Source of the DNA: Microbacterium sp. 10M-3C3
Lineage (GTDB): Bacteria; Actinomycetota; Actinomycetes; Actinomycetales; Microbacteriaceae
Direction: 5' to 3'
Assembly (NCBI RefSeq): GCF_003931875.1
Contig: NZ_CP034245.1
Coordinates: 2,914,001 to 2,978,000 of the forward strand
Length of the DNA: 64,000 nt
Below, piece by piece: positions 1-64,000 of the stretch. The number at the start of each line of letters is the position of its first letter. Positions within the stretch are counted from its first letter, which is position 1. The position numbers were made by a program, and so were the translations under genes. The notes under the pieces were generated by a model. That model was not told the origin of the DNA. It was given only the letters and a program-made list of their open reading frames with translations, and ran no database searches.

Positions 1-634
1 GGATCGGCTCACGCAGGTGTCGCGGGGATCGACCGTTCCTGCGCGGATGCCTGACCTCGACACTGCGGACGGCGGCGCCCGCGAGCCACGGTGCCACGTC
101 GAACTCGTGCACCACGGAGTCGTTGATGAGCATCTGCTGCGTGTACGAGTCGGGCACAGAGGGGTTGCGGTGAACGCAGCGCAGCATAAGCAGCTCGCCG
201 GCGTCCTTGGACGCGATGAGCTCGCGCAACTCCGCGTACTCGCGGTCGAACCGGCGCATGAACCCGACCTGGATGTGCGGACGGTCCAGCTGCTGTTCGC
301 GTTCGAGGATCCGAAGCGCTGATGCGGAGTCCGGGGTGAGCGGCTTCTCGCACAGCACCGGGAGCCCCGCGTCGAGCGCCGGGAGCAGGACCTGCTCGTG
401 GAAGCGTCCGGGCGTGGCCACGAGCACCGCGTCGACCAGCCCCGCGTCAAGGGCATCCTCGACGCGGGGAAAGACGCGGGCGCCCGTTTCAGCCGCGACG
501 GCGGATCCACGCTCCGTGTCGGGCTCGACGATGGCGGTCACCTCGGCGCCGACGATCCGGTGGGTGATGCGGGAGACGTGATCCGCCCCCATAAGGCCGG
601 CGCCGACGACGCCGATCCGAACCTGATGCGTCAT
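1..634 (-). CDS. iolG: Inositol 2-dehydrogenase-type Gfo/Idh/MocA oxidoreductase (5' part; runs off left edge)
   Basis: NAD-dependent dehydrogenase expected to oxidise myo-inositol or an isomer to the inosose, the first cytoplasmic step of inositol catabolism. Read from the ATG at 634, the frame stays open for 211 codons to the window edge; the C-terminal third is missing. Visible are a Rossmann motif GVVGAGLMGADH (residues 8-19), CEKPL (95-99) and NDSVVHEFDV (171-180). K97, D172 and H176 fall where the IolG family keeps its catalytic Lys-Asp-His. A GGAAG ribosome site lies about 10 bases upstream. The gene starts 7 bases after the ABC ATPase and so closes the transporter operon as far as visible. 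Substrate is inferred from family and context; scyllo-inositol or another polyol is possible. Confidence 0.82.
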   Translation of the reverse strand, partial: MTHQVRIGVVGAGLMGADHVSRITHRIVGAEVTAIVEPDTERGSAVAAETGARVFPRVEDALDAGLVDAVLVATPGRFHEQVLLPALDAGLPVLCEKPLTPDSASALRILEREQQLDRPHIQVGFMRRFDREYAELRELIASKDAGELLMLRCVHRNPSVPDSYTQQMLINDSVVHEFDVAPWLAGAAVRSVEVRHPRRNGRSPRHLREPI

Positions 635-641
635 CGCTCGG

Positions 642-1445
642 TCACTTCCGCAGCGTGATCGTGCCGGTGAGGCGGGCGAGGTCGGCTTCCAGCTCGGCCA
701 TCGCCTCGCCACCGGCCATGAGGTCCGTGATCTGCTCGCGCGTGCGCTCACCTTTACGGAACCCGTCGGCCCTGCGGCCGTGGATGAGCACGGCGAACTG
801 GTCTCCGACCGCCATGGCGTGGGTCACGTTATGCGTCACGAAGATCACGGCGATGCCCTGAGCGCGCGCCTGCATGATGAGGCGGAGGACGTGCGTAGCC
901 TGCTTCACTCCGAGCGCGGACGTCGGCTCGTCGAGGATGAGGACCTTCGCACCGAAGTAGACGGCGCGGGCGATGGCGAGCGACTGCCGCTCACCGCCGG
1001 ACAGCGCTCCGGCCAGGCGGGTGCCGTCGGTGACGCGGGTGATTCCGAGCTTCTGCATCTCGCGGACGGTGATCTCACCGGCCTTCTTCTGGTCGAAGAA
1101 CCGGAAGGGCCAGAACCCTTTCGTCGGTTCCTTCCCGACGAAGAAGTTGCGCGCGACGGACATCAGCGGGAACGTGCCGCCGTACTGGTGTACGGTCGCG
1201 ATGCCGACGTCGCCGGCGTCCTTGGGACTGTCGAACACAACCGGCTCGCCGTTGACACTCAACGTGCCGGAGCTGGGCTTGTGCACGCCGGAGAGCACCT
1301 TGATGAGTGTCGACTTGCCGGCGCCGTTGTCGCCGAGCAGGCACAGCACCTCGCCGGCGTTCACCTCGAGGGAGATGTCACTGAGGGCAATGTTCCCGGC
1401 GAACGACTTGGAGACGCCGCGGAGGGTGAGCAATGGATTCGTCAT
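642..1445 (-). CDS. Sugar ABC transporter ATP-binding protein (CUT2 family, single nucleotide-binding domain)
   Basis: Energises uptake of a monosaccharide or polyol by the adjacent permease. The 267-residue protein has one ABC domain: Walker [10 protein letters not shown] near residue 38, a Q-loop glutamine in VHQYGG, signature LSGGERQS, Walker [12 protein letters not shown] and the switch histidine in FVTHN. It is half the length of RbsA/XylG-type two-domain ATPases and resembles the single-domain FrcA-like class, so it probably acts as a homodimer. It overlaps the upstream permease by 4 bases (ATGA), implying translational coupling, and precedes the iolG-like gene by 7 bases. Ligand is inferred to be an inositol from that neighbour. 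Confidence 0.9.
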
Positions 1446-2533
1446 GATCTGTTTCCCAACTTCGCGGTCTTGACCTTGCCGCCGCTGAGCGCGAGGCGAC
1501 GGAAGGTGTTGTTCATGAGGACGGCGGCCAGCAACAGGATGCCGAGGATCAGGGAGGCCCAGTCCGAGTTCCAGCCGGTGTAGTAGATGCCCTGGTTCAC
1601 GATCGCAAAGGTCAGGCAGCCGAGCATGACGCCGACGACGGATCCGTATCCGCCGGTCAGCAGCACACCGCCAACGACGACCGCGATGATCGAGTTGAAC
1701 ACGAACGACTGCCCGGTGCCGGTCTGGGCTCCGTTGTAGAGCAACGTCTGGATGATGCCGACGAGCGACGCGCCGACGCTGGTGGAGACGAACAGGGCGA
1801 TCTTCGTGCCGGCGACGGGGATTCCCGAGGCGCGCGCGCTGACCGCGTCGCCGCCGATCGCGAAGATCCAGTTGCCGTACTTCGTCATCTGCAGGATCCA
1901 GGCCACGACGACGGCGATGCCGACAGCCCAGAAGATCGCGACTTCGAACTGGCCGTTGATCAACGTGCCGAACAGAACCTTGAAGAACGGGTCGGCGGGG
2001 ATCGGGATGCTCGTGCTGCCGGTCAGCACGCGAGCCAGACCCAGGGTGAGACCTGCGAGAGCGAACTGCATCGCGAGCGTCACGATGAAGGAGGGGACGT
2101 TCGTACGGGACACCATGAGGCCGTTCACCAGGCCGGTGAGCACGCCGAGGGCGAGGGCAGCGAGGACCCCGACGATCATCGGCAGCCCCCAGGTGCCGGA
2201 GACGACCGCGAGGATGACGGAGCTGCTCGCAACCACAGACCCGACGGACAGGTCGAACTCGCCGGCGATCATCAGCAGGGCGACCGGCAGCGCGATGATC
2301 GCGAGCTCCGCGGCGATGTTGAGCCAGCTTGCGACGCCGCCGGAAGAGAGGAACTGCTGTCCGCCGAAGATCGCGAAGAACACGAACACCAGCAGAGTGC
2401 CCACCAGCGCGCCGGTCTCGGGCCGGCGGAAGAAGTCGCCGGGGGTGCGCTGGCGAAGGAAGATCGTGGATGTCGTCGGGTTCGCGGAGTCGGAGGACGT
2501 TCCGCTTCCGCGCGAAGGGGCTTGCGTGGTCAT
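1442..2533 (-). CDS. Sugar ABC transporter permease (CUT2/RbsC-like)
   Basis: Membrane channel of the sugar importer. The 363-residue protein starts with about 40 polar residues, followed by roughly 8-10 hydrophobic segments from [16 protein letters not shown] onward. [10 protein letters not shown] motif near residue 90 and [12 protein letters not shown] near residue 300 are typical of the RbsC/FrcC/XylH permease family. It lies 76 bases downstream of the binding-protein gene and overlaps the ATPase gene by 4 bases, giving the order binding protein, permease, ATPase, dehydrogenase. The cytoplasmic N-terminal extension is somewhat longer than in RbsC. Confidence 0.9.
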
Positions 2534-2609
2534 GGCTCTGCTTTCTCAGGGATGATGAAGGTCGACGGCTCCGGGGGCGGCAGATCGGCTCGCTGCCCCC
2601 GGAGACCGG

Positions 2610-3677
2610 TCAGCGGACGCCGAGGTCAGCGCCGGAGATGGCCGTGTCGACGTTCGAGGCGTCGATGAGCGCCGGCCCGGTCAGCAGCGGGTTCTGCGGA
2701 AGCTGAATCCCGTACGCGGCGAACTGGAACGCGGCCGAGACCGCGTAGTAGCCCTGCGCATAACCCTGCTGGTCGATCGCGAACAGCTGCGTGCCGGCGG
2801 AGATGCGGTCGAGGGATTCGGCGTCGAAGTTCTGACCGCCGAGCTGCACCGTACCGGTGAGACCCGCCTGGTCGATGCCGCTCGCGGCCGCGTTCGTGTC
2901 CGCCTGTCCGGGGGTGAAGATGGCGTCGATCGTGGTGTCCTGCAGCAGCGCGCCCTTGATCGCCTGGGCTACGGCGGTCGGGTCGCCGAACTGCGAGGTC
3001 GGCAGGGCCAGCTCGGTATACTTCGCCCCGCCAGGCTCTGCTCCTTCCTTCACCCCACGGCAGCGGGCGTCGGCGTTGGTCGTGCCGGGCAGGGTGTTGA
3101 CGCACACCGCATGCTGGGCCCCGGCTGCGGCGAAGGTCTCACCGGCGAGCTTGCCCGACTCGTAGTCGTCGGAGCCGATGTACGCCTCGGCGCCGACCGT
3201 CTCGACCTCGTCGATGCCGGTGTTGTAAAGGAAGACAGGGATGCCCTTGTCGGTGATCCTCTTGATGGCGTCGTTCTGCGCTTCGGGCGCCCAGTCGGGG
3301 ATGATGGCCGCGCTCGGGTTCAGCGCGTCGATGTTGGAGACGAGTTTCGCGGCGTCTGCGTTGAAGTTGTCGTAATTGGGCATGGCGAGGAATGTCACCG
3401 AACCGCCGGCGGCTTCCACGGCCTCCGCCGCGGCCTCGCCGCCGCGCTTGACGGTCGACCAGAACGGGTCGTCGGTCGCTCCGCCCATCACGACGATGGA
3501 GATGCCGTCCCCACCGCCGGTCGTGGCGGTGTCATCGGTCTGCGCGGGCGCAGCGTCGCCAGAGCATCCGGCGAGCAGGAGCCCGGCGGCGGCGGCCCCC
3601 GCGGCGAGGACCATCCGGGTCCGCGAGCGAGTGGGCCGGTCTTTGGGCAGGTGTTCATCGAGCGAGGTGGTGTCCAT
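2610..3677 (-). CDS. Sugar ABC transporter substrate-binding lipoprotein (Peripla_BP_4 type)
   Basis: Extracytoplasmic receptor delivering a sugar or polyol to the permease. The 355-residue protein has a basic N-region, a hydrophobic stretch (about residues 22-36) and lipobox LLAGC, so it should be a lipid-anchored protein with Cys near residue 38. The mature part has the two-lobed ribose/inositol-binding pattern (ISIVVMGGATDDPFW, then IPDWAPEAQNDAIKRI and QADTNAAASGID). It is the first gene of the minus-strand transporter operon. The promoter region toward 3820 contains a perfect palindrome and a site related to the putative IolR motif. An internal ATG near residue 22 is a possible alternative start, but the upstream GGGAGC supports 3677. 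Confidence 0.9.
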   Translation of the reverse strand: MDTTSLDEHLPKDRPTRSRTRMVLAAGAAAAGLLLAGCSGDAAPAQTDDTATTGGGDGISIVVMGGATDDPFWSTVKRGGEAAAEAVEAAGGSVTFLAMPNYDNFNADAAKLVSNIDALNPSAAIIPDWAPEAQNDAIKRITDKGIPVFLYNTGIDEVETVGAEAYIGSDDYESGKLAGETFAAAGAQHAVCVNTLPGTTNADARCRGVKEGAEPGGAKYTELALPTSQFGDPTAVAQAIKGALLQDTTIDAIFTPGQADTNAAASGIDQAGLTGTVQLGGQNFDAESLDRISAGTQLFAIDQQGYAQGYYAVSAAFQFAAYGIQLPQNPLLTGPALIDASNVDTAISGADLGVR

Positions 3678-3744
3678 CCCGCGCTCCCTTCATTGGGTGC
3701 TGCCGCATTCCGCGGCGATCTGCGTTGATCTGGCCGCTATAGTT

Positions 3745-3767
3745 CCATATGTCCGCACATATGGACA
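3745..3767. promoter_or_regulatory. Operator-like palindromes between the transporter operon and the divergent dehydrogenase
   Basis: A perfect inverted repeat, CCATATGT-CCGC-ACATATGG (3745-3764), overlaps a second one, TGTCC-N8-GGACA (3750-3767), in the 142-base divergent intergenic region. TGTCCGCACA (3750-3759) matches 8 of 10 positions of KGWCHTRACA, the motif I recall for corynebacterial IolR. Related sites lie before the genes at 5993, 10579/10695 and 11561. Binding by the window's GntR or LacI protein is inferred. Confidence 0.6.
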
Positions 3768-3819
3768 ACAGTTTTATTTCGGCGATGCCGAACTGTGACC
3801 GACTCGACGGGGAGATGGC

Positions 3820-4848
3820 ATGAACGTCCGCATCGGATTGATCGGCTACGGCGTCGGGGGCCGCCTGTTCCACGCTCCCTACATCACCGCGGCTCGCGAC
3901 TGCGAGTTCGCAGGGATCGTGACGCGTTCGCCCGACCGGGTCGCGCAGGCCCGGGCCGATCATCCCGGCGTCCCCGTGTACGGATCGCTCGGCGAGATGA
4001 CGGCCGCCGGGCTGGATGCGGTGACGGTGTCCACTCCCCCGCGCACCCGGCGCGAGCTGGTGCTCGAGGCGGTCGGGCTCGGCCTGGCTGTGCTCGCGGA
4101 CAAGCCGTTCGCGCCGTCCGCACAGGCGGGGCGCGAGCTCGTCGAAGCCGCCGAGGCGGCCGGGGTGCTGCTGAACGTGTTCCACAACCGCCGCTGGGAC
4201 GCCGACATCGTCACGGCGCGGAAAGTCCTCGACTCCGGCGCTCTGGGGGCGGTGACGCGCCTGGATCTGCGGTGCGACCAGGACGATCCGTCGACGCTCG
4301 AGGCGGGCCCGGACGGCGGACTGCTGCGCGACCTGGGCAGTCATGTCGTCGATCAGGCCCTGCACCTGCTCGGGCCCGCCCGGCAGGTGTTCGCCCAGCT
4401 GGATGAGAGCGTCCTGGCGTCGGGGAAGACCGACGTCGGGTTCACGATCACGATCGTCCACGACGGCGGGACGCATTCCCACGTGTCGGCCAGCAAGGTC
4501 AACGGTCTCGAATCACGGGAGCTGCGGCTGCTGGGCGAGCAGGGCTCCTACGTGTCCGACTATCGCGACGTGCAGGTCGATGCGATCCGGACGGGACAGT
4601 TCCCCGCGCAGGCGCGGGACACGTGGGGGTATGAGCAGGAGGTCCGGTGGGGTGTCCTCGCTGCCGGTGGGAAGCGGCGGCCGGTGCCGTCTGAGCAGGG
4701 CGACTACACCGCACTGTACGAGGCGTTCGCGCAGGCCGTCCGATCCGGTAGCGGTGGCCCCGTTCCCGCCCTCGAGGGCGTCGCCGTGCTGGAGGTGCTG
4801 GACGCGGCTCGCCGCAGCGCGCAGACCGGGCAGGTCGTCTCGATCTGA
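3820..4848 (+). CDS. Gfo/Idh/MocA family oxidoreductase
   Basis: Predicted NAD(P)-dependent dehydrogenase of a sugar or inositol derivative. The 342-residue protein opens with a Rossmann motif (IGLIGYGVGGRLFH), has ADKPF as the family's conserved Lys-Pro near residue 95, and LRDLGSHVVDQALHLLG, whose histidine is the usual catalytic position, near residue 175. The C-terminal Gfo domain is full length. GGGGAG precedes the ATG by about 5 bases. It is transcribed away from the transporter operon, apparently alone, and faces the LacI gene tail to tail with a 13-base gap. The substrate cannot be read from sequence; scyllo-inositol or a keto-inositol are the contextual candidates. Confidence 0.85.
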   Translation: MNVRIGLIGYGVGGRLFHAPYITAARDCEFAGIVTRSPDRVAQARADHPGVPVYGSLGEMTAAGLDAVTVSTPPRTRRELVLEAVGLGLAVLADKPFAPSAQAGRELVEAAEAAGVLLNVFHNRRWDADIVTARKVLDSGALGAVTRLDLRCDQDDPSTLEAGPDGGLLRDLGSHVVDQALHLLGPARQVFAQLDESVLASGKTDVGFTITIVHDGGTHSHVSASKVNGLESRELRLLGEQGSYVSDYRDVQVDAIRTGQFPAQARDTWGYEQEVRWGVLAAGGKRRPVPSEQGDYTALYEAFAQAVRSGSGGPVPALEGVAVLEVLDAARRSAQTGQVVSI

Positions 4849-4861
4849 CCGGGATCTGGGA

Positions 4862-5848
4862 TCAGGGCGCTGCGGCGGTGGTCCCGCGCACGACCAGCAC
4901 GGGGTCGAGGGCAAGCCGGACGACGTCCCCGTTCCCGCCGGCCATGCGCGCCCGGAGCAGCTGCCCGGCCTCCCGGCCCACGCCGAAGCTGTCGTCGTCG
5001 ACGGTGGTCAGGTCGATCAGGCGGGTGCGGGCGAGCGAGGTGTTGTCGTAACCGACGATGGACAGCCGCCCCGGCACGTCGATGCCCCGCTGGCGGGCCG
5101 CCCCGAGCGCACCGAGGGCCATGACGTCGTTCACGGCGAAGATCGCGGTGACCTCGGGATGTTCAGCCAGGACCCTGACGGTGCTGTCGAACCCGGCGTG
5201 CTCGGTCGCGGGCCCTCCGTAGTCGGTGGCGACGACCCTGCCGCCGGCAGCGCGTATGACCTCCTCGAATCCGCGTCGACGCGCGGCTGCCGCTCCTCCC
5301 CCGGCCGACAAGTGCGCCACGATCCGGTGGCCGAGGGCGAGCAGGTACTCCGCGGCGAGGCGCGCACCGGCGGTGTCGTCGTTGGCGACCGCATCGACGC
5401 CCGCCGGGATCCGGTCGCGTGTCCCTGCGACCACCAGGGGCGGCGCGGCGGTCGCGAGCAGCTGCTCCGGGACATCACGGGCGACGACGATCCCGTCGAC
5501 CCGGGCCGACAGCATCCCCTCGACGGGATCCTCGGCGGCGGGCATCGTCGCGGTGTCGACCACGGTGAGGCGATACCCCTCGGGACCGAGCACATGACCG
5601 ATGCCGCGGGCGAGGTCGACGAACCACGGGTTGGCGTAGTCGTCGATCAGCACCCCGACCAGCATCGTCCGCCCGGCCGCGAGCTCCGCCGCGGCGCGGC
5701 TGGGGCGGTATCCGAGCGAGTCGACAGCGGCTTCGACGGCGGCGCGGGAGGCGTCGCTGACGCGCCCGGAGCCCTGCAGCACCAGTGAGACGAGCGACTT
5801 CGACACCCCTGCTTCGCGGGCCACGTCGTAGATGGTCGGCCGTCGCAT
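4862..5848 (-). CDS. LacI-family transcriptional regulator
   Basis: DNA-binding repressor with a sugar-sensing periplasmic-binding-like domain. The N-terminal helix-turn-helix is clear (TIYDVAREAGVSKSLVS, residues 5-21) with hinge helix SRAAAELAAG near residue 52; the rest of the 328 residues is a standard effector domain. A strong GGAGGAGG ribosome site lies 7 bases before the ATG. It diverges from the 5993 oxidoreductase operon, so it probably controls that operon and itself. An AACGGTT element at about 5874, close to LacI half-site composition, lies in the shared promoter region. Effector unknown. Confidence 0.9.
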   Translation of the reverse strand: MRRPTIYDVAREAGVSKSLVSLVLQGSGRVSDASRAAVEAAVDSLGYRPSRAAAELAAGRTMLVGVLIDDYANPWFVDLARGIGHVLGPEGYRLTVVDTATMPAAEDPVEGMLSARVDGIVVARDVPEQLLATAAPPLVVAGTRDRIPAGVDAVANDDTAGARLAAEYLLALGHRIVAHLSAGGGAAAARRRGFEEVIRAAGGRVVATDYGGPATEHAGFDSTVRVLAEHPEVTAIFAVNDVMALGALGAARQRGIDVPGRLSIVGYDNTSLARTRLIDLTTVDDDSFGVGREAGQLLRARMAGGNGDVVRLALDPVLVVRGTTAAAP

Positions 5849-5881
5849 TGCGGGCCTCCTCCATTCTGACAGAACGGTTAT

Positions 5882-5891
5882 TGACAGGACA
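5882..5891 (+). promoter_or_regulatory. IolR-like site upstream of the 5993 operon
   Basis: TGACAGGACA matches 9 of 10 positions of KGWCHTRACA and is followed by TATGAAC, similar to the flank of the site at 10600. It sits in the divergent region between the LacI gene and the oxidoreductase operon, 102 bases before the GTG start at 5993. Assignment to the local GntR regulator is inferred from recurrence at four promoters. Confidence 0.45.
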
Positions 5892-5992
5892 TATGAACAA
5901 GACTAGCGTTCTCGGTTGGAGCGCTCCATTCGGGAGTCTCTCACCGCACCGGCGCCGTGAGGACCGGTCCCGTTCGCATTAGGAGGACTCTG

Positions 5993-7201
5993 GTGTCCAC
6001 GTCTCCCATCGGCGTCGCCGTCATCGGCGCCGGCATGGCCGGTAAGGCCCACGCCGCGGCCTACCGCAACGCCCCCAGCCTGTACGAGAGCATCCTGCCG
6101 GAGGTGCGCCTGGTCTCCATCGCCGACGCGTACGCGCCGGCGGGCGAGGCGGCGGCGAAGCGCTTCGGATACTCGCGCTTCGACACCTCGTGGCAGGCGA
6201 TCGCCGAGGCCGACGACGTCGACGTCGTCAGCGTAGTGGTCGCCAACCACCTGCACCGCGAGATCGTCGAGGGACTGCTGGCGGCCGGCAAGCACGTGCT
6301 GTGCGAGAAGCCGCTGTCGGACACCCTCGAGGACGCCCGCGCGATGGCGGCCGCGGCCGACAACGCGTCGACCATCGCGCGCATCGGCCTCACCTTCCGC
6401 CGCTCCCCCGGCATCGCGTACATCCGCGACCTTGTCCAGTCAGGCCGCCTCGGCAAGGTGCTGCACGTGAGCATCCGCTACTGGACCGACTACGCGTCGG
6501 ACCCGACGGCGGCGATCAGCTGGCGTTACAAGGGACCGGCCGGATCCGGCGCCCTCGCCGATGTCGGCAGTCACGCCAGCTACCTCGCCGAGTTCCTCGC
6601 CGGTCCCGCCGTCGAGGTCAGCGGCGGCCGCTTCAGCACGGTCATCCCGCAGCGCCCGAAGCCGCTGGGCGTGGTGTCGGGGCATGGCCACGCCGCGGTG
6701 TCGAACGACTACGAGGCCGTCGAGAACGACGACTACGCGACCTTCTCGCTCGGCTTCGCCAGTGGGGCGGCGGGCACGATCGAGGTCTCGCGCGTCGCCG
6801 CGGGGCACCCCAACGATCTGCAGATCGAGGTGTTCTGCGAGAACGGCGCCGCCACCTTCGACCAGTCCAGGCCCTCAGAGATCAGCCTGCACCTCTCCGA
6901 CGGCCCGGAAGCAGAACGCGGCTACCGCCGCGTTCTGCTCGGCAACCCCCACCCCTACATCGCCGGCGGCATGCCCATCGATGTCTCCGGCGTCGGCTTC
7001 GGACAGAACGAGGGCTTCCTGTTCCAGGCGCGCGCCTTCCTGGAGGAGGTCGCGGGGCTCGACGAGTCGGTGTCACTGCCCCGCAACGCCGGCTTCGACG
7101 AGGGCGTGCACAACATGGAACTGCTCGCAGCGGTCGCCGAGTCGGCGAGCAACCGCGGCGCGGCCGTGACGATCCCCGCCTCCGCTCTCGCGATCCACTG
7201 A
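5993..7201 (+). CDS. Gfo/Idh/MocA family oxidoreductase
   Basis: Predicted NAD(P)-dependent inositol or sugar dehydrogenase of 402 residues. I chose the GTG at 5993 because AGGAGG lies 6 bases upstream and the Rossmann motif (GVAVIGAGMAGKAH) follows at once; the open frame extends further back without such support. CEKPLSD near residue 105 and LADVGSHASYLAEFLAG near residue 190 are the family's Lys and catalytic-His regions. First gene of a three-gene operon with a TIM-barrel isomerase (8-base gap) and an SDR (4-base overlap). This oxidoreductase/isomerase/SDR trio is typical of catabolic operons for inositol stereoisomers or rare sugars; the exact substrate is unknown. Confidence 0.87.
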   Translation: MSTSPIGVAVIGAGMAGKAHAAAYRNAPSLYESILPEVRLVSIADAYAPAGEAAAKRFGYSRFDTSWQAIAEADDVDVVSVVVANHLHREIVEGLLAAGKHVLCEKPLSDTLEDARAMAAAADNASTIARIGLTFRRSPGIAYIRDLVQSGRLGKVLHVSIRYWTDYASDPTAAISWRYKGPAGSGALADVGSHASYLAEFLAGPAVEVSGGRFSTVIPQRPKPLGVVSGHGHAAVSNDYEAVENDDYATFSLGFASGAAGTIEVSRVAAGHPNDLQIEVFCENGAATFDQSRPSEISLHLSDGPEAERGYRRVLLGNPHPYIAGGMPIDVSGVGFGQNEGFLFQARAFLEEVAGLDESVSLPRNAGFDEGVHNMELLAAVAESASNRGAAVTIPASALAIH

Positions 7202-7209
7202 GGAACACC

Positions 7210-8220
7210 ATGCGACTGGGACTGTACAACGCCATCCTGCACGACCGCTCCCTCTCCGAGGCCATCGCGGTCGTCGCGGATCTCGGTCTGACCGGGCTGG
7301 AGATCAACACCGGTGGGTTCCTGCCCGCCGTGCACGTGCCCACCTTCGACGACATCCTCGTCAGCGACGCCGCGCGCGACGACTTCCTCGGGATCTTCGA
7401 GGGCACGGGCGTCGAGATCGCGGGGCTGAACTGCAACGGAAACCCGCTGCACCCAAATCGTCTGATCGGCGACAAGCACGCCGAGGACGTGCGCAGGGCG
7501 ATCCGACTCGCCGAGCGCCTCGGTCAGCACCGCGTCGTGACCATGTCGGGCCTTCCCGGCGGCGAGCCGGGAGCGACGCGACCGAACTGGATCGTGAACG
7601 CCTGGAACTCGGCCGCCCTCGATGTCCTGGACTACCAGTGGGGCATCGCGGCCGATTTCTGGCGAGAGACGGACCGCCTCGCCCGCGACCACGACGTCAA
7701 GGTCGCGCTCGAGCTGCATCCGCAGAACCTCGTGTTCAACTCGGCCGACGTGCACAAGCTCATCGACCTCACCGGTGCCTCCCACGTCGGCGTCGAGCTG
7801 GACGCGTCTCACCTGTTCTGGCAGCAGATGGACCCGGTCGCCGTGGTGCGCCACCTGGGCGAACTGGTGTTCCACGCCGCAGCCAAGGACGTGCGCATCA
7901 ACCCAGAGCACGCTGCGCTCAACGGCGTGCTGGACAACAGCTTCCGCCGGCTCTCGCCGGAGGAGCCGCGCACCAACCTGGGTGGGGACGAGTGGGCCAA
8001 CGAATGGCCGAAGCAGTCCGCGTGGGACTTCGTCGCGCTCGGCAAGGGCCACGACGTGGCGTACTGGACGGAGTTCCTGCGGGCACTCCATGAGGTCGAC
8101 CCGGAGATCATGGTCAACATCGAGCACGAGGACGTCGAGCTGGGCCGGATCGAGGGCGTCCAGGTCGCCGCGGAGGTGCTCAAGGCCGCCGACGCCGCCC
8201 TGCAGGAGTCGCTGGCGTGA
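7210..8220 (+). CDS. Sugar phosphate isomerase/epimerase-like TIM barrel (xylose isomerase-like, AP_endonuc_2)
   Basis: Predicted metal-dependent isomerase, epimerase or dehydratase of the IolE/IolI/xylose-isomerase-like superfamily. The 336-residue protein begins MRLGLYNAILHDRS and carries the expected metal-ligand strands: VALELHP (Glu), GVELDASHLFW (Asp, His), HAAAKDVR (His) and NIEHEDVEL (Glu). ATG at 7210 follows the oxidoreductase stop by 8 bases, and the 3' end overlaps the SDR by 4 bases. Likely roles include 2-keto-inositol dehydration or isomerisation. A long insertion around residues 235-270 sets it apart from compact IolI. Confidence 0.8.
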   Translation: MRLGLYNAILHDRSLSEAIAVVADLGLTGLEINTGGFLPAVHVPTFDDILVSDAARDDFLGIFEGTGVEIAGLNCNGNPLHPNRLIGDKHAEDVRRAIRLAERLGQHRVVTMSGLPGGEPGATRPNWIVNAWNSAALDVLDYQWGIAADFWRETDRLARDHDVKVALELHPQNLVFNSADVHKLIDLTGASHVGVELDASHLFWQQMDPVAVVRHLGELVFHAAAKDVRINPEHAALNGVLDNSFRRLSPEEPRTNLGGDEWANEWPKQSAWDFVALGKGHDVAYWTEFLRALHEVDPEIMVNIEHEDVELGRIEGVQVAAEVLKAADAALQESLA

Positions 8221-8999
8221 CGATCGCCTGGGCCTCCTACCCGTATGACGGGAAGGTGGTTCTCGTCACCGGCGCCGGCAGCGGCATCGGGCGTGCCATC
8301 GCCCGCGCCTTCCTCGAGCAGGGCGCGTCCGTCGCGGTCGTCGGCCGCGGCGAGGCCGCCCTGCGGGAGAGCGTCGACGGGCACGACGACCGCGTGCTAG
8401 CGATTGCGGAGGACCTGACCTTCCCCGGCGCGGCCGAGCGCGTCGCGGATGCGGTGGTCGACCGGTTCGGGCGCCTCGACGTCGTGGTCGCGAACGCGGG
8501 CACGAGCGAGCCCAGCGACATCGACACGTTCGATGATGCCGTCTGGGAGCGTCAGCGGGCGATCAACCTGGACGCCGTCATCCGGCTCGCCCACGCGGTT
8601 GTCCCGCATCTGCGGTGCACTCGGGGGAGCCTCGTGGCGATCTCGTCGATCGCGGGGCTGCGCGGCGACTGGGGCATGTTCGCGTACAACGCCACCAAGG
8701 GCGCGGTGAACGCGCTCGTGCAGAGCCTCGCGCTGGACCTCGGCGCCGACGGCGTGCGGGTCAACGCGATCGCCCCGGCGTTCACGCACTCGCGCCTGAC
8801 AGAGGAGCGCCTGGACGACCCGGAGTTTCTGGGGCGTCTGCTCGACCGGGTAGCCCTCGGGCGGGTGGCCGAGCCGGAGGACATCGCGCGTGTGGCGCTG
8901 TTCCTCGCCAGCCCTGACGCCGGGTACATCACCGGGGCGATCATCCCGGTCGACGGCGGCACCACCGCCTCCACCGGGACGCCTCGTCCCCTCGGCTGA
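8217..8999 (+). CDS. Short-chain dehydrogenase/reductase (SDR)
   Basis: Classical SDR of 260 residues that interconverts a hydroxyl and ketone using NAD(P). TGAGSGIG forms the cofactor-binding turn near residue 18, NAG lies near residue 91, and the catalytic Ser and Tyr-x3-Lys appear as SSIAG and YNATK near residues 142 and 156. The C-terminus DGGTT is typical. It starts at a GTG overlapping the previous stop (GTGA), so it is translationally coupled. The operon ends at a strong hairpin (9013-9054). Confidence 0.9.
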   Translation: MTIAWASYPYDGKVVLVTGAGSGIGRAIARAFLEQGASVAVVGRGEAALRESVDGHDDRVLAIAEDLTFPGAAERVADAVVDRFGRLDVVVANAGTSEPSDIDTFDDAVWERQRAINLDAVIRLAHAVVPHLRCTRGSLVAISSIAGLRGDWGMFAYNATKGAVNALVQSLALDLGADGVRVNAIAPAFTHSRLTEERLDDPEFLGRLLDRVALGRVAEPEDIARVALFLASPDAGYITGAIIPVDGGTTASTGTPRPLG

Positions 9000-9012
9000 G
9001 GACCGCAACGAC

Positions 9013-9054
9013 GATCGCCTCCCCGCGCGAGCCCTGCTCGGCGGGGAGGCGATC
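9013..9054. terminator. Strong hairpin between convergent operons
   Basis: A perfect 14-bp stem (GATCGCCTCCCCGC paired with GCGGGGAGGCGATC) with a 14-base loop sits 13 bases after the SDR stop and 20 bases before the end of the convergent thioesterase gene. Position and stability suggest a bidirectional terminator, although no U-tract follows on either side. Confidence 0.8.
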
Positions 9055-9074
9055 TGCTGTGGTTGTGGTGCGGA

Positions 9075-9488
9075 TCAGCCGGCCGGGAGGCGGTCCCGGT
9101 CGTAGGTGATGTCGGTGTGGCCGTGCGGCACTGGGTGACCCTGTTCGTCGACGCTCACGAACACGATCTTGTCGATCGCGATGATCCGCTCGCGGGTGAC
9201 CATGTTCCGAGCCTCGGCACGCATCGTCAGCGAGGTGCGGCCGAACGCGGTCGCCCGCAGTCCGATCTCGATCAGGTCTCCCTGTCGGGCGGAGCTGGCG
9301 AAGTCGATCTCGGACATGTATTTCGTCACGGCTCGGGGGTTGCCGAGCTGGAGGATCGCGTAGATCGCCGCCTCCTCGTCGATCCAGCGCAGCAGGCTGC
9401 CGCCGAACAGGGTGCCGTGCGCGTTGAGATCCTCCGGCCGCACCCACCGGCGCGAACGGAACGTGATGTCCCCGTCGGTCACGCTCAT
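9075..9488 (-). CDS. Hotdog-fold acyl-CoA thioesterase (YciA/BACH-like)
   Basis: Predicted to hydrolyse acyl-CoA thioesters. The 137-residue protein has the single-hotdog signature of the YciA/cytosolic thioesterase group: NAHGTLFGGSLLRWIDEEAAI, with the active-site Asp in WIDE, then ITR-like strands and FVSVDEQGHPVPH near the end. It overlaps the upstream transaldolase-like gene by 4 bases (ATGA) and so is its second cistron. A thioesterase in this locus is unexpected; it may recycle CoA from an acyl-CoA made during polyol breakdown, or simply ride in the operon. Confidence 0.85.
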   Translation of the reverse strand: MSVTDGDITFRSRRWVRPEDLNAHGTLFGGSLLRWIDEEAAIYAILQLGNPRAVTKYMSEIDFASSARQGDLIEIGLRATAFGRTSLTMRAEARNMVTRERIIAIDKIVFVSVDEQGHPVPHGHTDITYDRDRLPAG

Positions 9489-10579
9489 ACCGGCGGCAGC
9501 AGGATGTCCCGCACGATCCGGTCCAACTGCTCATCGGCCTCCAGGAACTGCCGCAGCGTCCGCACGGTCGCCCCGAACGTGTCGAACTCCTCCGGCGCGA
9601 GCCCGTCGACCTCGTAAGCGCGGCGGAACTCCGGCACCCGCGCCTGCAGCGTGTCGAGGATGTCCTCGTCCACGGGCACGTCGATGCGGTCCTCTGCGGG
9701 GATGCTGTTCTCGTTGATGCGCAGCTGCCAGTCGAACGGCGGGGACACCACCAGATCGCCGCCCTGCAGCTCGGACCACTGGAAGTGGTTGCGGAACGCC
9801 GCCGACAGCACCCGGGACCGGTACCCGCGCTCGGCGAACACGCGATGTGCGCGCTTGAGCGCGGCCACCCCCGCCCACTCGAGCACGCCCGGGTCCACCA
9901 GGATGCGGTTTTTCTGCACGTACGCCTTCAGCCAGTCATCCAGCCGCCCGCCCATGAGCGTGACGACTGAGCCGAACTCCCGCTCGGGCAGTCCGTCGGC
10001 CGCACGGCGGTCCAGGCCCCGCTCGATCGCCGCGGCGGCGGCCACAGCCTGAGCGACGGTGAACGACACGGTGACGTTGACGCTCACACCACGGTAGGTC
10101 GCCTCCTCGATCGCCCGCAGCCCCACCGAGGTCGCGGGGATCTTCACGATGATGTTCTCCGCCAGGCCGCTGAAGCGGACCGCCTGCGCGACGAGCGCGT
10201 CCGCGTCGCGGTGCAACCGGGGGTCGGTCTGGACCGACAGGCGCCCGTCTCGTCCGCCGCTGGCACGGAAGGCCGGCTCGAGCAGCCGCGCGGCCTCGAT
10301 GGACAGCTCCTCCACGACCCGCCAGCCGATCTCCGACTCCGACGCGGCCGGGTTCTCCGCGGCGAGCTGTGCGATGCGCGGCGCCCACACATCCAGGTGC
10401 GCGTTGATCGCAGCGAGAGCGATGACAGGGTTGCAGGTGGCGCCGACCGCGCCGAACTCGATCGAGCGGGCGAGCTCGTCGAGATCGGCGGAGTCATTCC
10501 ACAGCGCGGTCGGGAAACGGTCCGCGGCCTGGCGCAGCGGCAGCACATCCCCGCTCGTGACGGGCGTGATGGTGGTCAA
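9485..10579 (-). CDS. Transaldolase-family protein
   Basis: Class I aldolase-fold protein of 364 residues. VGATCNPVIAL (about residues 51-61) corresponds to the transaldolase TTNP motif with Cys in place of Thr, and ENIIVKIPATSVG (near residue 145) holds the Schiff-base lysine. I place the start at the TTG at 10579 because AGGAGAG lies about 6 bases upstream; the open frame reaches 10636, but that would run through the palindromic operator at 10606-10619. Divergent from the GntR gene and overlapping the thioesterase by 4 bases. The family is transaldolase-like; the true reaction is not established, and a deoxy-keto-sugar phosphate aldolase role is possible. Confidence 0.8.
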   Translation of the reverse strand: MTTITPVTSGDVLPLRQAADRFPTALWNDSADLDELARSIEFGAVGATCNPVIALAAINAHLDVWAPRIAQLAAENPAASESEIGWRVVEELSIEAARLLEPAFRASGGRDGRLSVQTDPRLHRDADALVAQAVRFSGLAENIIVKIPATSVGLRAIEEATYRGVSVNVTVSFTVAQAVAAAAAIERGLDRRAADGLPEREFGSVVTLMGGRLDDWLKAYVQKNRILVDPGVLEWAGVAALKRAHRVFAERGYRSRVLSAAFRNHFQWSELQGGDLVVSPPFDWQLRINENSIPAEDRIDVPVDEDILDTLQARVPEFRRAYEVDGLAPEEFDTFGATVRTLRQFLEADEQLDRIVRDILLPPV

Positions 10580-10599
10580 CGGACTCTCCTCGTCGAGTT

Positions 10600-10619
10600 T
10601 GTCAGGACATACGAATGTC
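10600..10619. promoter_or_regulatory. IolR-like site plus GACAT palindrome in the gntR/transaldolase divergent promoter
   Basis: TGTCAGGACA (10600-10609) matches 9 of 10 positions of KGWCHTRACA and overlaps a perfect inverted repeat GACAT-ACGA-ATGTC (10606-10619). It lies centrally between the TTG start at 10579 and the GntR ATG at 10695, where it could repress both. Autoregulation by the adjacent GntR protein is inferred. Confidence 0.55.
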
Positions 10620-10694
10620 TGCCTACCATACGGCAAGACTGTGTCGGAGCGATACCTCGATGTAACGTTGTTCGGACAACGAGACGTGGAGGCG

Positions 10695-11459
10695 ATGTTG
10701 GCTCAGAGCGAGACCGTGCTGCCGGCGGACTTCTTCCTGGATCTGGACCGGGCAAGCCCGGTCCCGCTCTATTACCAGATCGCCAACCGGCTCGAGCGGG
10801 CCATCCGCGAGGAGCAGCTGCCCGCCGGAAGCCGCCTGGAGAACGAGATCTCCATCGGGCACCGCTTCGGCCTCTCCCGCCCCACCGTGCGCCGGGCCAT
10901 CCAGGAACTGGTCGACAAGGGCCTGCTGGTGCGCCGCCGCGGGATCGGCACGCAGGTCGTGCACGGCCAGGTCACCCGCGGGGTCGACCTCACGAGCCTG
11001 TACGAGGACCTCAGCCAGACCGGTCAATCCCCCACCACACAGGTCATCCGCCACGAGGCCGGCACCGCCGACGAGACCGCCGCGGACGCCCTGGGCGTCG
11101 AGGCGGGTACACCCGTGGTGCGCATCACACGCCTGCGCCTGGCGGACGGGGTGCCGATCGCGGTGCTCGACAACACCCTGCCCGAGGCGTTCTCCGACAT
11201 CACCCGTGATGACCTCGAGCAGCGCGGCCTGTACCAGCTCCTGCGCGCCCGCGGCGTGACGATCCGCGTCGCCAAGCAGCGCATCGGCGCCCGCGCCGCC
11301 ACCCACGCCGAGAGCCAGCTGCTCTCCCTCCCACGCAACGCCGCCGTCCTGTCGATGAGCCGCACCGCATTCGACAGCTCCGGCCGCGCCGTCGAGTTCG
11401 GCAACCACTGCTACTCACCCGACCTCTACTCCTTCGAGATGACACTCGTCGAAAAGTAG
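10695..11459 (+). CDS. GntR-family regulator (HutC/UTRA subfamily), candidate IolR
   Basis: Transcription factor of 254 residues. N-terminal winged helix starts near residue 14 (PVPLYYQIANRLERAI) and continues through LENEISIGHRFGLSRPTVRRAIQEL; the UTRA effector domain covers about residues 90-250. ATG 10695 is preceded by GGAGG; the open frame upstream to 10149 is a shadow of the transaldolase gene. In corynebacteria the inositol regulator IolR is a GntR protein, and IolR-like sites recur at four promoters here, so an inositol-regulator role is plausible. A degraded paralogue lies at 13827-14335. Confidence 0.88.
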   Translation: MLAQSETVLPADFFLDLDRASPVPLYYQIANRLERAIREEQLPAGSRLENEISIGHRFGLSRPTVRRAIQELVDKGLLVRRRGIGTQVVHGQVTRGVDLTSLYEDLSQTGQSPTTQVIRHEAGTADETAADALGVEAGTPVVRITRLRLADGVPIAVLDNTLPEAFSDITRDDLEQRGLYQLLRARGVTIRVAKQRIGARAATHAESQLLSLPRNAAVLSMSRTAFDSSGRAVEFGNHCYSPDLYSFEMTLVEK

Positions 11460-11481
11460 CTTCACCGCCCGCTCCGATCCA

Positions 11482-11500
11482 TGTCCTGACATTGTGATGT
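11482..11500. promoter_or_regulatory. IolR-like site upstream of the sugar porter
   Basis: TGTCCTGACA (11482-11491) matches KGWCHTRACA at all ten positions, and ACAT-TGTG-ATGT (11489-11500) is an overlapping inverted repeat. It lies 70 bases before the ATG at 11561 and 23 bases after the GntR stop, so the porter has its own regulated promoter. Best of the four sites; the regulator assignment is inferred. Confidence 0.55.
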
Positions 11501-11560
11501 ATGGTCTTTCAGGGGCTTCGGCTCCCGACCACGACGAAGACGTACGGAGGCGCACGAGCG

Positions 11561-13018
11561 ATGGAGCACAGCCAGACCAGCGACAAGACCGAGTCACAGG
11601 AGACCGGAGACGGCGGAAAGAACGCCCCCAGGACGCCACGCCTCGGACTCATCACCTTCATCGCCACTCTCGGCGGACTGCTGTTCGGCTACGACACCGG
11701 CGTGATCAGCGGCGCGCTGCCGTTCATGACCCTCTCCCCCGACGAGGGCGGCCTGAACCTCACCCCCGCACAGGAGGGCATGGTCGCGTCCTCGCTCGTG
11801 CTCGGCGCCGCCTTCGGCGCATTCTTCGGCGGAAGGGTCTCCGACCGGCGCGGCCGTAAGGCGACCATCATGATCCTCGCGATCGTGTTCTTCGCCGGGG
11901 CGCTCGCGTGCGCGTTCGCGCCGACCACCGAGTTCATGATCGTCGCCCGGTTCCTGCTCGGTTTGGCCGTCGGCGGCGCCTCCGCCACCGTCCCGGTGTT
12001 CCTCTCCGAGCTCGCCCCCGCCGCCCGGCGCGGCCAGATCGTCAGCGTCAACGAACTGATGATCGTCTCCGGTCAGCTACTCGCCTACACCTCCAACGCC
12101 CTCATCGCGTCGTTCTTACCCACCGAAGGCGCCTGGCGATGGATGCTCGCCCTGGCCTCCATTCCCGCCGTCGCCCTGTGGCTGGGGATGATCTTCGTCC
12201 CGGAGTCCGCCCGCTGGTTCCTGTCCCAGGGACGAGAGGATGATGCCCGCCGCAGCCTCGCCCGCACCCGCGCCGCCGCGGACATCGAGACCGAACTGGC
12301 CGAGATGACCGCGAACGCCGAACGCGACGCCCGCGCCGGCAAGGGCTCGCTGCGCGACCTGCGCACACCGTGGATCCGCCGGCTCGTGTTCCTCGGCATC
12401 GGCATCGCCGTGCTCTCTCAGCTGACCGGCGTGAACAGCATCATGTACTTCGCCCCGACCGTGCTCATCCAGACCGGCCTCAGCACCCAGGCGTCGCTCT
12501 TCGCCACGATCGCCAACGGTGTCGTCTCCGTCGTCGCCGTCAGCATCGGCATCTGGCTGCTCTCTCGCGGCGTCGGCCGCCGCCCCATCCTCATCGCCGG
12601 ACAGGCGGGCCTGACCACCGCTCTCGTGCTGCTGGGCGTGTTCTTCCTGCTGCCCGAGTCGCTGCTGCGCTCCTACCTGGTCCTCGGCGGCATGCTCATG
12701 TTCCTCTTCTTCATGCAGTCCTGCATCGGGCCCATCTTCTGGCTGCTGCTCGCCGAGATCTTCCCCCTGCGCATGCGCGGCATCGCCACCGGCCTCGCGA
12801 TCTCCTTCGTCTGGATCGCGAACACCGTCGTCTCCCTCGTGTTCCCCATCCTCATCGACGCGATCGAGGGCTACACCTTCTTCCTGTTCGCCCTCATCAA
12901 CATCGGCACCTTCATCTTCTACGTCATTGCCGCCCCCGAGACGAAGGACCGCTCACTCGAGACCGTCGAAGCCGAGATGGAGGAGCGGTTCACCGGGACG
13001 ATCAAGACGCTGAGCTGA
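11561..13018 (+). CDS. MFS sugar:proton symporter (IolT-like myo-inositol porter)
   Basis: Membrane symporter of the sugar-porter subfamily, 485 residues and about 12 hydrophobic helices. Signatures: GLLFGYDTGVISGAL in helix 1, loop motif GGRVSDRRGRK, PESARWF before the central loop, and QLTGVNSIMYFAPTVL in helix 7. ATG 11561 has GGAGG ten bases upstream; the frame's upstream extension to 11501 begins inside the operator region. With IolR-like control and inositol enzymes alongside, myo-inositol is the most likely substrate, giving this locus both an ABC and an MFS route. Confidence 0.9.
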   Translation: MEHSQTSDKTESQETGDGGKNAPRTPRLGLITFIATLGGLLFGYDTGVISGALPFMTLSPDEGGLNLTPAQEGMVASSLVLGAAFGAFFGGRVSDRRGRKATIMILAIVFFAGALACAFAPTTEFMIVARFLLGLAVGGASATVPVFLSELAPAARRGQIVSVNELMIVSGQLLAYTSNALIASFLPTEGAWRWMLALASIPAVALWLGMIFVPESARWFLSQGREDDARRSLARTRAAADIETELAEMTANAERDARAGKGSLRDLRTPWIRRLVFLGIGIAVLSQLTGVNSIMYFAPTVLIQTGLSTQASLFATIANGVVSVVAVSIGIWLLSRGVGRRPILIAGQAGLTTALVLLGVFFLLPESLLRSYLVLGGMLMFLFFMQSCIGPIFWLLLAEIFPLRMRGIATGLAISFVWIANTVVSLVFPILIDAIEGYTFFLFALINIGTFIFYVIAAPETKDRSLETVEAEMEERFTGTIKTLS

Positions 13019-13030
13019 GCCAAGCCGCGC

Positions 13031-13427
13031 TCAGAGTTGCCGGGTCTCGCCGTCGACATCCGCGGCAGTCGCCTTCTGCTGAGCGTGTCGTCGCACAGCG
13101 TCCACGTCCACAGTCGGATCGTGTACTGCTTGGCCGGGTTGCCGCATTCCTCGCAGGTCTCGATGCTCGCCCACGACGCGGCGAGGATCGCCTCGTGGAA
13201 CACCTGCAGGTGCAGCGATCCGTCGGATGAGAGGTACGCATAGTAGTCGAAGGATCCGACCTTGGACTTGATCTGATGCACCAGGTAGTCCAGCGCCATC
13301 TCGGCAGGTGCGTGTCGAGGCGAGCCAGCAGCGGGAACCGGCCGGACCCGACGTCGATCCACGCAGGCCAACCCGGAGCGAACCGAGCGAGGATCGACTG
13401 GAGCTCGGGTGGGAAGTCGTCAGTCAT
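13031..13427 (-). pseudogene. Frameshifted copy of the 28274-28678 small Cys-motif gene
   Basis: The protein begins like its intact relative (MTDDFPPELQSILARFAPGW versus MTDHSPPGLQPLLARFAPGW), but the matching frame shifts near 13305. The middle (VHQIKSKVGSFDYYAY, ETCEECGNPAKQYTIRLW) is in another frame, and a second shift near the end places QQKATAADVDG in a third. Two independent shifts imply decay. The DNA of the two copies is very similar and both lie on the minus strand, so they form direct repeats about 15 kb apart. Function of the family is unknown; CEECG suggests metal or structural Cys pairs. Confidence 0.85.
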
Positions 13428-13826
13428 GCGCTCCCCTCGAGTCGTGCCACGTCAGGCGCCGACTGGCCGATTGTGCGTCCAATGGATCAAGCGGCAGAAG
13501 TTCACGGGCGCATCAGCTCGTCGACCACTGAGGACAGCGGAACCCGTTGCCAAAGCGATAACGGCACAGCTCCTACGCAATCCCCCGAAGCCGCTGCGCC
13601 TCGACCACGCGCCGGACGCCGATCCGGACGGCTGCCTCGCGCATCGTGATGGCATCCCGCTCCGCTTCGACGACCACGACGTCCCAAGCATCGCGCATCC
13701 CGTCGCGGAGCACCTCCGCCACGACCTGGCGCGTCCATCGACGCCGCGCGCGGGCCTGCACCCATTCGAAGTCGGGCCGGTCACCGCATCGCTCCAGCAC
13801 TACCGGCGGTTTCGCGTGGTCTGGCC
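13428..13826. other. No convincing gene; short hypothetical minus-strand frame
   Basis: The only candidate is a GTG-started minus-strand frame of 75 codons (13573-13800), rich in Arg, Val and Glu, with no family I recognise. The 40 bases just upstream of the 13427 start retain CACAATCGGCC and an ATGAC start context also found ahead of the intact gene at 28678, so this stretch probably held a decayed copy of the partner gene disrupted at 30184. Between two pseudogenes, it is best read as degraded DNA. Confidence 0.4.
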
Positions 13827-14335
13827 TCAGCGGTCGACAAGCGTGAGTTCGAAGGAGTACAGGTCAGGCCGGTAGCAGTGCTGGCCGAATTCGACGGCGT
13901 TGCCTGATGCGTCGAAGGCGGTGCGCTCCATCGTCTGTACAGCGCCGCCGCGGCGGATGCCGAGCGACTCGGGCTCGGCGGCTGTGGCCGCGCGCGCACC
14001 GATGCGCTGCTTGGCGACGCGCATGGCCACCTCGCGCGCACGCAGCAGCTGGTAAAGGCCACGGCTCTCGAGCTCCTGGGGCGTGACGTCCGTGAACTGG
14101 GGCGGCAGAACATCATCGAGCACCGCGATCGGGACGTCCTCGGGGAACCGCAGCCGCCGCACATGCAGAACCGGATCTCCGACGGCGATGCCGAGCGCAT
14201 CGGCGAAAGATTGGTCGGCCTCTCCGTTCTCCAGAGAGGACCTGTGTGCGCGGATGCTGCCCCGTCTGCTCCAGATCCTCGTACATGCTCGTGAGCTCTA
14301 CACCCCGGGTGATCCGCCCCTGGAAGGTGTCCCCA
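13827..14335 (-). pseudogene. Remnant of a GntR/UTRA regulator, headless and frameshifted
   Basis: Residues VAKQRIGARAATAAEP and VEFGQHCYRPDLYSFELTLV near the 3' end match the intact GntR protein at 10695-11459 almost residue for residue. Upstream, ITRGVELTSMYEDLEQTGQ matches its UTRA start, but the frame shifts near 14221-14240: ENGEADQSFADALG continues in another frame. The helix-turn-helix is absent; sequence similarity stops about 14335, where a carbonic anhydrase fragment begins. Probably a paralogue truncated by deletion. Confidence 0.85.
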
Positions 14336-14705
14336 GCCTCACCGCGGGGCCTTTCCGGCTCCATAGGAGGCGCATAGAGACGGCGCCGTTCATCATCACC
14401 GTCTCGCTCATCCCGATGAGGCACGCGTCCTTGACGACACAGCCGTGTAGGACAGCGGTGTGGCCGACGCTCACGTCCCCGCCGACGACCGCGGGGTATC
14501 CGGGATCCGCGTGCACGACGACGTTGTCCTGCAGGTTCGAACCGGCACCGATCACGATCAGGTCGCCGTCGCCGCGCACCACAGCGGCCCAGAACACACA
14601 CGCGAAGGCGTGCACCTCGACCCGGCCGATCAGCGTGGCGGTCGCCGCGATCCACGCGCCCTCGGACACCTGGCGAAACTTGCGCTCGAACGGGACGACC
14701 AGCAT
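14298..14705 (-). pseudogene. Gamma-carbonic anhydrase-like hexapeptide protein, 3'-truncated
   Basis: The N-terminal two thirds of a left-handed beta-helix protein are clear: GAWIAATATLIGRV, IVIGAGSNLQDNVVVHADPG, SVGHTAVLHGC and CLIGMSETVMMNGAV, including the three His of gamma-class zinc enzymes. After MNGAVS the family's remaining coils and C-terminal helix are missing; the frame instead runs about 40 nonsense codons into the GntR remnant. Junction near 14340-14375. Upstream start ATG at 14705 could be genuine, but the product would be incomplete. Confidence 0.8.
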
Positions 14706-14783
14706 CCCTCCACGCCAGAGCGGCGGTCACGCCGCTGCGTCGTCCGCGCCCTCCGCAAGGCGGATCGACCCATCCGCGTTGTG

Positions 14784-14839
14784 GGCCGTGGCCGTGGTTG
14801 GCCGTGGCCGTGGTTGGCCGTGGCCGTGGCCGTGGCCGT
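14784..14839. repeat. Short tandem GGCCGT repeat
   Basis: About nine units built from GGCCGT, twice interrupted by GGTT, occupy 56 bases between the carbonic anhydrase fragment and an SDR remnant. The repeat looks like replication slippage in non-coding degraded DNA. I see no gene in 14706-14928. Confidence 0.7.
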
Positions 14840-14928
14840 ATGCGACGGTTCGCGTCTGCCGAACAGTGCCTGCATTCCCAGGCCAAATAACCCCGCGGGC
14901 TCCGCGGCGGCGATCTGAGGCCGGTCGG

Positions 14929-15105
14929 TCGCTCGTCGACTCGGATGATCCGCCGCTGCGGATGTTCCTCGGGACGTCGCCGCTCACGACGATCGTCGCG
15001 GACTACAGCGGGCGGCTCGACGGCCGGGCGCGCTGGCAGCACGTTGCCGAGCCTGCGCAAGGCCGGCCTGGGGAGGTGTTCATCAGTGCGATCAAGGCGC
15101 CATGA
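14929..15105 (+). pseudogene. C-terminal remnant of a short-chain dehydrogenase
   Basis: The 58-codon frame contains DSDDPPLRMFLG, then LTTIVADYSGRLDG and WQHVAEPAQG. This is the layout of the C-terminal tail of actinobacterial oxidoreductase-type SDRs (DPPLRLFLG, ARLAxW, WxxVAxxAxG). No Rossmann region precedes it. It lies tail to tail with iclR and belongs to the 13-15 kb graveyard. Confidence 0.65.
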
Positions 15106-15129
15106 CGCGCACTCACCACATCCCGCCGA

Positions 15130-15969
15130 CTACCGGAGGTCGATCTCTGCAGTGGTGCTGGCCTCCAGGAGCGGGCTCTGCAGCTGCGACAGCCGCTCAA
15201 CGGGACCGCCGAGCGCACGGGTGGCCAGGGTCGCGGCTTCGAGCACGCGATCAGCGATGGCGATGACCTGGTTGACGCCGATGCGCTGGGTCGGACCGGA
15301 AACGCCGATGCTCCCGAAGATGTCGCCGTTGATATCGAATACAGGAGCGGCGATGCACCTGACATCGGGGTTCAGTTCTTCGTCATCGACGGCGAAGCCT
15401 CGTTGCCGAACGGTCGAGAGGTCCCGGGTCAGGTCGTCGAGGGTGCCGTGGGTGCGAGAGGTGTAGCGGGTCAGCGGTTCGGACACGAGGCTGCGTACGC
15501 GGTCTTCGGGCAGGAAGGCGAGGACCGCTTTGCCCGTGGCTGTCGCGTGGAGCGGCGCGCGATCTCCGACATCTGTATTGACGCTCACCCGGTGCGGGCC
15601 ACGGCGCTGCAGCACGTACACGATGCCGTCGCTGGTGACCTGCGCGGCGTGCACCGACTCCCCGGTGGCCGCGACCAAGCTGTCGCATGCCTGTTGCGCG
15701 GCGGTGCGGAGGTCGAGGTCGCGCAGAATCGCCCCTGCGACTCCGATCAGGTGCGCCGTGGGGCGGTAGCGCTTTGACTCCGCGTCCTGGGCGATGTACC
15801 CGCGGGCCTTCAGCACTTTCAGCAGCCGGTGCGTGTTGCCACGATCGAGGGAAAGCCGCCCTGCGATCTCGCTGACGCCGAGAGCGGTGCCGGCGCCAGC
15901 CAGCAGTTCGATGACGTCGAGCCCTGTCTCGAGCGTGCCCGCCCTGTTGCCCGTTGCCCCCTCTGTCAT
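15130..15969 (-). CDS. IclR-family transcriptional regulator
   Basis: Regulator of about 279 residues. The N-terminal winged helix (LGVSEIAGRLSLDRGNTHRLL) is followed by the IclR effector domain with ATGKAVLAFLP and the C-terminal SIGVSGPTQRI. I use the ATG at 15969; the frame extends six codons to a GTG at 15987 that would overlap the palindromic operator at 15981-15993. Related palindromes precede dctP, the hydroxyacid dehydrogenase operon and the IolD-like operon, so this protein probably controls the whole 16-28 kb catabolic set and itself. Confidence 0.9.
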   Translation of the reverse strand: MTEGATGNRAGTLETGLDVIELLAGAGTALGVSEIAGRLSLDRGNTHRLLKVLKARGYIAQDAESKRYRPTAHLIGVAGAILRDLDLRTAAQQACDSLVAATGESVHAAQVTSDGIVYVLQRRGPHRVSVNTDVGDRAPLHATATGKAVLAFLPEDRVRSLVSEPLTRYTSRTHGTLDDLTRDLSTVRQRGFAVDDEELNPDVRCIAAPVFDINGDIFGSIGVSGPTQRIGVNQVIAIADRVLEAATLATRALGGPVERLSQLQSPLLEASTTAEIDLR

Positions 15970-15980
15970 GGCATCACCGT

Positions 15981-15993
15981 ACAACACCGTTGT
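15981..15993. promoter_or_regulatory. Palindromic operator upstream of iclR
   Basis: ACAAC-ACC-GTTGT is a perfect inverted repeat directly ahead of the IclR start. Similar 13-base elements lie at 19071, 21257 (reverse sense best) and 21343. IclR-family proteins commonly bind short palindromes near their own promoters, so autoregulation is likely. Confidence 0.6.
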
Positions 15994-16022
15994 CTGCTTC
16001 TGGCTGAGCGAAGCGCATCAGC

Positions 16023-17309
16023 TCAGTCGAGGAGAAGGCGCGGCAGGAAGAGCGCCACGTCAGGCAGGAGTGCGAGCAGAATCATTCCGATGATGTAGAC
16101 GAGCACGTAGGGCAAGACGGAGACCGAGGTCCGTTCGATGCTCGTCTTGGCGATCTTCGAGGTCACGAAGAGCACTACGCCGACGGGAGGAGTGATGACG
16201 CCGAGCGACAGTGCCAGGACCGCGATCAGCGACAGGTGCAGAGGTTCGATTCCCGCCGCCGTGCCGACGGCCATCACCACGCCGGAGGTCAGTGCCATCG
16301 CCGCGAGTGACTCCATGAACAGTCCGAGGACCACGAAGAGCGCGATCATCAGCAGCAGGAGGAGCACGCCGTCGCCGACGCCGCCGAGGAGCCCTTCCGC
16401 GATTCGGGTGGGCACCTGCTCTCGGGTGAGCATCCACGCGAACACGCCCGAGCAGGCGATGACGAACATCACCGACGCGGTGGTCTTACCCGCTCGCACC
16501 AGCATCTCCACAAGATCGCGCCAGGTCGCACCGTACAGGGTGACGGCGAGAAGCACCGTGACCACGGCGCCGATCGACGCGGCCTCTGTCGGTGTGGCCA
16601 GCCCTGCGAGGATCGTTCCGATGATGCTGACCGGCACGACGATCGACGGAAGGGCGTGGAGCAGGGCCCTGCCCATCTCCGACGCGGACGCACGGGGCGA
16701 CCTGGGCACACCACTGCGGGCAGCCTGCCAGCGCAGCACCAGGATGAACCCGAGAATGAAGATCGCGGCGGGCACGTAGCCCGCCATGAACAGTCCCCCG
16801 ATGGACACGCCGGTCATGCCGCCCCAGACCACCATCGCGATGCTCGGGGGGATGACCGCGCCGAGGCTGCTGCTGGAGGCCTCGATCGCGGAGGCCTGTG
16901 CTCGGGAGTAGCCGGAGCGGATCATCGCGGGGATCGTCACGACGCCCGTGCCTGCGGCATTCGCCACGGGCGAGCCGGAGAACATGGACACGCCGGCGCT
17001 GGAGACGAGCGAGACCATACCCACGCCGCCCTTGGCGTGCCCGACGAGGGCCTTGGCCAGATCCACGAGCCTCGTCGACATCCCGCTGGCGTTCATCACC
17101 TCGCCGATCAGGATGAAGGCAGGGATCGCGGTGAAGACGAACGACGCTGTGGAGCCGATCATGCGCTGCGGGATCACCTCGATCGGCACCGTCCCGCCCG
17201 AGGAGAAGAAGATGTAGATCGCCGAGGTGAGCAGCAGCACGTATCCGATCGGGATTCGTGAGAGCAGCAGGATGAAGAAGAGCGCGATCACCGCTCCGAA
17301 TGACAGCAT
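16023..17309 (-). CDS. dctM: TRAP transporter large permease (DctM)
   Basis: Main membrane subunit of a tripartite ATP-independent transporter that moves organic or sugar acids with sodium ions. ATG 17309 is preceded by GAGGAG and its A overlaps the dctQ stop (TGATG). The 428-residue product has about 12 hydrophobic segments from SFGAVIALFFILLLS to the C-terminus; GSPVANAAGTGVVTIPAM and SSSLGAVIPPSIAMVVWG are typical DctM loops. The longer open frame to 17879 is a shadow of dctQ. Order is dctP, dctQ, dctM. Confidence 0.92.
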   Translation of the reverse strand: MLSFGAVIALFFILLLSRIPIGYVLLLTSAIYIFFSSGGTVPIEVIPQRMIGSTASFVFTAIPAFILIGEVMNASGMSTRLVDLAKALVGHAKGGVGMVSLVSSAGVSMFSGSPVANAAGTGVVTIPAMIRSGYSRAQASAIEASSSSLGAVIPPSIAMVVWGGMTGVSIGGLFMAGYVPAAIFILGFILVLRWQAARSGVPRSPRASASEMGRALLHALPSIVVPVSIIGTILAGLATPTEAASIGAVVTVLLAVTLYGATWRDLVEMLVRAGKTTASVMFVIACSGVFAWMLTREQVPTRIAEGLLGGVGDGVLLLLLMIALFVVLGLFMESLAAMALTSGVVMAVGTAAGIEPLHLSLIAVLALSLGVITPPVGVVLFVTSKIAKTSIERTSVSVLPYVLVYIIGMILLALLPDVALFLPRLLLD

Positions 17310-17854
17310 CAGATCTCCTCGATCACGGTCTTGTCCGGGGCGCCGCCTCGCAGAGCACGGGTGATCGCGCGTGCGATCCGCATCGCCGCGTAGAGCGCGC
17401 ACAGAGCAGCCCCCGTGGGAACCGCCAGTTGGAGGACTGCGGGATTGAGCCCGAGGCCCGGTGTGACCCGCGAGCCGCTGAGGCTGTCGGCGACGTAGCC
17501 GACGCTGGCCCAGATCAGGAAGGCCGACAGCGCGAACACGGTGATCTCGACCAGGACCACGACCCAGTTGTGGAACCGGTCTGGAAGCTTGTCGATCAGG
17601 AAGGTGACCGCCAGGTGCCCTCCCTCCCGGTGCACGAGCGCCATGCCGAGGAAGATCACCCAGATGAACAGCAGGTTCGCGAACTCGTCGGATCCGAGAA
17701 CCGGGACTCCCAGCTTCCTGAGTGCCGTGGTGATCGCGATGTAGGCAACCATGGTGCCGGCCAGGGCGGCGGTGATCAGCTCCAGGCCCCGAGTCGGCCA
17801 GAGGGCTCTGAGAGGACCGTGTTGCGAGTTCTCGTTCGCCGTGTCGTCGGCCAT
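17309..17854 (-). CDS. dctQ: TRAP transporter small permease (DctQ)
   Basis: Four-helix small membrane subunit linking the binding protein to DctM. The 181-residue product starts at the ATG at 17854, with AAGGAG about 9 bases upstream; the frame runs on to 17914 without support. Hydrophobic segments begin at ELITAALAGTMVAYI, FANLLFIWVIFLGM, VVVLVEITVFALSAFLIW and LAVPTGAALCALYA, and HREGGHLAV matches the DctQ cytoplasmic loop. It couples to dctM by a one-base stop/start overlap. Confidence 0.88.
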   Translation of the reverse strand: MADDTANENSQHGPLRALWPTRGLELITAALAGTMVAYIAITTALRKLGVPVLGSDEFANLLFIWVIFLGMALVHREGGHLAVTFLIDKLPDRFHNWVVVLVEITVFALSAFLIWASVGYVADSLSGSRVTPGLGLNPAVLQLAVPTGAALCALYAAMRIARAITRALRGGAPDKTVIEEI

Positions 17855-17923
17855 TCCTGCTCCTTGCGTTTGTGAACATGCGTTGCGGGCGACGACGCGC
17901 GCCGCCGCCCGCAACGGGTGCTG

Positions 17924-18949
17924 CTAACCGAACAGTGCTTCGAACTCGGCCAGGTCAAGATCGCGCGCGTCGAAGTAGTCCTGGACGATCCCCGTGGTGA
18001 GTTCCTTGAACGGGGCGAGGTCTGGCTCGACGATGGTCATGCCGAGGCCTTTCAGTTCTTCGACCGCATCGTCGTTCGCAGTGATCTGCGCGTGCGACTG
18101 CTCTGCGCCCGCTTCGTCTACGGCACGCCGGATGATCTCCTGATCCGCTTCGGACAGCGACGAGAAGAACGACTCGCTCATGGTCACGTTCTGGTTCTGC
18201 GCCATGTGCGCGGTCAAGTTGAGGTGGCTCTGGACCTCGAAGAGCGAGGCCTGGATCGGCTTGGAGGCTGGATTCTCCTGACCGTCGATGGCGCCCGTCT
18301 CCAGCGCGCTGTAGACGGGCGCCATCGACACGATCTGTGCGCCGAATGCCGCCAGCGCGGCCGTGTGCAGCTCGGCCGCCGGCGTCCTGATGGTCAGGCC
18401 GCGGAAGTCCTCGGGAGTTTCGATCGCGCGGTTCGATGTGGTGTGACGATTCCCGTACCACCACGAGTTGTCGATCACGCGCAGGTCGGACTCCGCGGCG
18501 CACTGGTCCAGGAGCTCGCGGTTGAAATCGGAGTCGGTCGCGCGGCGAAGATTGTCGTACTGCTCCGCCTCCCCTTCGCCCGGCAGCACGTAGGGGAGGC
18601 TGTACACACCCACGGCCGGGCAGAAGTCGGCGACCTCCGCGCCTCCGACCATGGTGACGTGGACGGTGCCGAGGGAGAGGCCTTCGAGGGCATCCATCGC
18701 ACCGCCGAGCTGCGAATCCGGGAACACCTCCGCGGTGATCCGGCCGTCAGAGTACTCCTCGACGAGCTCCGCGAACTTCACGGCCCCGGCGTGCACGGGC
18801 TCCGACGTCACGCCGGCATGCGCGATCACCAGAGAGTACGTGTCACCGGAGGATGGACCGCTGGCTGCCGACTCCGGCGAGGTGCAGGCGGCCAGGGCCA
18901 GGGCGAGGGCGGCCGTCGAGACGACGGCTCCAGAGCGATGCAACTTCAT
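17924..18949 (-). CDS. dctP: TRAP transporter substrate-binding lipoprotein (DctP)
   Basis: Extracytoplasmic solute receptor of 341 residues. The signal peptide ends in lipobox LALAAC near residue 22, so it is likely a lipoprotein. The DctP fold is marked by FAELVEEYSDGRITAEVFPDSQLGG, LPYVLPGEGEA and GLTIRTPAAELH, whose Arg is the usual carboxylate-binding residue; EMD-like WYGNRH is also present. The ligand is therefore probably a carboxylate, such as a sugar acid. First gene of the TRAP operon, with the putative IclR operator 122 bases upstream. Confidence 0.9.
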   Translation of the reverse strand: MKLHRSGAVVSTAALALALAACTSPESAASGPSSGDTYSLVIAHAGVTSEPVHAGAVKFAELVEEYSDGRITAEVFPDSQLGGAMDALEGLSLGTVHVTMVGGAEVADFCPAVGVYSLPYVLPGEGEAEQYDNLRRATDSDFNRELLDQCAAESDLRVIDNSWWYGNRHTTSNRAIETPEDFRGLTIRTPAAELHTAALAAFGAQIVSMAPVYSALETGAIDGQENPASKPIQASLFEVQSHLNLTAHMAQNQNVTMSESFFSSLSEADQEIIRRAVDEAGAEQSHAQITANDDAVEELKGLGMTIVEPDLAPFKELTTGIVQDYFDARDLDLAEFEALFG

Positions 18950-19070
18950 TGTTCGATCACCTTTGATATGTCCCCCAGGGCAGGAGGAGTGGACGCTATC
19001 GACGACGGTCCGTCACGGCAGTCACGGCGCTCTCATGCCTGGTCGACGCCATCGTCGTGTAGCCGATACT

Positions 19071-19083
19071 ACAATCGGGTTGT
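19071..19083. promoter_or_regulatory. IclR-type operator upstream of dctP
   Basis: ACAA-TCGGG-TTGT is a perfect inverted repeat matching the outer positions of the element before iclR (ACAAC-ACC-GTTGT). It lies in the 156-base gap between the isomerase stop and the dctP start, giving the TRAP genes a regulated promoter of their own. Confidence 0.5.
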
Positions 19084-19105
19084 TTCTACGGCAATAGATT
19101 GGTTG

Positions 19106-19900
19106 TCAGTGCTCGTCTTCGAGGAGCGCGTCGAGGAATTCCTTGCTCTCGCGCAGCACCTGCTCGTGGGGGCGAGTGTCACCTGCGAACGCATGCGCCT
19201 CGTGCTCCACGGAGACGACGCCGTCGAATCCGGTGGTGCGCAGAGCGTGAATCATGCGGGCGAAGGGGATGTCGCCCTCGCCGAGCGGCGGGAAGGACCA
19301 TGCGCCAGGCCGGCCGCTCGCGTCCTTGAGCGCCGCGTGCACCGAATGGGGGCCGAGCGCGGTCGCCGCGGCGACGATATCCCCGTCCATGATCTGCAGG
19401 TGGGACGGGTCGAAGTTGATGGCGAGGCCCGGCACGTCCTCGAGCGCCTGCAGTGCCTGCGCGCTGGTGCCGATGATCTGCTCGACGATCGGCTCGAGGG
19501 CGACCTTCACTCCCAGCCGGGAGCCACGCTCGACGACGCGCTGGAGCGAGTCGATCAGCGGGTCCATCGCCGCGTTCGCGCCCGGGATCACATGTGCGAC
19601 CGGGCAGTCGAGGTCGACGGCGAGTTCCAGAAGGCCCATGGTCCACTCGGTCGATTGCCGTCGCCGGGCGTCGTCCGGGTGTCCGAGGTCCTCGTGGTGG
19701 GCGCTGATGGCGGAGTACTCGGCTGCGCGCCGGAGCGCGGCGCGCTCCTCGCGGGTGGTCTCGGGCGTGACGTGCGGGCCCTGCCAGGGCAGGGTCTCCG
19801 CGTTCAGCTCGACATAGTCGTAGCCGTGGCTTCGCACGAGGGCGACGGCCTCAAGGACAGGGAGGTCCGTGAGGAATCCGGTGTGGAACGACGTCTTCAC
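19106..19900 (-). CDS. Sugar phosphate isomerase/epimerase-like TIM barrel
   Basis: Metal-dependent isomerase or epimerase fold, 264 residues from the GTG at 19900, which follows GAGGGA and overlaps the upstream stop (GTGA). Metal-ligand strands are visible: KVALEPIVEQ (Glu), AINFDPSHLQ (Asp, His), HAALKDAS (His) and VSVEHEAHA (Glu). The family includes IolE, IolI, hydroxypyruvate isomerase and tagatose epimerases. With a tartronate-semialdehyde-reductase-like enzyme two genes upstream, a hydroxypyruvate isomerase-like or keto-sugar-acid epimerase role is plausible but not shown. Third gene of the operon starting at 21230. Confidence 0.82.
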   Translation of the reverse strand: MKTSFHTGFLTDLPVLEAVALVRSHGYDYVELNAETLPWQGPHVTPETTREERAALRRAAEYSAISAHHEDLGHPDDARRRQSTEWTMGLLELAVDLDCPVAHVIPGANAAMDPLIDSLQRVVERGSRLGVKVALEPIVEQIIGTSAQALQALEDVPGLAINFDPSHLQIMDGDIVAAATALGPHSVHAALKDASGRPGAWSFPPLGEGDIPFARMIHALRTTGFDGVVSVEHEAHAFAGDTRPHEQVLRESKEFLDALLEDEH

Positions 19901-20340
19901 TCGGTTCCCTCCGCTTCGAGCGAGCGGAGGGCGGCGGAGGTGATCTCCGTGTCCCCGGTCCAGTGCGCGCCACTGGACCCGATTCCACCGACGACCGTTC
20001 CGCCGATGACGATCGGCTGACCGCCGCCGAAGGTGATGAGGCGCTCGACGCCGACCGCTGCGCCGTAGCGCAGCGGAAGGTCCTCTTCGACCGTCTTCTG
20101 CCATTGGTGGGTGGCGATGCGGGTGACTGCCGCGGTGTACGCCTTGTCGATCGCGATCTGGACGGAGGAGGGATTGGCCTCGTCGTCGCGGCCGAACGCG
20201 ATGAGGAAGCCGCCGTCATCGACGACGGCGATCGAGACATGTTTGCCGAGCTCGCGTGCGTGATCGAGGGCGGTGTCCACGAGCCGCCGAGCCGCCGCGC
20301 GGGTGATGACGGCTTTGGGTCGGGTCAGGTCGTCAGCCAT
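19897..20340 (-). CDS. HbpS/GlcG family protein (DUF336)
   Basis: Small protein of 147 residues in the heme-degrading/heme-binding HbpS and GlcG family, whose role in catabolic operons is unresolved. Characteristic are SIAVVDDGGFLIAFGRDD, the helix IDKAYTAAVTR and the glycine-rich end TFGGGQPIVIGGTVVGGIGSSGAHW. No signal peptide is visible, so it is probably cytoplasmic. It sits 5 bases after the dehydrogenase stop and overlaps the isomerase by 4 bases. GlcG-like genes often accompany glycolate, hydroxy-acid and diol pathways. Confidence 0.85.
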   Translation of the reverse strand: MADDLTRPKAVITRAAARRLVDTALDHARELGKHVSIAVVDDGGFLIAFGRDDEANPSSVQIAIDKAYTAAVTRIATHQWQKTVEEDLPLRYGAAVGVERLITFGGGQPIVIGGTVVGGIGSSGAHWTGDTEITSAALRSLEAEGTE

Positions 20341-20345
20341 TGCGC

Positions 20346-21230
20346 TCAGGCCTCCACGAGGGTGGACAGCGCGGCCATCCGCTCCTTGACGGACGGAGCG
20401 AGCACTGCGCTGCCCACGGCGGTCAGCGGCAGCTCGATGTCGAGCTCGCGGCCGAGTGCCACGGCGTTGAACAGGTCCTTGTCGAACATGCGGAACAGGT
20501 CCGCAGAACCCGCGAGACGATGCTCGCGCATGAGACGGTCGTAGTTTCCCCAGGTGCGGATGACCCAGGAGTCACTGGTCGCGTCGGTGGCGAGGTCCGC
20601 GAGAGCGGACTCCTCGATTCCGAGAGCGCGCGCGAGGCGCATCGCCTCCATCGCGGCGATCCAATTGCCGAAGGTCATCATCTGCACGGCGATCTTCGCG
20701 CCGGCGCCGGAGCCGAGCGCGCCCATGTGGACAGCTCGTCGTCCCATGGCGTCGAAGTACGGCTGGCAGCGTGCCACGTCGGCTTCTTCTCCCCCGACCA
20801 TGACGGCGAGGTCGCCCTCGCGCGCACGCAGGTCGCCGCCGCTGATCTGTGCGTCCACGACGCGGATCCCCTTCGACTGCGCGGCTTCCGCGACGGCGTG
20901 GACGCTCTTGGGCAGCACGGTCGAGTGGATGATGAGCGTTGTGCCGGCGGGGACGGAGTCGATCAGCCCCGTGTCCGGCGTGAGCGCGAGGTCGAGCAGC
21001 TGCGCGTCGTTCACGACGGCGATGCCGATCAGGTTGCAGTCGGCCAGCTCGGTGTTCTGATCTGCGAACCGCGCACCCGCGGCAGTGCATTCGGCAGCCG
21101 CCTCCCGCCGGACGTCGCGCACCGTGACATCGAATCCACCTCGGATCAGCGATAGCGCGATGGGAGTTCCGATGTTGCCAAGGCCGATGAAGCCGACCTT
21201 CACTCCGGCGGTCTGTGCAGACGCAGTCAT
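20346..21230 (-). CDS. Beta-hydroxyacid dehydrogenase (HIBADH/tartronate semialdehyde reductase-like)
   Basis: NAD(P)-dependent reductase or dehydrogenase of 294 residues acting on a 3-hydroxy acid. GFIGLGNIGTPIA is the N-terminal cofactor motif; DAQISGGDLRAREGDLAVMVGG is the substrate-binding region; GSGAGAKIAVQMMTFGN carries the catalytic Lys and conserved Asn. ATG 21230 follows AAGGAG by 7 bases; the frame's extension to 21335 is unsupported. It opens a minus-strand operon with the HbpS-like and isomerase genes and diverges from the IolD-like operon through a region with two IclR-type elements. Confidence 0.87.
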   Translation of the reverse strand: MTASAQTAGVKVGFIGLGNIGTPIALSLIRGGFDVTVRDVRREAAAECTAAGARFADQNTELADCNLIGIAVVNDAQLLDLALTPDTGLIDSVPAGTTLIIHSTVLPKSVHAVAEAAQSKGIRVVDAQISGGDLRAREGDLAVMVGGEEADVARCQPYFDAMGRRAVHMGALGSGAGAKIAVQMMTFGNWIAAMEAMRLARALGIEESALADLATDATSDSWVIRTWGNYDRLMREHRLAGSADLFRMFDKDLFNAVALGRELDIELPLTAVGSAVLAPSVKERMAALSTLVEA

Positions 21231-21256
21231 AACAAGCTCCTTTGATTGCTGATTTG

Positions 21257-21269
21257 ACAACAGTGTGGC
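21257..21269. promoter_or_regulatory. IclR-type element for the hydroxyacid dehydrogenase operon
   Basis: Read on the minus strand, ACACTGTTGT matches ACACCGTTGT of the iclR operator at nine of ten positions. It sits 27 bases before the ATG at 21230. The other half-site is poor, so this is the weakest of the four related elements. Confidence 0.35.
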
Positions 21270-21342
21270 CGCTGCCCGTCGCGACAGTCCCGAGTTGTCC
21301 CCTATTTGACACCCGCTCCGGAGCTGTCCCGTCAACCTTTCT

Positions 21343-21382
21343 ACAACACTATTGACGTCATAACAACAACTGCGCTTAGACT
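21343..21382 (+). promoter_or_regulatory. Promoter with overlapping IclR-type operator for the IolD-like operon
   Basis: TTGACG (21352-21357) and TTAGAC (21376-21381) form a -35/-10 pair with 18-base spacing. ACAACACTATTGA (21343-21355) overlaps the -35 box and resembles the iclR palindrome, so a bound regulator would block polymerase. Predicted transcription starts near 21388, which makes the ATG at 21420 the first start with a ribosome site. Confidence 0.55.
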
Positions 21383-21419
21383 CGGGATCATGAACGTCGA
21401 TGATGAAGGTTCAGCAGTC

Positions 21420-23309
21420 ATGGATACCGCCCGTCTCGAGCGCGCGCAGGCGATCGTCGCAGCGGGCGGTGTGCAGGAGGCTCTCCGCCGCGGCTCGCTG
21501 CCGCGCAGGGCGAGGATCTCCACGGCGGAGGCCGTGGTCATCGGACTGCTGATTCAGGATGTCCGCACGTACGTGGCGATCTTCGGGCACGGGTCCACGG
21601 ACCTCGCCGAAGTGCTGCGCGTCTACGAGGAGGCGGGCGCATTGCGTACGCATGCCGTGCGAAACGAGGTCGAGGCGGCCCATATCGCCACTGCTCTGAG
21701 GTGGGCGACCGGCGAGAAGGCCGCGGTTGTGACCTCGATCGGTCCGGGCGCCCTGCAGGCCATGGCCGGCAGCCTCGCTGCGGCGAGCGACGGGATCGGT
21801 GTGTGGCACATCTACGCCGACGAGACGACGGAGGCCGAGGGGCCGAACATGCAGCAGCTGGCCGTCGCCGGCCAGGAGCAGTTCCTGAAGCTCACCTCGC
21901 AGATGGGTCCGGCCTTCACGCTGCACACCCCGTGGGCGCTCCCGGAGGCGCTGCGTCGCGGGCTCGACACGGTCGATCACCCGCATCGGGGGCAGCCGTT
22001 CTATCTGCTGCTTCCGATCAATGTGCAGCCGCAGCTGGAGGACTTCAATCTTGCGGCCTTCCCGTATGTCGCCCCGCCGCCGCTGGGCGAAGCCGTCGAC
22101 GACGGACGCTATGACAAGGCTGCGGAGGCGCTGCTGACCGCGGAGCGTGTCGTCATCAAGGCCGGCGGGGGCTCGGTGGGCGCGGGCGATGAGATCGTCC
22201 GTCTGGCGGAGCTGGTGGACGGGTTCGTCGTCACGTCCCCGATCTCCACGGGCGTCGTTCCTTCCGGGCATCCCCGCAACGTCGGCATCGGCGGCTCCAA
22301 GGGATCCATCAGCGGCAATCATGCGATGGAGCACGCGGATCTCCTTCTCGCGATCGGGACTCGTGGCGTCTGTCAGGCGGATATGTCCCGGACGGGCTAC
22401 CCGTGCGTCACGCGCGTCGTGAACATCAACACCGATGTTGCCGATGTCGGTCATTACAACCACACGATTCCACTGCTCGGCGCAGCTGTGCCGACGCTTC
22501 GGCGACTCATCACGGCCGTCGAACGACAGCTCTCACGTTCGACCGGCGCTGACGCTCCACGGGGCGTCGACTCTGAGTGGGCTCGTGAGTGTCTGGCGGC
22601 GAAGGACGCCTGGGCCTTGCACAAGTCCGAGCGCTTCAGCACGCCTGTCCTCCACGACGAGGTCTGGGATCGGCCTGTGCTCACCCAGCCGGCCGCCATC
22701 GAGACGATCACGCGCTTCGCACGAACCCAGGGGTATGTCAGCTTCTTCGACGCCGGCGATGTCCAGGCCAATGGCTTCCAGATCGTCGAGGACGACCGGC
22801 CGGGCCAGACGATCACCGAGACCGGCGCGAGCTATATGGGGTTCGCCACCAGCGCGATCGTCGCCACCGGCATCGCTCGCACCCCGTTCCGCGGCATCGC
22901 GCTCACGGGTGACGGGTCGTTCACGATGAACCCGCAGGCGCTGATCGACGGTGTCCAGCACGGCGCGCAGGGAATCATCGTGCTGCTCGACAACCGCCGC
23001 CAGGGAGCGATCTCCTCGCTGCAGCGTTCCCAGTACGGCGTGGACTACGCCACCAACGACGCCGTCGCGGTGGACTACCGCGCCTGGGCGGCCTCGGTCA
23101 CCGGCGTCACCGCGCTGTTCGGCGGCTACACGGTCGACGAACTCGAGGCGGCCCTCGAGAATGCGGCCGATGCCGGCGGGCTCTCGCTGATCCACGTCCC
23201 GGTGTACTTCGGCGATGACGAACTGGGCGGGATGGGATCCTTCGGCCGCTGGAACGTCGGCAGCTGGGTGGACACCACCACCACCCTCCGACACGAGATG
23301 GAGATCTGA
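21420..23309 (+). CDS. ThDP-dependent IolD-like C-C hydrolase/carboligase
   Basis: Thiamine-diphosphate enzyme of about 629 residues, most like IolD (trihydroxycyclohexanedione ring hydrolase) and acetolactate-synthase relatives. HAVRNEVEAAHIATAL holds the cofactor-activating Glu, and GDGSFTMNPQALIDG through LLDNRRQG forms the ThDP/metal motif. The C-terminus (GGMGSFGRWNVGSWV) is a variant of the IolD tail. Start is uncertain: ATG 21420 has GAAGG ten bases upstream; ATG 21390 adds ten residues and would be leaderless. It heads an operon with an aldehyde dehydrogenase, an IlvD-type dehydratase and perhaps the MHS transporter, so its substrate may be a cyclic diketone or 2-keto acid other than the inositol intermediate. 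Confidence 0.78.
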   Translation: MDTARLERAQAIVAAGGVQEALRRGSLPRRARISTAEAVVIGLLIQDVRTYVAIFGHGSTDLAEVLRVYEEAGALRTHAVRNEVEAAHIATALRWATGEKAAVVTSIGPGALQAMAGSLAAASDGIGVWHIYADETTEAEGPNMQQLAVAGQEQFLKLTSQMGPAFTLHTPWALPEALRRGLDTVDHPHRGQPFYLLLPINVQPQLEDFNLAAFPYVAPPPLGEAVDDGRYDKAAEALLTAERVVIKAGGGSVGAGDEIVRLAELVDGFVVTSPISTGVVPSGHPRNVGIGGSKGSISGNHAMEHADLLLAIGTRGVCQADMSRTGYPCVTRVVNINTDVADVGHYNHTIPLLGAAVPTLRRLITAVERQLSRSTGADAPRGVDSEWARECLAAKDAWALHKSERFSTPVLHDEVWDRPVLTQPAAIETITRFARTQGYVSFFDAGDVQANGFQIVEDDRPGQTITETGASYMGFATSAIVATGIARTPFRGIALTGDGSFTMNPQALIDGVQHGAQGIIVLLDNRRQGAISSLQRSQYGVDYATNDAVAVDYRAWAASVTGVTALFGGYTVDELEAALENAADAGGLSLIHVPVYFGDDELGGMGSFGRWNVGSWVDTTTTLRHEMEI

Positions 23310-23311
23310 CG

Positions 23312-24784
23312 ATGACATTCTCAGCAACCGCCCCCGCGGGCATGACGATCACCGAGGGGCGCCTGTTCCTCGGCGGCGAGTGGGTCAACGCCTCCGACGG
23401 CGCCCGCAGCGACGTCATCGACCCGGCGACCGAGGAGGTCTACGGCACGATCGCGCGCGCCACGGACGCCGATATCGACACCGCGCTGCGCTCCGCCGCG
23501 GACGGTCTGCTCGTGTGGCGTGCCACCGATGCCTGGACGCGCAGCTCACGGCTGCGCCGGGTCGCCGAATTGCTGCGCGAATGGGCCGAAGACGCCGCGC
23601 ATGTGATGACGAGCGAGCAGGGCAAGCCCCTCGCCGAGGCACGGGCCGAGTGGGCGGCCACCGCCGACCAGTTCGACTGGTACGCCGACGAAGCCCGGCG
23701 CATCTACGGCCGCACCGTCGACGGCCACACCACCGATGTGCGCATCACCGTGCGCCGCGAGCCTGTCGGCGTCGTCGCGGCGTTCGCGGCGTGGAACTTC
23801 CCCGCGCTGCTCCCCGCGCGCAAGATGGCACCGGCCCTCGCCGCCGGCTGCGCCGTGATCGTCAAGCCCGCCGAAGAGGCGCCGTTCTCCACGCTGCTGC
23901 TCGCCGAGGCGTGCCGCCAGGCCGGGATCCCCGGCGGCGTCGTGACGATGCTCACCGGCAGCTCCTCCAAGATCTCCGAGCGGCTCATCACATCGATGAC
24001 CGTACGGAAGGTGAGCCTCACCGGTTCCGTTCCCGTGGGGAGGATCCTGCTCGGCCTCGCGGCCGAGAACATCACCGAGGTGTCGATGGAGCTCGGCGGG
24101 CATGCTCCCGTGCTGGTCTTCCCGGACGCCGACATCGCCGCCGCCGCACGCCTGTGCGTGGCCGGCAAGTACCGCAACGCCGGACAGGTGTGCGCGTCCC
24201 CGAGCCGGTTCATCGTCCACGAGGCCGCCCAGGAGGAGTTCACCCGAGAGTTCGTCGCCGCCGCTTCCCGGCTGGTCGTCGGCGACGGCCGCGCCCCCGA
24301 CACGCAGGTCGGCCCGCTCACGAACAAGCGCCGCCTCGAGGCCGCCGAGGGCCTGGTCCTCGACGCGGTCTCAGGAGGGGCGACCGTCCGCGCCGGCGGT
24401 GGCCGGGACGACCGCTTCGACCGTGGCTTCTTCTTCACGCCCACCGTGCTCACCGACGTCCCGGAAGACAGCGAGATCATGCGCGAGGAGCCCTTCGCCC
24501 CGATCGCACCGATCACGCCGTTCCGCGACCTCGATCAGGCACTCAGGATCGCGAACTCCGTCGACTACGGCCTCGCCAGCTACGTCTTCACGCGCGACCT
24601 GAGCACTGCATTCCTCGCCAGCGAAGGCATCGAAGCCGGCATGGTCGGGGTGAACAACATCGCTCTCGCCACCGCGGAGGCGCCGTTCGGCGGAGTCAAG
24701 CTGTCGGGCTACGGACGCGAAGGCGGATCCGAAGGCGTGCTCGACTACACGCACGCCAAGTACGTGAACATGAAGATCGCATGA
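23312..24784 (+). CDS. NAD(P)-dependent aldehyde dehydrogenase (semialdehyde dehydrogenase-like)
   Basis: Oxidises an aldehyde, probably a semialdehyde, to the acid. The 490-residue protein has the full ALDH set: AAWNFPALLPARKMAPALAA, IVKPAEEAPFS, catalytic Glu in MELGGHAPVLVF, catalytic Cys in GQVCASPSRF, and EEPFAPIAPI plus the PFGGVKLSGYGREGG end. These features place it near succinate/alpha-ketoglutarate semialdehyde dehydrogenases. It starts 2 bases after the ThDP enzyme and overlaps the dehydratase by 4 bases. With an IlvD/Edd dehydratase next door, oxidation of 2-oxoglutarate semialdehyde from a pentonate is one sensible reading. Confidence 0.9.
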   Translation: MTFSATAPAGMTITEGRLFLGGEWVNASDGARSDVIDPATEEVYGTIARATDADIDTALRSAADGLLVWRATDAWTRSSRLRRVAELLREWAEDAAHVMTSEQGKPLAEARAEWAATADQFDWYADEARRIYGRTVDGHTTDVRITVRREPVGVVAAFAAWNFPALLPARKMAPALAAGCAVIVKPAEEAPFSTLLLAEACRQAGIPGGVVTMLTGSSSKISERLITSMTVRKVSLTGSVPVGRILLGLAAENITEVSMELGGHAPVLVFPDADIAAAARLCVAGKYRNAGQVCASPSRFIVHEAAQEEFTREFVAAASRLVVGDGRAPDTQVGPLTNKRRLEAAEGLVLDAVSGGATVRAGGGRDDRFDRGFFFTPTVLTDVPEDSEIMREEPFAPIAPITPFRDLDQALRIANSVDYGLASYVFTRDLSTAFLASEGIEAGMVGVNNIALATAEAPFGGVKLSGYGREGGSEGVLDYTHAKYVNMKIA

Positions 24785-26601
24785 GCGCACAGAACCTGGG
24801 ATCCACGGGCCTGCCCACGCCGAACGACTGGACAACCGACACCGGAGAGGACGGCGCGACCGGCCTCTACCGGGGCCTGACGAACTACGGCGACCGCGAG
24901 TTCGCGCGCTACCTGAGACGGACGTTCGCGCACTCCACCGGTCGCTCCGCCGAGCTTCTCGAGCGCCCGGTCGTCGGCATCGCCACCTCCACCAGCGACT
25001 TCAACAACTGCCACCGGCAGCAGCCGGAACTCGTCGAGGCCGTCAAACGCGGTGTTCTCGCCGCAGGCGGGATGCCGATGGAATTCCCGACGATCTCCCT
25101 CGGCGAGGGATTCCTCTCCCCCACCTCCATGGTTTACCGCAACCTGATGGCCATGGACGTGGAGGAGATGGTCCGGGCGCAGCCCATGGACGCCGTCGTC
25201 CTCGTGGGAGGGTGCGACAAGACCGTCCCCGCGCAGCTCATGGGAGCGTTCGCGACGGACCGTCCGGCGATCCAGCTCGTCGTCGGACCGATGATGACCG
25301 GCCGGTTCGAAGGCGAACGCCTGGGCGCCTGCACCGACTGCCGCCGGTTCTGGGGCCAGTACCGCGGTGGTGCGATCGACGCACCGACGATCGCGACCGT
25401 CGAGCGCAACCTCGCCACCACCGCCGGAACGTGCGCGGTGATGGGAACGGCGAGCACCATGGCCTGCCTGACCGAAGCGCTCGGCATGGCACTGCCCGGC
25501 AGTGCCACGGCCCCCGCCGTGCACGCCGACCGGCTCCGGTTCGGCGAAGCCAGCGGTCGCATCGCCACGCAGCTCGCCGCGAACCGCCTCACCCCCTCGT
25601 CGATCGTCACACCCGCATCCATCCGGAACGCGCTGCGAGTGCTGCTGGCCATCGGCGGGTCCACCAACGCGCTCATCCACCTGACGGCGATGGCGGGCAG
25701 GCTCGGCATCCCCCTCGACCCGGAGGAGCTCAACGCCCTTTCGGATGAGACTCCGGTGCTTGTCGATCTGAAGCCCACCGGCGCGCACTACATGGAAGAC
25801 CTCCACGCCGCCGGCGGCGTCCCGGCGATCATGCGCGAACTGCGGCACCTGCTCGAGCTCGACGCGCTGACCATCACCGGGCAGACCATCCGCGAGATCC
25901 TCGACGAGGCCGACCCGTGGGTCGATCACACCGTCATCCGGCCCTTCGAAGACCCGATCCGCCCGGAAGGCGGGCTGAAGTGGCTGACCGGATCGCTCGC
26001 GCCCACCGGTGCGCTGATCAAGCGTTCTGCGGCGAACCCCGACCTGTTCGAGCGCACCGGACGCGCCGTCGTGTTCACCTCCCTCGAGGACCTCGCGGCA
26101 CGCATCGACGACCCCGACCTGGACGTCGAGGAAGACGACTTCCTCGTGCTGCAGAATGCCGGACCGGTCGGAGCGGGCATGCCCGAGGCGGGATACCTGC
26201 CGATTCCCGGCAAGCTCGCCCAGCGTGGCGTCCGCGACATGGTCCGCCTGTCCGACGCGCGTATGAGCGGCACGGCGTACGGCACCATCGTGCTGCACAT
26301 CGCACCCGAAGCCGCCGTCGGAGGCCCACTCGCCTACGTGCGCAACGGCGACCTCATCCGCCTCTCCGTCGCCCACGGGACGCTCGACCTCCTCGTCGAC
26401 GACGACGAGCTCGCGGCTCGTCGCGAGGAACTGACGACCGCACCGCGCAGCACCGGCCCCGTCGCCACGGGTTACCGTCGGATCTTCCAGGAGCACGTCC
26501 TGCAGGCCGACGGCGGATGCGACCTGGACTTCGCACGCCGCGCCCCGGGGACAGGCCCCACGGGCGAGCCTCAGCTCGGAGGGCGCGCTCTGACGGCTTG
26601 A
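24781..26601 (+). CDS. IlvD/Edd-family dehydratase (sugar-acid dehydratase-like)
   Basis: Iron-sulfur dehydratase of 606 residues converting a 2,3-dihydroxy acid, probably an aldonate, to a 2-keto-3-deoxy acid. Cluster cysteines lie in VGGCDKTVPA and TTAGTCAVMGTAST; GGSTNALIHLTAMAGR and the C-terminal RMSGTAYGTIVLHIAPEAA are hallmark family motifs. Its own branched-chain pathway gene is unlikely because it is coupled to ALDH and transporter genes; araD/xylonate-dehydratase-type function is the better guess. It overlaps the ALDH gene by 4 bases. Confidence 0.9.
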   Translation: MSAQNLGSTGLPTPNDWTTDTGEDGATGLYRGLTNYGDREFARYLRRTFAHSTGRSAELLERPVVGIATSTSDFNNCHRQQPELVEAVKRGVLAAGGMPMEFPTISLGEGFLSPTSMVYRNLMAMDVEEMVRAQPMDAVVLVGGCDKTVPAQLMGAFATDRPAIQLVVGPMMTGRFEGERLGACTDCRRFWGQYRGGAIDAPTIATVERNLATTAGTCAVMGTASTMACLTEALGMALPGSATAPAVHADRLRFGEASGRIATQLAANRLTPSSIVTPASIRNALRVLLAIGGSTNALIHLTAMAGRLGIPLDPEELNALSDETPVLVDLKPTGAHYMEDLHAAGGVPAIMRELRHLLELDALTITGQTIREILDEADPWVDHTVIRPFEDPIRPEGGLKWLTGSLAPTGALIKRSAANPDLFERTGRAVVFTSLEDLAARIDDPDLDVEEDDFLVLQNAGPVGAGMPEAGYLPIPGKLAQRGVRDMVRLSDARMSGTAYGTIVLHIAPEAAVGGPLAYVRNGDLIRLSVAHGTLDLLVDDDELAARREELTTAPRSTGPVATGYRRIFQEHVLQADGGCDLDFARRAPGTGPTGEPQLGGRALTA

Positions 26602-26658
26602 ACGAACGGGGCCAGCCCTCGATCACTGCACCGCACGACCAACTCAAAGAGGAGCCAC

Positions 26659-28074
26659 ATGTCTCTGCCTGCACGGCCCACCCCGGATGTCTCGTCCGTC
26701 CCGGCCGCCTCGCCCACTGACCTCCTGCCGACGATCCCCCCGGAAGACGACGTCGCATACGATCCGCGGAACCTGCGCAAGGCGGCCGCGTCGACGTTGA
26801 TCGGCACGATCCTCGAGCAGTACGACATGATCCTGTTCGGCAGCGCCGTCGCCGTGATCTTCAACGTGATGTTCTTCCCCAGCGAAGGGCCAGCGGCAGG
26901 GCTCATCGCGGCGTTCGCCTCCTACGGCGTCGGCTTCCTCGCGCGACCGCTCGGCGGCCTGTTCTTCTCCCACTTCGGAGAGAAGCACGGACGCAAGTGG
27001 ATCCTCGTGGCCACCCTGTTCCTGATGGGAACCGCCACGTTCCTGATCGGCATCCTGCCGACGTACGCCGCGGTCGGCGTCATCTCCCCGATCCTGCTGG
27101 TCATCCTCCGCCTCGCGCAGGGATTCGGCGCGGGAGCGGAGCAGACCGGCGGCATGACCCTGCTCGCCGAGACGTCGCGACGTTCCCGACGCGGACGCAA
27201 CGCCGCCCTCGTCGCCGTCGGCTCAGGCGTCGGCATCATCCTCGGCGGCGGCGTCTGGTCACTCGTCCAGCAGCTGATGACACCCGAGGCGTTCCTCGAA
27301 TGGGGATGGCGCCTGACGTTCCTCAGCAGCGTGCTGGTCACCATCACCGCATACATCGTGCGCCGCACCCTCAACGAGTCTCCCGTCTACATGGAGGCGA
27401 AAGCACAGCGAAAGGTCGAGAAGGCGCCGATCATCGAGGTATGGCGCAGCGGCAAACGGCCCCTGTTCACCGTGTTCGGGATGGCCTTCGGCACCATGGC
27501 CAACGGCTACGTGTTCCTCACGTTCATGGCCGCCTACCTCATCAACTACCAGGGCATCTCGGCCGCCGTCGTCGCCAACATCGTCGTCGCCGGCGCCGTC
27601 GCCACCTCCATCTCCCCGTACGTGTTCGGATGGCTCACCGACCACTTCGGACGCCGACGGGTCAACCTCGTGCTCGCTTCGATCCTCGTCGTCTACCCGC
27701 CGTTCGCGTTCATGCTCGCCTCCAGCGGCGACCTCACGCTCGTCTACATCGGCGTCGTCGGCGGGTTCGCCCTCGTCGTCACCGGCATGAACGGGTCCTA
27801 CGGGGCGTACTTCCCAGAGCTGTTCGGTTCCGGGTTCCGGGTCACCGGCGTCACACTGGGTCGCGAACTCGCGTCGATGATCGCGGGAGGATTCACTCCC
27901 CTCATCGCGACAGCGCTCATCGCCGCCTCCGGCGGATCCTGGATTCCGATCGCGGTGCTGATGTGCGGCACAGCCATCGTCACGCTCGTCTCGACAGCTC
28001 TCGCCCCCGAGACCCGCGGGCGCGACCTCGTCACCGACGAAGACGCCTTCGCAGAGCGGCAACGCACGCGCTGA
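26659..28074 (+). CDS. MFS transporter of the metabolite:H+ symporter (MHS/ShiA-like) family
   Basis: Twelve-helix carboxylate:proton symporter of 471 residues. LIGTILEQYDMILFGSAVAVIF is the MHS helix-1 motif, FARPLGGLFFSHFGEKHGRK is loop motif A, and RLAQGFGAGAEQTGG the helix-4 motif. The first 35 residues form a cytoplasmic tail. ATG 26659 has GAGGAG at ideal distance, 57 bases after the dehydratase, so it is probably the last gene of the operon; a hairpin follows at 28080. It gives the catabolic set a second uptake route besides the TRAP system. Confidence 0.9.
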   Translation: MSLPARPTPDVSSVPAASPTDLLPTIPPEDDVAYDPRNLRKAAASTLIGTILEQYDMILFGSAVAVIFNVMFFPSEGPAAGLIAAFASYGVGFLARPLGGLFFSHFGEKHGRKWILVATLFLMGTATFLIGILPTYAAVGVISPILLVILRLAQGFGAGAEQTGGMTLLAETSRRSRRGRNAALVAVGSGVGIILGGGVWSLVQQLMTPEAFLEWGWRLTFLSSVLVTITAYIVRRTLNESPVYMEAKAQRKVEKAPIIEVWRSGKRPLFTVFGMAFGTMANGYVFLTFMAAYLINYQGISAAVVANIVVAGAVATSISPYVFGWLTDHFGRRRVNLVLASILVVYPPFAFMLASSGDLTLVYIGVVGGFALVVTGMNGSYGAYFPELFGSGFRVTGVTLGRELASMIAGGFTPLIATALIAASGGSWIPIAVLMCGTAIVTLVSTALAPETRGRDLVTDEDAFAERQRTR

Positions 28075-28079
28075 GTGAG

Positions 28080-28116
28080 CCGGGTGGGGTCACAGCGCGC
28101 CCCTGACCCCACCCGG
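28080..28116 (+). terminator. Hairpin after the MHS transporter gene
   Basis: A perfect 13-bp stem (CCGGGTGGGGTCA with TGACCCCACCCGG) and 11-base loop begins 6 bases after the stop codon. No U-run follows. Placement at the end of the operon supports a terminator. Confidence 0.75.
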
Positions 28117-28170
28117 GATGAAGCCGCGTGACAAGGCGTTCAAGTCACGCTGGGCCTCCAGTCTCGACGC

Positions 28171-28290
28171 CTACGGCGCGATCTGGACGCCGTAGGCGTC
28201 GGCGATGTCGGTGAGGACCTGGTTGAGTGCGAGGTATCCCTGACCGCGCATCCACGCCTCGAAGTCGACGTCGTTACCGGCTTCTCAGGT
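28171..28290 (-). pseudogene. C-terminal remnant of an unidentified gene
   Basis: A minus-strand frame reads DVDFEAWMRGQGYLALNQVL and then TDIADAYGVQIAP before a TAG at 28171-28173. It looks protein-like but is cut off by the start of the neighbouring Cys-motif gene's 3' region, and I do not recognise the family. A perfect 13-bp hairpin (28166-28178 with 28188-28200) overlaps its stop and could be that gene's terminator. Confidence 0.4.
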
Positions 28291-28678
28291 CCCCGGACAC
28301 GTCGACTCCAGCGGCGGTCGCCTTCTCTCGAGCGTGTTCTTCACACAGCGTCCACGTCCACAGTCGGATCGTGTACTGCTTGGCCGGTTTGCCGCATTCC
28401 TCGCAGGTCTCGATGCTCACCCACGACGCCGCGAGGATCGCCTCGTCGAACGCTGGCAGGTGCGCAGAGCCGTCGGCGGATGGGTAGGCGTAGTAGTCGA
28501 GGGACCCGAACTTCGACTTGACCTGGTGCAGCACGTAACCCGGCGCGATCTCCGCCAGCTGCGCATCGAGTCGGGCCAGCAGCGGGAACCAGCCCGGGCC
28601 GACGTCGATCCACGTTGGCCAACCCGGCGCGAAACGGGCGAGGAGCGGCTGAAGTCCCGGCGGGGAGTGGTCAGTCAT
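28274..28678 (-). CDS. Small CEECG-motif protein of unknown function
   Basis: Soluble protein of 134 residues with no signal peptide. Layout: FAPGWPTWIDVGPGWFPLLARL near the N-terminus, VLHQVKSKFGSLDYYAY in the middle, AILAASWVSIETCEECGKPA with a CxxC pair, then a WTWTLCEEHA end, giving three cysteines and a His. A similar VKxKFG...CExCG...LCxxHA arrangement occurs in hypothetical proteins of phages and actinobacteria, function unknown to me. Before an IS256 insertion its ATG overlapped the stop of the gene now at 30184-30592 (ATGA). A frameshifted copy lies at 13031-13427 in direct orientation. Confidence 0.7.
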   Translation of the reverse strand: MTDHSPPGLQPLLARFAPGWPTWIDVGPGWFPLLARLDAQLAEIAPGYVLHQVKSKFGSLDYYAYPSADGSAHLPAFDEAILAASWVSIETCEECGKPAKQYTIRLWTWTLCEEHAREKATAAGVDVSGDLRSR

Positions 28679-28744
28679 GCGGTCCTCCCGTGTCCGCGCT
28701 CGGGGCCGATTGTGGTGCGGACGGACTGTCGCTGTCGGGATTGT

Positions 28745-30183
28745 GGCTGAGTCCCTTAGCGTGGTGTCACTTCCCGCGGGGTTCTCGTCGTCGTAGGCGA
28801 TGAAGGGCCACCGTGGGATGACCAGTTGTTTCCGCCAAGAAGCAAAGAAGAGATCCCACGATGACCCACCACCAGTCTGCCTTGACGACTCTGATCGGCG
28901 AAGTCCTTGCCGACCCCGACCTGGCTCACTCGGACGTGTTCCGTCGGATGCTGCAGGCGGGCCTGCAGGACCTGATCAACGCGGAAGCGACCGTGAAGAT
29001 CGGCGCGGCCCCGCATGAGCGCACCCCTGAGCGCACCACACGCCGCAACGGCACCCGACCCAAGACGCTGGCGACCCCGGCCGGGGAGGTGGACCTGCAG
29101 ATCCCGAAGCTGCGGGAGGGGTCGTTCTTCCCGAGCCTGCTGCACCCGCGTCGCCGGGTCGATAAGGCCCTCTACGCCGTGATCTGCCAGGCATGGATCG
29201 ACGGGGTCTCCACCCGCAAGGTCGACCAGCTGATCCGCGCGCTGGGCAACGACACCGGCATCTCCCGGTCGACGGTCTCTCGGATCTGCTCAGAGATCGA
29301 CGAAACCGTGCACGAGTTCCTGCACCGCCGACTCGATCACACCTGGTTCCCGTACCTGTTCCTCGACGCCACCTACCTCGACGTCCGCCACCGCGGCCGC
29401 GTCGTCTCCCAAGCCCTCGTGGTCGCCACCGGCGTCAGCGGCGACGGGCGCCGCGAGATCCTCGGCATGAGCCTCGGGGATGCGGAGACCACCGACTTCT
29501 GGACCGAGTTCCTCCGCAGCCTGCGCGACCGGGGACTGAAGGTCGCCACCGACGCCGATCCGCTCGGCGTCGCCCTGGTCACCTCCGATGCCCACGCCGG
29601 CCTGAAAGCCGCGATCAAGGCGATCCTGCCCGGATCCGGGTGGCAGAGATGCCGAGTCCATTTCGCCCGCAACGTCACCCAGAAGCTCGGCTCGGCCCGC
29701 TCCAAGCCCGTCAACGCGCTGATCTCGACGATCTTCGCGCAGACCACCTCCGAGGCGGTGCTTGCCCAATACAAAGCCGTCGCGGACAGCCTGCGCAGCT
29801 CCTTCCCGGAGGTCGCCGAGATGCTCGAGGCCGCCGAACCCGACCTCACCGCGTTCGCACCACTACCCCGCGAGCACTGGCAGAAAGTCTGGTCCAACAA
29901 CCCCATCGAACGCCTCAACCGCGAGATCAAACGCCGCGCCGACGTCGTCCAGATCTTCCCCGACCAAGGCTCCGTGACCCGCCTGATCGGCGCCGTCATC
30001 CAAGAGCAGCACGAGGAATGGTCCTACGGCGAACGCCGCTACTTCTCCGACATCTCCATGCGCAAACTCGTCCACACCCTCCACGACCACGCAGAGCCGG
30101 CACGCCCCGAGCTCTACCTCACCGCCTGACCACCACCCACCACAGGGAACAACTGGAGTGACACCACGCAAAGGGACTTGACC
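28745..30183 (+). mobile_element. IS256-family insertion sequence, complete, 1439 bp
   Basis: Terminal inverted repeats of 27 bp (28745-28771 and 30157-30183) match at 23 positions and share the core AGTCCCTT and GCGTGGTGTCACT. The element is flanked by a perfect 8-bp direct repeat GGGATTGT (28737-28744 and 30184-30191), the size expected for IS256. Removing the IS and one repeat rejoins an open frame, so the insertion is recent enough to be reconstructed exactly. It contains one transposase gene. Confidence 0.95.
28861..30129 (+). CDS. IS256-family (Mutator-type) transposase
   Basis: DDE transposase of 422 residues. Catalytic residues are D169 (FLDATYLDVR), D243 (VTSDAHAGL) and E350 (WSNNPIERLNREIKRR); ISRSTVSRICSEID is the upstream DNA-binding region and CRVHFARN the C-terminal signature. 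Full length and uninterrupted, so likely active. It starts 116 bases inside the left terminal repeat and ends 27 bases before the right repeat. Confidence 0.95.
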   Translation: MTHHQSALTTLIGEVLADPDLAHSDVFRRMLQAGLQDLINAEATVKIGAAPHERTPERTTRRNGTRPKTLATPAGEVDLQIPKLREGSFFPSLLHPRRRVDKALYAVICQAWIDGVSTRKVDQLIRALGNDTGISRSTVSRICSEIDETVHEFLHRRLDHTWFPYLFLDATYLDVRHRGRVVSQALVVATGVSGDGRREILGMSLGDAETTDFWTEFLRSLRDRGLKVATDADPLGVALVTSDAHAGLKAAIKAILPGSGWQRCRVHFARNVTQKLGSARSKPVNALISTIFAQTTSEAVLAQYKAVADSLRSSFPEVAEMLEAAEPDLTAFAPLPREHWQKVWSNNPIERLNREIKRRADVVQIFPDQGSVTRLIGAVIQEQHEEWSYGERRYFSDISMRKLVHTLHDHAEPARPELYLTA

Positions 30184-30592
30184 GGGATTGTTCTCGGAAC
30201 CGGCGGCCCACGCGCAGGCTGCGGGGGACATCCTTGTCCCAGCTGATCATGCCCCGCCGCCGCCATTCGATCGTCACATGCCCGCGAAACCCCGTTACCG
30301 CACGGCGACGTTCGAAGAAGCTCAGATCCGTCGGGAACGACGAGGGCAGGCCCTTCGTGTCGGGCAGGAGGTGCGCGAACAGCTCCGAGAACGTCGGGCC
30401 GAGAGAGGTGCGGCGCCGGGTCTGCGCGATGAAGATCGCCGCCGCGAGGGCCCACTCTTCAGCAGTGTCCTCGCCGGTGAACTCCTCGAACAGATAGACC
30501 CATGGCGCCGGCGGCGGGCTCGGAACCCCGCGCCACCAGATCGGATACGGGTCAGGCACCACGGCCACCATCACATTCACGGTCGCACGCAC
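30184..30592 (-). pseudogene. Unknown gene split by the IS256 element (5' part)
   Basis: From a GTG at 30592 the frame encodes about 136 native residues (PYPIWWRGVPSPPPAPWVYL, then FEEFTGEDTAEEWALAAAIF) and then runs into IS sequence to a stop at 30119. Excising the IS and one target repeat continues the frame through 28736-28675 and stops with a TGA overlapping the ATG of the CEECG gene, giving about 156 residues. No family recognised; no membrane segment or signal peptide is evident. It was clearly the first cistron of a coupled pair. Confidence 0.8.
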
Positions 30593-30678
30593 GGGCCGAC
30601 CCCGTGAGGCGACCAGAGATCATCGGGATCGGCAGCACACGTGCAGAGAACAGCGGACAGATCCGAGGAGTCGATGAT

Positions 30679-30728
30679 TGTTTCGTATGGCCTCAGGAAG
30701 TATCCCATACGGCAATCGGCCATACGAA
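30679..30728. repeat. Inverted repeats beyond tniQ, candidate Tn7-like left end
   Basis: TTCGTATGGCC (30682-30692) is repeated exactly in inverse as GGCCATACGAA (30718-30728), with a third CCATACGG copy between them (30705-30712). Its ATGGCC core is shared with the repeats beside tnsA. The TGT at 30679 could be the terminal trinucleotide. It lies 43-92 bases past the tniQ stop at 30771. Confidence 0.45.
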
Positions 30729-30770
30729 CGAGTCGCTGTTCCAGATGGAGAGGCAAGGGCCAGGCGAGAT

Positions 30771-32426
30771 CTACGCGAAGCGCACCTGCTCCGCGTGGGC
30801 TGCACGGGGCGGCCTTGATGGGCTGAGCAGCCTTTCTATCCGCTCGACGACGGCTCCGGTGAGACCGACGTCTTTGTCGGTTCTCACGAGTCGCATGCGC
30901 TGACCGGTGCCATCGACGAACCGAGCCTCGGCGTCGTAGGGCGCGCGGCCGTCGGCCCAGACCACGGCTTCTGCGTGCGTGCCAACCGCGTAGGAGATCA
31001 GGCTGCGCATGCGCCACCCGGGCTTGGGCCAGTCCTGCCAGGGGATGTGCTCCCCACCGAGCCTCCCTCCGAGCGGATGCTGGATGAACCACTCGAGCTG
31101 ATCGCGGGGCCAGGAGGTCAGCCAGGCGACGTGGACGCCGGTGCGGTGCACGATGCGGTCGAGCTCGCGGATCAGCCCGGTGTCGATGTCGAGCCACGAG
31201 CGCCAGTCGTCTGCGTCGGGCTCCTGCCCGGAGCGGATGCGAGCGATCGTGCCGTCGACGTTGAGCACGAGGAGTCTTCGTGCTCGCGACACCGTTCCCG
31301 CTCTCACGTCGAGCTCGCTGCCGATGCCAGCATGTTCGAGGATCGCGTCGAGGTCGTCGGGCAGCAGCCGGGCTCGGTTCAGCACCCGGGTGGGTGGAGC
31401 CGCCCAGCCGAGCGGGACGTCCCAGTTCGCGGGGATCCGGACGGCGTCCAGGTGCCGCAACAGGCATGCCCGGTGGGTGCGGGCTGACGCGTAGAGCGCC
31501 TTGTCGAGCCGGCAACGGATCGTCTTGACATTGCGGGACTTGCGGGCACCGTACGCGGCGAGCACCGCTTGCCGGGAGTGCTCGATCACGTTCTCGGCGG
31601 TGCGTCGCAACCCTCGGCCACCGGGAGCGTGCGCGAGGCGGGCGATGACACCCTCGATGATCTCGACCTGGGGCCTCGGGTCATAACGCGGGCTAAGAAG
31701 GTACCGGAGGAACTCGGGCTGGATCAGCGTGCCCGTCAAAGCGACGATCTCCGGGTACGCGCACAGCAGGAAGTCCGCGTCGGAGGAGAACGGATCCACG
31801 CCGAGGGTCTGCCCGCGGCTCATCGCCGGGCTGATGCGGGTGTCTTCGGCGGCGATGCGCAGCAGGCGTGCGGCGAGCTGCAGCTCGCCGGTGTGGAGGC
31901 CGATGCCGCGCAGCCAGAGCTTCCCGGACAGCCAGCGTTCGGCCCTGCCATACTCCGGGAAGCGTCTGATGTCGATGTCGCGGCCGTCGAGGTGCCAGCG
32001 GCCATGGTGCAGGCAAACCGCACCGCCGCGGGAGATGACCGTGGTCGACTGGCCGTGGGAGCAGCGCAGGCAGGCGGTGCGCGGTGGTTGCGGGGATCCG
32101 CAGCCTCGTGTGCAGTAGTCGATCTTCCAGTCGTTGTGGCTGCAGCGCACGGGCATCTCGTGGCGTCGGGCCTGGGCGGCGAAGTGCCCGCGGCGCAGCC
32201 CGGCGAGGTGTTCGATCACCCGGTGACCGAGCTCGAGATCGGGCCGGTTCGAGGACAGCCCAGCGAGATCGCGCACGTGCAGGCGCAGGTCAGCGAACGG
32301 CATCTCGTTCGCGGATGCGAGGCGATGAGCGAACCCAGTGACCGTCTCTCCCGGGATCGGCGCGAGCGGCACAGGGAGCGGTTCCGCAGTCGGCGCGCCA
32401 AACTCTCGCTGCCGGGACGTGGTCAC
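30771..32426 (-). CDS. tniQ: TniQ/TnsD-like target selector with C-terminal degenerate HAD domain
   Basis: Predicted target-site selector of 551 residues. The N-terminal TniQ signature APIPGETVTGFAHRLASANE is followed by zinc-finger cysteines at 105, 109, 119, 122 and 138, then a helical region to about 370. Residues 383-537 look like a HAD-fold domain: LLVLNVDGT, AWLTSW (435-439), Lys 468 and VVWADGRAP. The nucleophile position of the DxD motif is Asn 389 while Asp 391 remains, and the final acidic pair is reduced to A491-D492, so phosphatase activity is doubtful. It overlaps tnsC by 4 bases. I know of no standard Tn7 selector with such a tail; a target-recognition role is inferred. Confidence 0.85.
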   Translation of the reverse strand: MTTSRQREFGAPTAEPLPVPLAPIPGETVTGFAHRLASANEMPFADLRLHVRDLAGLSSNRPDLELGHRVIEHLAGLRRGHFAAQARRHEMPVRCSHNDWKIDYCTRGCGSPQPPRTACLRCSHGQSTTVISRGGAVCLHHGRWHLDGRDIDIRRFPEYGRAERWLSGKLWLRGIGLHTGELQLAARLLRIAAEDTRISPAMSRGQTLGVDPFSSDADFLLCAYPEIVALTGTLIQPEFLRYLLSPRYDPRPQVEIIEGVIARLAHAPGGRGLRRTAENVIEHSRQAVLAAYGARKSRNVKTIRCRLDKALYASARTHRACLLRHLDAVRIPANWDVPLGWAAPPTRVLNRARLLPDDLDAILEHAGIGSELDVRAGTVSRARRLLVLNVDGTIARIRSGQEPDADDWRSWLDIDTGLIRELDRIVHRTGVHVAWLTSWPRDQLEWFIQHPLGGRLGGEHIPWQDWPKPGWRMRSLISYAVGTHAEAVVWADGRAPYDAEARFVDGTGQRMRLVRTDKDVGLTGAVVERIERLLSPSRPPRAAHAEQVRFA

Positions 32427-33439
32427 TCCGCCTCTCCCGTGGAGGTTCTCCGCTCTGCGGCGAGCTCCCTGGCCAGCGCAGTGAAGTCGAGTCGTTCCTC
32501 GCCGGTCTCCATCGCCCGGACGGCTTCGATCTGGATGCGGCCGGCGACCTCCCCGACGCGGCCGTTGCTCGCCTCATGGAGGACGTCTGCGAAGCGGAGG
32601 ATGTCGCCGGGTTCCTGGTCGACCAGCCGCGCGTTCGCCTCCAGATCCTCCAGCAGTGCCGACCAGTAGTCCCGGCCCTCCTGACGGGTCATCGTGCTGG
32701 GCACGAGCGGCATGGTCTTGAACCGGGTCACGACCTGGTCAGCCCAGTCACCGCCGAGGAGCCCGGAGTCGGCGACGTTCGCCCCGACATACAGGAACGT
32801 GGCACCGCACTTCTCGGACAGCTGCTTGAGATAGTTCGTCGCGTCGGACGCGCCCTGCCGGTCCTGGCGGAGATTGTGGATCTCGTCGATGATGATCAGC
32901 TCCGTGCGGCACTTCGCGACCGTATCGGCGATCGCCCGCAGCAGTTCGCCGCTGGTGGTGCGGGGCCGCACGGGGCGCCCGATGAACCCGGCGAACTCCA
33001 TCAGCAGGCTCTTCGGTGTGCAGTCCGCCGGGACGGAGACGTACATCACCGGGATCGCGTCGCGGCCGATGCCTCCGAACCGGCGGCGGCGCAGCTCAAA
33101 CTCCTTCGCCAGCCAGGTCGCCGCGGTCGACTTGCCGGCGTTGGGCACCCCGTCCACGATGACCCCCAGCGCGCCGCCGCGTTTGCGGCTGTTCACGATC
33201 ATCCGCGCCCGCATCTCGTCGCGGATGGCGCGCAGCTCCGGGGTGAAGGAGATGCGGCCGTTGCAGATGAAGTCCATGCGCTGCTGCCCATAGGCGACTC
33301 GATCTCGCTCAGGCAGGGCGTCGAGCTCCTTGCGGGTCAGCAGCGGCGGCTCGGAGAGATGCTCCTCGACGAACGCCGCCCATCCGGATCTCGTCTGCCA
33401 GTTCGGTCTCGGAACCGAATCGATGTCCAGCTCGATCAT
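32423..33439 (-). CDS. tnsC: TnsC-like AAA+ transposition regulator
   Basis: ATPase linking target selector and transposase. From the ATG at 33439 (overlapping the tnsB stop as ATGA) it has 338 residues: Walker A VDGVPNAGKSTAA (G97 to S104), Walker B ELIIIDEIHNL (D185, E186) and a sensor-like TFLYVGANVAD. The N-terminal 90 residues (WAAFVEEHLSEPPLLTRKEL) resemble TnsC/TniB leaders that contact TnsB. The open frame up to 33835 is a shadow of tnsB. Confidence 0.9.
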   Translation of the reverse strand: MIELDIDSVPRPNWQTRSGWAAFVEEHLSEPPLLTRKELDALPERDRVAYGQQRMDFICNGRISFTPELRAIRDEMRARMIVNSRKRGGALGVIVDGVPNAGKSTAATWLAKEFELRRRRFGGIGRDAIPVMYVSVPADCTPKSLLMEFAGFIGRPVRPRTTSGELLRAIADTVAKCRTELIIIDEIHNLRQDRQGASDATNYLKQLSEKCGATFLYVGANVADSGLLGGDWADQVVTRFKTMPLVPSTMTRQEGRDYWSALLEDLEANARLVDQEPGDILRFADVLHEASNGRVGEVAGRIQIEAVRAMETGEERLDFTALARELAAERRTSTGEAE

Positions 33440-35514
33440 TCCAGCCTCCCTCTCAACTCCGGGTTCTCCACGGAGAACCCGCCCGCCTCGCGCCATGCCG
33501 CGTCGTCCGGATCTGGGCTCTCCAGGAATCCGTGCCCACCCGTGCGGCGGAATCGCGCCTGCCCGGTGGCCGTGTCGTCCACGGTCTCGGGGATGTCCAC
33601 CTCGTCGGCGGTGATCTGATGGGAGAGCACCATGTCGTCGTCGCGTGCCGCCTCGGCCTGAGCAACCTGCCGGTCGGGCCTCGGGTCCCCGTAGCGTCCT
33701 TTCCGCAGCCCCTGCAGGAGCGCCTTCTTCGCCCGTTCCCGACCGTCTTCGGTCCGGGGCTGACTGTCGGCGATGCGTTGGGCAAGCAGCCGGTCGCGTT
33801 CGAACGGGGTCCGCGCGGCGGACCCGTGCGTCCACTGCATCGGGATGAACCGATCGCCCAGATCGAGCCAGATCGTGTGGAAGTCATGCGGATCGAACCG
33901 GATCGTCCACTTCTTCTTCCGCGATGTACTGCGCATCACCGCGCGTGCTTCCTTCGACGAGTAGACGCGTCGTCCCCGGTTGATGCCGTAACTCTGCGGT
34001 ATCCGGTTCTCCGCGGGCAGCAAGCTCACGTACTCCTCCGGCCCGAACGGCACCGGCAGCTCCGGCGCTTGTTCCCGCAGCATGTTCGCCATCTCCAGCG
34101 GCGTCCACATCCGCGACGGGCGTATCGGATCCCGAAGCCCCGGGTGCGGCCGGTTCACCCACACCACAGCGATCCAGTCCTCCAACAACTCCTGCACCTG
34201 AGTGAGCGTCGGCGCCAGATGCTCGGCCGTATCACTGCCCCGGTGCTCGACGCTGCGACCGACGTGGCTGCGCAGGTACTGCGCGAACTGCTCGTTGAAC
34301 GAGTCGAACTTCTGCTCCACGTGCGGCTTGCCCGTCGGCGTGTACGGCGGGGCCAGGATGAGCGAGATCCCCAGCCGCTCACAGGCGGCACGGAAGTCCT
34401 TCGACGTGTAGATCTTGCCGTTGTCGGTAGTGATCACCTCCGGGAACACGTACGGGACCGCCGTCCGGTACGCGTCCAGCTCCTCCTGGCTGATGCCGAA
34501 CGGATCCGCCCAAGCCTCCGACACCAGCTCCCGGGTGCGCCGATTGCTTGCCGGCCGCAGCCCATATGGGGTCAGCGCCCGCGCCAGTAGCGCGACGAGG
34601 TCCACCGACTTCGTCCCGTACGGGCGCACGAGCGCCGCCAACGGCAACCGTGCGTCGACCGCGTACAGGATGGTCAGCTCCGGGCGGGCCACTCCCCCGC
34701 GTGCAGTGATCTTCCCGTTCGGCAGCAGCACCTCGGCGTCAAGCCGCGTCGTGTCGATCTGCACGTGCTCCCCCAGCCGCACCGCCCCGTGAGAGGAGAA
34801 CAACCGGTCGGGGACTTTCGCCGTCGTGGCACGCAGCTTTGCGGTGCTCTTCAGGTGTGCGGCCAAGGGGAACGTGTCGATGATCCGTCGCAGCGTCGAC
34901 TCGCTCGGCATCGGAAACGGCGGGCTATCGCCGTAGCGGTCTTCGACCGCCCACCGGATATCGGTCATCAGCCGGATGATCGTGGCTGTTGACTCGCGCA
35001 CCGCGATGCCGATCTGCTCCTCCACGATCTCCAGCAGGCAGGGGTCCCATCGCGATGTCTTCACCGCCGTCGCCCGTCCGTCGATCGCCCCGGGCAGCCC
35101 GCGCTCCTTGTACGCGGCGGCTCGGCGGCGCAGCGTCCGATCACTTACCGCCGCGTCCGGAAGCTGTGCGCGCACACCGGCGAGGATCTCCTCGATCCCG
35201 CGCCGGGTGTCCTCCGGGGTCCTGCCGACGACGTTCAGCAGGTCGAAGTAGCGACGTACCGCGTCCTCCCACACCAGAGCCGCCGCCTGCGATGACTCTC
35301 CCAATCCGTGCAGCACCGCATCGTTACGGACCGCAATCCGCTTCGACGCTCCTCGGTTCCAATCGACGCTCGGATCGTGGATCAGCTCACTGATCAGCGC
35401 CACCCTGGTGAACCCGCCGTGGACGGAGCGGAGCCTGGCCTCGCGAGCGTCGAAAGCGATGAGCTCGAACTCGGTGTCCTCCCACATCAGCCGGTCACCG
35501 AGCTTGAGCCTCAT
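33436..35514 (-). CDS. tnsB: TnsB-like DDE transposase
   Basis: Catalytic transposase of 692 residues that binds the element ends and joins 3' ends to the target. N-terminal helix-turn-helix domains precede a retroviral-integrase core with D254 (EHVQIDTTRLDAEVL), D364 (VITTDNGKIY) and E400 (GKPHVEQKFDSFNEQ), then a Mu-type beta domain and a charged tail. The first 115 residues include the MWEDTEFELIAFD start region typical of TnsB/TniA. ATG 35514 overlaps the tnsA stop (TAATG) and has GGAGG 8 bases upstream; ATG 35520 is a less well spaced alternative. Confidence 0.93.
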   Translation of the reverse strand: MRLKLGDRLMWEDTEFELIAFDAREARLRSVHGGFTRVALISELIHDPSVDWNRGASKRIAVRNDAVLHGLGESSQAAALVWEDAVRRYFDLLNVVGRTPEDTRRGIEEILAGVRAQLPDAAVSDRTLRRRAAAYKERGLPGAIDGRATAVKTSRWDPCLLEIVEEQIGIAVRESTATIIRLMTDIRWAVEDRYGDSPPFPMPSESTLRRIIDTFPLAAHLKSTAKLRATTAKVPDRLFSSHGAVRLGEHVQIDTTRLDAEVLLPNGKITARGGVARPELTILYAVDARLPLAALVRPYGTKSVDLVALLARALTPYGLRPASNRRTRELVSEAWADPFGISQEELDAYRTAVPYVFPEVITTDNGKIYTSKDFRAACERLGISLILAPPYTPTGKPHVEQKFDSFNEQFAQYLRSHVGRSVEHRGSDTAEHLAPTLTQVQELLEDWIAVVWVNRPHPGLRDPIRPSRMWTPLEMANMLREQAPELPVPFGPEEYVSLLPAENRIPQSYGINRGRRVYSSKEARAVMRSTSRKKKWTIRFDPHDFHTIWLDLGDRFIPMQWTHGSAARTPFERDRLLAQRIADSQPRTEDGRERAKKALLQGLRKGRYGDPRPDRQVAQAEAARDDDMVLSHQITADEVDIPETVDDTATGQARFRRTGGHGFLESPDPDDAAWREAGGFSVENPELRGRLE

Positions 35515-36269
35515 TACCATCCCCTCCCCGCGGACGCCGCGAGCGTGTTCCGTTCGATCGGCGCATCCAGATCCACCTCGAGCGACCCGTGCCACAGCGC
35601 TGCGTACAGCACACCGCGCGCGGGGATGTCCGTTTCCCCGATCAGCTCGATCCACTCCCCCAGCGGCAGCAGCTCGCCTGCCCGTGCGGCAAGCAGCCCC
35701 CGCACATCCGCAGGGCAGGACCACCGCGGATACCGGTACCCGGCGAGGAAGCGCAAGTTCGTCGCCTCCTGCTCGGACAGGTCGCACACGATCCCGTAGT
35801 CGACCTCCGCCGCCGCGCACAACGCCGCGGTGCGCGCGAACGCCCGCTCGTGACGCTCACGGATCCGCTCTCGCGGCTTGACGTCCACCAGCAGCGACCG
35901 TTCGTCCGTCCGGTCGAGCAGCACATCCGGGAAGCGACCTCCCTTGGTGTCCGCCCACGTGACCTTCATCGGCTGCGTCGCGATGCCCACCACCGACGGA
36001 TCCCGGTCGAACGACATCAGCGCGCGCATCTCGTACAGCGACTCGAACCAGTGATGCCGTCCCGTCGTCGCCGCCCAGTACCTTCCCGCATAGCTCTGCT
36101 TATCCGGGTAGGACTCCGACTCGCGCACCTCCGACAGCGGCGCCGTCCGCAACTCGCCCATCGACAGCCCGTCGAACTGGCGGTTCGCCCCGTCCCACTT
36201 CACCAAGAGCGTCGCCTGCTCCACCGCGCTGGGATCCAGCACCGTGGGGATCGCTCTCGTGAGCCGCAT
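35514..36269 (-). CDS. tnsA: TnsA-like endonuclease
   Basis: Restriction-like nuclease that cuts the 5' ends so the element moves by cut and paste. The 251-residue protein from ATG 36269 (GAGGTGG upstream; the frame reaches 36338) has the TnsA catalytic set: E76 in HHWFESLYE, D115 in GRFPDVLLD and K131 in LLVDVKPRERI. The C-terminal part, with a region resembling the TnsC-contacting domain, is present. The first gene of the four-gene operon, transcribed away from the phased repeat array. Presence of an intact catalytic TnsA argues against a replicative Tn5053-type element. Confidence 0.88.
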   Translation of the reverse strand: MRLTRAIPTVLDPSAVEQATLLVKWDGANRQFDGLSMGELRTAPLSEVRESESYPDKQSYAGRYWAATTGRHHWFESLYEMRALMSFDRDPSVVGIATQPMKVTWADTKGGRFPDVLLDRTDERSLLVDVKPRERIRERHERAFARTAALCAAAEVDYGIVCDLSEQEATNLRFLAGYRYPRWSCPADVRGLLAARAGELLPLGEWIELIGETDIPARGVLYAALWHGSLEVDLDAPIERNTLAASAGRGW

Positions 36270-36355
36270 CAGCCACCTCGCGCTTCCGACCCGCCGGCGC
36301 GAGCCTGACACCGCCAGTGTGAGAGCGTCCAGCCGCACCCAGCCGCGACACGCCG

Positions 36356-36438
36356 CGCCGTGGCCAACTAACCTGCGACCATGGCCACCTCCGTGACGCC
36401 GTGGCCATCAATCCTGGAACTTTGGCCACCTCTCGTGA
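36356..36438. repeat. Phased repeat array, candidate Tn7-like right-end TnsB sites
   Basis: Two adjacent units of 41 and 42 bp (36356-36396 and 36397-36438) share CGCCGTGGCCA, CCTG, TGGCCACCTC and CGTGA. Counted as half-units, four TGGCCA/TGGCCAC cores start at 36361, 36382, 36402 and 36423, spaced 21, 20 and 21 bases. Overlapping sites phased at about two helical turns next to tnsA are how Tn7 right ends are built, so these are likely TnsB binding sites. Confidence 0.65.
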
Positions 36439-36589
36439 AAACGAACATTCATGAGCGGAACATCACGAAAACATAACAAGAAGGTCTTCCCTTCCGTTAC
36501 CTCACCGTTATAGAGTCATCGCACGGTAGTCGTTTTGCTGTGGCGGCTACCGGCATGTGATTGCAGGACAACTCTTGGTGCAGGGACAA

Positions 36590-36619
36590 GGGCCGGCCGG
36601 AAGCCTCTCCGACCGGCCC
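36590..36619 (+). terminator. Hairpin with T-run before the DUF222 gene
   Basis: GGGCCGGCCGGA pairs with TCCGACCGGCCC (one mismatch, 6-base loop) and is followed by TTTT. It would terminate plus-strand transcription entering from the transposon side, or act as an attenuator 48 bases before the DUF222 start. The 36439-36589 stretch to its left holds AT-richer DNA with no gene. Confidence 0.6.
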
Positions 36620-36666
36620 TTTTCTCTGCTCGGCGTCATGTCGGAGGTTGGTGCGACAGTAAGCAC

Positions 36667-38001
36667 ATGATCGACACTGCGAGCATCGCTCATCCTGACG
36701 AGGATGACGCCGCGCTCGCGGGCATCGTGGACCGGCTCGTCGCGGCCGACGAAGCGCTCGCCGAGATCGAGGCGGCGAAAATCTGCGACCTCGCCGCCGC
36801 TCTGCGGATCGCGAACAAGCGTGCCGCTCACCAGTCGGCCGAGACGCGGATGCGCGAACTCGAAGAACGATCGATCGCCGCTGAGATCGGACTCGCGACC
36901 CGGGTCAACGACCGGGCGGTGCAGAACCGGATGCACGCGGCCCTGGAGCTGGTGGACGGCTACCCGGCGACCCTCGACGCGCTGGCCCAGAGTCGCATCT
37001 CGGCACGGCACGCGATGGTCATCGTCGAGACCGGACGGGCGCTGACCGACCCCGACACCCGCGCGCTGTACGAGGCGACGGTGCTGGAGCGGGCGCTGCG
37101 GGATACCGCGCCGCGGACGAGGGCGTTCGCCGAACAGGTCGTCGAAGAACTGCACCCCTGCTCGATCACGGAACGGCACCGGGAGGCGGTGAAGGGGCGG
37201 ACGGTGTGGATGCAGCGCCGGGGCGAGGGCATGTCCGAACTGGGCATGATCGCGCCCACCGTCCTCGCCGAAGGCATCTGGGACCGGCTCACCCAGCAAG
37301 CCCACGAGATCAAAGCCGCGCAGGTCGCCGCGCCCGAGGGTGACACCGAGGATGACGACGCGGTCTACGACCAGCGGAACCTGGACCAGATCCGCGCGGA
37401 CATCGCCATCGACCTGCTCCTGACCGGCGGACCCACCATCGACCCCACCACCGGCGCCATCACCGGCGCACTCGGCGGGCTCGCCGCCATCCAGGCCCGC
37501 GCGTCGATCGTCATCCCCGCGCTGACCGCCGCCGGGCTCGCCGACCGCGGCGCCACCCTCGACGGCGCCATTCCGATCGACGCCGACACCGCACGGTGCC
37601 TGCTGGCGGGAGCGGCGTCGTGGGAGCGGATCTTCACCCACCCCATCCACGGACACGTGCTCGCCACCGACACCTACCGGCGACCCGCGAACCTCGACCG
37701 CTACCTCGCCGCCCGCGACATCCACTGCCGCTTCCCCGGATGCCGACGCCCCGCCCGACACTGCGACCGCGACCACAACCGCGACTGGGCGCTCGGCGGC
37801 ACGACCGACGCGTGCAACCTCGCCTGCCTCTGCAAACGCCACCACGCGCTGAAAACCGAGAAACCCTGGAAACCCGTCCAACAACGCGACGGCAGCATCC
37901 ACTGGACCAGCCCCCTCGGACGATCGTCGACCGACCCACCCGAGCGATACGTCATCTTCCGCGACGAACCCGACCCCCCACCCGGCGACCCACCCTTCTG
38001 A
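36667..38001 (+). CDS. DUF222 domain protein with C-terminal HNH nuclease motif
   Basis: Protein of 444 residues in the large DUF222/HNH family of high-GC actinobacteria, usually chromosomal and multicopy; function uncertain. The helical DUF222 region covers about residues 20-330; the C-terminus has FPGCRRPARHCDRDHNRDW and then CNLACLCKRHHALK, a zinc-type HNH arrangement with two Cys pairs. ATG 36667 is used because residues MIDTASIAHPDEDDAALAGI fit; no strong ribosome site is visible. Confidence 0.85.
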   Translation: MIDTASIAHPDEDDAALAGIVDRLVAADEALAEIEAAKICDLAAALRIANKRAAHQSAETRMRELEERSIAAEIGLATRVNDRAVQNRMHAALELVDGYPATLDALAQSRISARHAMVIVETGRALTDPDTRALYEATVLERALRDTAPRTRAFAEQVVEELHPCSITERHREAVKGRTVWMQRRGEGMSELGMIAPTVLAEGIWDRLTQQAHEIKAAQVAAPEGDTEDDDAVYDQRNLDQIRADIAIDLLLTGGPTIDPTTGAITGALGGLAAIQARASIVIPALTAAGLADRGATLDGAIPIDADTARCLLAGAASWERIFTHPIHGHVLATDTYRRPANLDRYLAARDIHCRFPGCRRPARHCDRDHNRDWALGGTTDACNLACLCKRHHALKTEKPWKPVQQRDGSIHWTSPLGRSSTDPPERYVIFRDEPDPPPGDPPF

Positions 38002-38294
38002 ACGCCCGTCGCCGTCTCGATGCGCGGCCACGGCTTGCCCCCTCCGGCGGCATACGGCGTGATTGACCTGCCGATGCTTCGCGAGAGCCCGTACGACGAG
38101 ACCCACGCGAGCAGCTCGTCCTGCGAGAACACCGAGGGCATGTCGCCGTCGCAGTCCGTCCACGAGCGGAGCTTCTCCACGATCCACGCGGCGGTCTGTC
38201 CCGGACCTCGTCGGGACGCGGCGGCTCCCGCCGTCGCGCCGACGGACCGAGCCGAGGAGATCGACTGCACTTCCACAAAGCACGACCCGTCCAA
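38000..38294 (-). pseudogene. Epoxide hydrolase C-terminal remnant
   Basis: A minus-strand frame contains GQTAAWIVEKLRSWTDCDGD and SVFSQDELLAWVSSYGLSRS followed by IGRSITPYA. This closely follows the cap and C-terminal segment of EphB-type epoxide hydrolases (AAWIVEKFRSWSDCDGD, FTKDELLTxVxLYW). No catalytic alpha/beta-hydrolase N-terminal domain precedes it, and its tail runs into the DUF222 gene's 3' end. A degraded fragment. Confidence 0.7.
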
Positions 38295-38309
38295 GGCCGC
38301 CGGGCCTAG

Positions 38310-39008
38310 CGGAATAAGCTGCAGACCGGACAGGGTTCCAGCCTCATCAAGGCTGATTCGGAGGCCCTGCGCTATCTGGACGGCTGGTCACACCATCGCA
38401 ACTGGGGTTCGAGCGACAAGCTCATCGACAATCGGGCCACCATCAACGACCGGCTCGCCGGCAAGCAGGTCTTCAACTCCGAGTGGGAGTTTCTGACGGG
38501 CGGTACGAATGAGACACGCATGGTCGAGACGGCACAGTCGATCATGAACTGGATGACCTTCATGGACGCCCCCACGTGGTACTGGCTGCACGCTCTCACG
38601 CCGACGTACAACTCGGAGTCGGAGGGGTATGGACTGGGACTGTGGCGCCCGAGCGACGATCCGATCGAGGCGGGCGATCCGTACGCCGACATCGCTCCCC
38701 AGCATTGGCGCCCGATCAAGACGAACTGGCACGGTGTCGCGCCCTTCGTCCAGCACCTGCCTTGGGACTCGACACGTCTGCAGGTAGACGAGAAGACGCT
38801 GCGTAAGAGTCAGCGGATCATGGCCTGGGAATCGCCGGACGGAAGCGCGGGGCTCGCGCTGACCAATCGATCGGGCCAGCCCCGCAGTCTCAGCGAACAC
38901 CGTCAGATCGTCGACGCCATCGCGTCTCAAGATGCCCCTCGCGCCCGCGCGCTTACCGAGTCGCATCTCCGTAACGCCTACGCGGCACTCAGCCGCGCGA
39001 AGCGCTGA
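38310..39008 (+). pseudogene. Chimeric remnant: glycoside hydrolase fragment joined to a GntR/FCD tail
   Basis: The frame is open for 232 codons after a TAG at 38307. Its first 190 or so codons (FNSEWEFLTGGTNETR, then MNWMTFMDAPTWYWLHALTP, GLWRPSDD, ALTNRS) look like the C-terminal half of a secreted glycoside hydrolase, possibly GH30-like. From about 38880 it becomes SEHRQIVDAIASQDAPRARA and LTESHLRNAY, the last helices of an FCD-type GntR regulator. The parts have no functional relation, so a deletion probably fused two dead genes. Confidence 0.7.
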
Positions 39009-39024
39009 CAGCGGGCGCCGAGAG

Positions 39025-39312
39025 TCACGACTGCCCCTCCGACGGGAAGGATCCACCGTCGCCCGCGACGCAGGCAGATCGCGACCACAACACGGTGATA
39101 TGCCGTGCCGCGCCCGAGCGCGATACGCTCGTCGTCGGGGCCGATGTGGGTGGCGTCGACGACGCGACGGTAGACCCTCCCCCATCCGTTCCCTGGTCGC
39201 CGCGGTACTCGGCGGTGTTCTCGAGGACGGTGAACTTGGTGATCGACACGCGACCCGCTTGCTGGACTTCCGGGTCTGCGGCCAGGTTCCCGGTGATGAA
39301 TCGAACGTACAT
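39025..39312 (-). pseudogene. SSB-like N-terminal fragment, frame lost after residue 45
   Basis: From an ATG at 39312 the first 45 residues (MYVRFITGNLAADPEVQQAG, then VSITKFTVLENTAEYRGDQ) resemble the start of single-strand DNA-binding proteins found on actinobacterial mobile elements. The rest (STVASSTPPTSAPTTSVSR) is not OB-fold-like; near 39170 a better protein-like reading (VVDATHIGPDDERIALGRG) appears in another frame, suggesting a frameshift. Ribosome site is weak. Confidence 0.5.
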
Positions 39313-39617
39313 GGCTGTACCTGCTTTCTTCTAGCGATTGGTGACTGGCGGAGAGGCCATTTTGCGGGCTGCGTTATTCGTCAAGAACGCAGTCAGCCGC
39401 TCGGGTCCCTTGAGCGAAGTCAAGGCCGCCCACCACGCCAGAGCGACAGCTCGTTCACATGATCTCGGCGACGCCCGCCGAAACCTCTGGAACCGGTTCT
39501 GCACTCGTTCGGGTTTCAATAGGGGTTTTGAGCACCCGAGCTTCCACCAAACTCGGGAGGCGAGCTGTGGAGTTGCTCGCTTGATGGCGGTGTTCTGTGA
39601 TCGTTCGGTGGCGCCGG
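39313..39617. other. Non-coding flank of the resolvase transposon
   Basis: No credible gene. The stretch lies downstream of the AAA ATPase gene and probably holds one transposon end: read outward, CTTGACGAATAACGCAG (39369-39385) resembles GAGACGAATTATGGCGAG at the resolvase side (42454-42471). A pair of direct-repeat-like blocks around 39505-39560 (GGGTTTCAATAGG, CACCCGAGCTTCC, CTCGGGAGG) includes an ACCCGAG/CTCGGG inverted pair that could end transcription from the ATPase gene. Confidence 0.4.
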
Positions 39618-40427
39618 TCAGCTCCCGATGACGAGTACGCTGGCGGCGGCTTCGACGACGTCGTCGGTGATTGTCTCGAGTTCGTTGATCTTGAGGATGC
39701 GGTTGATCTGGGGGAACAAGCGCTCGAGGAGGCGGAAGTTTCCGCGGGTGATGCGTTCGATGGCGGCGACGGCTTGGGCGTCGGTGAAGTCGTCTGGGTT
39801 GAGGGTGCGTCCGAGGCGTGTCCAGTGTCGGTCGAGGACGAAGAGGAGTTCGTCTCGGCCAAGGGCGCGGTAGCGGTGGGAGAACCCGAGGCGGCTGTAG
39901 AGCTGGGGGTAGTGGCGGAAGCGTTGGTCGATGCCGGGCATGCCGATCAAGATGATCGCGAGATGGGTACGGTCGTGTTCGTCGCGAAGCAGCTCGAGCG
40001 CGGTGGGCGTGAGGCGCTCGGCTTCGTCGACGATGAGCAGTTCGACCCACCGTGTGGTGTCGGCGGTGTTCACTCCGGTGACTTTCCCGATGGTGCGGAG
40101 GTGCTCGTCGATACAGATGCCGACTTTGACACGCCATCTGCTGATGTCTCCCATGAGGTCTCTGGGTCGCGGGAGGACCTCGGGTGTGTAGAACACGGTG
40201 CGGGAGCGATGCGCGAGCGCGTAGTGTTTCGCGTCGTCCTCGCTCCTCGGGCCCCACGCGGTGATGAAAGGCTGGAGGGTGTCCCAGTTGGCGTAGCGGC
40301 GGGCGGAGTTGGTCTTTCCGACTCCAGCGTCACCGTGGCAGATGCCGATGGTGCGTTCCTTCTTCACCGCGTTCGCGAACTCGGTGAAGCGGCGGTGTTC
40401 CTTCGTGACGATGAAGCTCTGGGTCAT
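39618..40427 (-). CDS. AAA ATPase, transposition helper (TniB/TnsC-like)
   Basis: ATPase of 269 residues expected to partner the adjacent DDE transposase. Walker A GDAGVGKTNSARR lies near residue 33, Walker B ELLIVDEAERL near residue 130, then a sensor IILIGMPGIDQR. The MuB/TniB pattern FYTPEVLPRPRDLM is present. ATG 40427 shares bases with the transposase stop (TGATG). No TniQ gene follows, unlike Tn5053. Confidence 0.88.
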   Translation of the reverse strand: MTQSFIVTKEHRRFTEFANAVKKERTIGICHGDAGVGKTNSARRYANWDTLQPFITAWGPRSEDDAKHYALAHRSRTVFYTPEVLPRPRDLMGDISRWRVKVGICIDEHLRTIGKVTGVNTADTTRWVELLIVDEAERLTPTALELLRDEHDRTHLAIILIGMPGIDQRFRHYPQLYSRLGFSHRYRALGRDELLFVLDRHWTRLGRTLNPDDFTDAQAVAAIERITRGNFRLLERLFPQINRILKINELETITDDVVEAAASVLVIGS

Positions 40428-41809
40428 CACTCCTCCTCGTAGGTGCGGAGTCGTTTCTTGGGCGGGGTCGAGTCCGCGAGGTGGGGTTCTTCGCGGTGGG
40501 CGATGGTGGGGATGCGGTCGTTGATGGTGCGGCGGAGTTCGTGGCGGCGGGCGCGGCGGGCGGCTTCGATGTCTCGGAGGCTGAGGCGGGTGTTGGGGTG
40601 GGCTTCGTCGACGGCGACGCAGATGAAGGTGCCGTGGTCGTAGACGCGGATCTCGGAGAGGTCGCGGGGGTCGTAGCGGATGGTGACTGCGTGTCCGACG
40701 AACGGTGCGAGGGTGGTCGCGAGATAGCGCTGGCCTTGGAAGTGGATGCCGTCTCGTTGCACGGTCCGATGCGTGGGCACGGTGAGCAGCAGGCCGTCGA
40801 GCTCGTTGAGGGTGTCGGGCATGCGGGGTATCCAGCCGTCCGCGACCCATGCGTCGCGTGGGGAGATGCCGAGCGCCTGATGGGTGCGCTGGTTGTAGGT
40901 CGCGATGAAGGCGCCGATCGCTCGGTCCAGGCCCGGGAGGTCGAGCACGGGCTGCGGGTTGCGGTTCCCGGGGCCGAGGTGGCCGGGGAGGGTTGGGAGG
41001 ACTTCGGTGTTGATGGTGCCGAAGAATCGCTCGATTTTGCCGCGCCCCTGGGGCCTGCCGACGGTCGAGAAGATGAGCCGTAGGTGCAGCTCGATGGCGG
41101 TGCGTTCGAGGTGGTGGCTGGTGAAGTCGGAGCCGTGGTCGACGTGCAGCACATCGGGGATTCCGCACATCGCCCACGCGGGGTCGGTCTTTCGCCAGAT
41201 CGCCTGCCGCAACGCGAGCGCGGTGTTCAGTGACGAGGGCGCTCCGGTGAAGACCATGTATCCGCAGATCGCGCGGGAGTGATCATCCATGACGGTTGTC
41301 AGCCAGGGCCGGTCGGGCTTCCCGTTCGCGCCGATGATGAGGATGTCGAGTTCGGTATGGTCGGCCTGCCAGATCTGGTTCGGCCGTTGTGCGCGACGGC
41401 GGAACACCAGCTCGTGACGATCGCGGTAGGACGCGGGACCCTCCAACGCGAGGGTGACGAGTGCGGGGTCGAGGGCCTGCACGATTTCTCGGACGGTCGC
41501 GTAGCTCGGCGCCGGCCTACTCTCGCGTAGGCACTCTTCGACGATGAGTCGATGCAGCGTCGCGATTGACGGACGAGGCCGGGTCAGGGCGAGCCGCTCG
41601 ATGGCGGCGACGGTTGCGGGGTCAGTGCGTCGGCTGCCCTTGTCTCTTCGTGCGGTGTCGTCGAGTCCTGCGAGCCCGTGTTTCTCGTAGAGCTGATGCC
41701 AGCGTTGGAGCGTCCGCGTGCCGATGCCGCTCTCGCGGGCGAGGGCCGCGAGGGGGATCTGATCTTCGACGTGAAGTCGGAGGATCCGCCACCGCTCGAG
41801 GCCGTCCAT
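40427..41809 (-). CDS. DDE transposase with Mu-type C-terminal domain (TniA/Tn552-like)
   Basis: Transposase of 460 residues. The N-terminal helix-turn-helix (IPLAALARESGIGTRTLQRW) is followed by an integrase core with D150 (IWQADHTELDI), D224 (LHVDHGSDFT) and E260 (GRGKIERFFG), and a Mu C-terminal beta domain near residues 320-400 (AVTIRYDPRDLSEIRVYD). It lies 6 bases after the resolvase gene and couples to the ATPase gene. Shorter than TnsB by about 230 residues, as in Tn552-type elements. Confidence 0.92.
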   Translation of the reverse strand: MDGLERWRILRLHVEDQIPLAALARESGIGTRTLQRWHQLYEKHGLAGLDDTARRDKGSRRTDPATVAAIERLALTRPRPSIATLHRLIVEECLRESRPAPSYATVREIVQALDPALVTLALEGPASYRDRHELVFRRRAQRPNQIWQADHTELDILIIGANGKPDRPWLTTVMDDHSRAICGYMVFTGAPSSLNTALALRQAIWRKTDPAWAMCGIPDVLHVDHGSDFTSHHLERTAIELHLRLIFSTVGRPQGRGKIERFFGTINTEVLPTLPGHLGPGNRNPQPVLDLPGLDRAIGAFIATYNQRTHQALGISPRDAWVADGWIPRMPDTLNELDGLLLTVPTHRTVQRDGIHFQGQRYLATTLAPFVGHAVTIRYDPRDLSEIRVYDHGTFICVAVDEAHPNTRLSLRDIEAARRARRHELRRTINDRIPTIAHREEPHLADSTPPKKRLRTYEEE

Positions 41810-41815
41810 GAGCCG

Positions 41816-42412
41816 CTACATCGCTGCGCTCTCGCGGGCCGCATGGACCTGCTGATGGCGGTAGAGCGTCGCGCGACTCCACCCGACGAGACGAGCGGCG
41901 TCCTCGGCGGTGCGGCCGCGCGCTCGCGCATCCGCGGCAATCGCGAGCTTGTCCGCGATCACGACCGGGTCCGACAGAGGCCGGCCAAACCGGGTCCCGT
42001 TCGCTCGGGCGGCTGCGATGCCGGCGTTGACCCGTTCGACGATGAGCTCCCGCTCGTACTCCGCGAGCGTGGCCAACATGTTCAACATCAGCCGGCCCGT
42101 CGACGTCGACGGATCGATGCCATCCGAGATCGACCGCACCTGCACGCCGCGCTCGCGCAGCAGATTCACGGTGTTCAGCACGTCGATCAGGGAGCGGCCG
42201 AGGCGGTCGACTCGCCAGACGACGACGGTGTCGCCGTCTTCGGCGTACTCGAGGAGCTTCTTCATCCCGGTCCGCTCGATCGCGGTCTTGCTCCCCGAGG
42301 TGACATCCGCGAAGACGTCGCGCTTTTGCACCCCGGCAGCAACGAGCGCGTCGAGCTGCAGCTGCGCGTCCTGACTCGACGTACTCACGCGCGTGTATCC
42401 GAGAAGCCTCAC
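41816..42412 (-). CDS. tnpR: Serine resolvase/invertase
   Basis: Small serine recombinase of 198 residues resolving cointegrates of this transposon. The catalytic Ser lies in LLGYTRVSTSSQD (residue 10), followed by VVVWRVDRLGRSL, LMLNMLATLAEYERELI and a C-terminal helix-turn-helix (RTAEDAARLVGWSRATLYRH). I prefer the GTG at 42412 because resolvases start just before this motif; the frame reaches a GTG at 42436. Inverted GAGACG repeats upstream may be its res site. Confidence 0.92.
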   Translation of the reverse strand: MRLLGYTRVSTSSQDAQLQLDALVAAGVQKRDVFADVTSGSKTAIERTGMKKLLEYAEDGDTVVVWRVDRLGRSLIDVLNTVNLLRERGVQVRSISDGIDPSTSTGRLMLNMLATLAEYERELIVERVNAGIAAARANGTRFGRPLSDPVVIADKLAIAADARARGRTAEDAARLVGWSRATLYRHQQVHAARESAAM

Positions 42413-42451
42413 GAGCCCATTCTGACTCGGAAACACCCTTTATGACCCCTG

Positions 42452-42554
42452 CTGAGACGAATTATGGCGAGACGCCTTTCTGAGACGACGCGCATCCCGA
42501 GATTTCGGGCAAAGGGGCGCTGTCGAGGGCCACTTGGTCCGGCGTCTCAGAAAG
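42452..42554. repeat. GAGACG repeats, candidate res site or transposon end
   Basis: CTTTCTGAGACG (42476-42487) recurs exactly inverted as CGTCTCAGAAAG (42543-42554), and further TGAGACG/GAGACG copies lie at 42453 and 42470. The cluster begins 40 bases upstream of the resolvase start, the usual place for a res site; the outermost repeats could equally be the transposon terminus. Confidence 0.55.
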
Positions 42555-42610
42555 CTACTGGTTTTTGAGGCGCGCGCCGATCCTCCGCTGTTGGAGCGTG
42601 GGTGAAGGGT

Positions 42611-42982
42611 TCAATCGGTCTGAACGACCGGTAGCCCCGTCGCGGCTGCGGCGTCTGCGAGCGAGCCGAGGTTGCGTACTTGGGTGAAGCCTGCGTCCTC
42701 CATGAGGTCGACGGCGGCTGCGGCGCGTTGACCTGAACGGCAGTAGACGACGTAGTCGGCGTGGGGGTCCAGGTCAGGGATTGCCGTTTGCAGCTCGCCG
42801 GCGGTGACGTCGAGCAGGAGTGCCCCATCGAGATGCCCTTCGGCGTGTTCGGCGGGTGTGCGGACGTCGATGACGATCGCATCCGAGCTAACCGCAGGTT
42901 GGGCGGTGGTCGGCGCGGTGCAACTCGTGAGCGCGAAGGCGGCGACGAGTGCGGTGACTGTAACGAGGGCGAAGCGACGCAT
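42611..42982 (-). CDS. Rhodanese-domain lipoprotein
   Basis: Exported sulfurtransferase of 123 residues. Signal peptide with lipobox ALTSC near residue 20 predicts anchoring outside the membrane. The single rhodanese domain has IVIDVRTPAEHAEGHLDGAL and active-site loop VVYCRSGQRAA. ATG 42982 follows AAAGGA; the frame's extension to 43216 is unsupported. Last gene of a persulfide/sulfite cluster, so it probably handles sulfane sulfur outside the cell. Confidence 0.88.
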   Translation of the reverse strand: MRRFALVTVTALVAAFALTSCTAPTTAQPAVSSDAIVIDVRTPAEHAEGHLDGALLLDVTAGELQTAIPDLDPHADYVVYCRSGQRAAAAVDLMEDAGFTQVRNLGSLADAAAATGLPVVQTD

Positions 42983-43005
42983 GGGGTCCTTTCGGGGGTT
43001 TGGGG

Positions 43006-43548
43006 TTAGAGGTTGCAGGAGCGGTCGGCGCAGTGATGTGTGGGGTGTCGGCTGAGACGGCGGTGGAGGTGGCAGCCCGCGCACCAGCCGAAGATCGCTT
43101 CCAGGGCTAGGAGGATGAAGCAGACACCGCACAGGGCGAGTACCCCCTGGAGGGGGATAGCGCCGGAGCCCAGCGCGACGCATGAGACTGTGGCGATGCC
43201 GACGGCTAGCCACCACGCGAAGGCCTTCTGCGGGGCGCCGACCCAGCGCGGGAAGTGGGAGCGGCTCGCGAGTCGTCCCAACGCCAGGGTGATCGACAAC
43301 CGATCACTGACGAGGAGACGGGTCAGCATGTCGAGCAGGAAGAACATTCCGAACATCTGCAGCGGGCGAGTCGTCCCGAACGCGAGTGCGGCGGTGGCGG
43401 CGAGAAGTCCGAGCGTCAGCAGGAGACCGGCCGCGATCCGGACCGCACGTTCATCGATGACAGGCCCCTGGTAGCCCTCGATGAGGGCACCAACGCGCGG
43501 GAGGACGACAGCGGGGGTGACGGACATGAGCGATTCCCGGAGGGTCAT
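43006..43548 (-). CDS. DUF4395 family membrane protein
   Basis: Integral membrane protein of 180 residues with about four hydrophobic helices (AAGLLLTLGLLAATAALAFG, FGMFFLLDMLTRLL, AFAWWLAVGIATVSCVALG, LALCGVCFILLALEAIF) and a Cys/His-rich tail (GWCAGCHLHRRL, HHCADRSC). DUF4395 proteins accompany rhodanese and TauE genes in many actinobacteria; the role is unknown. It overlaps tauE by 4 bases (ATGA). Confidence 0.8.
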   Translation of the reverse strand: MTLRESLMSVTPAVVLPRVGALIEGYQGPVIDERAVRIAAGLLLTLGLLAATAALAFGTTRPLQMFGMFFLLDMLTRLLVSDRLSITLALGRLASRSHFPRWVGAPQKAFAWWLAVGIATVSCVALGSGAIPLQGVLALCGVCFILLALEAIFGWCAGCHLHRRLSRHPTHHCADRSCNL

Positions 43549-44315
43549 AGAAGAGGTGCGAGGCGCAGGATCGTCGCTGTGAGCATGATGATGCCCACGC
43601 CCAGGACGAAGAAGCCGAAGCTTTTGCGGAGCGTGGGGGCGGACAACTTTCTGGCGAGCAGCATCCCGGCGACGGAGCCGACAACGGCGAAGGCGGTGAA
43701 AGGAAGAACGGTTTCCCATGGGATCGCGGTGGCGAACACCTGTGCGGCGAGTCCTGCGGTGGAGTTCAGTGCGATGACGAGGAGTGATGTGCTGGTGGCC
43801 GCGGCGATGGGCAGACCGAAGATCAGCAGCGCGGGGACGATGAGGAAACCACCTCCCGCCCCGAGCAGCCCCGTGAGGAACCCCACAGACACCCCCATGA
43901 TCACGACGCGCAGGACATGAGAGCTGCGCGCGCGAGGTCGCTCGGGTGGGGCGGGTGTGCGACGGCCGCGGATCATCGCGAGTGCCGTGGCGATCATGAT
44001 GCCGCTGAAGAGAATGGCGAGGAGGGAGTCGGGCACGAACCGCCCCAGAGATGCACCGCCGAGCCCGCCGAGCATCCCTGTCGCCCCGAACGCGACACCG
44101 ACCCCCCATTTCACGGTCCCCGTTCGCGCGCGTATCAGGACGGCGATGGCGCTGGTCACTGCGACCACGAAGAGCGAAGACGCGATCGCCTCTCGCGTTC
44201 CCATGCCCAATATCAGGGTGAGGACGGGGACGGCGAGGATTGAGCCGCCTCCGCCGAGGAGCCCGAGCGCGACGCCGACCACGGTCGCGAGGATCATCGC
44301 GGTGATGATGGGCAA
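43545..44315 (-). CDS. tauE: TauE/SafE-family sulfite or thiosulfate exporter
   Basis: Membrane protein of 256 residues with about eight helices. The TauE repeat is seen twice (ALGLLGGGGSILAVPVLTLIL and FLTGLLGAGGGFLIVPALLI). In cst operons TauE exports sulfite made by the persulfide dioxygenase. It lies 23 bases after the CstB-like gene and overlaps the DUF4395 gene. Confidence 0.9.
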   Translation of the reverse strand: MPIITAMILATVVGVALGLLGGGGSILAVPVLTLILGMGTREAIASSLFVVAVTSAIAVLIRARTGTVKWGVGVAFGATGMLGGLGGASLGRFVPDSLLAILFSGIMIATALAMIRGRRTPAPPERPRARSSHVLRVVIMGVSVGFLTGLLGAGGGFLIVPALLIFGLPIAAATSTSLLVIALNSTAGLAAQVFATAIPWETVLPFTAFAVVGSVAGMLLARKLSAPTLRKSFGFFVLGVGIIMLTATILRLAPLL

Positions 44316-44338
44316 GGTCAGTCGGGCTCCTCGAGGGG

Positions 44339-45754
44339 TCAGGCGGCGTTCGCGGCGGGCTGCGCCGTTGCGGCGAGCCAGGCGCGGTAGCTGCCGTCGA
44401 TCTCGATGACGTCGTGACCGGCTCGACGCAGGGCGCTGGCGACGACGCTGTTGCGGACGCCGCTCTGGCAGTAAGTGAGGATGACGCCCGAGCTGGGGAG
44501 CTCATCGGTGTGCCAGAGAGCGCGACCGCCGGAGAGTTGGGCGGCACCGGGGATGTGTCCCGCGTTGTATTCGGTGCGGTTGCGCACATCGAGCAGGAGG
44601 GCGTGCTCCACCTGGTCGATGTCCGTGGGGGCGATGGTCTTCGGCTGAACGAGCCGCAGTCCGTCGAGGGTGTCGGTGAAGCCGTGGACAGCGTCGATCC
44701 CCACCCGCAGCAGGTGGTCGCGGAACCGCCCGGCCGCGTCAGTCGAGTCGGCCAGAATGACGAGGGGGCGTGTTTCCGTCTCAGGGTCGTAGACCCAGGC
44801 GGCGTAGCTGGCGGCTTTCGCTTCGCCGGGGACGTTGAGCGCGCCGGGCACGGTGCCCTGGTGTACCTGCGCGTGGTGGCGGGTGTCGATGAGGATGACG
44901 CTGTCTTCCTCCAGCGCAGCGGACAGGTCGGAGGCGTCGATTTGCGGCAGCGGTGCGAGCTTGCCCAGCAGAGCGGGCCCGGTGCGGTTCTGCCGCTTCA
45001 TCCGGGCGAAGTAGGCGTGCGCATCAGGTTGATCATCGAGGAGGGAGTTGATGAAGCCCTGCTCGTCGCCGGCGGCCAGGTACGGTGCCCACCAGGCAAA
45101 GCGTCGCTCGTATCCGACCGTGGAGGTGGGGACAGCGCCGAGGGCCTTGCCGCAGGCCGAGCCGGACCCGTGTGCGGGGAGCACCTGGACGTAGTCCGGG
45201 AGGGTGAGGAAACGGTCGCGAAGGCTGGCGAACAGATCGCGCGCGCCCTGGAAGCGGGTGTCGATACCGCCGGCGGCTTCATCCAGCAGGTCGGGGCGGC
45301 CGATGTCGCCGACGAAGACGAAGTCGCCGCTGAGGAAGTAGCCCGGGTCGGAGGTGGCGGCTCCATCGGTGACGAGGAAGGAAAGGTGCTCGGGGGTGTG
45401 GCCGGGGGTGTGCACTGCTTCGAGGGCGATGTTGCCGAGGGTGATGCGCTGACCGTGCACCATCCGGGTGGCGTCATCGAATCCGGAACCGTACTGCCAG
45501 TCGGGCCCGCCCTCGGCGGAGACGTACATCGTCGCTCCCGTGCGGGCAGCGAGTTCGCGGGTGCCGGAGAGGTAGTCGGCGTGGATGTGAGTCTCGGTGA
45601 CGGCAGTGATGGTCATGCCATGCTTCGCGGCGAGGTCGAGATAGACCTGCACGTCGCGGCGGGGATCGACCACAATCGCTTCACCGTTCCGCTGGCAACC
45701 GATCAGGTAGCTGGCGTGCGCGAGGTCGTCGTCATACAAGCGTTCGAGGAGCAC
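44339..45754 (-). CDS. cstB: CstB-like persulfide dioxygenase-rhodanese fusion
   Basis: Multidomain enzyme of 471 residues oxidising persulfide and transferring sulfur. The N-terminal metallo-beta-lactamase fold has ETHIHADYLSGTREL, HTPGHTPEHLSF and SGDFVFVGDIGRPDL (ETHE1-type iron site). Two rhodanese domains follow: the first (about 275-370) lacks a catalytic Cys (LVILADSTDAA), the second has TYCQSGVRNS. This MBL-pseudorhodanese-rhodanese order is that of CstB. GTG 45754 gives the family start (LLERLYDDDLAHASYLIGC); the upstream frame is unsupported. Confidence 0.9.
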   Translation of the reverse strand: MLLERLYDDDLAHASYLIGCQRNGEAIVVDPRRDVQVYLDLAAKHGMTITAVTETHIHADYLSGTRELAARTGATMYVSAEGGPDWQYGSGFDDATRMVHGQRITLGNIALEAVHTPGHTPEHLSFLVTDGAATSDPGYFLSGDFVFVGDIGRPDLLDEAAGGIDTRFQGARDLFASLRDRFLTLPDYVQVLPAHGSGSACGKALGAVPTSTVGYERRFAWWAPYLAAGDEQGFINSLLDDQPDAHAYFARMKRQNRTGPALLGKLAPLPQIDASDLSAALEEDSVILIDTRHHAQVHQGTVPGALNVPGEAKAASYAAWVYDPETETRPLVILADSTDAAGRFRDHLLRVGIDAVHGFTDTLDGLRLVQPKTIAPTDIDQVEHALLLDVRNRTEYNAGHIPGAAQLSGGRALWHTDELPSSGVILTYCQSGVRNSVVASALRRAGHDVIEIDGSYRAWLAATAQPAANAA

Positions 45755-45774
45755 GGGGATCTGCTTTCGCGGGG

Positions 45775-45894
45775 TCAGTGCGCGCAGGTGCAGCGCTGGT
45801 CTTCGGGAACGTCGGCGAGGGCGTCGTCGATGTGTTGGCCGCAGCCGGCCCACGTGGGCTTGCCGCAGGAGGGGCAGGTGATTTGAGCGCACAC
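45775..45894 (-). CDS. 39-residue Cys-rich protein with CPSCGKPTWAGCGQH motif
   Basis: Tiny ORF from a GTG at 45894, 2 bases after the thioredoxin stop. It holds six cysteines: one at position 2, CPSC, then GC and CTC near the end, consistent with a small zinc ribbon. Its GKPTWAGCGQH core is shared with the 61-residue protein at 46272 (GKTTWAGCGQH). Position between thioredoxin and the CstB-like gene implies a role in persulfide handling, perhaps as a sulfur acceptor; this is inference. Confidence 0.75.
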   Translation of the reverse strand: MCAQITCPSCGKPTWAGCGQHIDDALADVPEDQRCTCAH

Positions 45895-45896
45895 GG

Positions 45897-46265
45897 TCAG
45901 GCAGCCGTCTCGGCAGCCGCGATCTGGCGGCGGACATCATCCATGTCCAGCTCGCGGGCTTTGGTGATCAGTTGCTCGAGCTGCGGGGCAGGCAGAGCAC
46001 CGGGCTGCTTGTACACCAGCACGCCATCGCGGATCACCATCAGCGTCGGGATCGAGGTGATGCGGTGAGCCGAGGACAACTCAGCTTCCGCTTCGGTGTC
46101 CACTTTCGCGAACACGATGTCGGGGTGCTTCTCCGACGCCGCCTCGAATACCGGAGCGAACGAGCGGCACGGGCCGCACCAGGCCGCCCAGAAGTCGATG
46201 AGGACGATCCCGTCTGCCTGGACGGCCGGGCCGAAGGTCTCGTTCGTGAGCTCAGTGGTGGCCAT
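45897..46265 (-). CDS. Thioredoxin
   Basis: Cytoplasmic disulfide reductase of 122 residues with active site FWAAWCGPCRSF and the cis-Pro region ITSIPTLMV. The C-terminal extension RELDMDDVRRQIAAAE is typical of actinobacterial thioredoxin-like proteins. It sits 6 bases after the 61-residue Cys-rich gene, so it likely reduces persulfidated proteins in this operon. Confidence 0.93.
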   Translation of the reverse strand: MATTELTNETFGPAVQADGIVLIDFWAAWCGPCRSFAPVFEAASEKHPDIVFAKVDTEAEAELSSAHRITSIPTLMVIRDGVLVYKQPGALPAPQLEQLITKARELDMDDVRRQIAAAETAA

Positions 46266-46271
46266 CGTCGG

Positions 46272-46457
46272 TCACCGCCCGAACAGGCGCGAGAAGAACC
46301 CGCCCTGCTTCGACTGTGCAGCCTGCACCTCACCGCGCGTGTGGTTGCCATTGCACCACTGCGACGCGGGCACCGACGCGCGTACCGAAGACACGTGCTG
46401 GCCGCAGCCCGCCCACGTCGTCTTCCCACAGGTCCGGCACTTCGTAGCTCGACACAT
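46272..46457 (-). CDS. 61-residue Cys-rich protein with CRTCGKTTWAGCGQH motif
   Basis: From ATG 46457 with GGAGAG upstream. Five cysteines (MCRATKCRTCGKTTWAGCGQ, later WCNGNH) suggest a small zinc-binding fold; the C-terminus ends in a basic GGFFSRLFGR. First gene of the minus-strand cst operon, facing two CstR operators. Paralogous to the 39-residue protein at 45775. Similar small proteins are common next to thioredoxin genes in actinobacteria, function unknown. Confidence 0.8.
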   Translation of the reverse strand: MCRATKCRTCGKTTWAGCGQHVSSVRASVPASQWCNGNHTRGEVQAAQSKQGGFFSRLFGR

Positions 46458-46476
46458 GTTCTCTCCCTTTCCGGCG

Positions 46477-46529
46477 ATACCCCAGGGGGTATATCTGAAC
46501 CTGGACGCCCAGGATACTCCGGGGGGTAT
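46477..46529. promoter_or_regulatory. Two CstR/CsoR-type operators in the divergent promoter
   Basis: ATACCCC-AG-GGGGTAT (46477-46492) is a perfect palindrome and ATACTCC-GG-GGGGTAT (46514-46529) a near copy, centre to centre 37 bases. They lie between the minus-strand cst operon start (46457) and cstR (46562), so one repressor can control both directions. Confidence 0.88.
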
Positions 46530-46561
46530 AGTTGTTGTCAACTCGACGGAAGGAACCGCTC

Positions 46562-46855
46562 ATGGGCAGTGACCCGCAAGGCCCTGACTCGCTGCTGCAC
46601 GATCAGGAGGCGAAGCGAAAGGTGCTCAACCGTCTGAAGCGTGCGCAAGGACAGCTCGCCGCGGTGATCGGCGCCGTTGAAAACGACGCACACTGCCGCG
46701 ACGTCGTTCAGCAGCTCTCCGCCGTCTCTAAAGCTCTGGATCGGGCCGGCTTCCTCGTCATCTCCACCGCTCTTCGCGACTGCATGACCACGCCGGAGGC
46801 GGATAACGTCACCAACCCCGACGAGCTGGAAAAGCTCTTCCTCTCCCTCGCCTGA
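46562..46855 (+). CDS. cstR: CstR-type persulfide-sensing repressor (CsoR superfamily)
   Basis: All-helical repressor of 97 residues. The CsoR frame is clear (KRKVLNRLKRAQGQLAAVIG) with cysteines at 45 and 74, 29 apart as in CstR. Where copper-sensing CsoR has His 25 residues after the first Cys, this protein has Ala 70, which argues for persulfide rather than copper sensing. GGAAGGA precedes ATG 46562. Target operators lie just upstream; the copper-type relative is at 56528. Confidence 0.9.
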   Translation: MGSDPQGPDSLLHDQEAKRKVLNRLKRAQGQLAAVIGAVENDAHCRDVVQQLSAVSKALDRAGFLVISTALRDCMTTPEADNVTNPDELEKLFLSLA

Positions 46856-47205
46856 TGACCACGCGAAACACGCTCGTCATCCACGTCTTCGCCGAGGACG
46901 CCGCGGTTCTCACCGCCGCGCTGCGCGTTGCCCGAAACGCCGTTGACGATCTCAGTCCCGACGGCATCGTGCAGCTCGTCGTCCAGGGCGGCGCGGTGCG
47001 GGGCCTGGTCGCGGACGGTGCCTATCGAGACGATCTCGTCGCAACGATCCGCAGTGCGGGCGTACAGGTGCTGGCGTGTCAGAACAGCATGAGCCGAGAA
47101 GACGTGGACGCTGATTCTTTGCTCGAGGGGGTGTCAACCGTTGCCGCGGCCGTGGGCTACCTCGCTCAACAACAATGGGCAGGCGCCGCCTACGTACGAC
47201 TGTGA
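46855..47205 (+). CDS. DsrE/DsrF-like protein
   Basis: Small cytoplasmic protein of 116 residues with the DsrE-like pattern LVIHVFAEDAAVLTAALRVA, IVQLVVQGGAVRGLV and VLACQNSMSRE, whose Cys is the conserved sulfur carrier. Start overlaps the cstR stop (TGATG). DsrE proteins shuttle sulfane sulfur, matching the operon. Confidence 0.82.
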   Translation: MTTRNTLVIHVFAEDAAVLTAALRVARNAVDDLSPDGIVQLVVQGGAVRGLVADGAYRDDLVATIRSAGVQVLACQNSMSREDVDADSLLEGVSTVAAAVGYLAQQQWAGAAYVRL

Positions 47206-47528
47206 TGCATCCAGCACCTGTCACGCCATCCGCACGCACCGGTATCGCAGCTGTGACCTCTTCTGCGTGATGGCAACTAGTCCGAGAGCGACATTTCTGC
47301 GCAAAACTCTGAAGTCCCACCGACGAGCATCCCTCCAGCAAGGCGGCCCAGCCCCGACCTGAGCCCTGCGAGAACCGAGCTGCTGTAGACACGTCACGTA
47401 GCGAAGTCAGAACGCCGCCACGGAGCGCTGTTATTCACAGGAGGCGAGCTGCGTGGCCGCGGCGCTGTTCAGAATCGATCGTTTTCGGACGGTCACTTCG
47501 CATCGGTGAGGCCCGATATGATCGGTCT
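47206..47528. other. Intergenic region between the sulfur and metal islands
   Basis: No credible gene in 323 bases. Near the right edge, TATGAT at 47517-47522 is a good -10 element placed 6-12 bases before the start of the metal sensor gene. The rest shows no clear repeats or hairpins; it may hide a junction between separately acquired islands. Confidence 0.5.
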
Positions 47529-47534
47529 GTGCCG

Positions 47535-47861
47535 ATGACAACCGATCTGACCGCTGCTGTATCGCTCTTCCACTCGCTTGCCGACCACAGCCGCTTATCA
47601 ATACTGCGGCGACTGTCGATGGGCGAGGCTCGGGTGAGGGACCTCACCGACGAGCTTGGGCTAGCGCAATCCACCGTGTCGGAGCACGTCGGGTGCCTCC
47701 GCGAATGCGGACTTGTTGTCGCCCGCGGCGAAGGCCGACAGAACTTTTACTCCGTCTCCACTCCGGAAGTCATTGACGTCCTGGAAACCGCCGAGCGGCT
47801 TCTCGCCACGACCGGCTACAAAGTTGATCTGTGCGAGACCTATGGGCGTGATGGCCGATGA
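47535..47861 (+). CDS. cmtR: ArsR/SmtB-family Cd/Pb sensor (CmtR-like)
   Basis: Winged-helix metal-responsive repressor of 108 residues. LADHSRLSILRRLSMGEARV and LGLAQSTVSEHVGCLRECGLV form the DNA-binding core. Cysteines at 54, 58 and 100 match the CmtR arrangement (two in the recognition helix, one in the tail), predicting cadmium or lead sensing. With TATGAT close upstream and no ribosome site, translation is probably leaderless from ATG 47535 or GTG 47529. It overlaps cadD by 4 bases. Confidence 0.88.
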   Translation: MTTDLTAAVSLFHSLADHSRLSILRRLSMGEARVRDLTDELGLAQSTVSEHVGCLRECGLVVARGEGRQNFYSVSTPEVIDVLETAERLLATTGYKVDLCETYGRDGR

Positions 47862-48466
47862 TCGGGACCATCGCCGCTGCCATCGGCCTGTTCGCAGCCA
47901 CGAACATCGACGACATCGTCGTCCTCACGGTGCTGTTTCTCGCATCGACGCGCGGGGCTCTTCCAGGATGGAAGGTAGTTGCAGGACAGTACCTCGGGTT
48001 CATCGCCCTAGTGGCGATCAGCGTCATCGCCGCCGCTGGCCTCACCATCGTCCCCGACGAATGGGTCGGGTTCTTGGGCCTGATTCCACTTGCAATTGGT
48101 ATCTATGGACTGATCCGAACCCTCCGGCACCGCGGTGACGATGACGATGACGAAAGCGCGATCAGCGCGGGGGGCTTGCTAGGAGTCGCGGGCATCACGA
48201 TTGCCAACGGCGCCGACAACATTTCGCTCTATACGCCGGTTTTCCGCACCAACCCCGTTCCGGACACCATCGTCACACTCATCGTGTTCTTGGTGCTCGT
48301 CGCTGTGTGGTGCGTCGTCGCACGCTTCGTCGGCACGAACAAGGCGGTCACCGAGGCTCTTGAAAAGATCGAGCACTGGCTCGTGCCCGCCGTCTTCATC
48401 GGGCTTGGCCTGTACATCCTGATCGAGTCTGGCGTGGTCCTCCGCCTCATCGACGTTCTGTCATGA
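47858..48466 (+). CDS. cadD: CadD-family cadmium resistance transporter
   Basis: Membrane protein of 202 residues with about six helices; FAATNIDDIVVLTVLFLAST is the CadD/LysE-like signature and ITIANGADNISLYTPVF the second repeat. The loop RHRGDDDDDESA is acidic and may bind metal. Regulated with the CmtR-like sensor (ATGA overlap) and coupled to lspA. Confidence 0.9.
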   Translation: MIGTIAAAIGLFAATNIDDIVVLTVLFLASTRGALPGWKVVAGQYLGFIALVAISVIAAAGLTIVPDEWVGFLGLIPLAIGIYGLIRTLRHRGDDDDDESAISAGGLLGVAGITIANGADNISLYTPVFRTNPVPDTIVTLIVFLVLVAVWCVVARFVGTNKAVTEALEKIEHWLVPAVFIGLGLYILIESGVVLRLIDVLS

Positions 48467-49041
48467 CCACGGTGGCCCGCCTCGCTGTCGCTGCAGTCAC
48501 TGTTGCTGCCGCCTTCGCGGTCGACCAATTCACGAAGGCCTGGGCGCTGTCCTCTCTCGGCAATGGCCAGAAGATCGAGCTCGGCCTTGGGGTAACCCTT
48601 CGTCTCGTATTCAACCCCGGCGTCGCCTTCGGGCTCGGGGGTGACGTGGGAGCACCGCTCGTCATCGGCATCATGGCGCTCACCAGCGGACTTCTCGCGT
48701 GGATAGTCATCCGAGTTGTCCGAGGGCGCAACATGGGCGCCACCGCCTTCCTGGCCGTCGCGGCCGGCGGTGCGATCGGCAACCTGTGGGACCGCACCAC
48801 GCGCGCTCAAACCGGACCACTTAGCGGAGAGGTCGTCGACTTCATCGGCGTCGACTGGTTTGCCATCTTCAATATGGCTGACGTGTTCACTACGCTGGGC
48901 CTTCTCGGGTGGGCCGTTCTGCTCCTGGTGCAACGCGACGACACTCACACCCCTGCCTCCTCCGAAAACGCGTCCTCCTGTTCGCCGGCGGGGTCGCCCT
49001 TGACCGCAGTCAAATCACCGTCGACGACACCGCCTGGATGA
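48463..49041 (+). CDS. lspA: Lipoprotein signal peptidase II with aberrant C-terminal tail
   Basis: Aspartyl membrane peptidase removing lipoprotein signal peptides. Four helices and both catalytic motifs are present: GGAIGNLWDRTT and WFAIFNMADVF. Length is 192 residues, but after LLVQRDDTHTP the tail (SENASSCSPAGSPLTAVKSP) is read through DNA that encodes, in another frame, a DUF305-like fragment; the native end was probably lost. Second lspA copies travel with cadmium/mercury resistance genes. Overlaps cadD by 4 bases. Confidence 0.88.
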   Translation: MTTVARLAVAAVTVAAAFAVDQFTKAWALSSLGNGQKIELGLGVTLRLVFNPGVAFGLGGDVGAPLVIGIMALTSGLLAWIVIRVVRGRNMGATAFLAVAAGGAIGNLWDRTTRAQTGPLSGEVVDFIGVDWFAIFNMADVFTTLGLLGWAVLLLVQRDDTHTPASSENASSCSPAGSPLTAVKSPSTTPPG

Positions 49042-49079
49042 ACGCGATGATCCCCCACCACTCCCTCGCCATCACCCGG
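48957..49079 (+). pseudogene. DUF305-type fragment overlapping the lspA tail
   Basis: In a frame different from lspA, residues LLRKRVLLFAGGVA and ITVDDTAWMNAMIPHHSLAI match the metal-binding MIPHH segment of DUF305-family membrane proteins. It stops resembling the family after about 49079. A deletion probably joined lspA to the middle of such a gene. Confidence 0.6.
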
Positions 49080-49171
49080 GTCGTAGTGGTCGTTCGAGGT
49101 GATGACGTCTCCTGTTCGGATGGGAGCGGATGCGGGTCGTGTTCACAGGGCGACTGCGAACCTGGGCCGAC

Positions 49172-49576
49172 TTAGAGAGCAGCAAGAAGGTCGGTGCATG
49201 CCTGCTCGCAGCGGCGGCAGGATTCGGCGCACACGCGGCAGTGCTCGTGCATGTCTGCGTGCTGTTCGCACTCGGCGGCACAGGACGCGCAGGCGGTGCG
49301 GCAGGCTTCGAGCAAGGCGCGAACTGTCGCGACATCCGGCGCGGTTTGGCGGGAAAGCACTGCACCGGTGACGGCGCAGATATCTGCGCAGTCCGAGTTC
49401 TTCCGAATGCACGCAACGAGCTCCGCGACCATGTCTTCTCCGAGGCATGCATCTGCGCAGGCGGTACATGCCTGGGCGCATTCGACGCACGCCTCGATGC
49501 AGCGCAGAAGGGCGTCCTGTGCTGCGGCGAAACCGACTTTCGGGTGGGTGGCGAGCATTTGATCTGCAACAGTCAT
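49172..49576 (-). CDS. Four-helix-bundle copper storage protein (Csp/DUF326-like)
   Basis: Cys-rich protein of 134 residues with 18 cysteines spaced in CxxxC and CxxC steps along predicted helices (RCIEACVECAQACTACADAC, later EHCRVCAESCRRCEQAC). This matches copper storage proteins that sequester many Cu(I) ions. No signal peptide, so cytosolic. ATG 49576 has AAAGGAAAG upstream; the longer frame to 50020 is a shadow. Confidence 0.88.
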   Translation of the reverse strand: MTVADQMLATHPKVGFAAAQDALLRCIEACVECAQACTACADACLGEDMVAELVACIRKNSDCADICAVTGAVLSRQTAPDVATVRALLEACRTACASCAAECEQHADMHEHCRVCAESCRRCEQACTDLLAAL

Positions 49577-49614
49577 GGCGGCTTTCCTTTCTTCGGGGTC
49601 TTCCCCCGGTGCGG

Positions 49615-50517
49615 TCACGCTAGAGCGAGGTCGAGGATCGACGGAGGGGCTTGTGGTCTTTCGATGAGTGGTTGGTAGGCGGAGGGCAGCAGGCTGAGTC
49701 CGCTGTCGTCGACGATGAGGATGTCGCCAGCGTCGGTAATGGCGATTGCCTGCGCGGAGCCGTGCGCCGTGGCGATGTTTCGCCACGATGGATCGCGTGT
49801 CGTGCTCCTCCACAAGCTGCCTTTGCTTCCCACGCCGATCAGTTGCTGGCCGTCCGGGGACACAGCGATGAGGGACATGATCGGGCGGTCTGGCAGCGGT
49901 CCGAACGTCGCCCCTTGGTCGGTACTGACCTGAGGCCCGTCGGGCGTCGCGGCGATGATGCGTCCGGTGGCGTCGACGACCAGTGCGAAGGACAGCAGGG
50001 TTGCGCCCGTGGAAGACCACGTGGCGCCGCGGTCCGTGCTTGCCAGCATCTGGGCGCTACCGGTTTCTTGTCCGTACAGGGTGCCGTCCGGTGCGGCGGT
50101 GAGGACGTGAAAGTCTTTCTCGCCGGTGAACGCCACCGGCTCCCATGTCGTGCCGCCGTCGCTGCTGCGGATGATGCCGAGGTTCCCTTCCCCAAGCTCC
50201 CCGGGGGTGCCTCGGCCGGGATGGCCGGAGGCGATGAGAGTGTCGTCGACAGCGGTGAGGCCCATCGCGTCGAAGCCGTAGCTGCCGACGCGGGAGCCGA
50301 GTTGCCCGTCAGCGGTGGCGGCGTAGAGGCCCTCGTGGGTGCCGAGAAGGAAGCCGTCATCGTCTGGCGCGGGCACGATCGCGTGAACGTGAGACAGCGC
50401 CGTGTCGGTGTGGTCGCTGCCGGTCGATGGCGGTTCGGCTGCGGCGCAGCCGGTGAGCAGCAAGCTGGTGAGCGCGACGAAGCTCGCCGTCGCGCGCAGG
50501 TGGATGCGCATTCGCAC
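49615..50517 (-). CDS. F510_1955 family glycosylhydrolase-like lipoprotein
   Basis: Exported beta-propeller protein of 300 residues. Lipobox LLLTGC near residue 23; then sialidase/BNR-like repeats such as IIRSSDGGTTWEPV, MLASTDRGATWSS, QVSTDQGATFGP and LWRSTTRDPSW. The family regularly accompanies copper-resistance genes; enzymatic activity is unproven. It lies between the Csp and DUF305 genes, with a hairpin on its upstream side. Confidence 0.87.
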   Translation of the reverse strand: MRMRIHLRATASFVALTSLLLTGCAAAEPPSTGSDHTDTALSHVHAIVPAPDDDGFLLGTHEGLYAATADGQLGSRVGSYGFDAMGLTAVDDTLIASGHPGRGTPGELGEGNLGIIRSSDGGTTWEPVAFTGEKDFHVLTAAPDGTLYGQETGSAQMLASTDRGATWSSTGATLLSFALVVDATGRIIAATPDGPQVSTDQGATFGPLPDRPIMSLIAVSPDGQQLIGVGSKGSLWRSTTRDPSWRNIATAHGSAQAIAITDAGDILIVDDSGLSLLPSAYQPLIERPQAPPSILDLALA

Positions 50518-50531
50518 CCTTTCGATTCCAG

Positions 50532-50562
50532 GGTGAGGACGCCCTACCGGGGCGTCCTCACC
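50532..50562 (-). terminator. Hairpin after the DUF305 gene
   Basis: GGTGAGGACGCCC pairs perfectly with GGGCGTCCTCACC around a TACCG loop, 11 bases past the DUF305 stop and 15 bases before the next start. Position suggests termination of the DUF305 transcript or attenuation into the downstream genes. Confidence 0.7.
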
Positions 50563-50573
50563 GGTGGGGTGCG

Positions 50574-51188
50574 TTAGAGCTGCGCGAGCAGTTCCTGCAT
50601 CTTGGCAATTTCGGCGGTCTGCGTGTCGACGATGGTCTGCGCCATCGCGACCGCGTCAGCGTTCTGGCCGTTGTCGACTTCGTCCTGGGCCATCTGGATC
50701 GCGCCTTCATGGTGCATCGTCATCTGCTCGAGGAACAGCCGGGACGCCTCGGCGCCGGTGGCGGCTTCCAGCGCGGCCATGTCGTCCTCGCTCATCATGC
50801 CGCCGCCGTGGTCCATGCCTTCCATGCTGTCCATATCGGGCATGTCGGCGCCCCACTCGGTCAGCCAGGACTGCAGCTGGTCGATCTCGGGCTGCTGGGC
50901 GGCCTTGATGTCCGAGGCCAGGGTCAGCACACCCGGGTCGATGCCCTCCTTGTCCAGGATCATGTCAGCCATCTCGACGGCCTGCTGATGGTGGGGGATC
51001 ATCATCTGCGCGAACATCACATCCGCGTCGTTGAAGTCCGCCGTTACCGTGGACGATGAGGACGGGGACGAGCTGCTGCCGTGGTCCATGCCAGGCATGG
51101 ACTCCGAGCCGGAGCCGTCGGCGCAGCCGGCGAGGGTGAGGGCGGCGGCGAGGGTGAGCGCAGCGGTCGCTGCGGTACGAATCTTCAT
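50574..51188 (-). CDS. DUF305 metal-binding lipoprotein
   Basis: Lipoprotein of 204 residues: signal peptide with LTLAGC near residue 22, a Ser-rich linker, then two DUF305 repeats with metal-binding MFAQMMIPHHQQAVEMADMI and MTMHHEGAIQMAQDEV. Ferritin-like helical fold predicted to bind copper outside the membrane. Met/His-rich middle (MPDMDSMEGMDHGGGMM) fits copper binding. Confidence 0.9.
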   Translation of the reverse strand: MKIRTAATAALTLAAALTLAGCADGSGSESMPGMDHGSSSSPSSSSTVTADFNDADVMFAQMMIPHHQQAVEMADMILDKEGIDPGVLTLASDIKAAQQPEIDQLQSWLTEWGADMPDMDSMEGMDHGGGMMSEDDMAALEAATGAEASRLFLEQMTMHHEGAIQMAQDEVDNGQNADAVAMAQTIVDTQTAEIAKMQELLAQL

Positions 51189-51253
51189 CAGGGTTCTCCA
51201 AATACAGGGGTAGGTGAACGAACACCGGTCGCATCGACAGGTGCGTAAAGGCG

Positions 51254-51277
51254 GAGCCGGCAGGAGTGCGCCGGCTC
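51254..51277 (-). terminator. Hairpin after the DUF6153 gene
   Basis: GAGCCGGC and GCCGGCTC form an 8-bp stem with an 8-base loop 7 bases past the DUF6153 stop on the minus strand. No U-run. Confidence 0.5.
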
Positions 51278-51284
51278 GGCCGCA

Positions 51285-51713
51285 TCACCTACGACTGATG
51301 CAGAGAGCTGTGAGAGAAGGCGGCCGCGGCCTCGGCCTGCCGGGAAGCGCGGCACTGAGTGGCCGCGGGCGCGGCAGGACCGACAACCACACCTGGCTCG
51401 GGCGGAGTCGGGCCAGCAGCACGCTAGCCAGCAGTGCCAGCACACACGCCATGGCCAACATGTCGGCGTGGCCTGAGCCACAATCCGCACACCCTTCGTC
51501 CGTCACGGTGGCACCGGAATGGTGATCATCCGCGGTGGCGCTGGCGGTGGCGACGGTGGCTTGGTGGCCGGTGTTGGCGGCGGTGTGGGTGTTGAGGGAG
51601 TGCATGGCCAGCAGGCCGACGATGACCGCGCCGGTCAACGCGATAAGCAGCAGCAGCGTGCGGGCCATGGATCGACTGGCGTGGAGCCGGTCTGTCAGTG
51701 TGATCAGCGACAT
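51285..51713 (-). CDS. DUF6153-like small membrane protein
   Basis: Protein of 142 residues with two hydrophobic segments (LLLLIALTGAVIVGLLAM and MLAMACVLALLASVLLA) separated by a His/Ser/Cys-containing loop (DDHHSGATVTDEGCADCGSG). The C-terminal 30 residues are Arg/Pro-rich. GGAGGTGAC directly precedes ATG 51713. Members commonly occur in actinobacterial copper clusters, role unknown. Confidence 0.8.
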   Translation of the reverse strand: MSLITLTDRLHASRSMARTLLLLIALTGAVIVGLLAMHSLNTHTAANTGHQATVATASATADDHHSGATVTDEGCADCGSGHADMLAMACVLALLASVLLARLRPSQVWLSVLPRPRPLSAALPGRPRPRPPSLTALCISRR

Positions 51714-51748
51714 GTCACCTCCCTCCCTTCCACGGTACGTCACTCCTG

Positions 51749-53872
51749 TCAGCGATCGGCAACTGCGTCCGGGCTGAGGTCCAGGCGTCGCAGCAGTTGA
51801 GCATTGAGGGCCACGACGATGGTGGACAGCGACATCAGAATGGCGCCGACAGACATCGGCAGCACAAACCCGACGGGGGCGAGCACCCCGGCGGCCAGGG
51901 GGACGGAGATGAGGTTGTACCCGGCGGCCCACCACAGGTTCTGCTTCATCTTGCGGTAGCTGGCGCGAGACAACTCGATCACCGACAGCACGGAGCGGGG
52001 ATCGTCACTGGCAAGAATGACACCGGCGGACGCTATCGCCACATCAGTGCCCGCACCGATGGCGATACCGACGTCGGCTTGCGCGAGAGCCGGTGCATCG
52101 TTGACCCCGTCACCGACCATGGCGACCTTGCGGCCTTCGCTTTGAAGCTCCTTGACCTTGGACGCCTTGTCCTCCGGCCGGACCCCGGCGAAGAACCGGT
52201 CGATACCGAGGTCGGCGGCGACGGAGGCGGCGACCGCTTCGGCGTCTCCGGTGATCATGACGACCTGTACACCCCGCTGATGTAGCGCGTCGACGGCCGC
52301 GCGGGATTCGGGACGGATCTCGTCCGCCAGGCGCAATGCCCCTGCGACCTGCCCGTCGACGAGAACGTGCAGGATGATCGCGCCCTCCTTGCGCCACTCA
52401 TCCGCGACCGGCAGCTCGGCCGCGCCCTCCTGCTTCAGCATGTACGGGCCGCCGACCTGGACGGTGCGACCGGTCACCCGCGCACGGACACCGACGGCCG
52501 GTGAGGACTGAAAGTCGACGGCAGCGGGAACGGTGAACTGCTTCTCCTGCGCGGCGTTCACGATCGCCCGAGCCAGAGGGTGTTCCGAGTCTGCTTCGGC
52601 GGCGGCGGCCCACGTGAGCAGCTCGTCTGCATCGATACCAGCGGCCGGGTCGATCGCGGTGACGGCGGGGGTGCCCTTGGTGAGGGTGCCGGTCTTGTCG
52701 AACAGGACCGTGTCGACGGTGCGCATGCTCTCCAGCGCGAGGCGGTCTTTCACGAGCACACCGCCGCGGGCGGCGCGCTCGGTCGCGATGGACACCACCA
52801 GCGGGATGGCAAGGCCCAGGGCATGCGGGCAGGCGATGACGAGGACGGTGATGGTGCGGATCACGGCTTGGTCGGGGAGCCCGACCAAGGTCCAGACCGT
52901 GGCTGTGATCGCGGCCGCCCCGAGAGCGAACCAGAACAGCCACCCGGCGGCACGGTCCGCGAGGCGTTGCGCGTGAGAGGAGGAGTTCTGCGCTTCGGTG
53001 ACGAGTTTCTGGATGCCGGCCAGCGCGGTGTCCTCCCCGACCGCAGTGATTTCGACCCTCACCCCGGAGTCGGTGGCGACGGTGCCTGCGATGACCTGGT
53101 CGCCGTCGCTGCGGCGAACCGGGCGGGATTCGCCAGTGATCATCGACTCGTCCATGCTGGCCGACCCCTGCACGATCCGACCATCCGCGGGGACCCGCCC
53201 GCCGGGGCGGACAACGACGACGTCACCAACTTGCAGATCGGCGGGGGCGACGGTGACAGTGCTGTCGCCCTCGACCTTTTCGGCCTCGTCGGGTAGGAGC
53301 GCGGCGAGGGAGTCCAGGGCGGAGGTGGTCTGGGCGAGGGAACGCATCTCGATCCAATGCCCGAGGAGCATGATGACGATCAGCAGCGCCAGCTCCCACC
53401 AGAAGTCCAGCTCGTGGTGCAGCAGCCCTATGCTGGCCCCCCACGAGGCGAGGAATGCGACGGTGATCGCGAGGGCGATGAGGAGCATCATGCCGGGCTT
53501 GCGGGCACGGAGCTCGCTGACGGCACCGGTGAGGAACGGGGCACCACCCCACACATACATGACGGTGCCGAGGATGGGGGACACCCATTCCACCCATGCG
53601 GCGTCGGGCAGCGGGTATCCAATCAGCATCGAGAACATCGTGGAGAACCCCACGACCGGCACAGCGAGAATCAGCATGATCCAGAACAGGCGCCGGAACC
53701 GGGCAACGTGATCGCCGTGTCCGGCGTGCCCGCCGTGGTCGGCGTGGCCGTGTCCGGACTGTCCGGCGGCGGGTGCCCGCTCGTCTTCGCTCTGCGGGTG
53801 ACTCATCGCCGCGTGGTCGTGTTCGGCGGTGGCCGCCGGGGCGTGGTGGTTGTGGTGGTCGTGCTGGCTCAT
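51749..53872 (-). CDS. copB: CPx-type copper-translocating P-type ATPase, CopB-like (CPH)
   Basis: Membrane ATPase of 707 residues. A His-rich cytoplasmic N-terminus (HDHHNHHAP, GHGHADHGGHAGHGDH) replaces the MxCxxC domain. Ion motif CPH in LVIACPHALGLA marks the CopB group; TGES, DKTGTLTKG, SEHPLA and GDGVNDAPALAQADVG are all intact. ATG 53872 has AAGGAGG upstream; the frame goes further to 53947. Substrate is probably Cu(I)/Cu(II) or Ag. A few dozen bases downstream of copA. Confidence 0.93.
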   Translation of the reverse strand: MSQHDHHNHHAPAATAEHDHAAMSHPQSEDERAPAAGQSGHGHADHGGHAGHGDHVARFRRLFWIMLILAVPVVGFSTMFSMLIGYPLPDAAWVEWVSPILGTVMYVWGGAPFLTGAVSELRARKPGMMLLIALAITVAFLASWGASIGLLHHELDFWWELALLIVIMLLGHWIEMRSLAQTTSALDSLAALLPDEAEKVEGDSTVTVAPADLQVGDVVVVRPGGRVPADGRIVQGSASMDESMITGESRPVRRSDGDQVIAGTVATDSGVRVEITAVGEDTALAGIQKLVTEAQNSSSHAQRLADRAAGWLFWFALGAAAITATVWTLVGLPDQAVIRTITVLVIACPHALGLAIPLVVSIATERAARGGVLVKDRLALESMRTVDTVLFDKTGTLTKGTPAVTAIDPAAGIDADELLTWAAAAEADSEHPLARAIVNAAQEKQFTVPAAVDFQSSPAVGVRARVTGRTVQVGGPYMLKQEGAAELPVADEWRKEGAIILHVLVDGQVAGALRLADEIRPESRAAVDALHQRGVQVVMITGDAEAVAASVAADLGIDRFFAGVRPEDKASKVKELQSEGRKVAMVGDGVNDAPALAQADVGIAIGAGTDVAIASAGVILASDDPRSVLSVIELSRASYRKMKQNLWWAAGYNLISVPLAAGVLAPVGFVLPMSVGAILMSLSTIVVALNAQLLRRLDLSPDAVADR

Positions 53873-53912
53873 CGGAGCCTCCTTCTCTGGGTGCGCCGGT
53901 GCGGCGGCACGT

Positions 53913-56177
53913 TCAGGCCGGTTGGGGCACGGGAACAAGGGTCGCACGGGCGGGTGCCGGGTCGGGTCGGAACCGGCGCAGCCGAAGGCTGTTGGTCACC
54001 ACGAACACCGATGACAACGCCATCGCCGCCGCAGCGACGAGAGGATTGAGCAGGCCGGCCATGGCTATCGGAATGGCGGCGACGTTGTACGCGAACGCCC
54101 AGAACAGGTTTCCCTTGATGGTGCCGAGAGTGCGGCGGGCGAGGCGGATCGCGTCCACGACGACGGTCAGGTCGCCGGAGACGATGGTGATGTCGCTGGC
54201 TGCGATCGCGGCGTCCGTGCCTCCACCCATGGCCAGGCCGAGGTCGGCGGCGGCGAGGGCGGCGGCGTCGTTGACGCCGTCACCGACCATCGCGACAACG
54301 TGCCCGTCGTCCTGGAGCTGGCGGATCACGTCGAGCTTTCCGGCGGGAGTGACCTCGGCGTGCACGTCGGAGATACCTACCTCGGCGGCGATCCGCGCGG
54401 CGGTGGTGGCGTTGTCGCCGGTCAGCAGCACCGGGCGCAACCCGAGCGCCTGGAAGCGGGTGATCGCGGCGGCGCTGGTCGGCTTCACGGTGTCGGCCAC
54501 CCCGATTGCGCCGAGGTACTCTCCGTCGCGACCGACCGCGATTGCGGTACCACTCTGCGCGAGAGCGCGCAGCTCAGCGGCGGCTTCGACCGGCGGGTGG
54601 ATGCCCCACTGATCGGCCAGCCAGGACGCTCGGCCGGCGACGATCGCCGCCCCGTCCACGATGCCCTGGACGCCGAACCCGGCGTGCGACGCGAAGCTGT
54701 CCGCGTAACCGCTCGCGGGTGCAGCAGTGACGACGGCGCGGGCGACCGGATGCTCAGATCCCGACTCGACCGCCCCAGCAACGCGCAGCAGTTCGTCCGG
54801 GGTGACGTCGTGGGCGGGGCGAATGTCGGTGACGGTCATCTGACCGGTGGTGACGGTGCCGGTCTTGTCCAGCACGATCGTGTCGATCGTGCGGGTCTGC
54901 TCCAGCACCTGCGGTCCGCGGATCAGAATTCCCAGCTGGGAACCGCGGCCGGTCCCGACCAGCAACGCGGTGGGGGTGGCGAGCCCGAGCGCGCACGGGC
55001 AGGCGATGATCAGGGTGGCAACGGCCGCGGTGAAGGCCAGCTCGAGCGAGGCGCCGGCGATTGTCCAGCCGAGGAACGCGGCCACGGCCAGTCCGATGAC
55101 GATGGGGACGAAGACGGCAGAGACGCGGTCAGCGATGCGCTGCACCTTGGCCTTGCCGGTCTGGGCTTCCTCCATCAGCCGGCGCATGCGGGCAAGCTCT
55201 GTGTCCACGCCGACCCGGGTGATTTCGACGATGAGGCGACCGCCGACGTTCACCGTGGCGCCGACCACACGGGAACCGGGGGTGACCTCGACGGGCACTG
55301 ATTCTCCGGTGAGCATGCTGGCGTCGATCGCGGAGGAACCATCGATCACCAGACCGTCAGAGGGAATCTTCTCCCCCGGTCGAACCAGTACGGTGTCTCC
55401 GACCGCGAGCTGCGCGACCGGCACTGTCCGTTCGACGCCGTCGACGAGTTTTGTGGCGTGCTTCGCGCCCATCTCCAGCAGCGCCCGCAGCGCCTCCGAC
55501 GATGATTTTTTCGCGCGCGCTTCGGCGTACCGTCCGGCGAGGATGAATACGGTGACCAGCGCCGCGACTTCCAGGTAGATCTCGTGGCCGCCCGCCTGCG
55601 GGGCGCCGACGAGGGTAAAGGTCATCGTCATCCCGGGCATGCCTGCCCCGCCGAAGAACAGTGCGTACAGGGACCACCCGAACGCGGCGATCACGCCGAC
55701 GCTGATGAGGGTGTCCATGGTCGCCGCGCCGTGACGGGCGTTGACCGCCGCGGCCCGGTGGAACGGCCACGCCCCCCATACCGCGACCGGCGCGGTGAGC
55801 GTGAGGGCCAGCCACTGCCAGTACTCGAACTGCAACGCGGGGACCATCGACAGCACCGCCACCGGCAACGACAGTGCGGTACTGATCAGCAGGCGCCGCC
55901 GCAGCGTCCCGACCTCGCCGTCCTCTCGGTCCGGGGTGTTCTCATCGATGTCATCGCTCGTCGGCGGTGCGGGAAGGGCTGCCTGGTATCCGGCGGATTC
56001 GACGGCGGCGATGAGGGTGGCGGGGTCGACGTCGTGCCCGCGAACACGCGCTTTTTCGGTGGCGTAATTCACCGACGCTTCCACACCGGGAAGCTTGTTC
56101 AGCTTGCGTTCGATCCGGGTCGCGCACGACGCGCACGTCATCCCGGAGATATCGAGCTCGACGTCGACCGTGCTCAT
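53913..56177 (-). CDS. copA: Cu(I)-exporting P-type ATPase CopA
   Basis: Copper exporter of 754 residues: one N-terminal heavy-metal-associated domain ([20 protein letters not shown]), eight helices, phosphatase loop LTGESVP, CPC ion site ([16 protein letters not shown]), DKTGTVT phosphorylation site, SGSEHPVA and [17 protein letters not shown]. All catalytic residues are present. It overlaps copZ by 4 bases, and copB follows 40 bases on. Confidence 0.95.
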
Positions 56178-56497
56178 GCGGGGCTACCTGCCACGGTGTA
56201 GCCGGCCTCCTCGACCGCGGCTTTCACGGCGTCAGAGTCGATCGGCGCGGCGCTGTGAATGGTGACCCGTGACATACCGCCGGCGTTCAGGTCCACCGTG
56301 ACGTTCTCCACACCGTCGATCGCGGTCAGCTCCTCCGTGACGCTCGCCACGCAATGCGAGCACGTCATACCGGCCACGAAGACGTCTTCAGTGACCGCAG
56401 TTGAGGTCGCTGCGGGAGCCTCGGTGGACGCAGATGTGGCGCAGCAGGCGCAGCCAGCGTTGGTGTCTTTCAGACCGAGGTCGATGCGGTCAGTCAT
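56174..56497 (-). CDS. copZ: CopZ-like copper chaperone with N-terminal Cys extension
   Basis: Heavy-metal-associated protein of 107 residues. The HMA domain has [18 protein letters not shown] near residue 43; before it an unusual 40-residue Ala/Thr-rich extension carries a GCACC motif, a possible extra metal site. ATG 56497 has AAGGAG; 4-base overlap with copA implies coupled synthesis and direct copper handover. Confidence 0.9.
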
Positions 56498-56527
56498 GAT
56501 GTGCTCCTTCAAGCGGATTCGGTGTGA

Positions 56528-56809
56528 TCAAGAACGGACGAGTCGGGCGATGGCGTCGTTGGCCTCACGGATCTTCTCCGCAGCTACCTGGCCACCTTCG
56601 GCGCTCGCTTCCGCGACGCAGTGGCTCAGGTGGTCGCCCAGCAGGGACAGCGCCACTGTTTCCAGGGCCTTCGTCGCGGCAGACACCTGCGTGAGGATGT
56701 CGATGCAGTACTTGTCTTCGTCGATCATCCGGGCGATCGCGCGCACCTGACCCTCGACCCGACGCAGTCGCTTCTGCAGGTCGTCTTTGTTGCCGTCGTA
56801 TCCGTTCAC
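56528..56809 (-). CDS. csoR: CsoR copper-sensing repressor
   Basis: Cu(I)-responsive repressor of 93 residues. Ligands C35, H60 and C64 match the CsoR Cys-His-Cys trigonal site (KYCIDILTQVSAATKALE, LLGDHLSHC). Start GTG 56809 lacks a ribosome site, and the operator palindrome (56819-56835) lies just upstream beside a TATGGT -10-like box, so translation may be leaderless. First gene of csoR-copZ-copA-copB. Confidence 0.93.
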   Translation of the reverse strand: MNGYDGNKDDLQKRLRRVEGQVRAIARMIDEDKYCIDILTQVSAATKALETVALSLLGDHLSHCVAEASAEGGQVAAEKIREANDAIARLVRS

Positions 56810-56818
56810 AGATATACC

Positions 56819-56835
56819 ATACCCCCCTAGGGTAT
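56819..56835. promoter_or_regulatory. CsoR operator
   Basis: ATACCC-CCCTA-GGGTAT is an inverted repeat with a 5-base spacer, typical of CsoR binding sites, 9 bases upstream of the csoR start and overlapping its probable -10 region. It resembles the CstR operators at 46477-46529. Confidence 0.85.
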
Positions 56836-56917
56836 TGATAGCAACAGGACGGGGTAATCACCTCGCACCCGGCGTACAGCGTTCTGTTTATTCAGCGTTC
56901 TCTGTATTTTCGGTGTC

Positions 56918-57262
56918 ATGTCCACCGCGACCGCTACCGCCACCGTGACGCACACTGCTGCACTTGCCCGCCTGGGCCACGCACTCTCTGACCCGACGCG
57001 CGCGGGCGTCCTCCTGGCGCTGCGCGAAGCACCCGCCTACCCCTCGGACCTGGCCGACGCCCTTGCCGTCTCTCGTCAGGTCATGTCGAACCAGCTCGCG
57101 TGCCTGCGCGGCTGTGGCCTCGTCGAGGCTGTGCCCGATGGTCGACGGACCTGGTATCGACTCGCCGACGCACACCTGGCCCCCGCCCTCGACGAGCTGC
57201 TGCGCGTCGTCCTCTACGTCGAGCCCGGCTGCTGCGCCGGAGAGAGCTGCACCTGCGCATGA
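56918..57262 (+). CDS. ArsR/SmtB-family metal sensor with Cys-rich tail
   Basis: Winged-helix repressor of 114 residues. Core LARLGHALSDPTRAGVLLAL and VSRQVMSNQLACLRGCGLV; cysteines 62 and 66 in the recognition helix resemble CmtR, and the tail ends in CC..C.C (PGCCAGESCTCA), giving up to six thiols for a soft metal such as Cd, Pb or Bi. It starts at ATG 56918 without ribosome site (likely leaderless) and overlaps the CDF gene by 4 bases. Confidence 0.87.
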   Translation: MSTATATATVTHTAALARLGHALSDPTRAGVLLALREAPAYPSDLADALAVSRQVMSNQLACLRGCGLVEAVPDGRRTWYRLADAHLAPALDELLRVVLYVEPGCCAGESCTCA

Positions 57263-57948
57263 CCACCACCGCTTCCCGCATCGCTGACGACCGCCGACAG
57301 GTGCTGCAACGCCGCATCCGGTGGATTGTCACGGCGACGATCGCCTACAACCTGATCGAGGCCGTGGTCGCGATCGCCGCCGGCACGGTGGCAACCTCGG
57401 CCGCGCTGATCGGGTTCGGTCTGGACTCGACGATCGAGGTTCTGTCGGCGGCCGCGGTCGCCTGGCAGTTCACCCGTCGCGACCCCGAGCGGTGGGAGAA
57501 AGGCACGCTCCGCGTGATCGCAGTCGCGTTCTTCGCCCTCGCCGCGTACGTGACGGTCACGTCCGTCCTCGCACTCGTCGGCCAGGTCGACGTCGAGCAC
57601 TCCACACTCGGCATCGTCATCACCGCCCTCAGCGTCGTCATCATGCCGTTCCTCTCCCTCGCGGAGCGTCGAGCCGGCCGCGAACTGGGATCGGCCACGG
57701 CCGTCGCAGACTCAAAGCAGACCCTCATCTGCACCTACCTCTCCGCAGCCGTACTGGTGGGCCTTGTCGTCAATAGCTTGTTCGGTTGGTGGTGGGCCGA
57801 CGCGATCGCCGGCCTCGTCATCGCCGCGTTCGCGATCCGCGAGGGCATCGAGGCATGGCGCGGCGACGCCTGCGCCACCTCAGTCGGGATGCTCTTGGAA
57901 GACGAGCACGACCATGACGACGAAGACGACGACGCACACCACCACTAG
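57259..57948 (+). CDS. Cation diffusion facilitator transporter
   Basis: Metal:proton antiporter of 229 residues, about six helices. GFGLDSTIEVLSAAAVAWQF is the CDF helix-2 motif and WWWADAIAGLVIAAFAIREG helix 5; the C-terminal cytoplasmic domain of longer CDFs is missing, replaced by an acidic His-rich tail (DEHDHDDEDDDAHHH). Co-transcribed with the ArsR-type sensor, so its substrate is probably the sensed metal. The 57949-58201 gap downstream has no clear gene. Confidence 0.9.
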   Translation: MTTTASRIADDRRQVLQRRIRWIVTATIAYNLIEAVVAIAAGTVATSAALIGFGLDSTIEVLSAAAVAWQFTRRDPERWEKGTLRVIAVAFFALAAYVTVTSVLALVGQVDVEHSTLGIVITALSVVIMPFLSLAERRAGRELGSATAVADSKQTLICTYLSAAVLVGLVVNSLFGWWWADAIAGLVIAAFAIREGIEAWRGDACATSVGMLLEDEHDHDDEDDDAHHH

Positions 57949-58201
57949 GCCGCGGTGCATCGCGAATCACACCGGACGTCCGCTCTTGCGGCATGACGGT
58001 GGCGGTCAGTGGTGACCCTGGTGGAGTTCTCGGACTTGGGGGCCTGTGGGCGTGTGATGACAGTCGTTGAAGCGAGGCTACGCGAGAGCTGCTTGACGAG
58101 ATCCGCCTACGTCGTCCGATGCGGACTTCATCTCTAGGTGCAGTCCGCGGCCGACCTCTCCGGGTTGTTGATCACGAGGTTTTCCTCGGCTGCTGCGGGC
58201 A

Positions 58202-59143
58202 TTACGCGTGGGTGACGGAGGTCGACTCCTCCTCCTGGATGTGAGCTGTTTCGATTTGGAAGGTGGAATGAAGCACGGAGACCTCGAAGTGGTCGGCGAC
58301 ACATTCCTTCACTTCCTCCAGCACGTTTGCGGCGTGGCCGTCGGAGAAGCACTGGTCTTCAACCACCACGTGAGCGCTGATAGTGGGCAACCCAGTCGCA
58401 ACAGTCGAAGCGTGGAGGTCATGGACGTCTTTGACGTGCTCGAGCTTGAGAATGTGCGCACGAACTTGGTCGAGGTCCAACCCGGGAGGCGTGAATTCCA
58501 TGAGGACGCTGGTGGTCTCCCGCAGGAGTTTGAAGGCCCGCGGCACGATGAGCGCGGCGATCAGCAAGCCAGCGATCGCGTCAGCCTGCATGAAGCCTGT
58601 GGTTGCGATCACGATCGCTGCCACGATGACACCCAGCGATCCGAGAGCATCGTTCAGGACTTCGAGGAACGCAGCGCGCATGTTGAAGTTCGCCCCGCGA
58701 GCTGAGGACAGAAGGACTATTGCGACGATGTTGGCTGTGAGGCCGATGATGCCGAACACCAGGAGCTCGGTTCCCGGCACCTCGGGCGGTTCGAACAAGC
58801 GGCGAATGCCCTCGATGGCGGTGTAGGCGCCGACGAGGAGGAGCAGGGTCGCTTGTCCCATCGCGGCGATGACCTCGATGCGACGGAAGCCCCAGGTGCG
58901 TTTGGCGTTGGCCGGGCGCAACATGAGGGTTGCAGCGATCAGGGCGACTAGGAGGCCAGAAGCGTCCGTTATGGCATGTGCAGTGTCGGTGAGTAGCGCG
59001 AGGCTACCAGTGACAATGGATCCGATTGCTTGGGCGGCGACAATGGTCGCGGTTAGACCCAAAGCGATCCAGAGCCTCTTTCGGTGGTCGCGCGGCTCGC
59101 CCGCGGCGCCTGGCGGGGAGCCGTGATTGTGCCCTGCGCCCAT
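58202..59143 (-). CDS. CzcD-like cation diffusion facilitator
   Basis: Zinc/cadmium/cobalt exporter of 313 residues: six helices, motif LLTDTAHAITDASGL (His and Asp of site A) and VLNDALGSLGV in helix 5, then a full cytoplasmic domain (MEFTPPGLDLDQVRAHILKL, HDLHASTVATGLPTISAHVV). The tail HSTFQIETAH is typical. It starts one base from the ArsR stop (shared base), so both form an operon. Confidence 0.92.
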   Translation of the reverse strand: MGAGHNHGSPPGAAGEPRDHRKRLWIALGLTATIVAAQAIGSIVTGSLALLTDTAHAITDASGLLVALIAATLMLRPANAKRTWGFRRIEVIAAMGQATLLLLVGAYTAIEGIRRLFEPPEVPGTELLVFGIIGLTANIVAIVLLSSARGANFNMRAAFLEVLNDALGSLGVIVAAIVIATTGFMQADAIAGLLIAALIVPRAFKLLRETTSVLMEFTPPGLDLDQVRAHILKLEHVKDVHDLHASTVATGLPTISAHVVVEDQCFSDGHAANVLEEVKECVADHFEVSVLHSTFQIETAHIQEEESTSVTHA

Positions 59144-59532
59144 TAGCGGATCTCCGTTCTCTCGGTGCGAGCAAGGTGGGGCTCACGAAGGTGGGTTTGC
59201 AGCTGGGCGTGGGTTCCGGTGGCGCTAAGGAGCGATTGAGCCGCGTTGATGAGGGCGGCGGTTGCGTTGGGGTCGGTCAGGGAGTACCACGAGGAGCGAC
59301 CCTCCGGCCGGACCGTAATCAGACGACACTCGAGCAGGAAGCTCAGGTGTTTACTCACGGTGGATTGCGCGAGACCAATGTGTTCGACCAGATCTCGCAC
59401 GCGATGTTCGCCGGAAGCGAGGTGCTGCAACACGGCCAGTCGAGTCGGGTCGCCGAGGGCATCGAACAGATGCGCATAGACCTCGGTGGCGCTCCTATCG
59501 AGTGCGGTGACCTGCAGCGGTTCCATCGCCAT
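59143..59532 (-). CDS. ArsR/SmtB-family repressor
   Basis: Winged-helix regulator of 129 residues (LFDALGDPTRLAVLQHLASG, LGLAQSTVSKHLSFLLECRL). Only one Cys is present; C-terminal residues THAQLQTHLREPH could supply an alpha-5 type zinc site, so zinc sensing is likelier than cadmium. ATG 59532 has TATCAT about 6 bases upstream and no ribosome site, so it is probably leaderless. Operon with the CzcD-like gene. Confidence 0.88.
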   Translation of the reverse strand: MAMEPLQVTALDRSATEVYAHLFDALGDPTRLAVLQHLASGEHRVRDLVEHIGLAQSTVSKHLSFLLECRLITVRPEGRSSWYSLTDPNATAALINAAQSLLSATGTHAQLQTHLREPHLARTERTEIR

Positions 59533-59542
59533 AAGACGATGA

Positions 59543-59553
59543 TATCGTCGATA
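59543..59553. promoter_or_regulatory. Palindrome at the arsR-czcD promoter
   Basis: TATCG-T-CGATA is a perfect inverted repeat overlapping the likely -10 region 11 bases before the ArsR start. ArsR/SmtB sensors bind such AT-edged palindromes; autoregulation inferred. Confidence 0.5.
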
Positions 59554-59593
59554 ATGGATCCGTCAACATTCGTCCGGGTTAGGAGCGAAGTTC

Positions 59594-61627
59594 TCACCCA
59601 CCGTCGCGGGCGTCGCTCGCGGCAAGCTTCTGGAGGCGGGCGTTATACGCCTCCAGCTCTGCCTCGCCGGTGCGGTCGGCGTGTCGGTCCCGGCGTTTGG
59701 TTTCGCGGTCGTCGCTGCGGCTCCACTGGATCGCCACAGTGATCGCGAGGATGAGGGTGGGAATCTCGCCAATCGACCAGGCAATACCACCACCGGCGTA
59801 CTGGTCTTCTAGCGGTGTCGCGCCCCAGGTTCGACCCATGGCGCCGAACCACTCGGGGATCATGAGGCCTTCCTGCATCATGATCGCAATGCCGAAGAAG
59901 GCGTGCATCGCCATGATGCCGACGAGCAGCAGCAGCCTCCCCGGGTACGGCAGGCGGTACGGCACCGGATCAACGCCGATGAGCGAGAGTACGAACAGGT
60001 AGCCGGTAATGAGGAAGTGCGTGATCATCCACTGGTGTCCGAGGTGGTCGTAGAGCGACCACCGGAACAGGTCGGTGTAGTAGAAAACCCACAGTGACCC
60101 GATGAACAGCCCGGCCGCGACGAACGGGTTGGTCAGTATCCGGGCGACCGGGGAATGCACGGCCCACAGGATCCATTCCCGTCCCCCACGGGTACCGTCC
60201 TCGCGCTTGCGGATCGCCCGGGCCGCGAGCGTGACCGGGGCGCCGGCGACTAGGAGGACGGGGATTGCCATGGTGAGCAGCATGTGCCCCACCATGTGCA
60301 TGCTGAACAGGTAGTCCTGGTAGACGTTGACGACACCGCCGGTCACCCACACCAACAGGACCATCCCCAAGACCCACATGATCGTGCGGTATGCGGGCCA
60401 CGTGTCGCCACGGCGGCGTAGGCGCCACACACCGCCGAGGTAAAAGAAGACCGCGAATGCGGCCACGACGGCCCACAGCAGGTCGATGTTCCACGCGGTG
60501 AACCATCGGTCAATGGTGAGCTCGGGGGGCAGCGGTGCGCCGGTGAGGCGTTCCGCAGGGGACGGGGTTTCGGGAAGCGGTGTCGGGTTCGGTGGGGGTG
60601 TGCGTGCCAGCGCGGCGGCTGCGCCGCTGGCCAGGCCCATGACCGCCAGCTCGAAGAAGACGAGCATCCAAAAAGACCGGCCGATGCGGTCGGAATCCCG
60701 CATCGTGCCGATCAGGCGGGCGCGATACCAGGCCCCCAAGAAGCCCAGCGCGATCAGCGCCAGCACCTTCACGGCGAGGATCGTTCCGTACGGGGAGAGC
60801 AACGCCGTCCAGTCCTGCAGGCCGTTTGCGGCACGCACCGTGCCGGACACGGCAACGAGCATGAACGCGGCCAGCGCGATGCTTGAGTAGCGGGCGACGA
60901 CGTCAGCGAGGCGGTCCCGCGACAGAAGTGGTCGAACGACGACGAGCAGCAAGAGTCCGCCGACCCATACGGCGGCGCCGATGATATGCAGGATGAGCGC
61001 CATCATCGCCTCGTGGTGGAACGCGTCGTCGCCGGAGTGCCCTTGCGTACCCATCGGCACCAGGGCGGCAACGGCGGCGGCTGTCACGAAAAGCGTGGCC
61101 GGCCAGGACCGGACCGCGAAGGTCAGGACCGTGAGCATCGCACCCGCGACGGTGGTGATGAGCCAGGTGCGACCGACCTCGGTCTCGACGAGGAACCGGC
61201 CGAGCTGCTGCCCGAATACCGGCCCCGCGTCCAGCGCCGGGTTGAGCACGCTAACGAAGGTGAAGAATCCCGTCGCCCCGGCGGCCACGGTGAACACCGC
61301 CGCGGAGATCGAGGCGGTATCCAGGGCGACGTCGAACTCCCGCTCACCCGCTCGCAGGGTAAAGAGCGCCGTCACGAGCACGCCGACCATGCCCGCCGCG
61401 GCCAGGTTCAGGATCAGCTTCGCGGTCGGGAGGCCCCACCGCACGATGGGGCCAGCGTCGCCGAGTTGCAGGCCTGCTGCGCCCCCACCGAACGCCAGGC
61501 CCGCGACAAGGGCGACAAGCGCGGTTACAACGAGGATTGCGGGACCCACCGTGCGGAGGATGCGCGGAGTGAGTAGCGGACCGGTTACGCCCTGCGCGGA
61601 AGGGGGACGGGTAGCGGTAGGGGGCAT
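59594..61627 (-). CDS. CopD/CtaG fusion: copper resistance and cytochrome oxidase assembly protein
   Basis: Polytopic membrane protein of 677 residues. The N-terminal half has CopD-type helices (HHEAMMALILHIIGAAVWVG with a putative copper His); the C-terminal half (about 390-650) is a caa3_CtaG domain with FSMHMVGHMLLTMAIPVLLV, VHSPVARILTNPFVAAGLF and HQWMITHFLITGYLFV. Such fusions handle copper uptake or delivery to oxidase in actinobacteria. The C-terminus is a charged cytoplasmic tail. Confidence 0.9.
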   Translation of the reverse strand: MPPTATRPPSAQGVTGPLLTPRILRTVGPAILVVTALVALVAGLAFGGGAAGLQLGDAGPIVRWGLPTAKLILNLAAAGMVGVLVTALFTLRAGEREFDVALDTASISAAVFTVAAGATGFFTFVSVLNPALDAGPVFGQQLGRFLVETEVGRTWLITTVAGAMLTVLTFAVRSWPATLFVTAAAVAALVPMGTQGHSGDDAFHHEAMMALILHIIGAAVWVGGLLLLVVVRPLLSRDRLADVVARYSSIALAAFMLVAVSGTVRAANGLQDWTALLSPYGTILAVKVLALIALGFLGAWYRARLIGTMRDSDRIGRSFWMLVFFELAVMGLASGAAAALARTPPPNPTPLPETPSPAERLTGAPLPPELTIDRWFTAWNIDLLWAVVAAFAVFFYLGGVWRLRRRGDTWPAYRTIMWVLGMVLLVWVTGGVVNVYQDYLFSMHMVGHMLLTMAIPVLLVAGAPVTLAARAIRKREDGTRGGREWILWAVHSPVARILTNPFVAAGLFIGSLWVFYYTDLFRWSLYDHLGHQWMITHFLITGYLFVLSLIGVDPVPYRLPYPGRLLLLVGIMAMHAFFGIAIMMQEGLMIPEWFGAMGRTWGATPLEDQYAGGGIAWSIGEIPTLILAITVAIQWSRSDDRETKRRDRHADRTGEAELEAYNARLQKLAASDARDGG

Positions 61628-61658
61628 TGGTGGGCTTTCCGTGAGCGCGGTGTGGGGG

Positions 61659-62669
61659 TCAACTGAGACCGGAGTAGGCGTGGAGACCCTTGAAGAACAT
61701 GTTGACGATCGTGAAGTTGAATAGCACCGTGACGAAACCGATGATGCATAGCCAGGCGGAGCGGGTGCCGCGCCACCCTCTGGTCGCGCGGGCGTGGATG
61801 TACCCGGCGTAGAGCACCCAGATCACGAAGGTCCACACTTCCTTGGTGTCGAATCCCCAATAGCGTCCCCAGGAGTCGTTGGCCCAGATCGCGCCGGCGA
61901 TCAGGGTGAAAGTCCAGAACACGAACCCGACGATCACGAACCGGTACGCGAGGGCTTCGAGCGCGTCCGCGGTAGGCAGCGTCGCCAGGAACCGCGGGCC
62001 GCCGGCACGAGCCGAGGTTGTGTCGGCGCGCCGTTCCCGACGTGTTTGCATGAGCTGGGTGACCGCGAGCCCGCAGGCGATCGCGAACAGGGCGGTGGCG
62101 AGCGAGGCGACGAAGACGTGGATGACCAGCCAGACACTCTTGAGCGGGTCCATCAGCGGAACGACCTCGACGTAGAACGTGATGGTCGCCCCGCCCAGTA
62201 GCAGCACGATCATGCCGATCAGGAACGAGCCCAGGAAGCGGAGGTCGTAGCGGCGCAGCACCAGCAGGTATACGGCGACGATCAGGACGGTGCCGGTCAG
62301 CGCAAACTCGTACATGTTCGCCCACGGCACCCGCCCGGCCGCGATCCCGCGCAGGATGGTCCCGGCCAGGTGGAACAGGAACGCAAGGACAGTCAGCGAC
62401 GTCCCGATCCGCGCCCACAGCAGCCGTTGACGCTGCGCGGGCGGCGTGCGAACACTGTCCACCGACGCTCTCTGGGCGTTTTCCGTTTGCTGGCCCGCCC
62501 GGGCGGTGGCGCCGGCCAGGGCAGGCTCCCGCTGCGGGACGCTGCCGGGGACGGAGCGCACGGCCAGGTCGATCGTGTACGCGATGAACGCGAGCAAGTA
62601 GGTGGCGATCGCCGTCCACACCAACAGCAGTGAGATGCCGTCCAGGGAGAGCGCGTCAGTTCCGGTCAT
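61659..62669 (-). CDS. ccsB: Cytochrome c biogenesis protein CcsB/CcsA-like
   Basis: Heme-handling protein of system II cytochrome c maturation, 336 residues and about eight helices. The heme loop is WANDSWGRYWGFDTKEVWTF, a variant of the tryptophan-rich WxWD motif, with conserved His in VIHVFVASLATALFAIACGL and GYIHARATRG. ATG 62669 has AGAGGA about 10 bases upstream; the frame extends to 62774. Presence in a copper island is unusual; it may support cuproenzyme/cytochrome assembly. Confidence 0.88.
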   Translation of the reverse strand: MTGTDALSLDGISLLLVWTAIATYLLAFIAYTIDLAVRSVPGSVPQREPALAGATARAGQQTENAQRASVDSVRTPPAQRQRLLWARIGTSLTVLAFLFHLAGTILRGIAAGRVPWANMYEFALTGTVLIVAVYLLVLRRYDLRFLGSFLIGMIVLLLGGATITFYVEVVPLMDPLKSVWLVIHVFVASLATALFAIACGLAVTQLMQTRRERRADTTSARAGGPRFLATLPTADALEALAYRFVIVGFVFWTFTLIAGAIWANDSWGRYWGFDTKEVWTFVIWVLYAGYIHARATRGWRGTRSAWLCIIGFVTVLFNFTIVNMFFKGLHAYSGLS

Positions 62670-62749
62670 GGCAGGGTCGTCCTCTTCGTCGTTTCGGTCA
62701 GGGGGTGCCCGCGAGCGGGGTGGCGCGGTAGATCCGTGCGGCACATGGG

Positions 62750-63628
62750 TCAGCCCGCGTTCGCTTCCAGCCAAGCCAGCGAGTCCACGGCGGTTCCGTC
62801 GAGGTAGACCTCGAAGTGCAGATGGTTCGCGGTGGAACGTCCCGTGCTGCCGACGAGTCCGACCAGCTGCCCGGCCGTGACGGTCTGCCCGGCAGCGACC
62901 TGCCGGCTACCGGTCTGCATGTGCGGGTACACCGTGCTCACCTGTTGCCCGTTCAGCACGGATTCCACCACGACGGCGACCCCGTATCCGCCGTAGCTGT
63001 CCTGTGAGATCCGCACGACGCCGTCGACGGACGCGTAGACGGGGGTTCCGCCGGCAGCGACCATGTCGGTGCCCATATGCGCGCCGCCTCGAGCACCGAA
63101 GCGGTCGGTCACGGTGAACGGACCGCCCACCGGCCACCGCACGGCTCCGCTGCCTTGCGGCACGATGCTGTAGTCGAAGGGCACCGAGGCGACCTGTGCG
63201 GAGGCCCGCGCACGCTCTGCGGCTGCTTCTGCCGCCTTCTTCTGGTCGATCTCCGCCTGGGTGGTGGCCGAGTAGCTCTCCCGTGTGAGCTGCGTCCCGG
63301 CCGCGTCGGAGGCGACGATCAAGGATTGCACGTCCTCGGACGCGACTTGCTGCAGTGTCGGGATCTCGAGGTCCGCCGGCTTCCAGGCGGCATACGCGGG
63401 GAGAGCGAAGGTCGCGATCAGGCCGGTGACCACCATCAGGACCGCCAGGGAGCGCACTGGACGCAGCGCGACTACCCGACCACGGGCGGACCTCTCTGCG
63501 GGCGGGCGCCGTGGCGGGCGGGTGATGATGCTGGTGGCTGGTGGCGTGGCGGAGCGGCGGAGGCTGCGGCGCGTGGGGGGCGTCTGGGGCTGGTCGCCGC
63601 CGCCTGGTGGGGTGGTCTGGTCAGTCAT
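62750..63628 (-). CDS. M23 family metallopeptidase, membrane-anchored
   Basis: Peptidoglycan endopeptidase of 292 residues. A Pro/Arg-rich cytoplasmic start, one transmembrane helix (SLAVLMVVTGLIATFALPAY, about 60-80), a short coiled-coil (EIDQKKAAEAAAERARASA), then a LytM domain with zinc ligands in GAHMGTDMVA and NHLHFEVYL. All catalytic His are present. Separated by 21 bases from a second M23 gene. Confidence 0.93.
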   Translation of the reverse strand: MTDQTTPPGGGDQPQTPPTRRSLRRSATPPATSIITRPPRRPPAERSARGRVVALRPVRSLAVLMVVTGLIATFALPAYAAWKPADLEIPTLQQVASEDVQSLIVASDAAGTQLTRESYSATTQAEIDQKKAAEAAAERARASAQVASVPFDYSIVPQGSGAVRWPVGGPFTVTDRFGARGGAHMGTDMVAAGGTPVYASVDGVVRISQDSYGGYGVAVVVESVLNGQQVSTVYPHMQTGSRQVAAGQTVTAGQLVGLVGSTGRSTANHLHFEVYLDGTAVDSLAWLEANAG

Positions 63629-63649
63629 GATGTCCTGGTTCGTTTCGGG

Positions 63650-64000
63650 TCAGATGGACACGCCGCAGTCGGCGAGGAAGGTGATGGGGTTGACCGGGGA
63701 GCCGTTCACGTAGGCCTCGAAGTGCAGGTTGCATCCGAACGCGTTGCCGGTGTTGCCTTCGCTGCCGATCAGGTCGCCGGCGTTCACGCGTTGGCCGTAT
63801 CCGACGTAGAAGCCGCCGGGGCGGATGTGGGCGTATCCGGTGCCGATCCCGCCGCCGTGGTCGATCTTGATGTAGTTGCCGTAGCCGGCGTAGACGACGG
63901 TGCCCGCCGCGGCGGCGTAGATCCCCGCGCCGCACCCGCCGCTGAGGTCGACGCCGTAGTGGTAGCTGGTCGAGCAGTACCCGTTGCCGCACTGGGAGCT
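63650..64000 (-). CDS. M23 family metallopeptidase, C-terminal part (runs off right edge)
   Basis: The last 116 residues of a LytM/M23 peptidase: YHYGVDLSGGCGAGIYAAA, YIKIDHGGGIGTGYAHI and NLHFEAYVNGSPVNP, including the metal-site HYGVD and HLH-type NLHFE (the first His of HxH is Asn here, an unusual change). Cysteines at QCGNGYC and GGC suggest a disulfide-stabilised secreted form. Its 5' part lies outside the window. Confidence 0.9.
   Translation of the reverse strand, partial: SSQCGNGYCSTSYHYGVDLSGGCGAGIYAAAAGTVVYAGYGNYIKIDHGGGIGTGYAHIRPGGFYVGYGQRVNAGDLIGSEGNTGNAFGCNLHFEAYVNGSPVNPITFLADCGVSI

Follow-up and report, generated by a model that had tools for sequence, protein, structure and literature searches.

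The Tn7-like transposon found in the window (the whole 64,000-nucleotide stretch of Microbacterium sp. 10M-3C3 DNA analysed here) encodes a TniQ protein that carries at its C-terminus a HAD-fold domain in which, judging from the substitutions at its active site, catalysis has very probably been lost and the fold kept. On balance, we favour the view that this domain is a captured companion HAD protein, now catalytically dead, that serves as a putative tethered accessory with a partner-binding or regulatory role, and that the TniQ core chooses the attachment site (att).

The transposition operon and its attachment site

The tnsA-tnsB-tnsC-tniQ operon, Tn7-like by its gene content, occupies positions 30771-36269 of the minus strand. 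The tnsA gene (35514..36269, minus; 251 amino acids) is drawn from the ATG implied in the earlier note, the reading frame being open to 36338; its product matches Pfam PF08722 (E 5.1e-5) and has E76, D115 and K131 all in place. The DDE transposase TnsB (33436..35514, minus; 692 amino acids, frame open to 35820) is recognised by the Pfam families rve (E 6.5e-6) and Mu-transpos_C (E 0.0031) and by a PHROG transposase family (E 3.4e-41), and contains D254, D364 and E400. The AAA+ regulator TnsC is encoded at 32423..33439 (minus; likely start 33439, frame open to 33835), matches AAA_22 (E 9.3e-17) and TniB (E 1e-15), and possesses the Walker A motif GVPNAGKST. These Pfam matches and the catalytic residues of TnsA and TnsB uphold the earlier description of TnsA, TnsB, TnsC and TniQ as the products of one operon.

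By its sequence, the element is a Tn7-like transposon whose target would be the flank, on the promoter side, of a small-RNA-like gene. This conserved att gene (36495..36621, plus) has its promoter side towards the element, a -10-like box at 36509 noted by eye, and a terminator-like hairpin; alignment and folding indicate a covarying, RNA-like segment, and a comparison of att and its flank with Rfam gave matches below the cut-offs only. The right end of the element is proposed to lie at 36447, where TGTTCG is read on the minus strand; it is the fourth of four TGT matches, and its spacing to the conserved flank is as in locus L027. Two 36-bp direct repeats (36356..36432, minus; 81% identical) are putative TnsB sites of this end. 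The left end was found neither by a target-duplication search nor by a repeat scan in the window, a motif-array search found no left ends in the relatives, and an approach to the left flank via the histidine phosphatase gene gave a best match of 47%, about 63 kb to the left of the window start and off the element.

The att segment is present in 34 of 58 relatives, nine of these 34 genomes being listed with two full-length copies. It adjoins tnsA in 21 of the 32 mapped stretches, with a partial copy in L027; in G367 and G159 it lies just beyond the mapped stretch, and some of the other stretches do not include the tnsA end. The distance between element and att is 44-48 bp at nine of 12 loci, and elements stack at one att site. 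The elements of L029, L031, L033 and L035 are located away from att, that of L031 in a plasmid-like stretch with FtsK- and ParA-like translations (by eye).

A TniQ protein fused to a probably inactivated HAD domain

The tniQ-HAD fusion gene (30771..32426, minus) encodes 551 amino acids. Residues 1-365 (31332..32426, minus) form the helical TniQ core, as delimited by alignment and structure model; its invariant Cys and His residues are taken as putative zinc ligands. A linker of low model confidence (residues 366-382; 31281..31331, minus) connects it loosely to the HAD_SAK_2-like domain (residues 383-537; 30816..31280, minus), the model of the full protein having pLDDT values below 50 at residues 320-357 and 365-382. 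The HAD domain itself was modelled with a pLDDT of 83.9, and the structural matches listed include MDP-1 and other HAD proteins. The assignment of residues 383-537 to the HAD fold, already proposed from motifs alone, is thus confirmed by the structure model and by stand-alone HAD_SAK_2 members that can be aligned with them; the model shows this fold and not an ordinary TnsD helical domain. A chance HAD match was ruled out, as stand-alone homologues and structure model concur. The fused protein scores 16.2 bits against HAD_SAK_2, below the Pfam gathering score of 27.5.

The motif I nucleophile Asp is replaced by Asn389 (codon 31260-31262, minus) and the second motif IV Asp by Gly493 (codon 30948-30950, minus), and both residues are kept in all 25 aligned stand-alone relatives. 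The doubt that the earlier note had voiced about catalysis because of Asn389 is upheld, catalysis being very probably lost. Even the stand-alone HAD proteins do not strictly conserve the Lys of motif III. In the alignments, which 23 of the 38 HAD database matches entered, the fused domain keeps 29 of 33 invariant HAD columns as opposed to 41 of 107 variable ones, and two of its four losses at invariant columns are the catalytic Asp residues. Two trial alignments were set aside, the low identity of their HAD rows to the window sequence marking these rows as misplaced. The fused domain sits on a long branch (1.62 changes per column), which could reflect its decay.

The fusion represents a single lineage of two sequences. 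Among the 37 TniQ homologues listed, only P0001, a second intact copy with 98% identity, shares the HAD domain, and this is what a search for further fusions, as advised earlier, yielded; the other 36 are proteins of 352-410 amino acids that match the TniQ core alone. The longest other reading frame with a HAD match in 366 genomes of the genus and 299 of the family did not exceed 316 amino acids, and a TniQ scan of viral contigs gave no match. The 410-residue TniQ proteins P0007, P0009 and P0013 were considered as carriers of a HAD remnant and dropped, the similar tail of the L037 protein overlapping an opposite-strand ORF. In the TniQ tree, for which the programme flagged long branches, the fused clade is sister to eight TniQ proteins without a HAD part (support 99/99 for all ten, 95/90 for the eight).

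Stand-alone HAD proteins in sister elements

Members of the same HAD family, above the HAD_SAK_2 (PF18143) Pfam cut-off, occur as separate genes in sister elements. The family is present in 22 of 366 genomes of the genus. Besides the window there are 17 strong matches in this set, 13 of them on the att contig and at most 31 kb from att, and nine of them at most 2 kb from tniQ and convergent with it. The nine genomes concerned amount to about six distinct DNA variants and share the tail order tniQ-orf167-orf153-HAD, with HAD last; this conserved tail stands where the variable cargo begins. Since the stand-alone gene is convergent with tniQ and not in its operon, the link between the two may be positional. 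Genome G004 possesses orf167 and orf153 without HAD, that of L028 a truncated HAD gene, and that of L031 a HAD gene on a separate contig; a search for HAD on plasmids found no match. The recurrence of this family as a separate gene in sister elements agrees with the earlier proposal that the domain was recruited by fusion. That HAD is a host gene at att was ruled out by its presence in 22 of 366 genus genomes, compared with 34 of 35 same-genus genomes for att, and by five genomes with elements at att in which no HAD was found.

Role of the fused domain

The earlier note had viewed the HAD domain as a target-recognition or partner-binding module, possibly a new class of selector. C-terminal extensions of TnsD proteins might recognise att (Faure et al. 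2023, PMC10293859). The distribution of the elements makes target recognition by the HAD domain very improbable. L027 and L037, whose HAD-less TniQ proteins are the nearest relatives (56-57% identity), use the same att in the same orientation, and the likewise HAD-less L030, L032 and L036 adjoin it in that orientation too; these insertions lie about 44-57 bp from the promoter-side border of the att gene, nearly the same offset, and a profile search of the five genomes found no HAD of the same family. Elements with a fused, an adjacent or no HAD all use att, and the window element has in common with the HAD-less ones at this site its tnsABC genes and a TniQ core about 365 residues long. The occurrence of the same target choice in homologues without the domain, which moreover has a HAD fold and not helix-turn-helix (HTH) repeats, indicates that it is probably an accessory and not the chooser of the site.

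We suggest that elements stacked at att may have exchanged parts, that a tail module including HAD may in this way have arrived together with the present tniQ lineage, that the companion HAD would then have been captured into TniQ by fusion, and that the fused copy would have dropped catalysis and retained its fold. Choice of att would rest with the TniQ core and TnsC. The HAD domain would be a tethered accessory that binds a ligand, a nucleic-acid end or a protein partner without hydrolysis, and thereby would modulate the assembly or regulation of TniQ-TnsC and not the choice of the chromosomal target.

The most serious competitor, which we regard as unlikely yet deserving of attention, is that a chance rearrangement fused the HAD domain to TniQ and that its enzyme function decayed under relaxed selection, with no role in transposition. 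The restriction of the fusion to one lineage, the change of both catalytic Asp residues, the long branch and the evident competence of HAD-less relatives to reach att fit such a passenger. Against it stand the intact frame in two sequences (the window and P0001) that are 98% identical, the confidently modelled fold with its 29 of 33 invariant columns, and the repeated occurrence of this HAD family alongside these elements. Among the stand-alone rows, however, the most distant one, P0074, keeps a similar 33 of 37 invariant columns, so that much of the conservation may predate the fusion. Less likely still, the HAD protein, whether it stands alone or is fused, would be part of a conflict module in the cargo (orf167-orf153-HAD), for instance for defence, anti-defence or exclusion between elements, and the TniQ fusion would do no more than link that function to the element. 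Exclusion would pay where elements stack at one site, the tail is conserved beside variable cargo, and the Pfam title of HAD_SAK_2 refers to RNA repair proteins; yet the stand-alone HAD and the companion ORFs have no PADLOC match at E<=0.1, the companion ORFs match nothing above the Pfam cut-offs and nothing informative among PHROGs, and G004 carries both companions without HAD. We consider it improbable that the domain is a tethered pseudo-phosphatase, descended from a HAD family with an RNA-repair name, that senses nucleic-acid ends or gapped structures, or else a partner in replication or repair, and so opens a second, att-independent TniQ route, for instance into replicating plasmids as known for TnsE in Tn7, with the stand-alone HAD doing the same in trans.

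Relation to known systems

Like Tn7 and the Tn7-like elements with TnsD/TniQ selectors surveyed in Faure et al. (2023; PMC10293859), the window element combines tnsABC with TniQ, keeps an almost constant distance to a single conserved site in the chromosome, and has a TniQ core with a C-terminal extension. In TnsD-type selectors, the extension consists of helical HTH repeats, whereas here it is a HAD-fold pseudoenzyme; and the extension of those selectors might set the site, whereas here relatives that have no extension share it. Another parallel is TnsF, an inactivated tyrosine recombinase that acts as a selector, is required for transposition of Tn6022 and targets comM; one case of a TniQ-TnsF fusion is given in the same source. 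TnsF and the fused HAD are both element-encoded and enzyme-derived, TnsF has lost catalysis as the HAD domain very probably has, each is known in fusion with TniQ, and the logic of domestication is the same. The fold appears to differ, a tyrosine recombinase in TnsF and a modelled HAD fold here, and the att shared with HAD-less relatives argues against a role of the HAD domain in site choice comparable to that of TnsF at comM. HAD_SAK_2 (PF18143) has the fold and most motifs in common with the fused domain, which differs by its score below the cut-off and by its lack of both the nucleophilic Asp of motif I and the second Asp of motif IV.

A fusion of TniQ with HAD was not encountered in the literature searched, mostly outside subscription journals; in the main text of PMC10293859, 'haloacid', 'Microbacterium' and 'Actinobacteria' do not occur and 'had' occurs once, as a verb. 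The actinobacterial Tn7-like clade had no experimentally characterised member according to Benler et al. (2021; PMC8649781). If the HAD domain acts on TniQ-TnsC, it would provide another natural dead-enzyme fusion of TniQ, with a fold unrelated to TnsF; TniQ fusions would then not always be site selectors, and caution would be needed before every C-terminal extension of TniQ is taken for a DNA-recognition module. Fused, separate and absent HAD at one att offer a ready natural controlled comparison, and the insertion beside a structured RNA-like gene would add a safe site to those of actinobacterial Tn7-like elements.

Companion ORFs and an IS256-family insertion

Both companion ORFs of the tail have counterparts in the window. 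The ORF adjoining tniQ, orf157 (30119..30592, minus), is 70% identical to orf167 of G033, and orf134 (28274..28678, minus), with a Cys-rich C-terminal part, is 56% identical to orf153 of that genome. An IS256-family (Mutator) element with inferred limits at 28745..30182 (plus; Transposase_mut, E 1.7e-121), bounded by inverted repeats (28750-28771/30157-30178) and by target duplications of 9 bp that begin at 28736 and at 30183, has inserted here and changed the end of orf157.

The fused TniQ protein and its HAD-derived domain

The genes for TnsA, TnsB, TnsC and TniQ lie together on the minus strand (30771-36269), as judged from open reading frames and Pfam matches; this confirms the Tn7-like operon described in the earlier note, and every catalytic residue named there was found at its position. 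The window TniQ protein comprises 551 amino acids, with the TniQ core in the first ~365 residues. That its C-terminal domain is HAD-derived, as had been proposed, is borne out by Pfam homologues above the cut-off and by structure prediction. HAD_SAK_2 (PF18143) scores 16.2 bits against residues 386-524, under the Pfam cut-off of 27.5, but reaches 31.9-38.4 bits against three stand-alone proteins that are 47-52% identical to the HAD part; across 22 stand-alone homologues, identity ranges from 36 to 51%. Structure prediction gives the domain a pLDDT of 83.9, and its structural matches include MDP-1 and further HAD phosphatases; all 50 VIA rows are taken to be HAD proteins, in part from their titles. 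The full-length TniQ model (mean pLDDT 67.3) has low confidence over the stretch leading into the HAD part and is confident across most of that part.

The HAD domain was aligned in 27 sequences: 25 stand-alone proteins (23 distinct), the window protein and P0001, the second fused TniQ. The nucleophile Asp of motif I is replaced by Asn389, as the earlier note had recognized. In addition, Gly493 takes the place of the second Asp of motif IV; each Asp is absent only from the two fused proteins. The second motif I Asp (391) is retained, as is Lys468, a position that varies across the HAD family too. The window keeps 29 of the 33 columns that are invariant among the 23 distinct stand-alone proteins, both catalytic Asp residues being among the four lost, and agrees with the majority in 41 of 107 less conserved columns. 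As a control, each stand-alone row was left out in turn and retained 32-33 of the 33-37 columns then invariant; for P0074, the most divergent row, the figure was 33 of 37, and it matched the majority at 33 of 102 others. Since most invariant columns persist while both catalytic Asp residues are gone, the fold has been kept and the active site lost.

This fusion appears rare. Among the 37 whole-protein homologues listed (7990 scored candidates), only P0001 carries the HAD domain; it is 98% identical to the window TniQ (13 differences, nine within residues 1-365), and the remaining 36 are 352-410 amino acids long. Among the HAD matches from genomes of the genus (366) and family (299), only the window has a frame long enough for a fusion (600 codons), all others spanning 78-316 codons. 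A 43-row TniQ tree places the two fused proteins as the sister group of eight TniQs without the HAD part. No description of a TniQ-HAD fusion was found in the literature searched.

The attachment site and its use with and without the HAD domain

The flank past tnsA is a conserved segment of ~127 bp (att; 36495-36621, plus strand), which serves as the attachment site for several Tn7-like lineages. Of 58 relatives, 34 carry it (34 of 35 within the genus, window counted), and at least two full-length copies are listed in nine of these 34. An alignment of 31 sequences has a mean column identity of 87%; a -10-like box was recognized in it by eye, along with one hairpin and a second that resembles a terminator. 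The first hairpin shows compensated changes, e.g., A-U to G-C at one pair in 7 of 31 sequences; two-sided changes affect 13 of 33 predicted pairs, a raw count without a shuffled control. Rfam returned nothing above its cut-offs for att, which we refer to as a putative small-RNA-like gene. A second copy lies at L058:9014-9144, and in L039, L040, L041 and L054 two copies flank, ~0.85-1.0 kb apart, a histidine phosphatase-like gene (by eye).

In fused, HAD-carrying and HAD-less elements alike, tnsA lies no more than about 400 bases from att, on its promoter side and in a single orientation. Besides the window, with its fused HAD, this holds for HAD-carrying G005, G033, G002, G071, G072, G097, G170, G238, G283, G175 and G281, and for G018 (same record as L036), G004, L028, L030, L032, L034, L037 and L027 (truncated by a contig edge), which are HAD-less in the sense that no HAD lies within the fetched stretch. 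The L028 genome has a truncated HAD about 25 kb away; searches of the L027, L035 (same record as L032), L037, L029, L030 and L036 genomes turned up no member of this HAD family. In 9 of 12 loci, an element-like TGT occurs 44-48 bp from the conserved border; the offset at L037 is 57 bp, and L019 and L028 gave ambiguous values. The window TGT, the fourth of four matches, was picked for a spacing equal to that of L027, and its value depends on that comparison. The suggestion that the HAD domain recognizes the chromosomal target is thus not supported: HAD-less relatives, including those in genomes without a HAD match, use the same att, orientation and near-same offset, so HAD is not required for the choice of att.

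The stand-alone HAD as a companion gene

Sequences matching the stand-alone HAD (E<=1e-3) occur in 22 of 366 genus genomes: 18 strong by our own cut (E about 1e-24 or better), the window's genome included, and four weak (G119, G278, G114, G083). At least 52 of the 366 contain tniQ (five candidates scored per genome). In nine of the 17 other strong genomes (G002, G033, G071, G072, G097, G170, G175, G238, G283), HAD lies <2 kb from tniQ in convergent orientation, with the small ORFs orf167 and orf153 in between; the G033 tail additionally has orf112. Several of these stretches are nearly identical (at least 99.89% among G071, G097 and G170; 99.98% for G002/G072), leaving about six distinct DNA variants. 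G002/G071 similarity ends ~130 bp past the HAD start, where variable cargo begins. In G005 and G367, HAD and tniQ share a contig but lie ~25 kb apart (truncated HAD in the latter). In G281 and G159, whose tns genes are broken or were not found, the distance between HAD and att is about 9 and 12 kb. Contig breaks obscure the relation in G249, G302 and G172; in G271 a partial HAD match adjoins orf153 and orf167, with att on a different contig. A single 771-residue frame in G175 (L094:4474-6375) holds two tniQ matches and is probably a TniQ-TniQ fusion.

In the window, tniQ adjoins homologues of orf167 (70%) and orf153 (56%), now separated from each other by an IS256-type element whose insertion duplicated 9 bp. 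The window thus shares this tail module, its HAD lying inside tniQ. The 70% identity of orf157 to its G033 counterpart, as against 34-38% for the TniQ cores, leads us to infer that modules may have been exchanged between elements. Tn7-like elements are stacked one after another in L030, L032, L035 and L029 (the last by eye, from end-like repeats), an arrangement that could permit such exchange.

Possible roles of the fused domain

The anatomy, the fold, the missing Asp residues, the common att and the recurrent companion gene are observed. The best-supported mechanism would have the TniQ core, TnsC and TnsAB direct insertion to the RNA-gene flank, with HAD as a catalytically silent accessory on a flexible tether. 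HAD presumably reached TniQ by capture, and its accessory role would be binding or regulatory. Alternatively, it might be a passenger; its retention pattern argues against long unconstrained decay of the fused HAD, although recent decay may be compatible with that same pattern. It could also derive from a gene of a conflict module, or represent a second targeting route. Four elements lie away from att (L029, L031, L033, L035), and no HAD was found in their fetched stretches; the L031 genome has one on another contig. A TniQ relative without HAD was found on a 148.6-kb Microbacterium plasmid. A search of 72,556 plasmids returned no member of this HAD family, which counts mildly against a plasmid-targeting form of an att-independent HAD route. 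The L031 element itself has plasmid-like surroundings (FtsK-like and ParA-like ORFs, by eye) and is possibly a plasmid-targeting event.

Faure et al. 2023 (PMC10293859) describe TnsD C-terminal extensions and one TniQ-TnsF fusion, with an evolutionary path from capture through activity loss to fusion. The TniQ-HAD protein would follow the same logic with a different fold; unlike in a TnsD-type selector, its extension is not what sets the attachment site, which relatives without it share. Benler et al. 2021 (PMC8649781) report a clade dominated by actinobacterial transposons with no experimentally characterised member.

A second transposition module lies on the minus strand (39618-42436), composed of an AAA ATPase ORF, a Mu-like rve transposase (40427-41809, minus strand) and a serine resolvase (41816-42436, minus strand). 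The gene content of the adjoining region (42611-56177) suggests a metal-resistance island: besides rhodanese and metallo-beta-lactamase-fold genes, it encodes a cadmium transporter and two P-type ATPases, of which one bears a heavy-metal domain.
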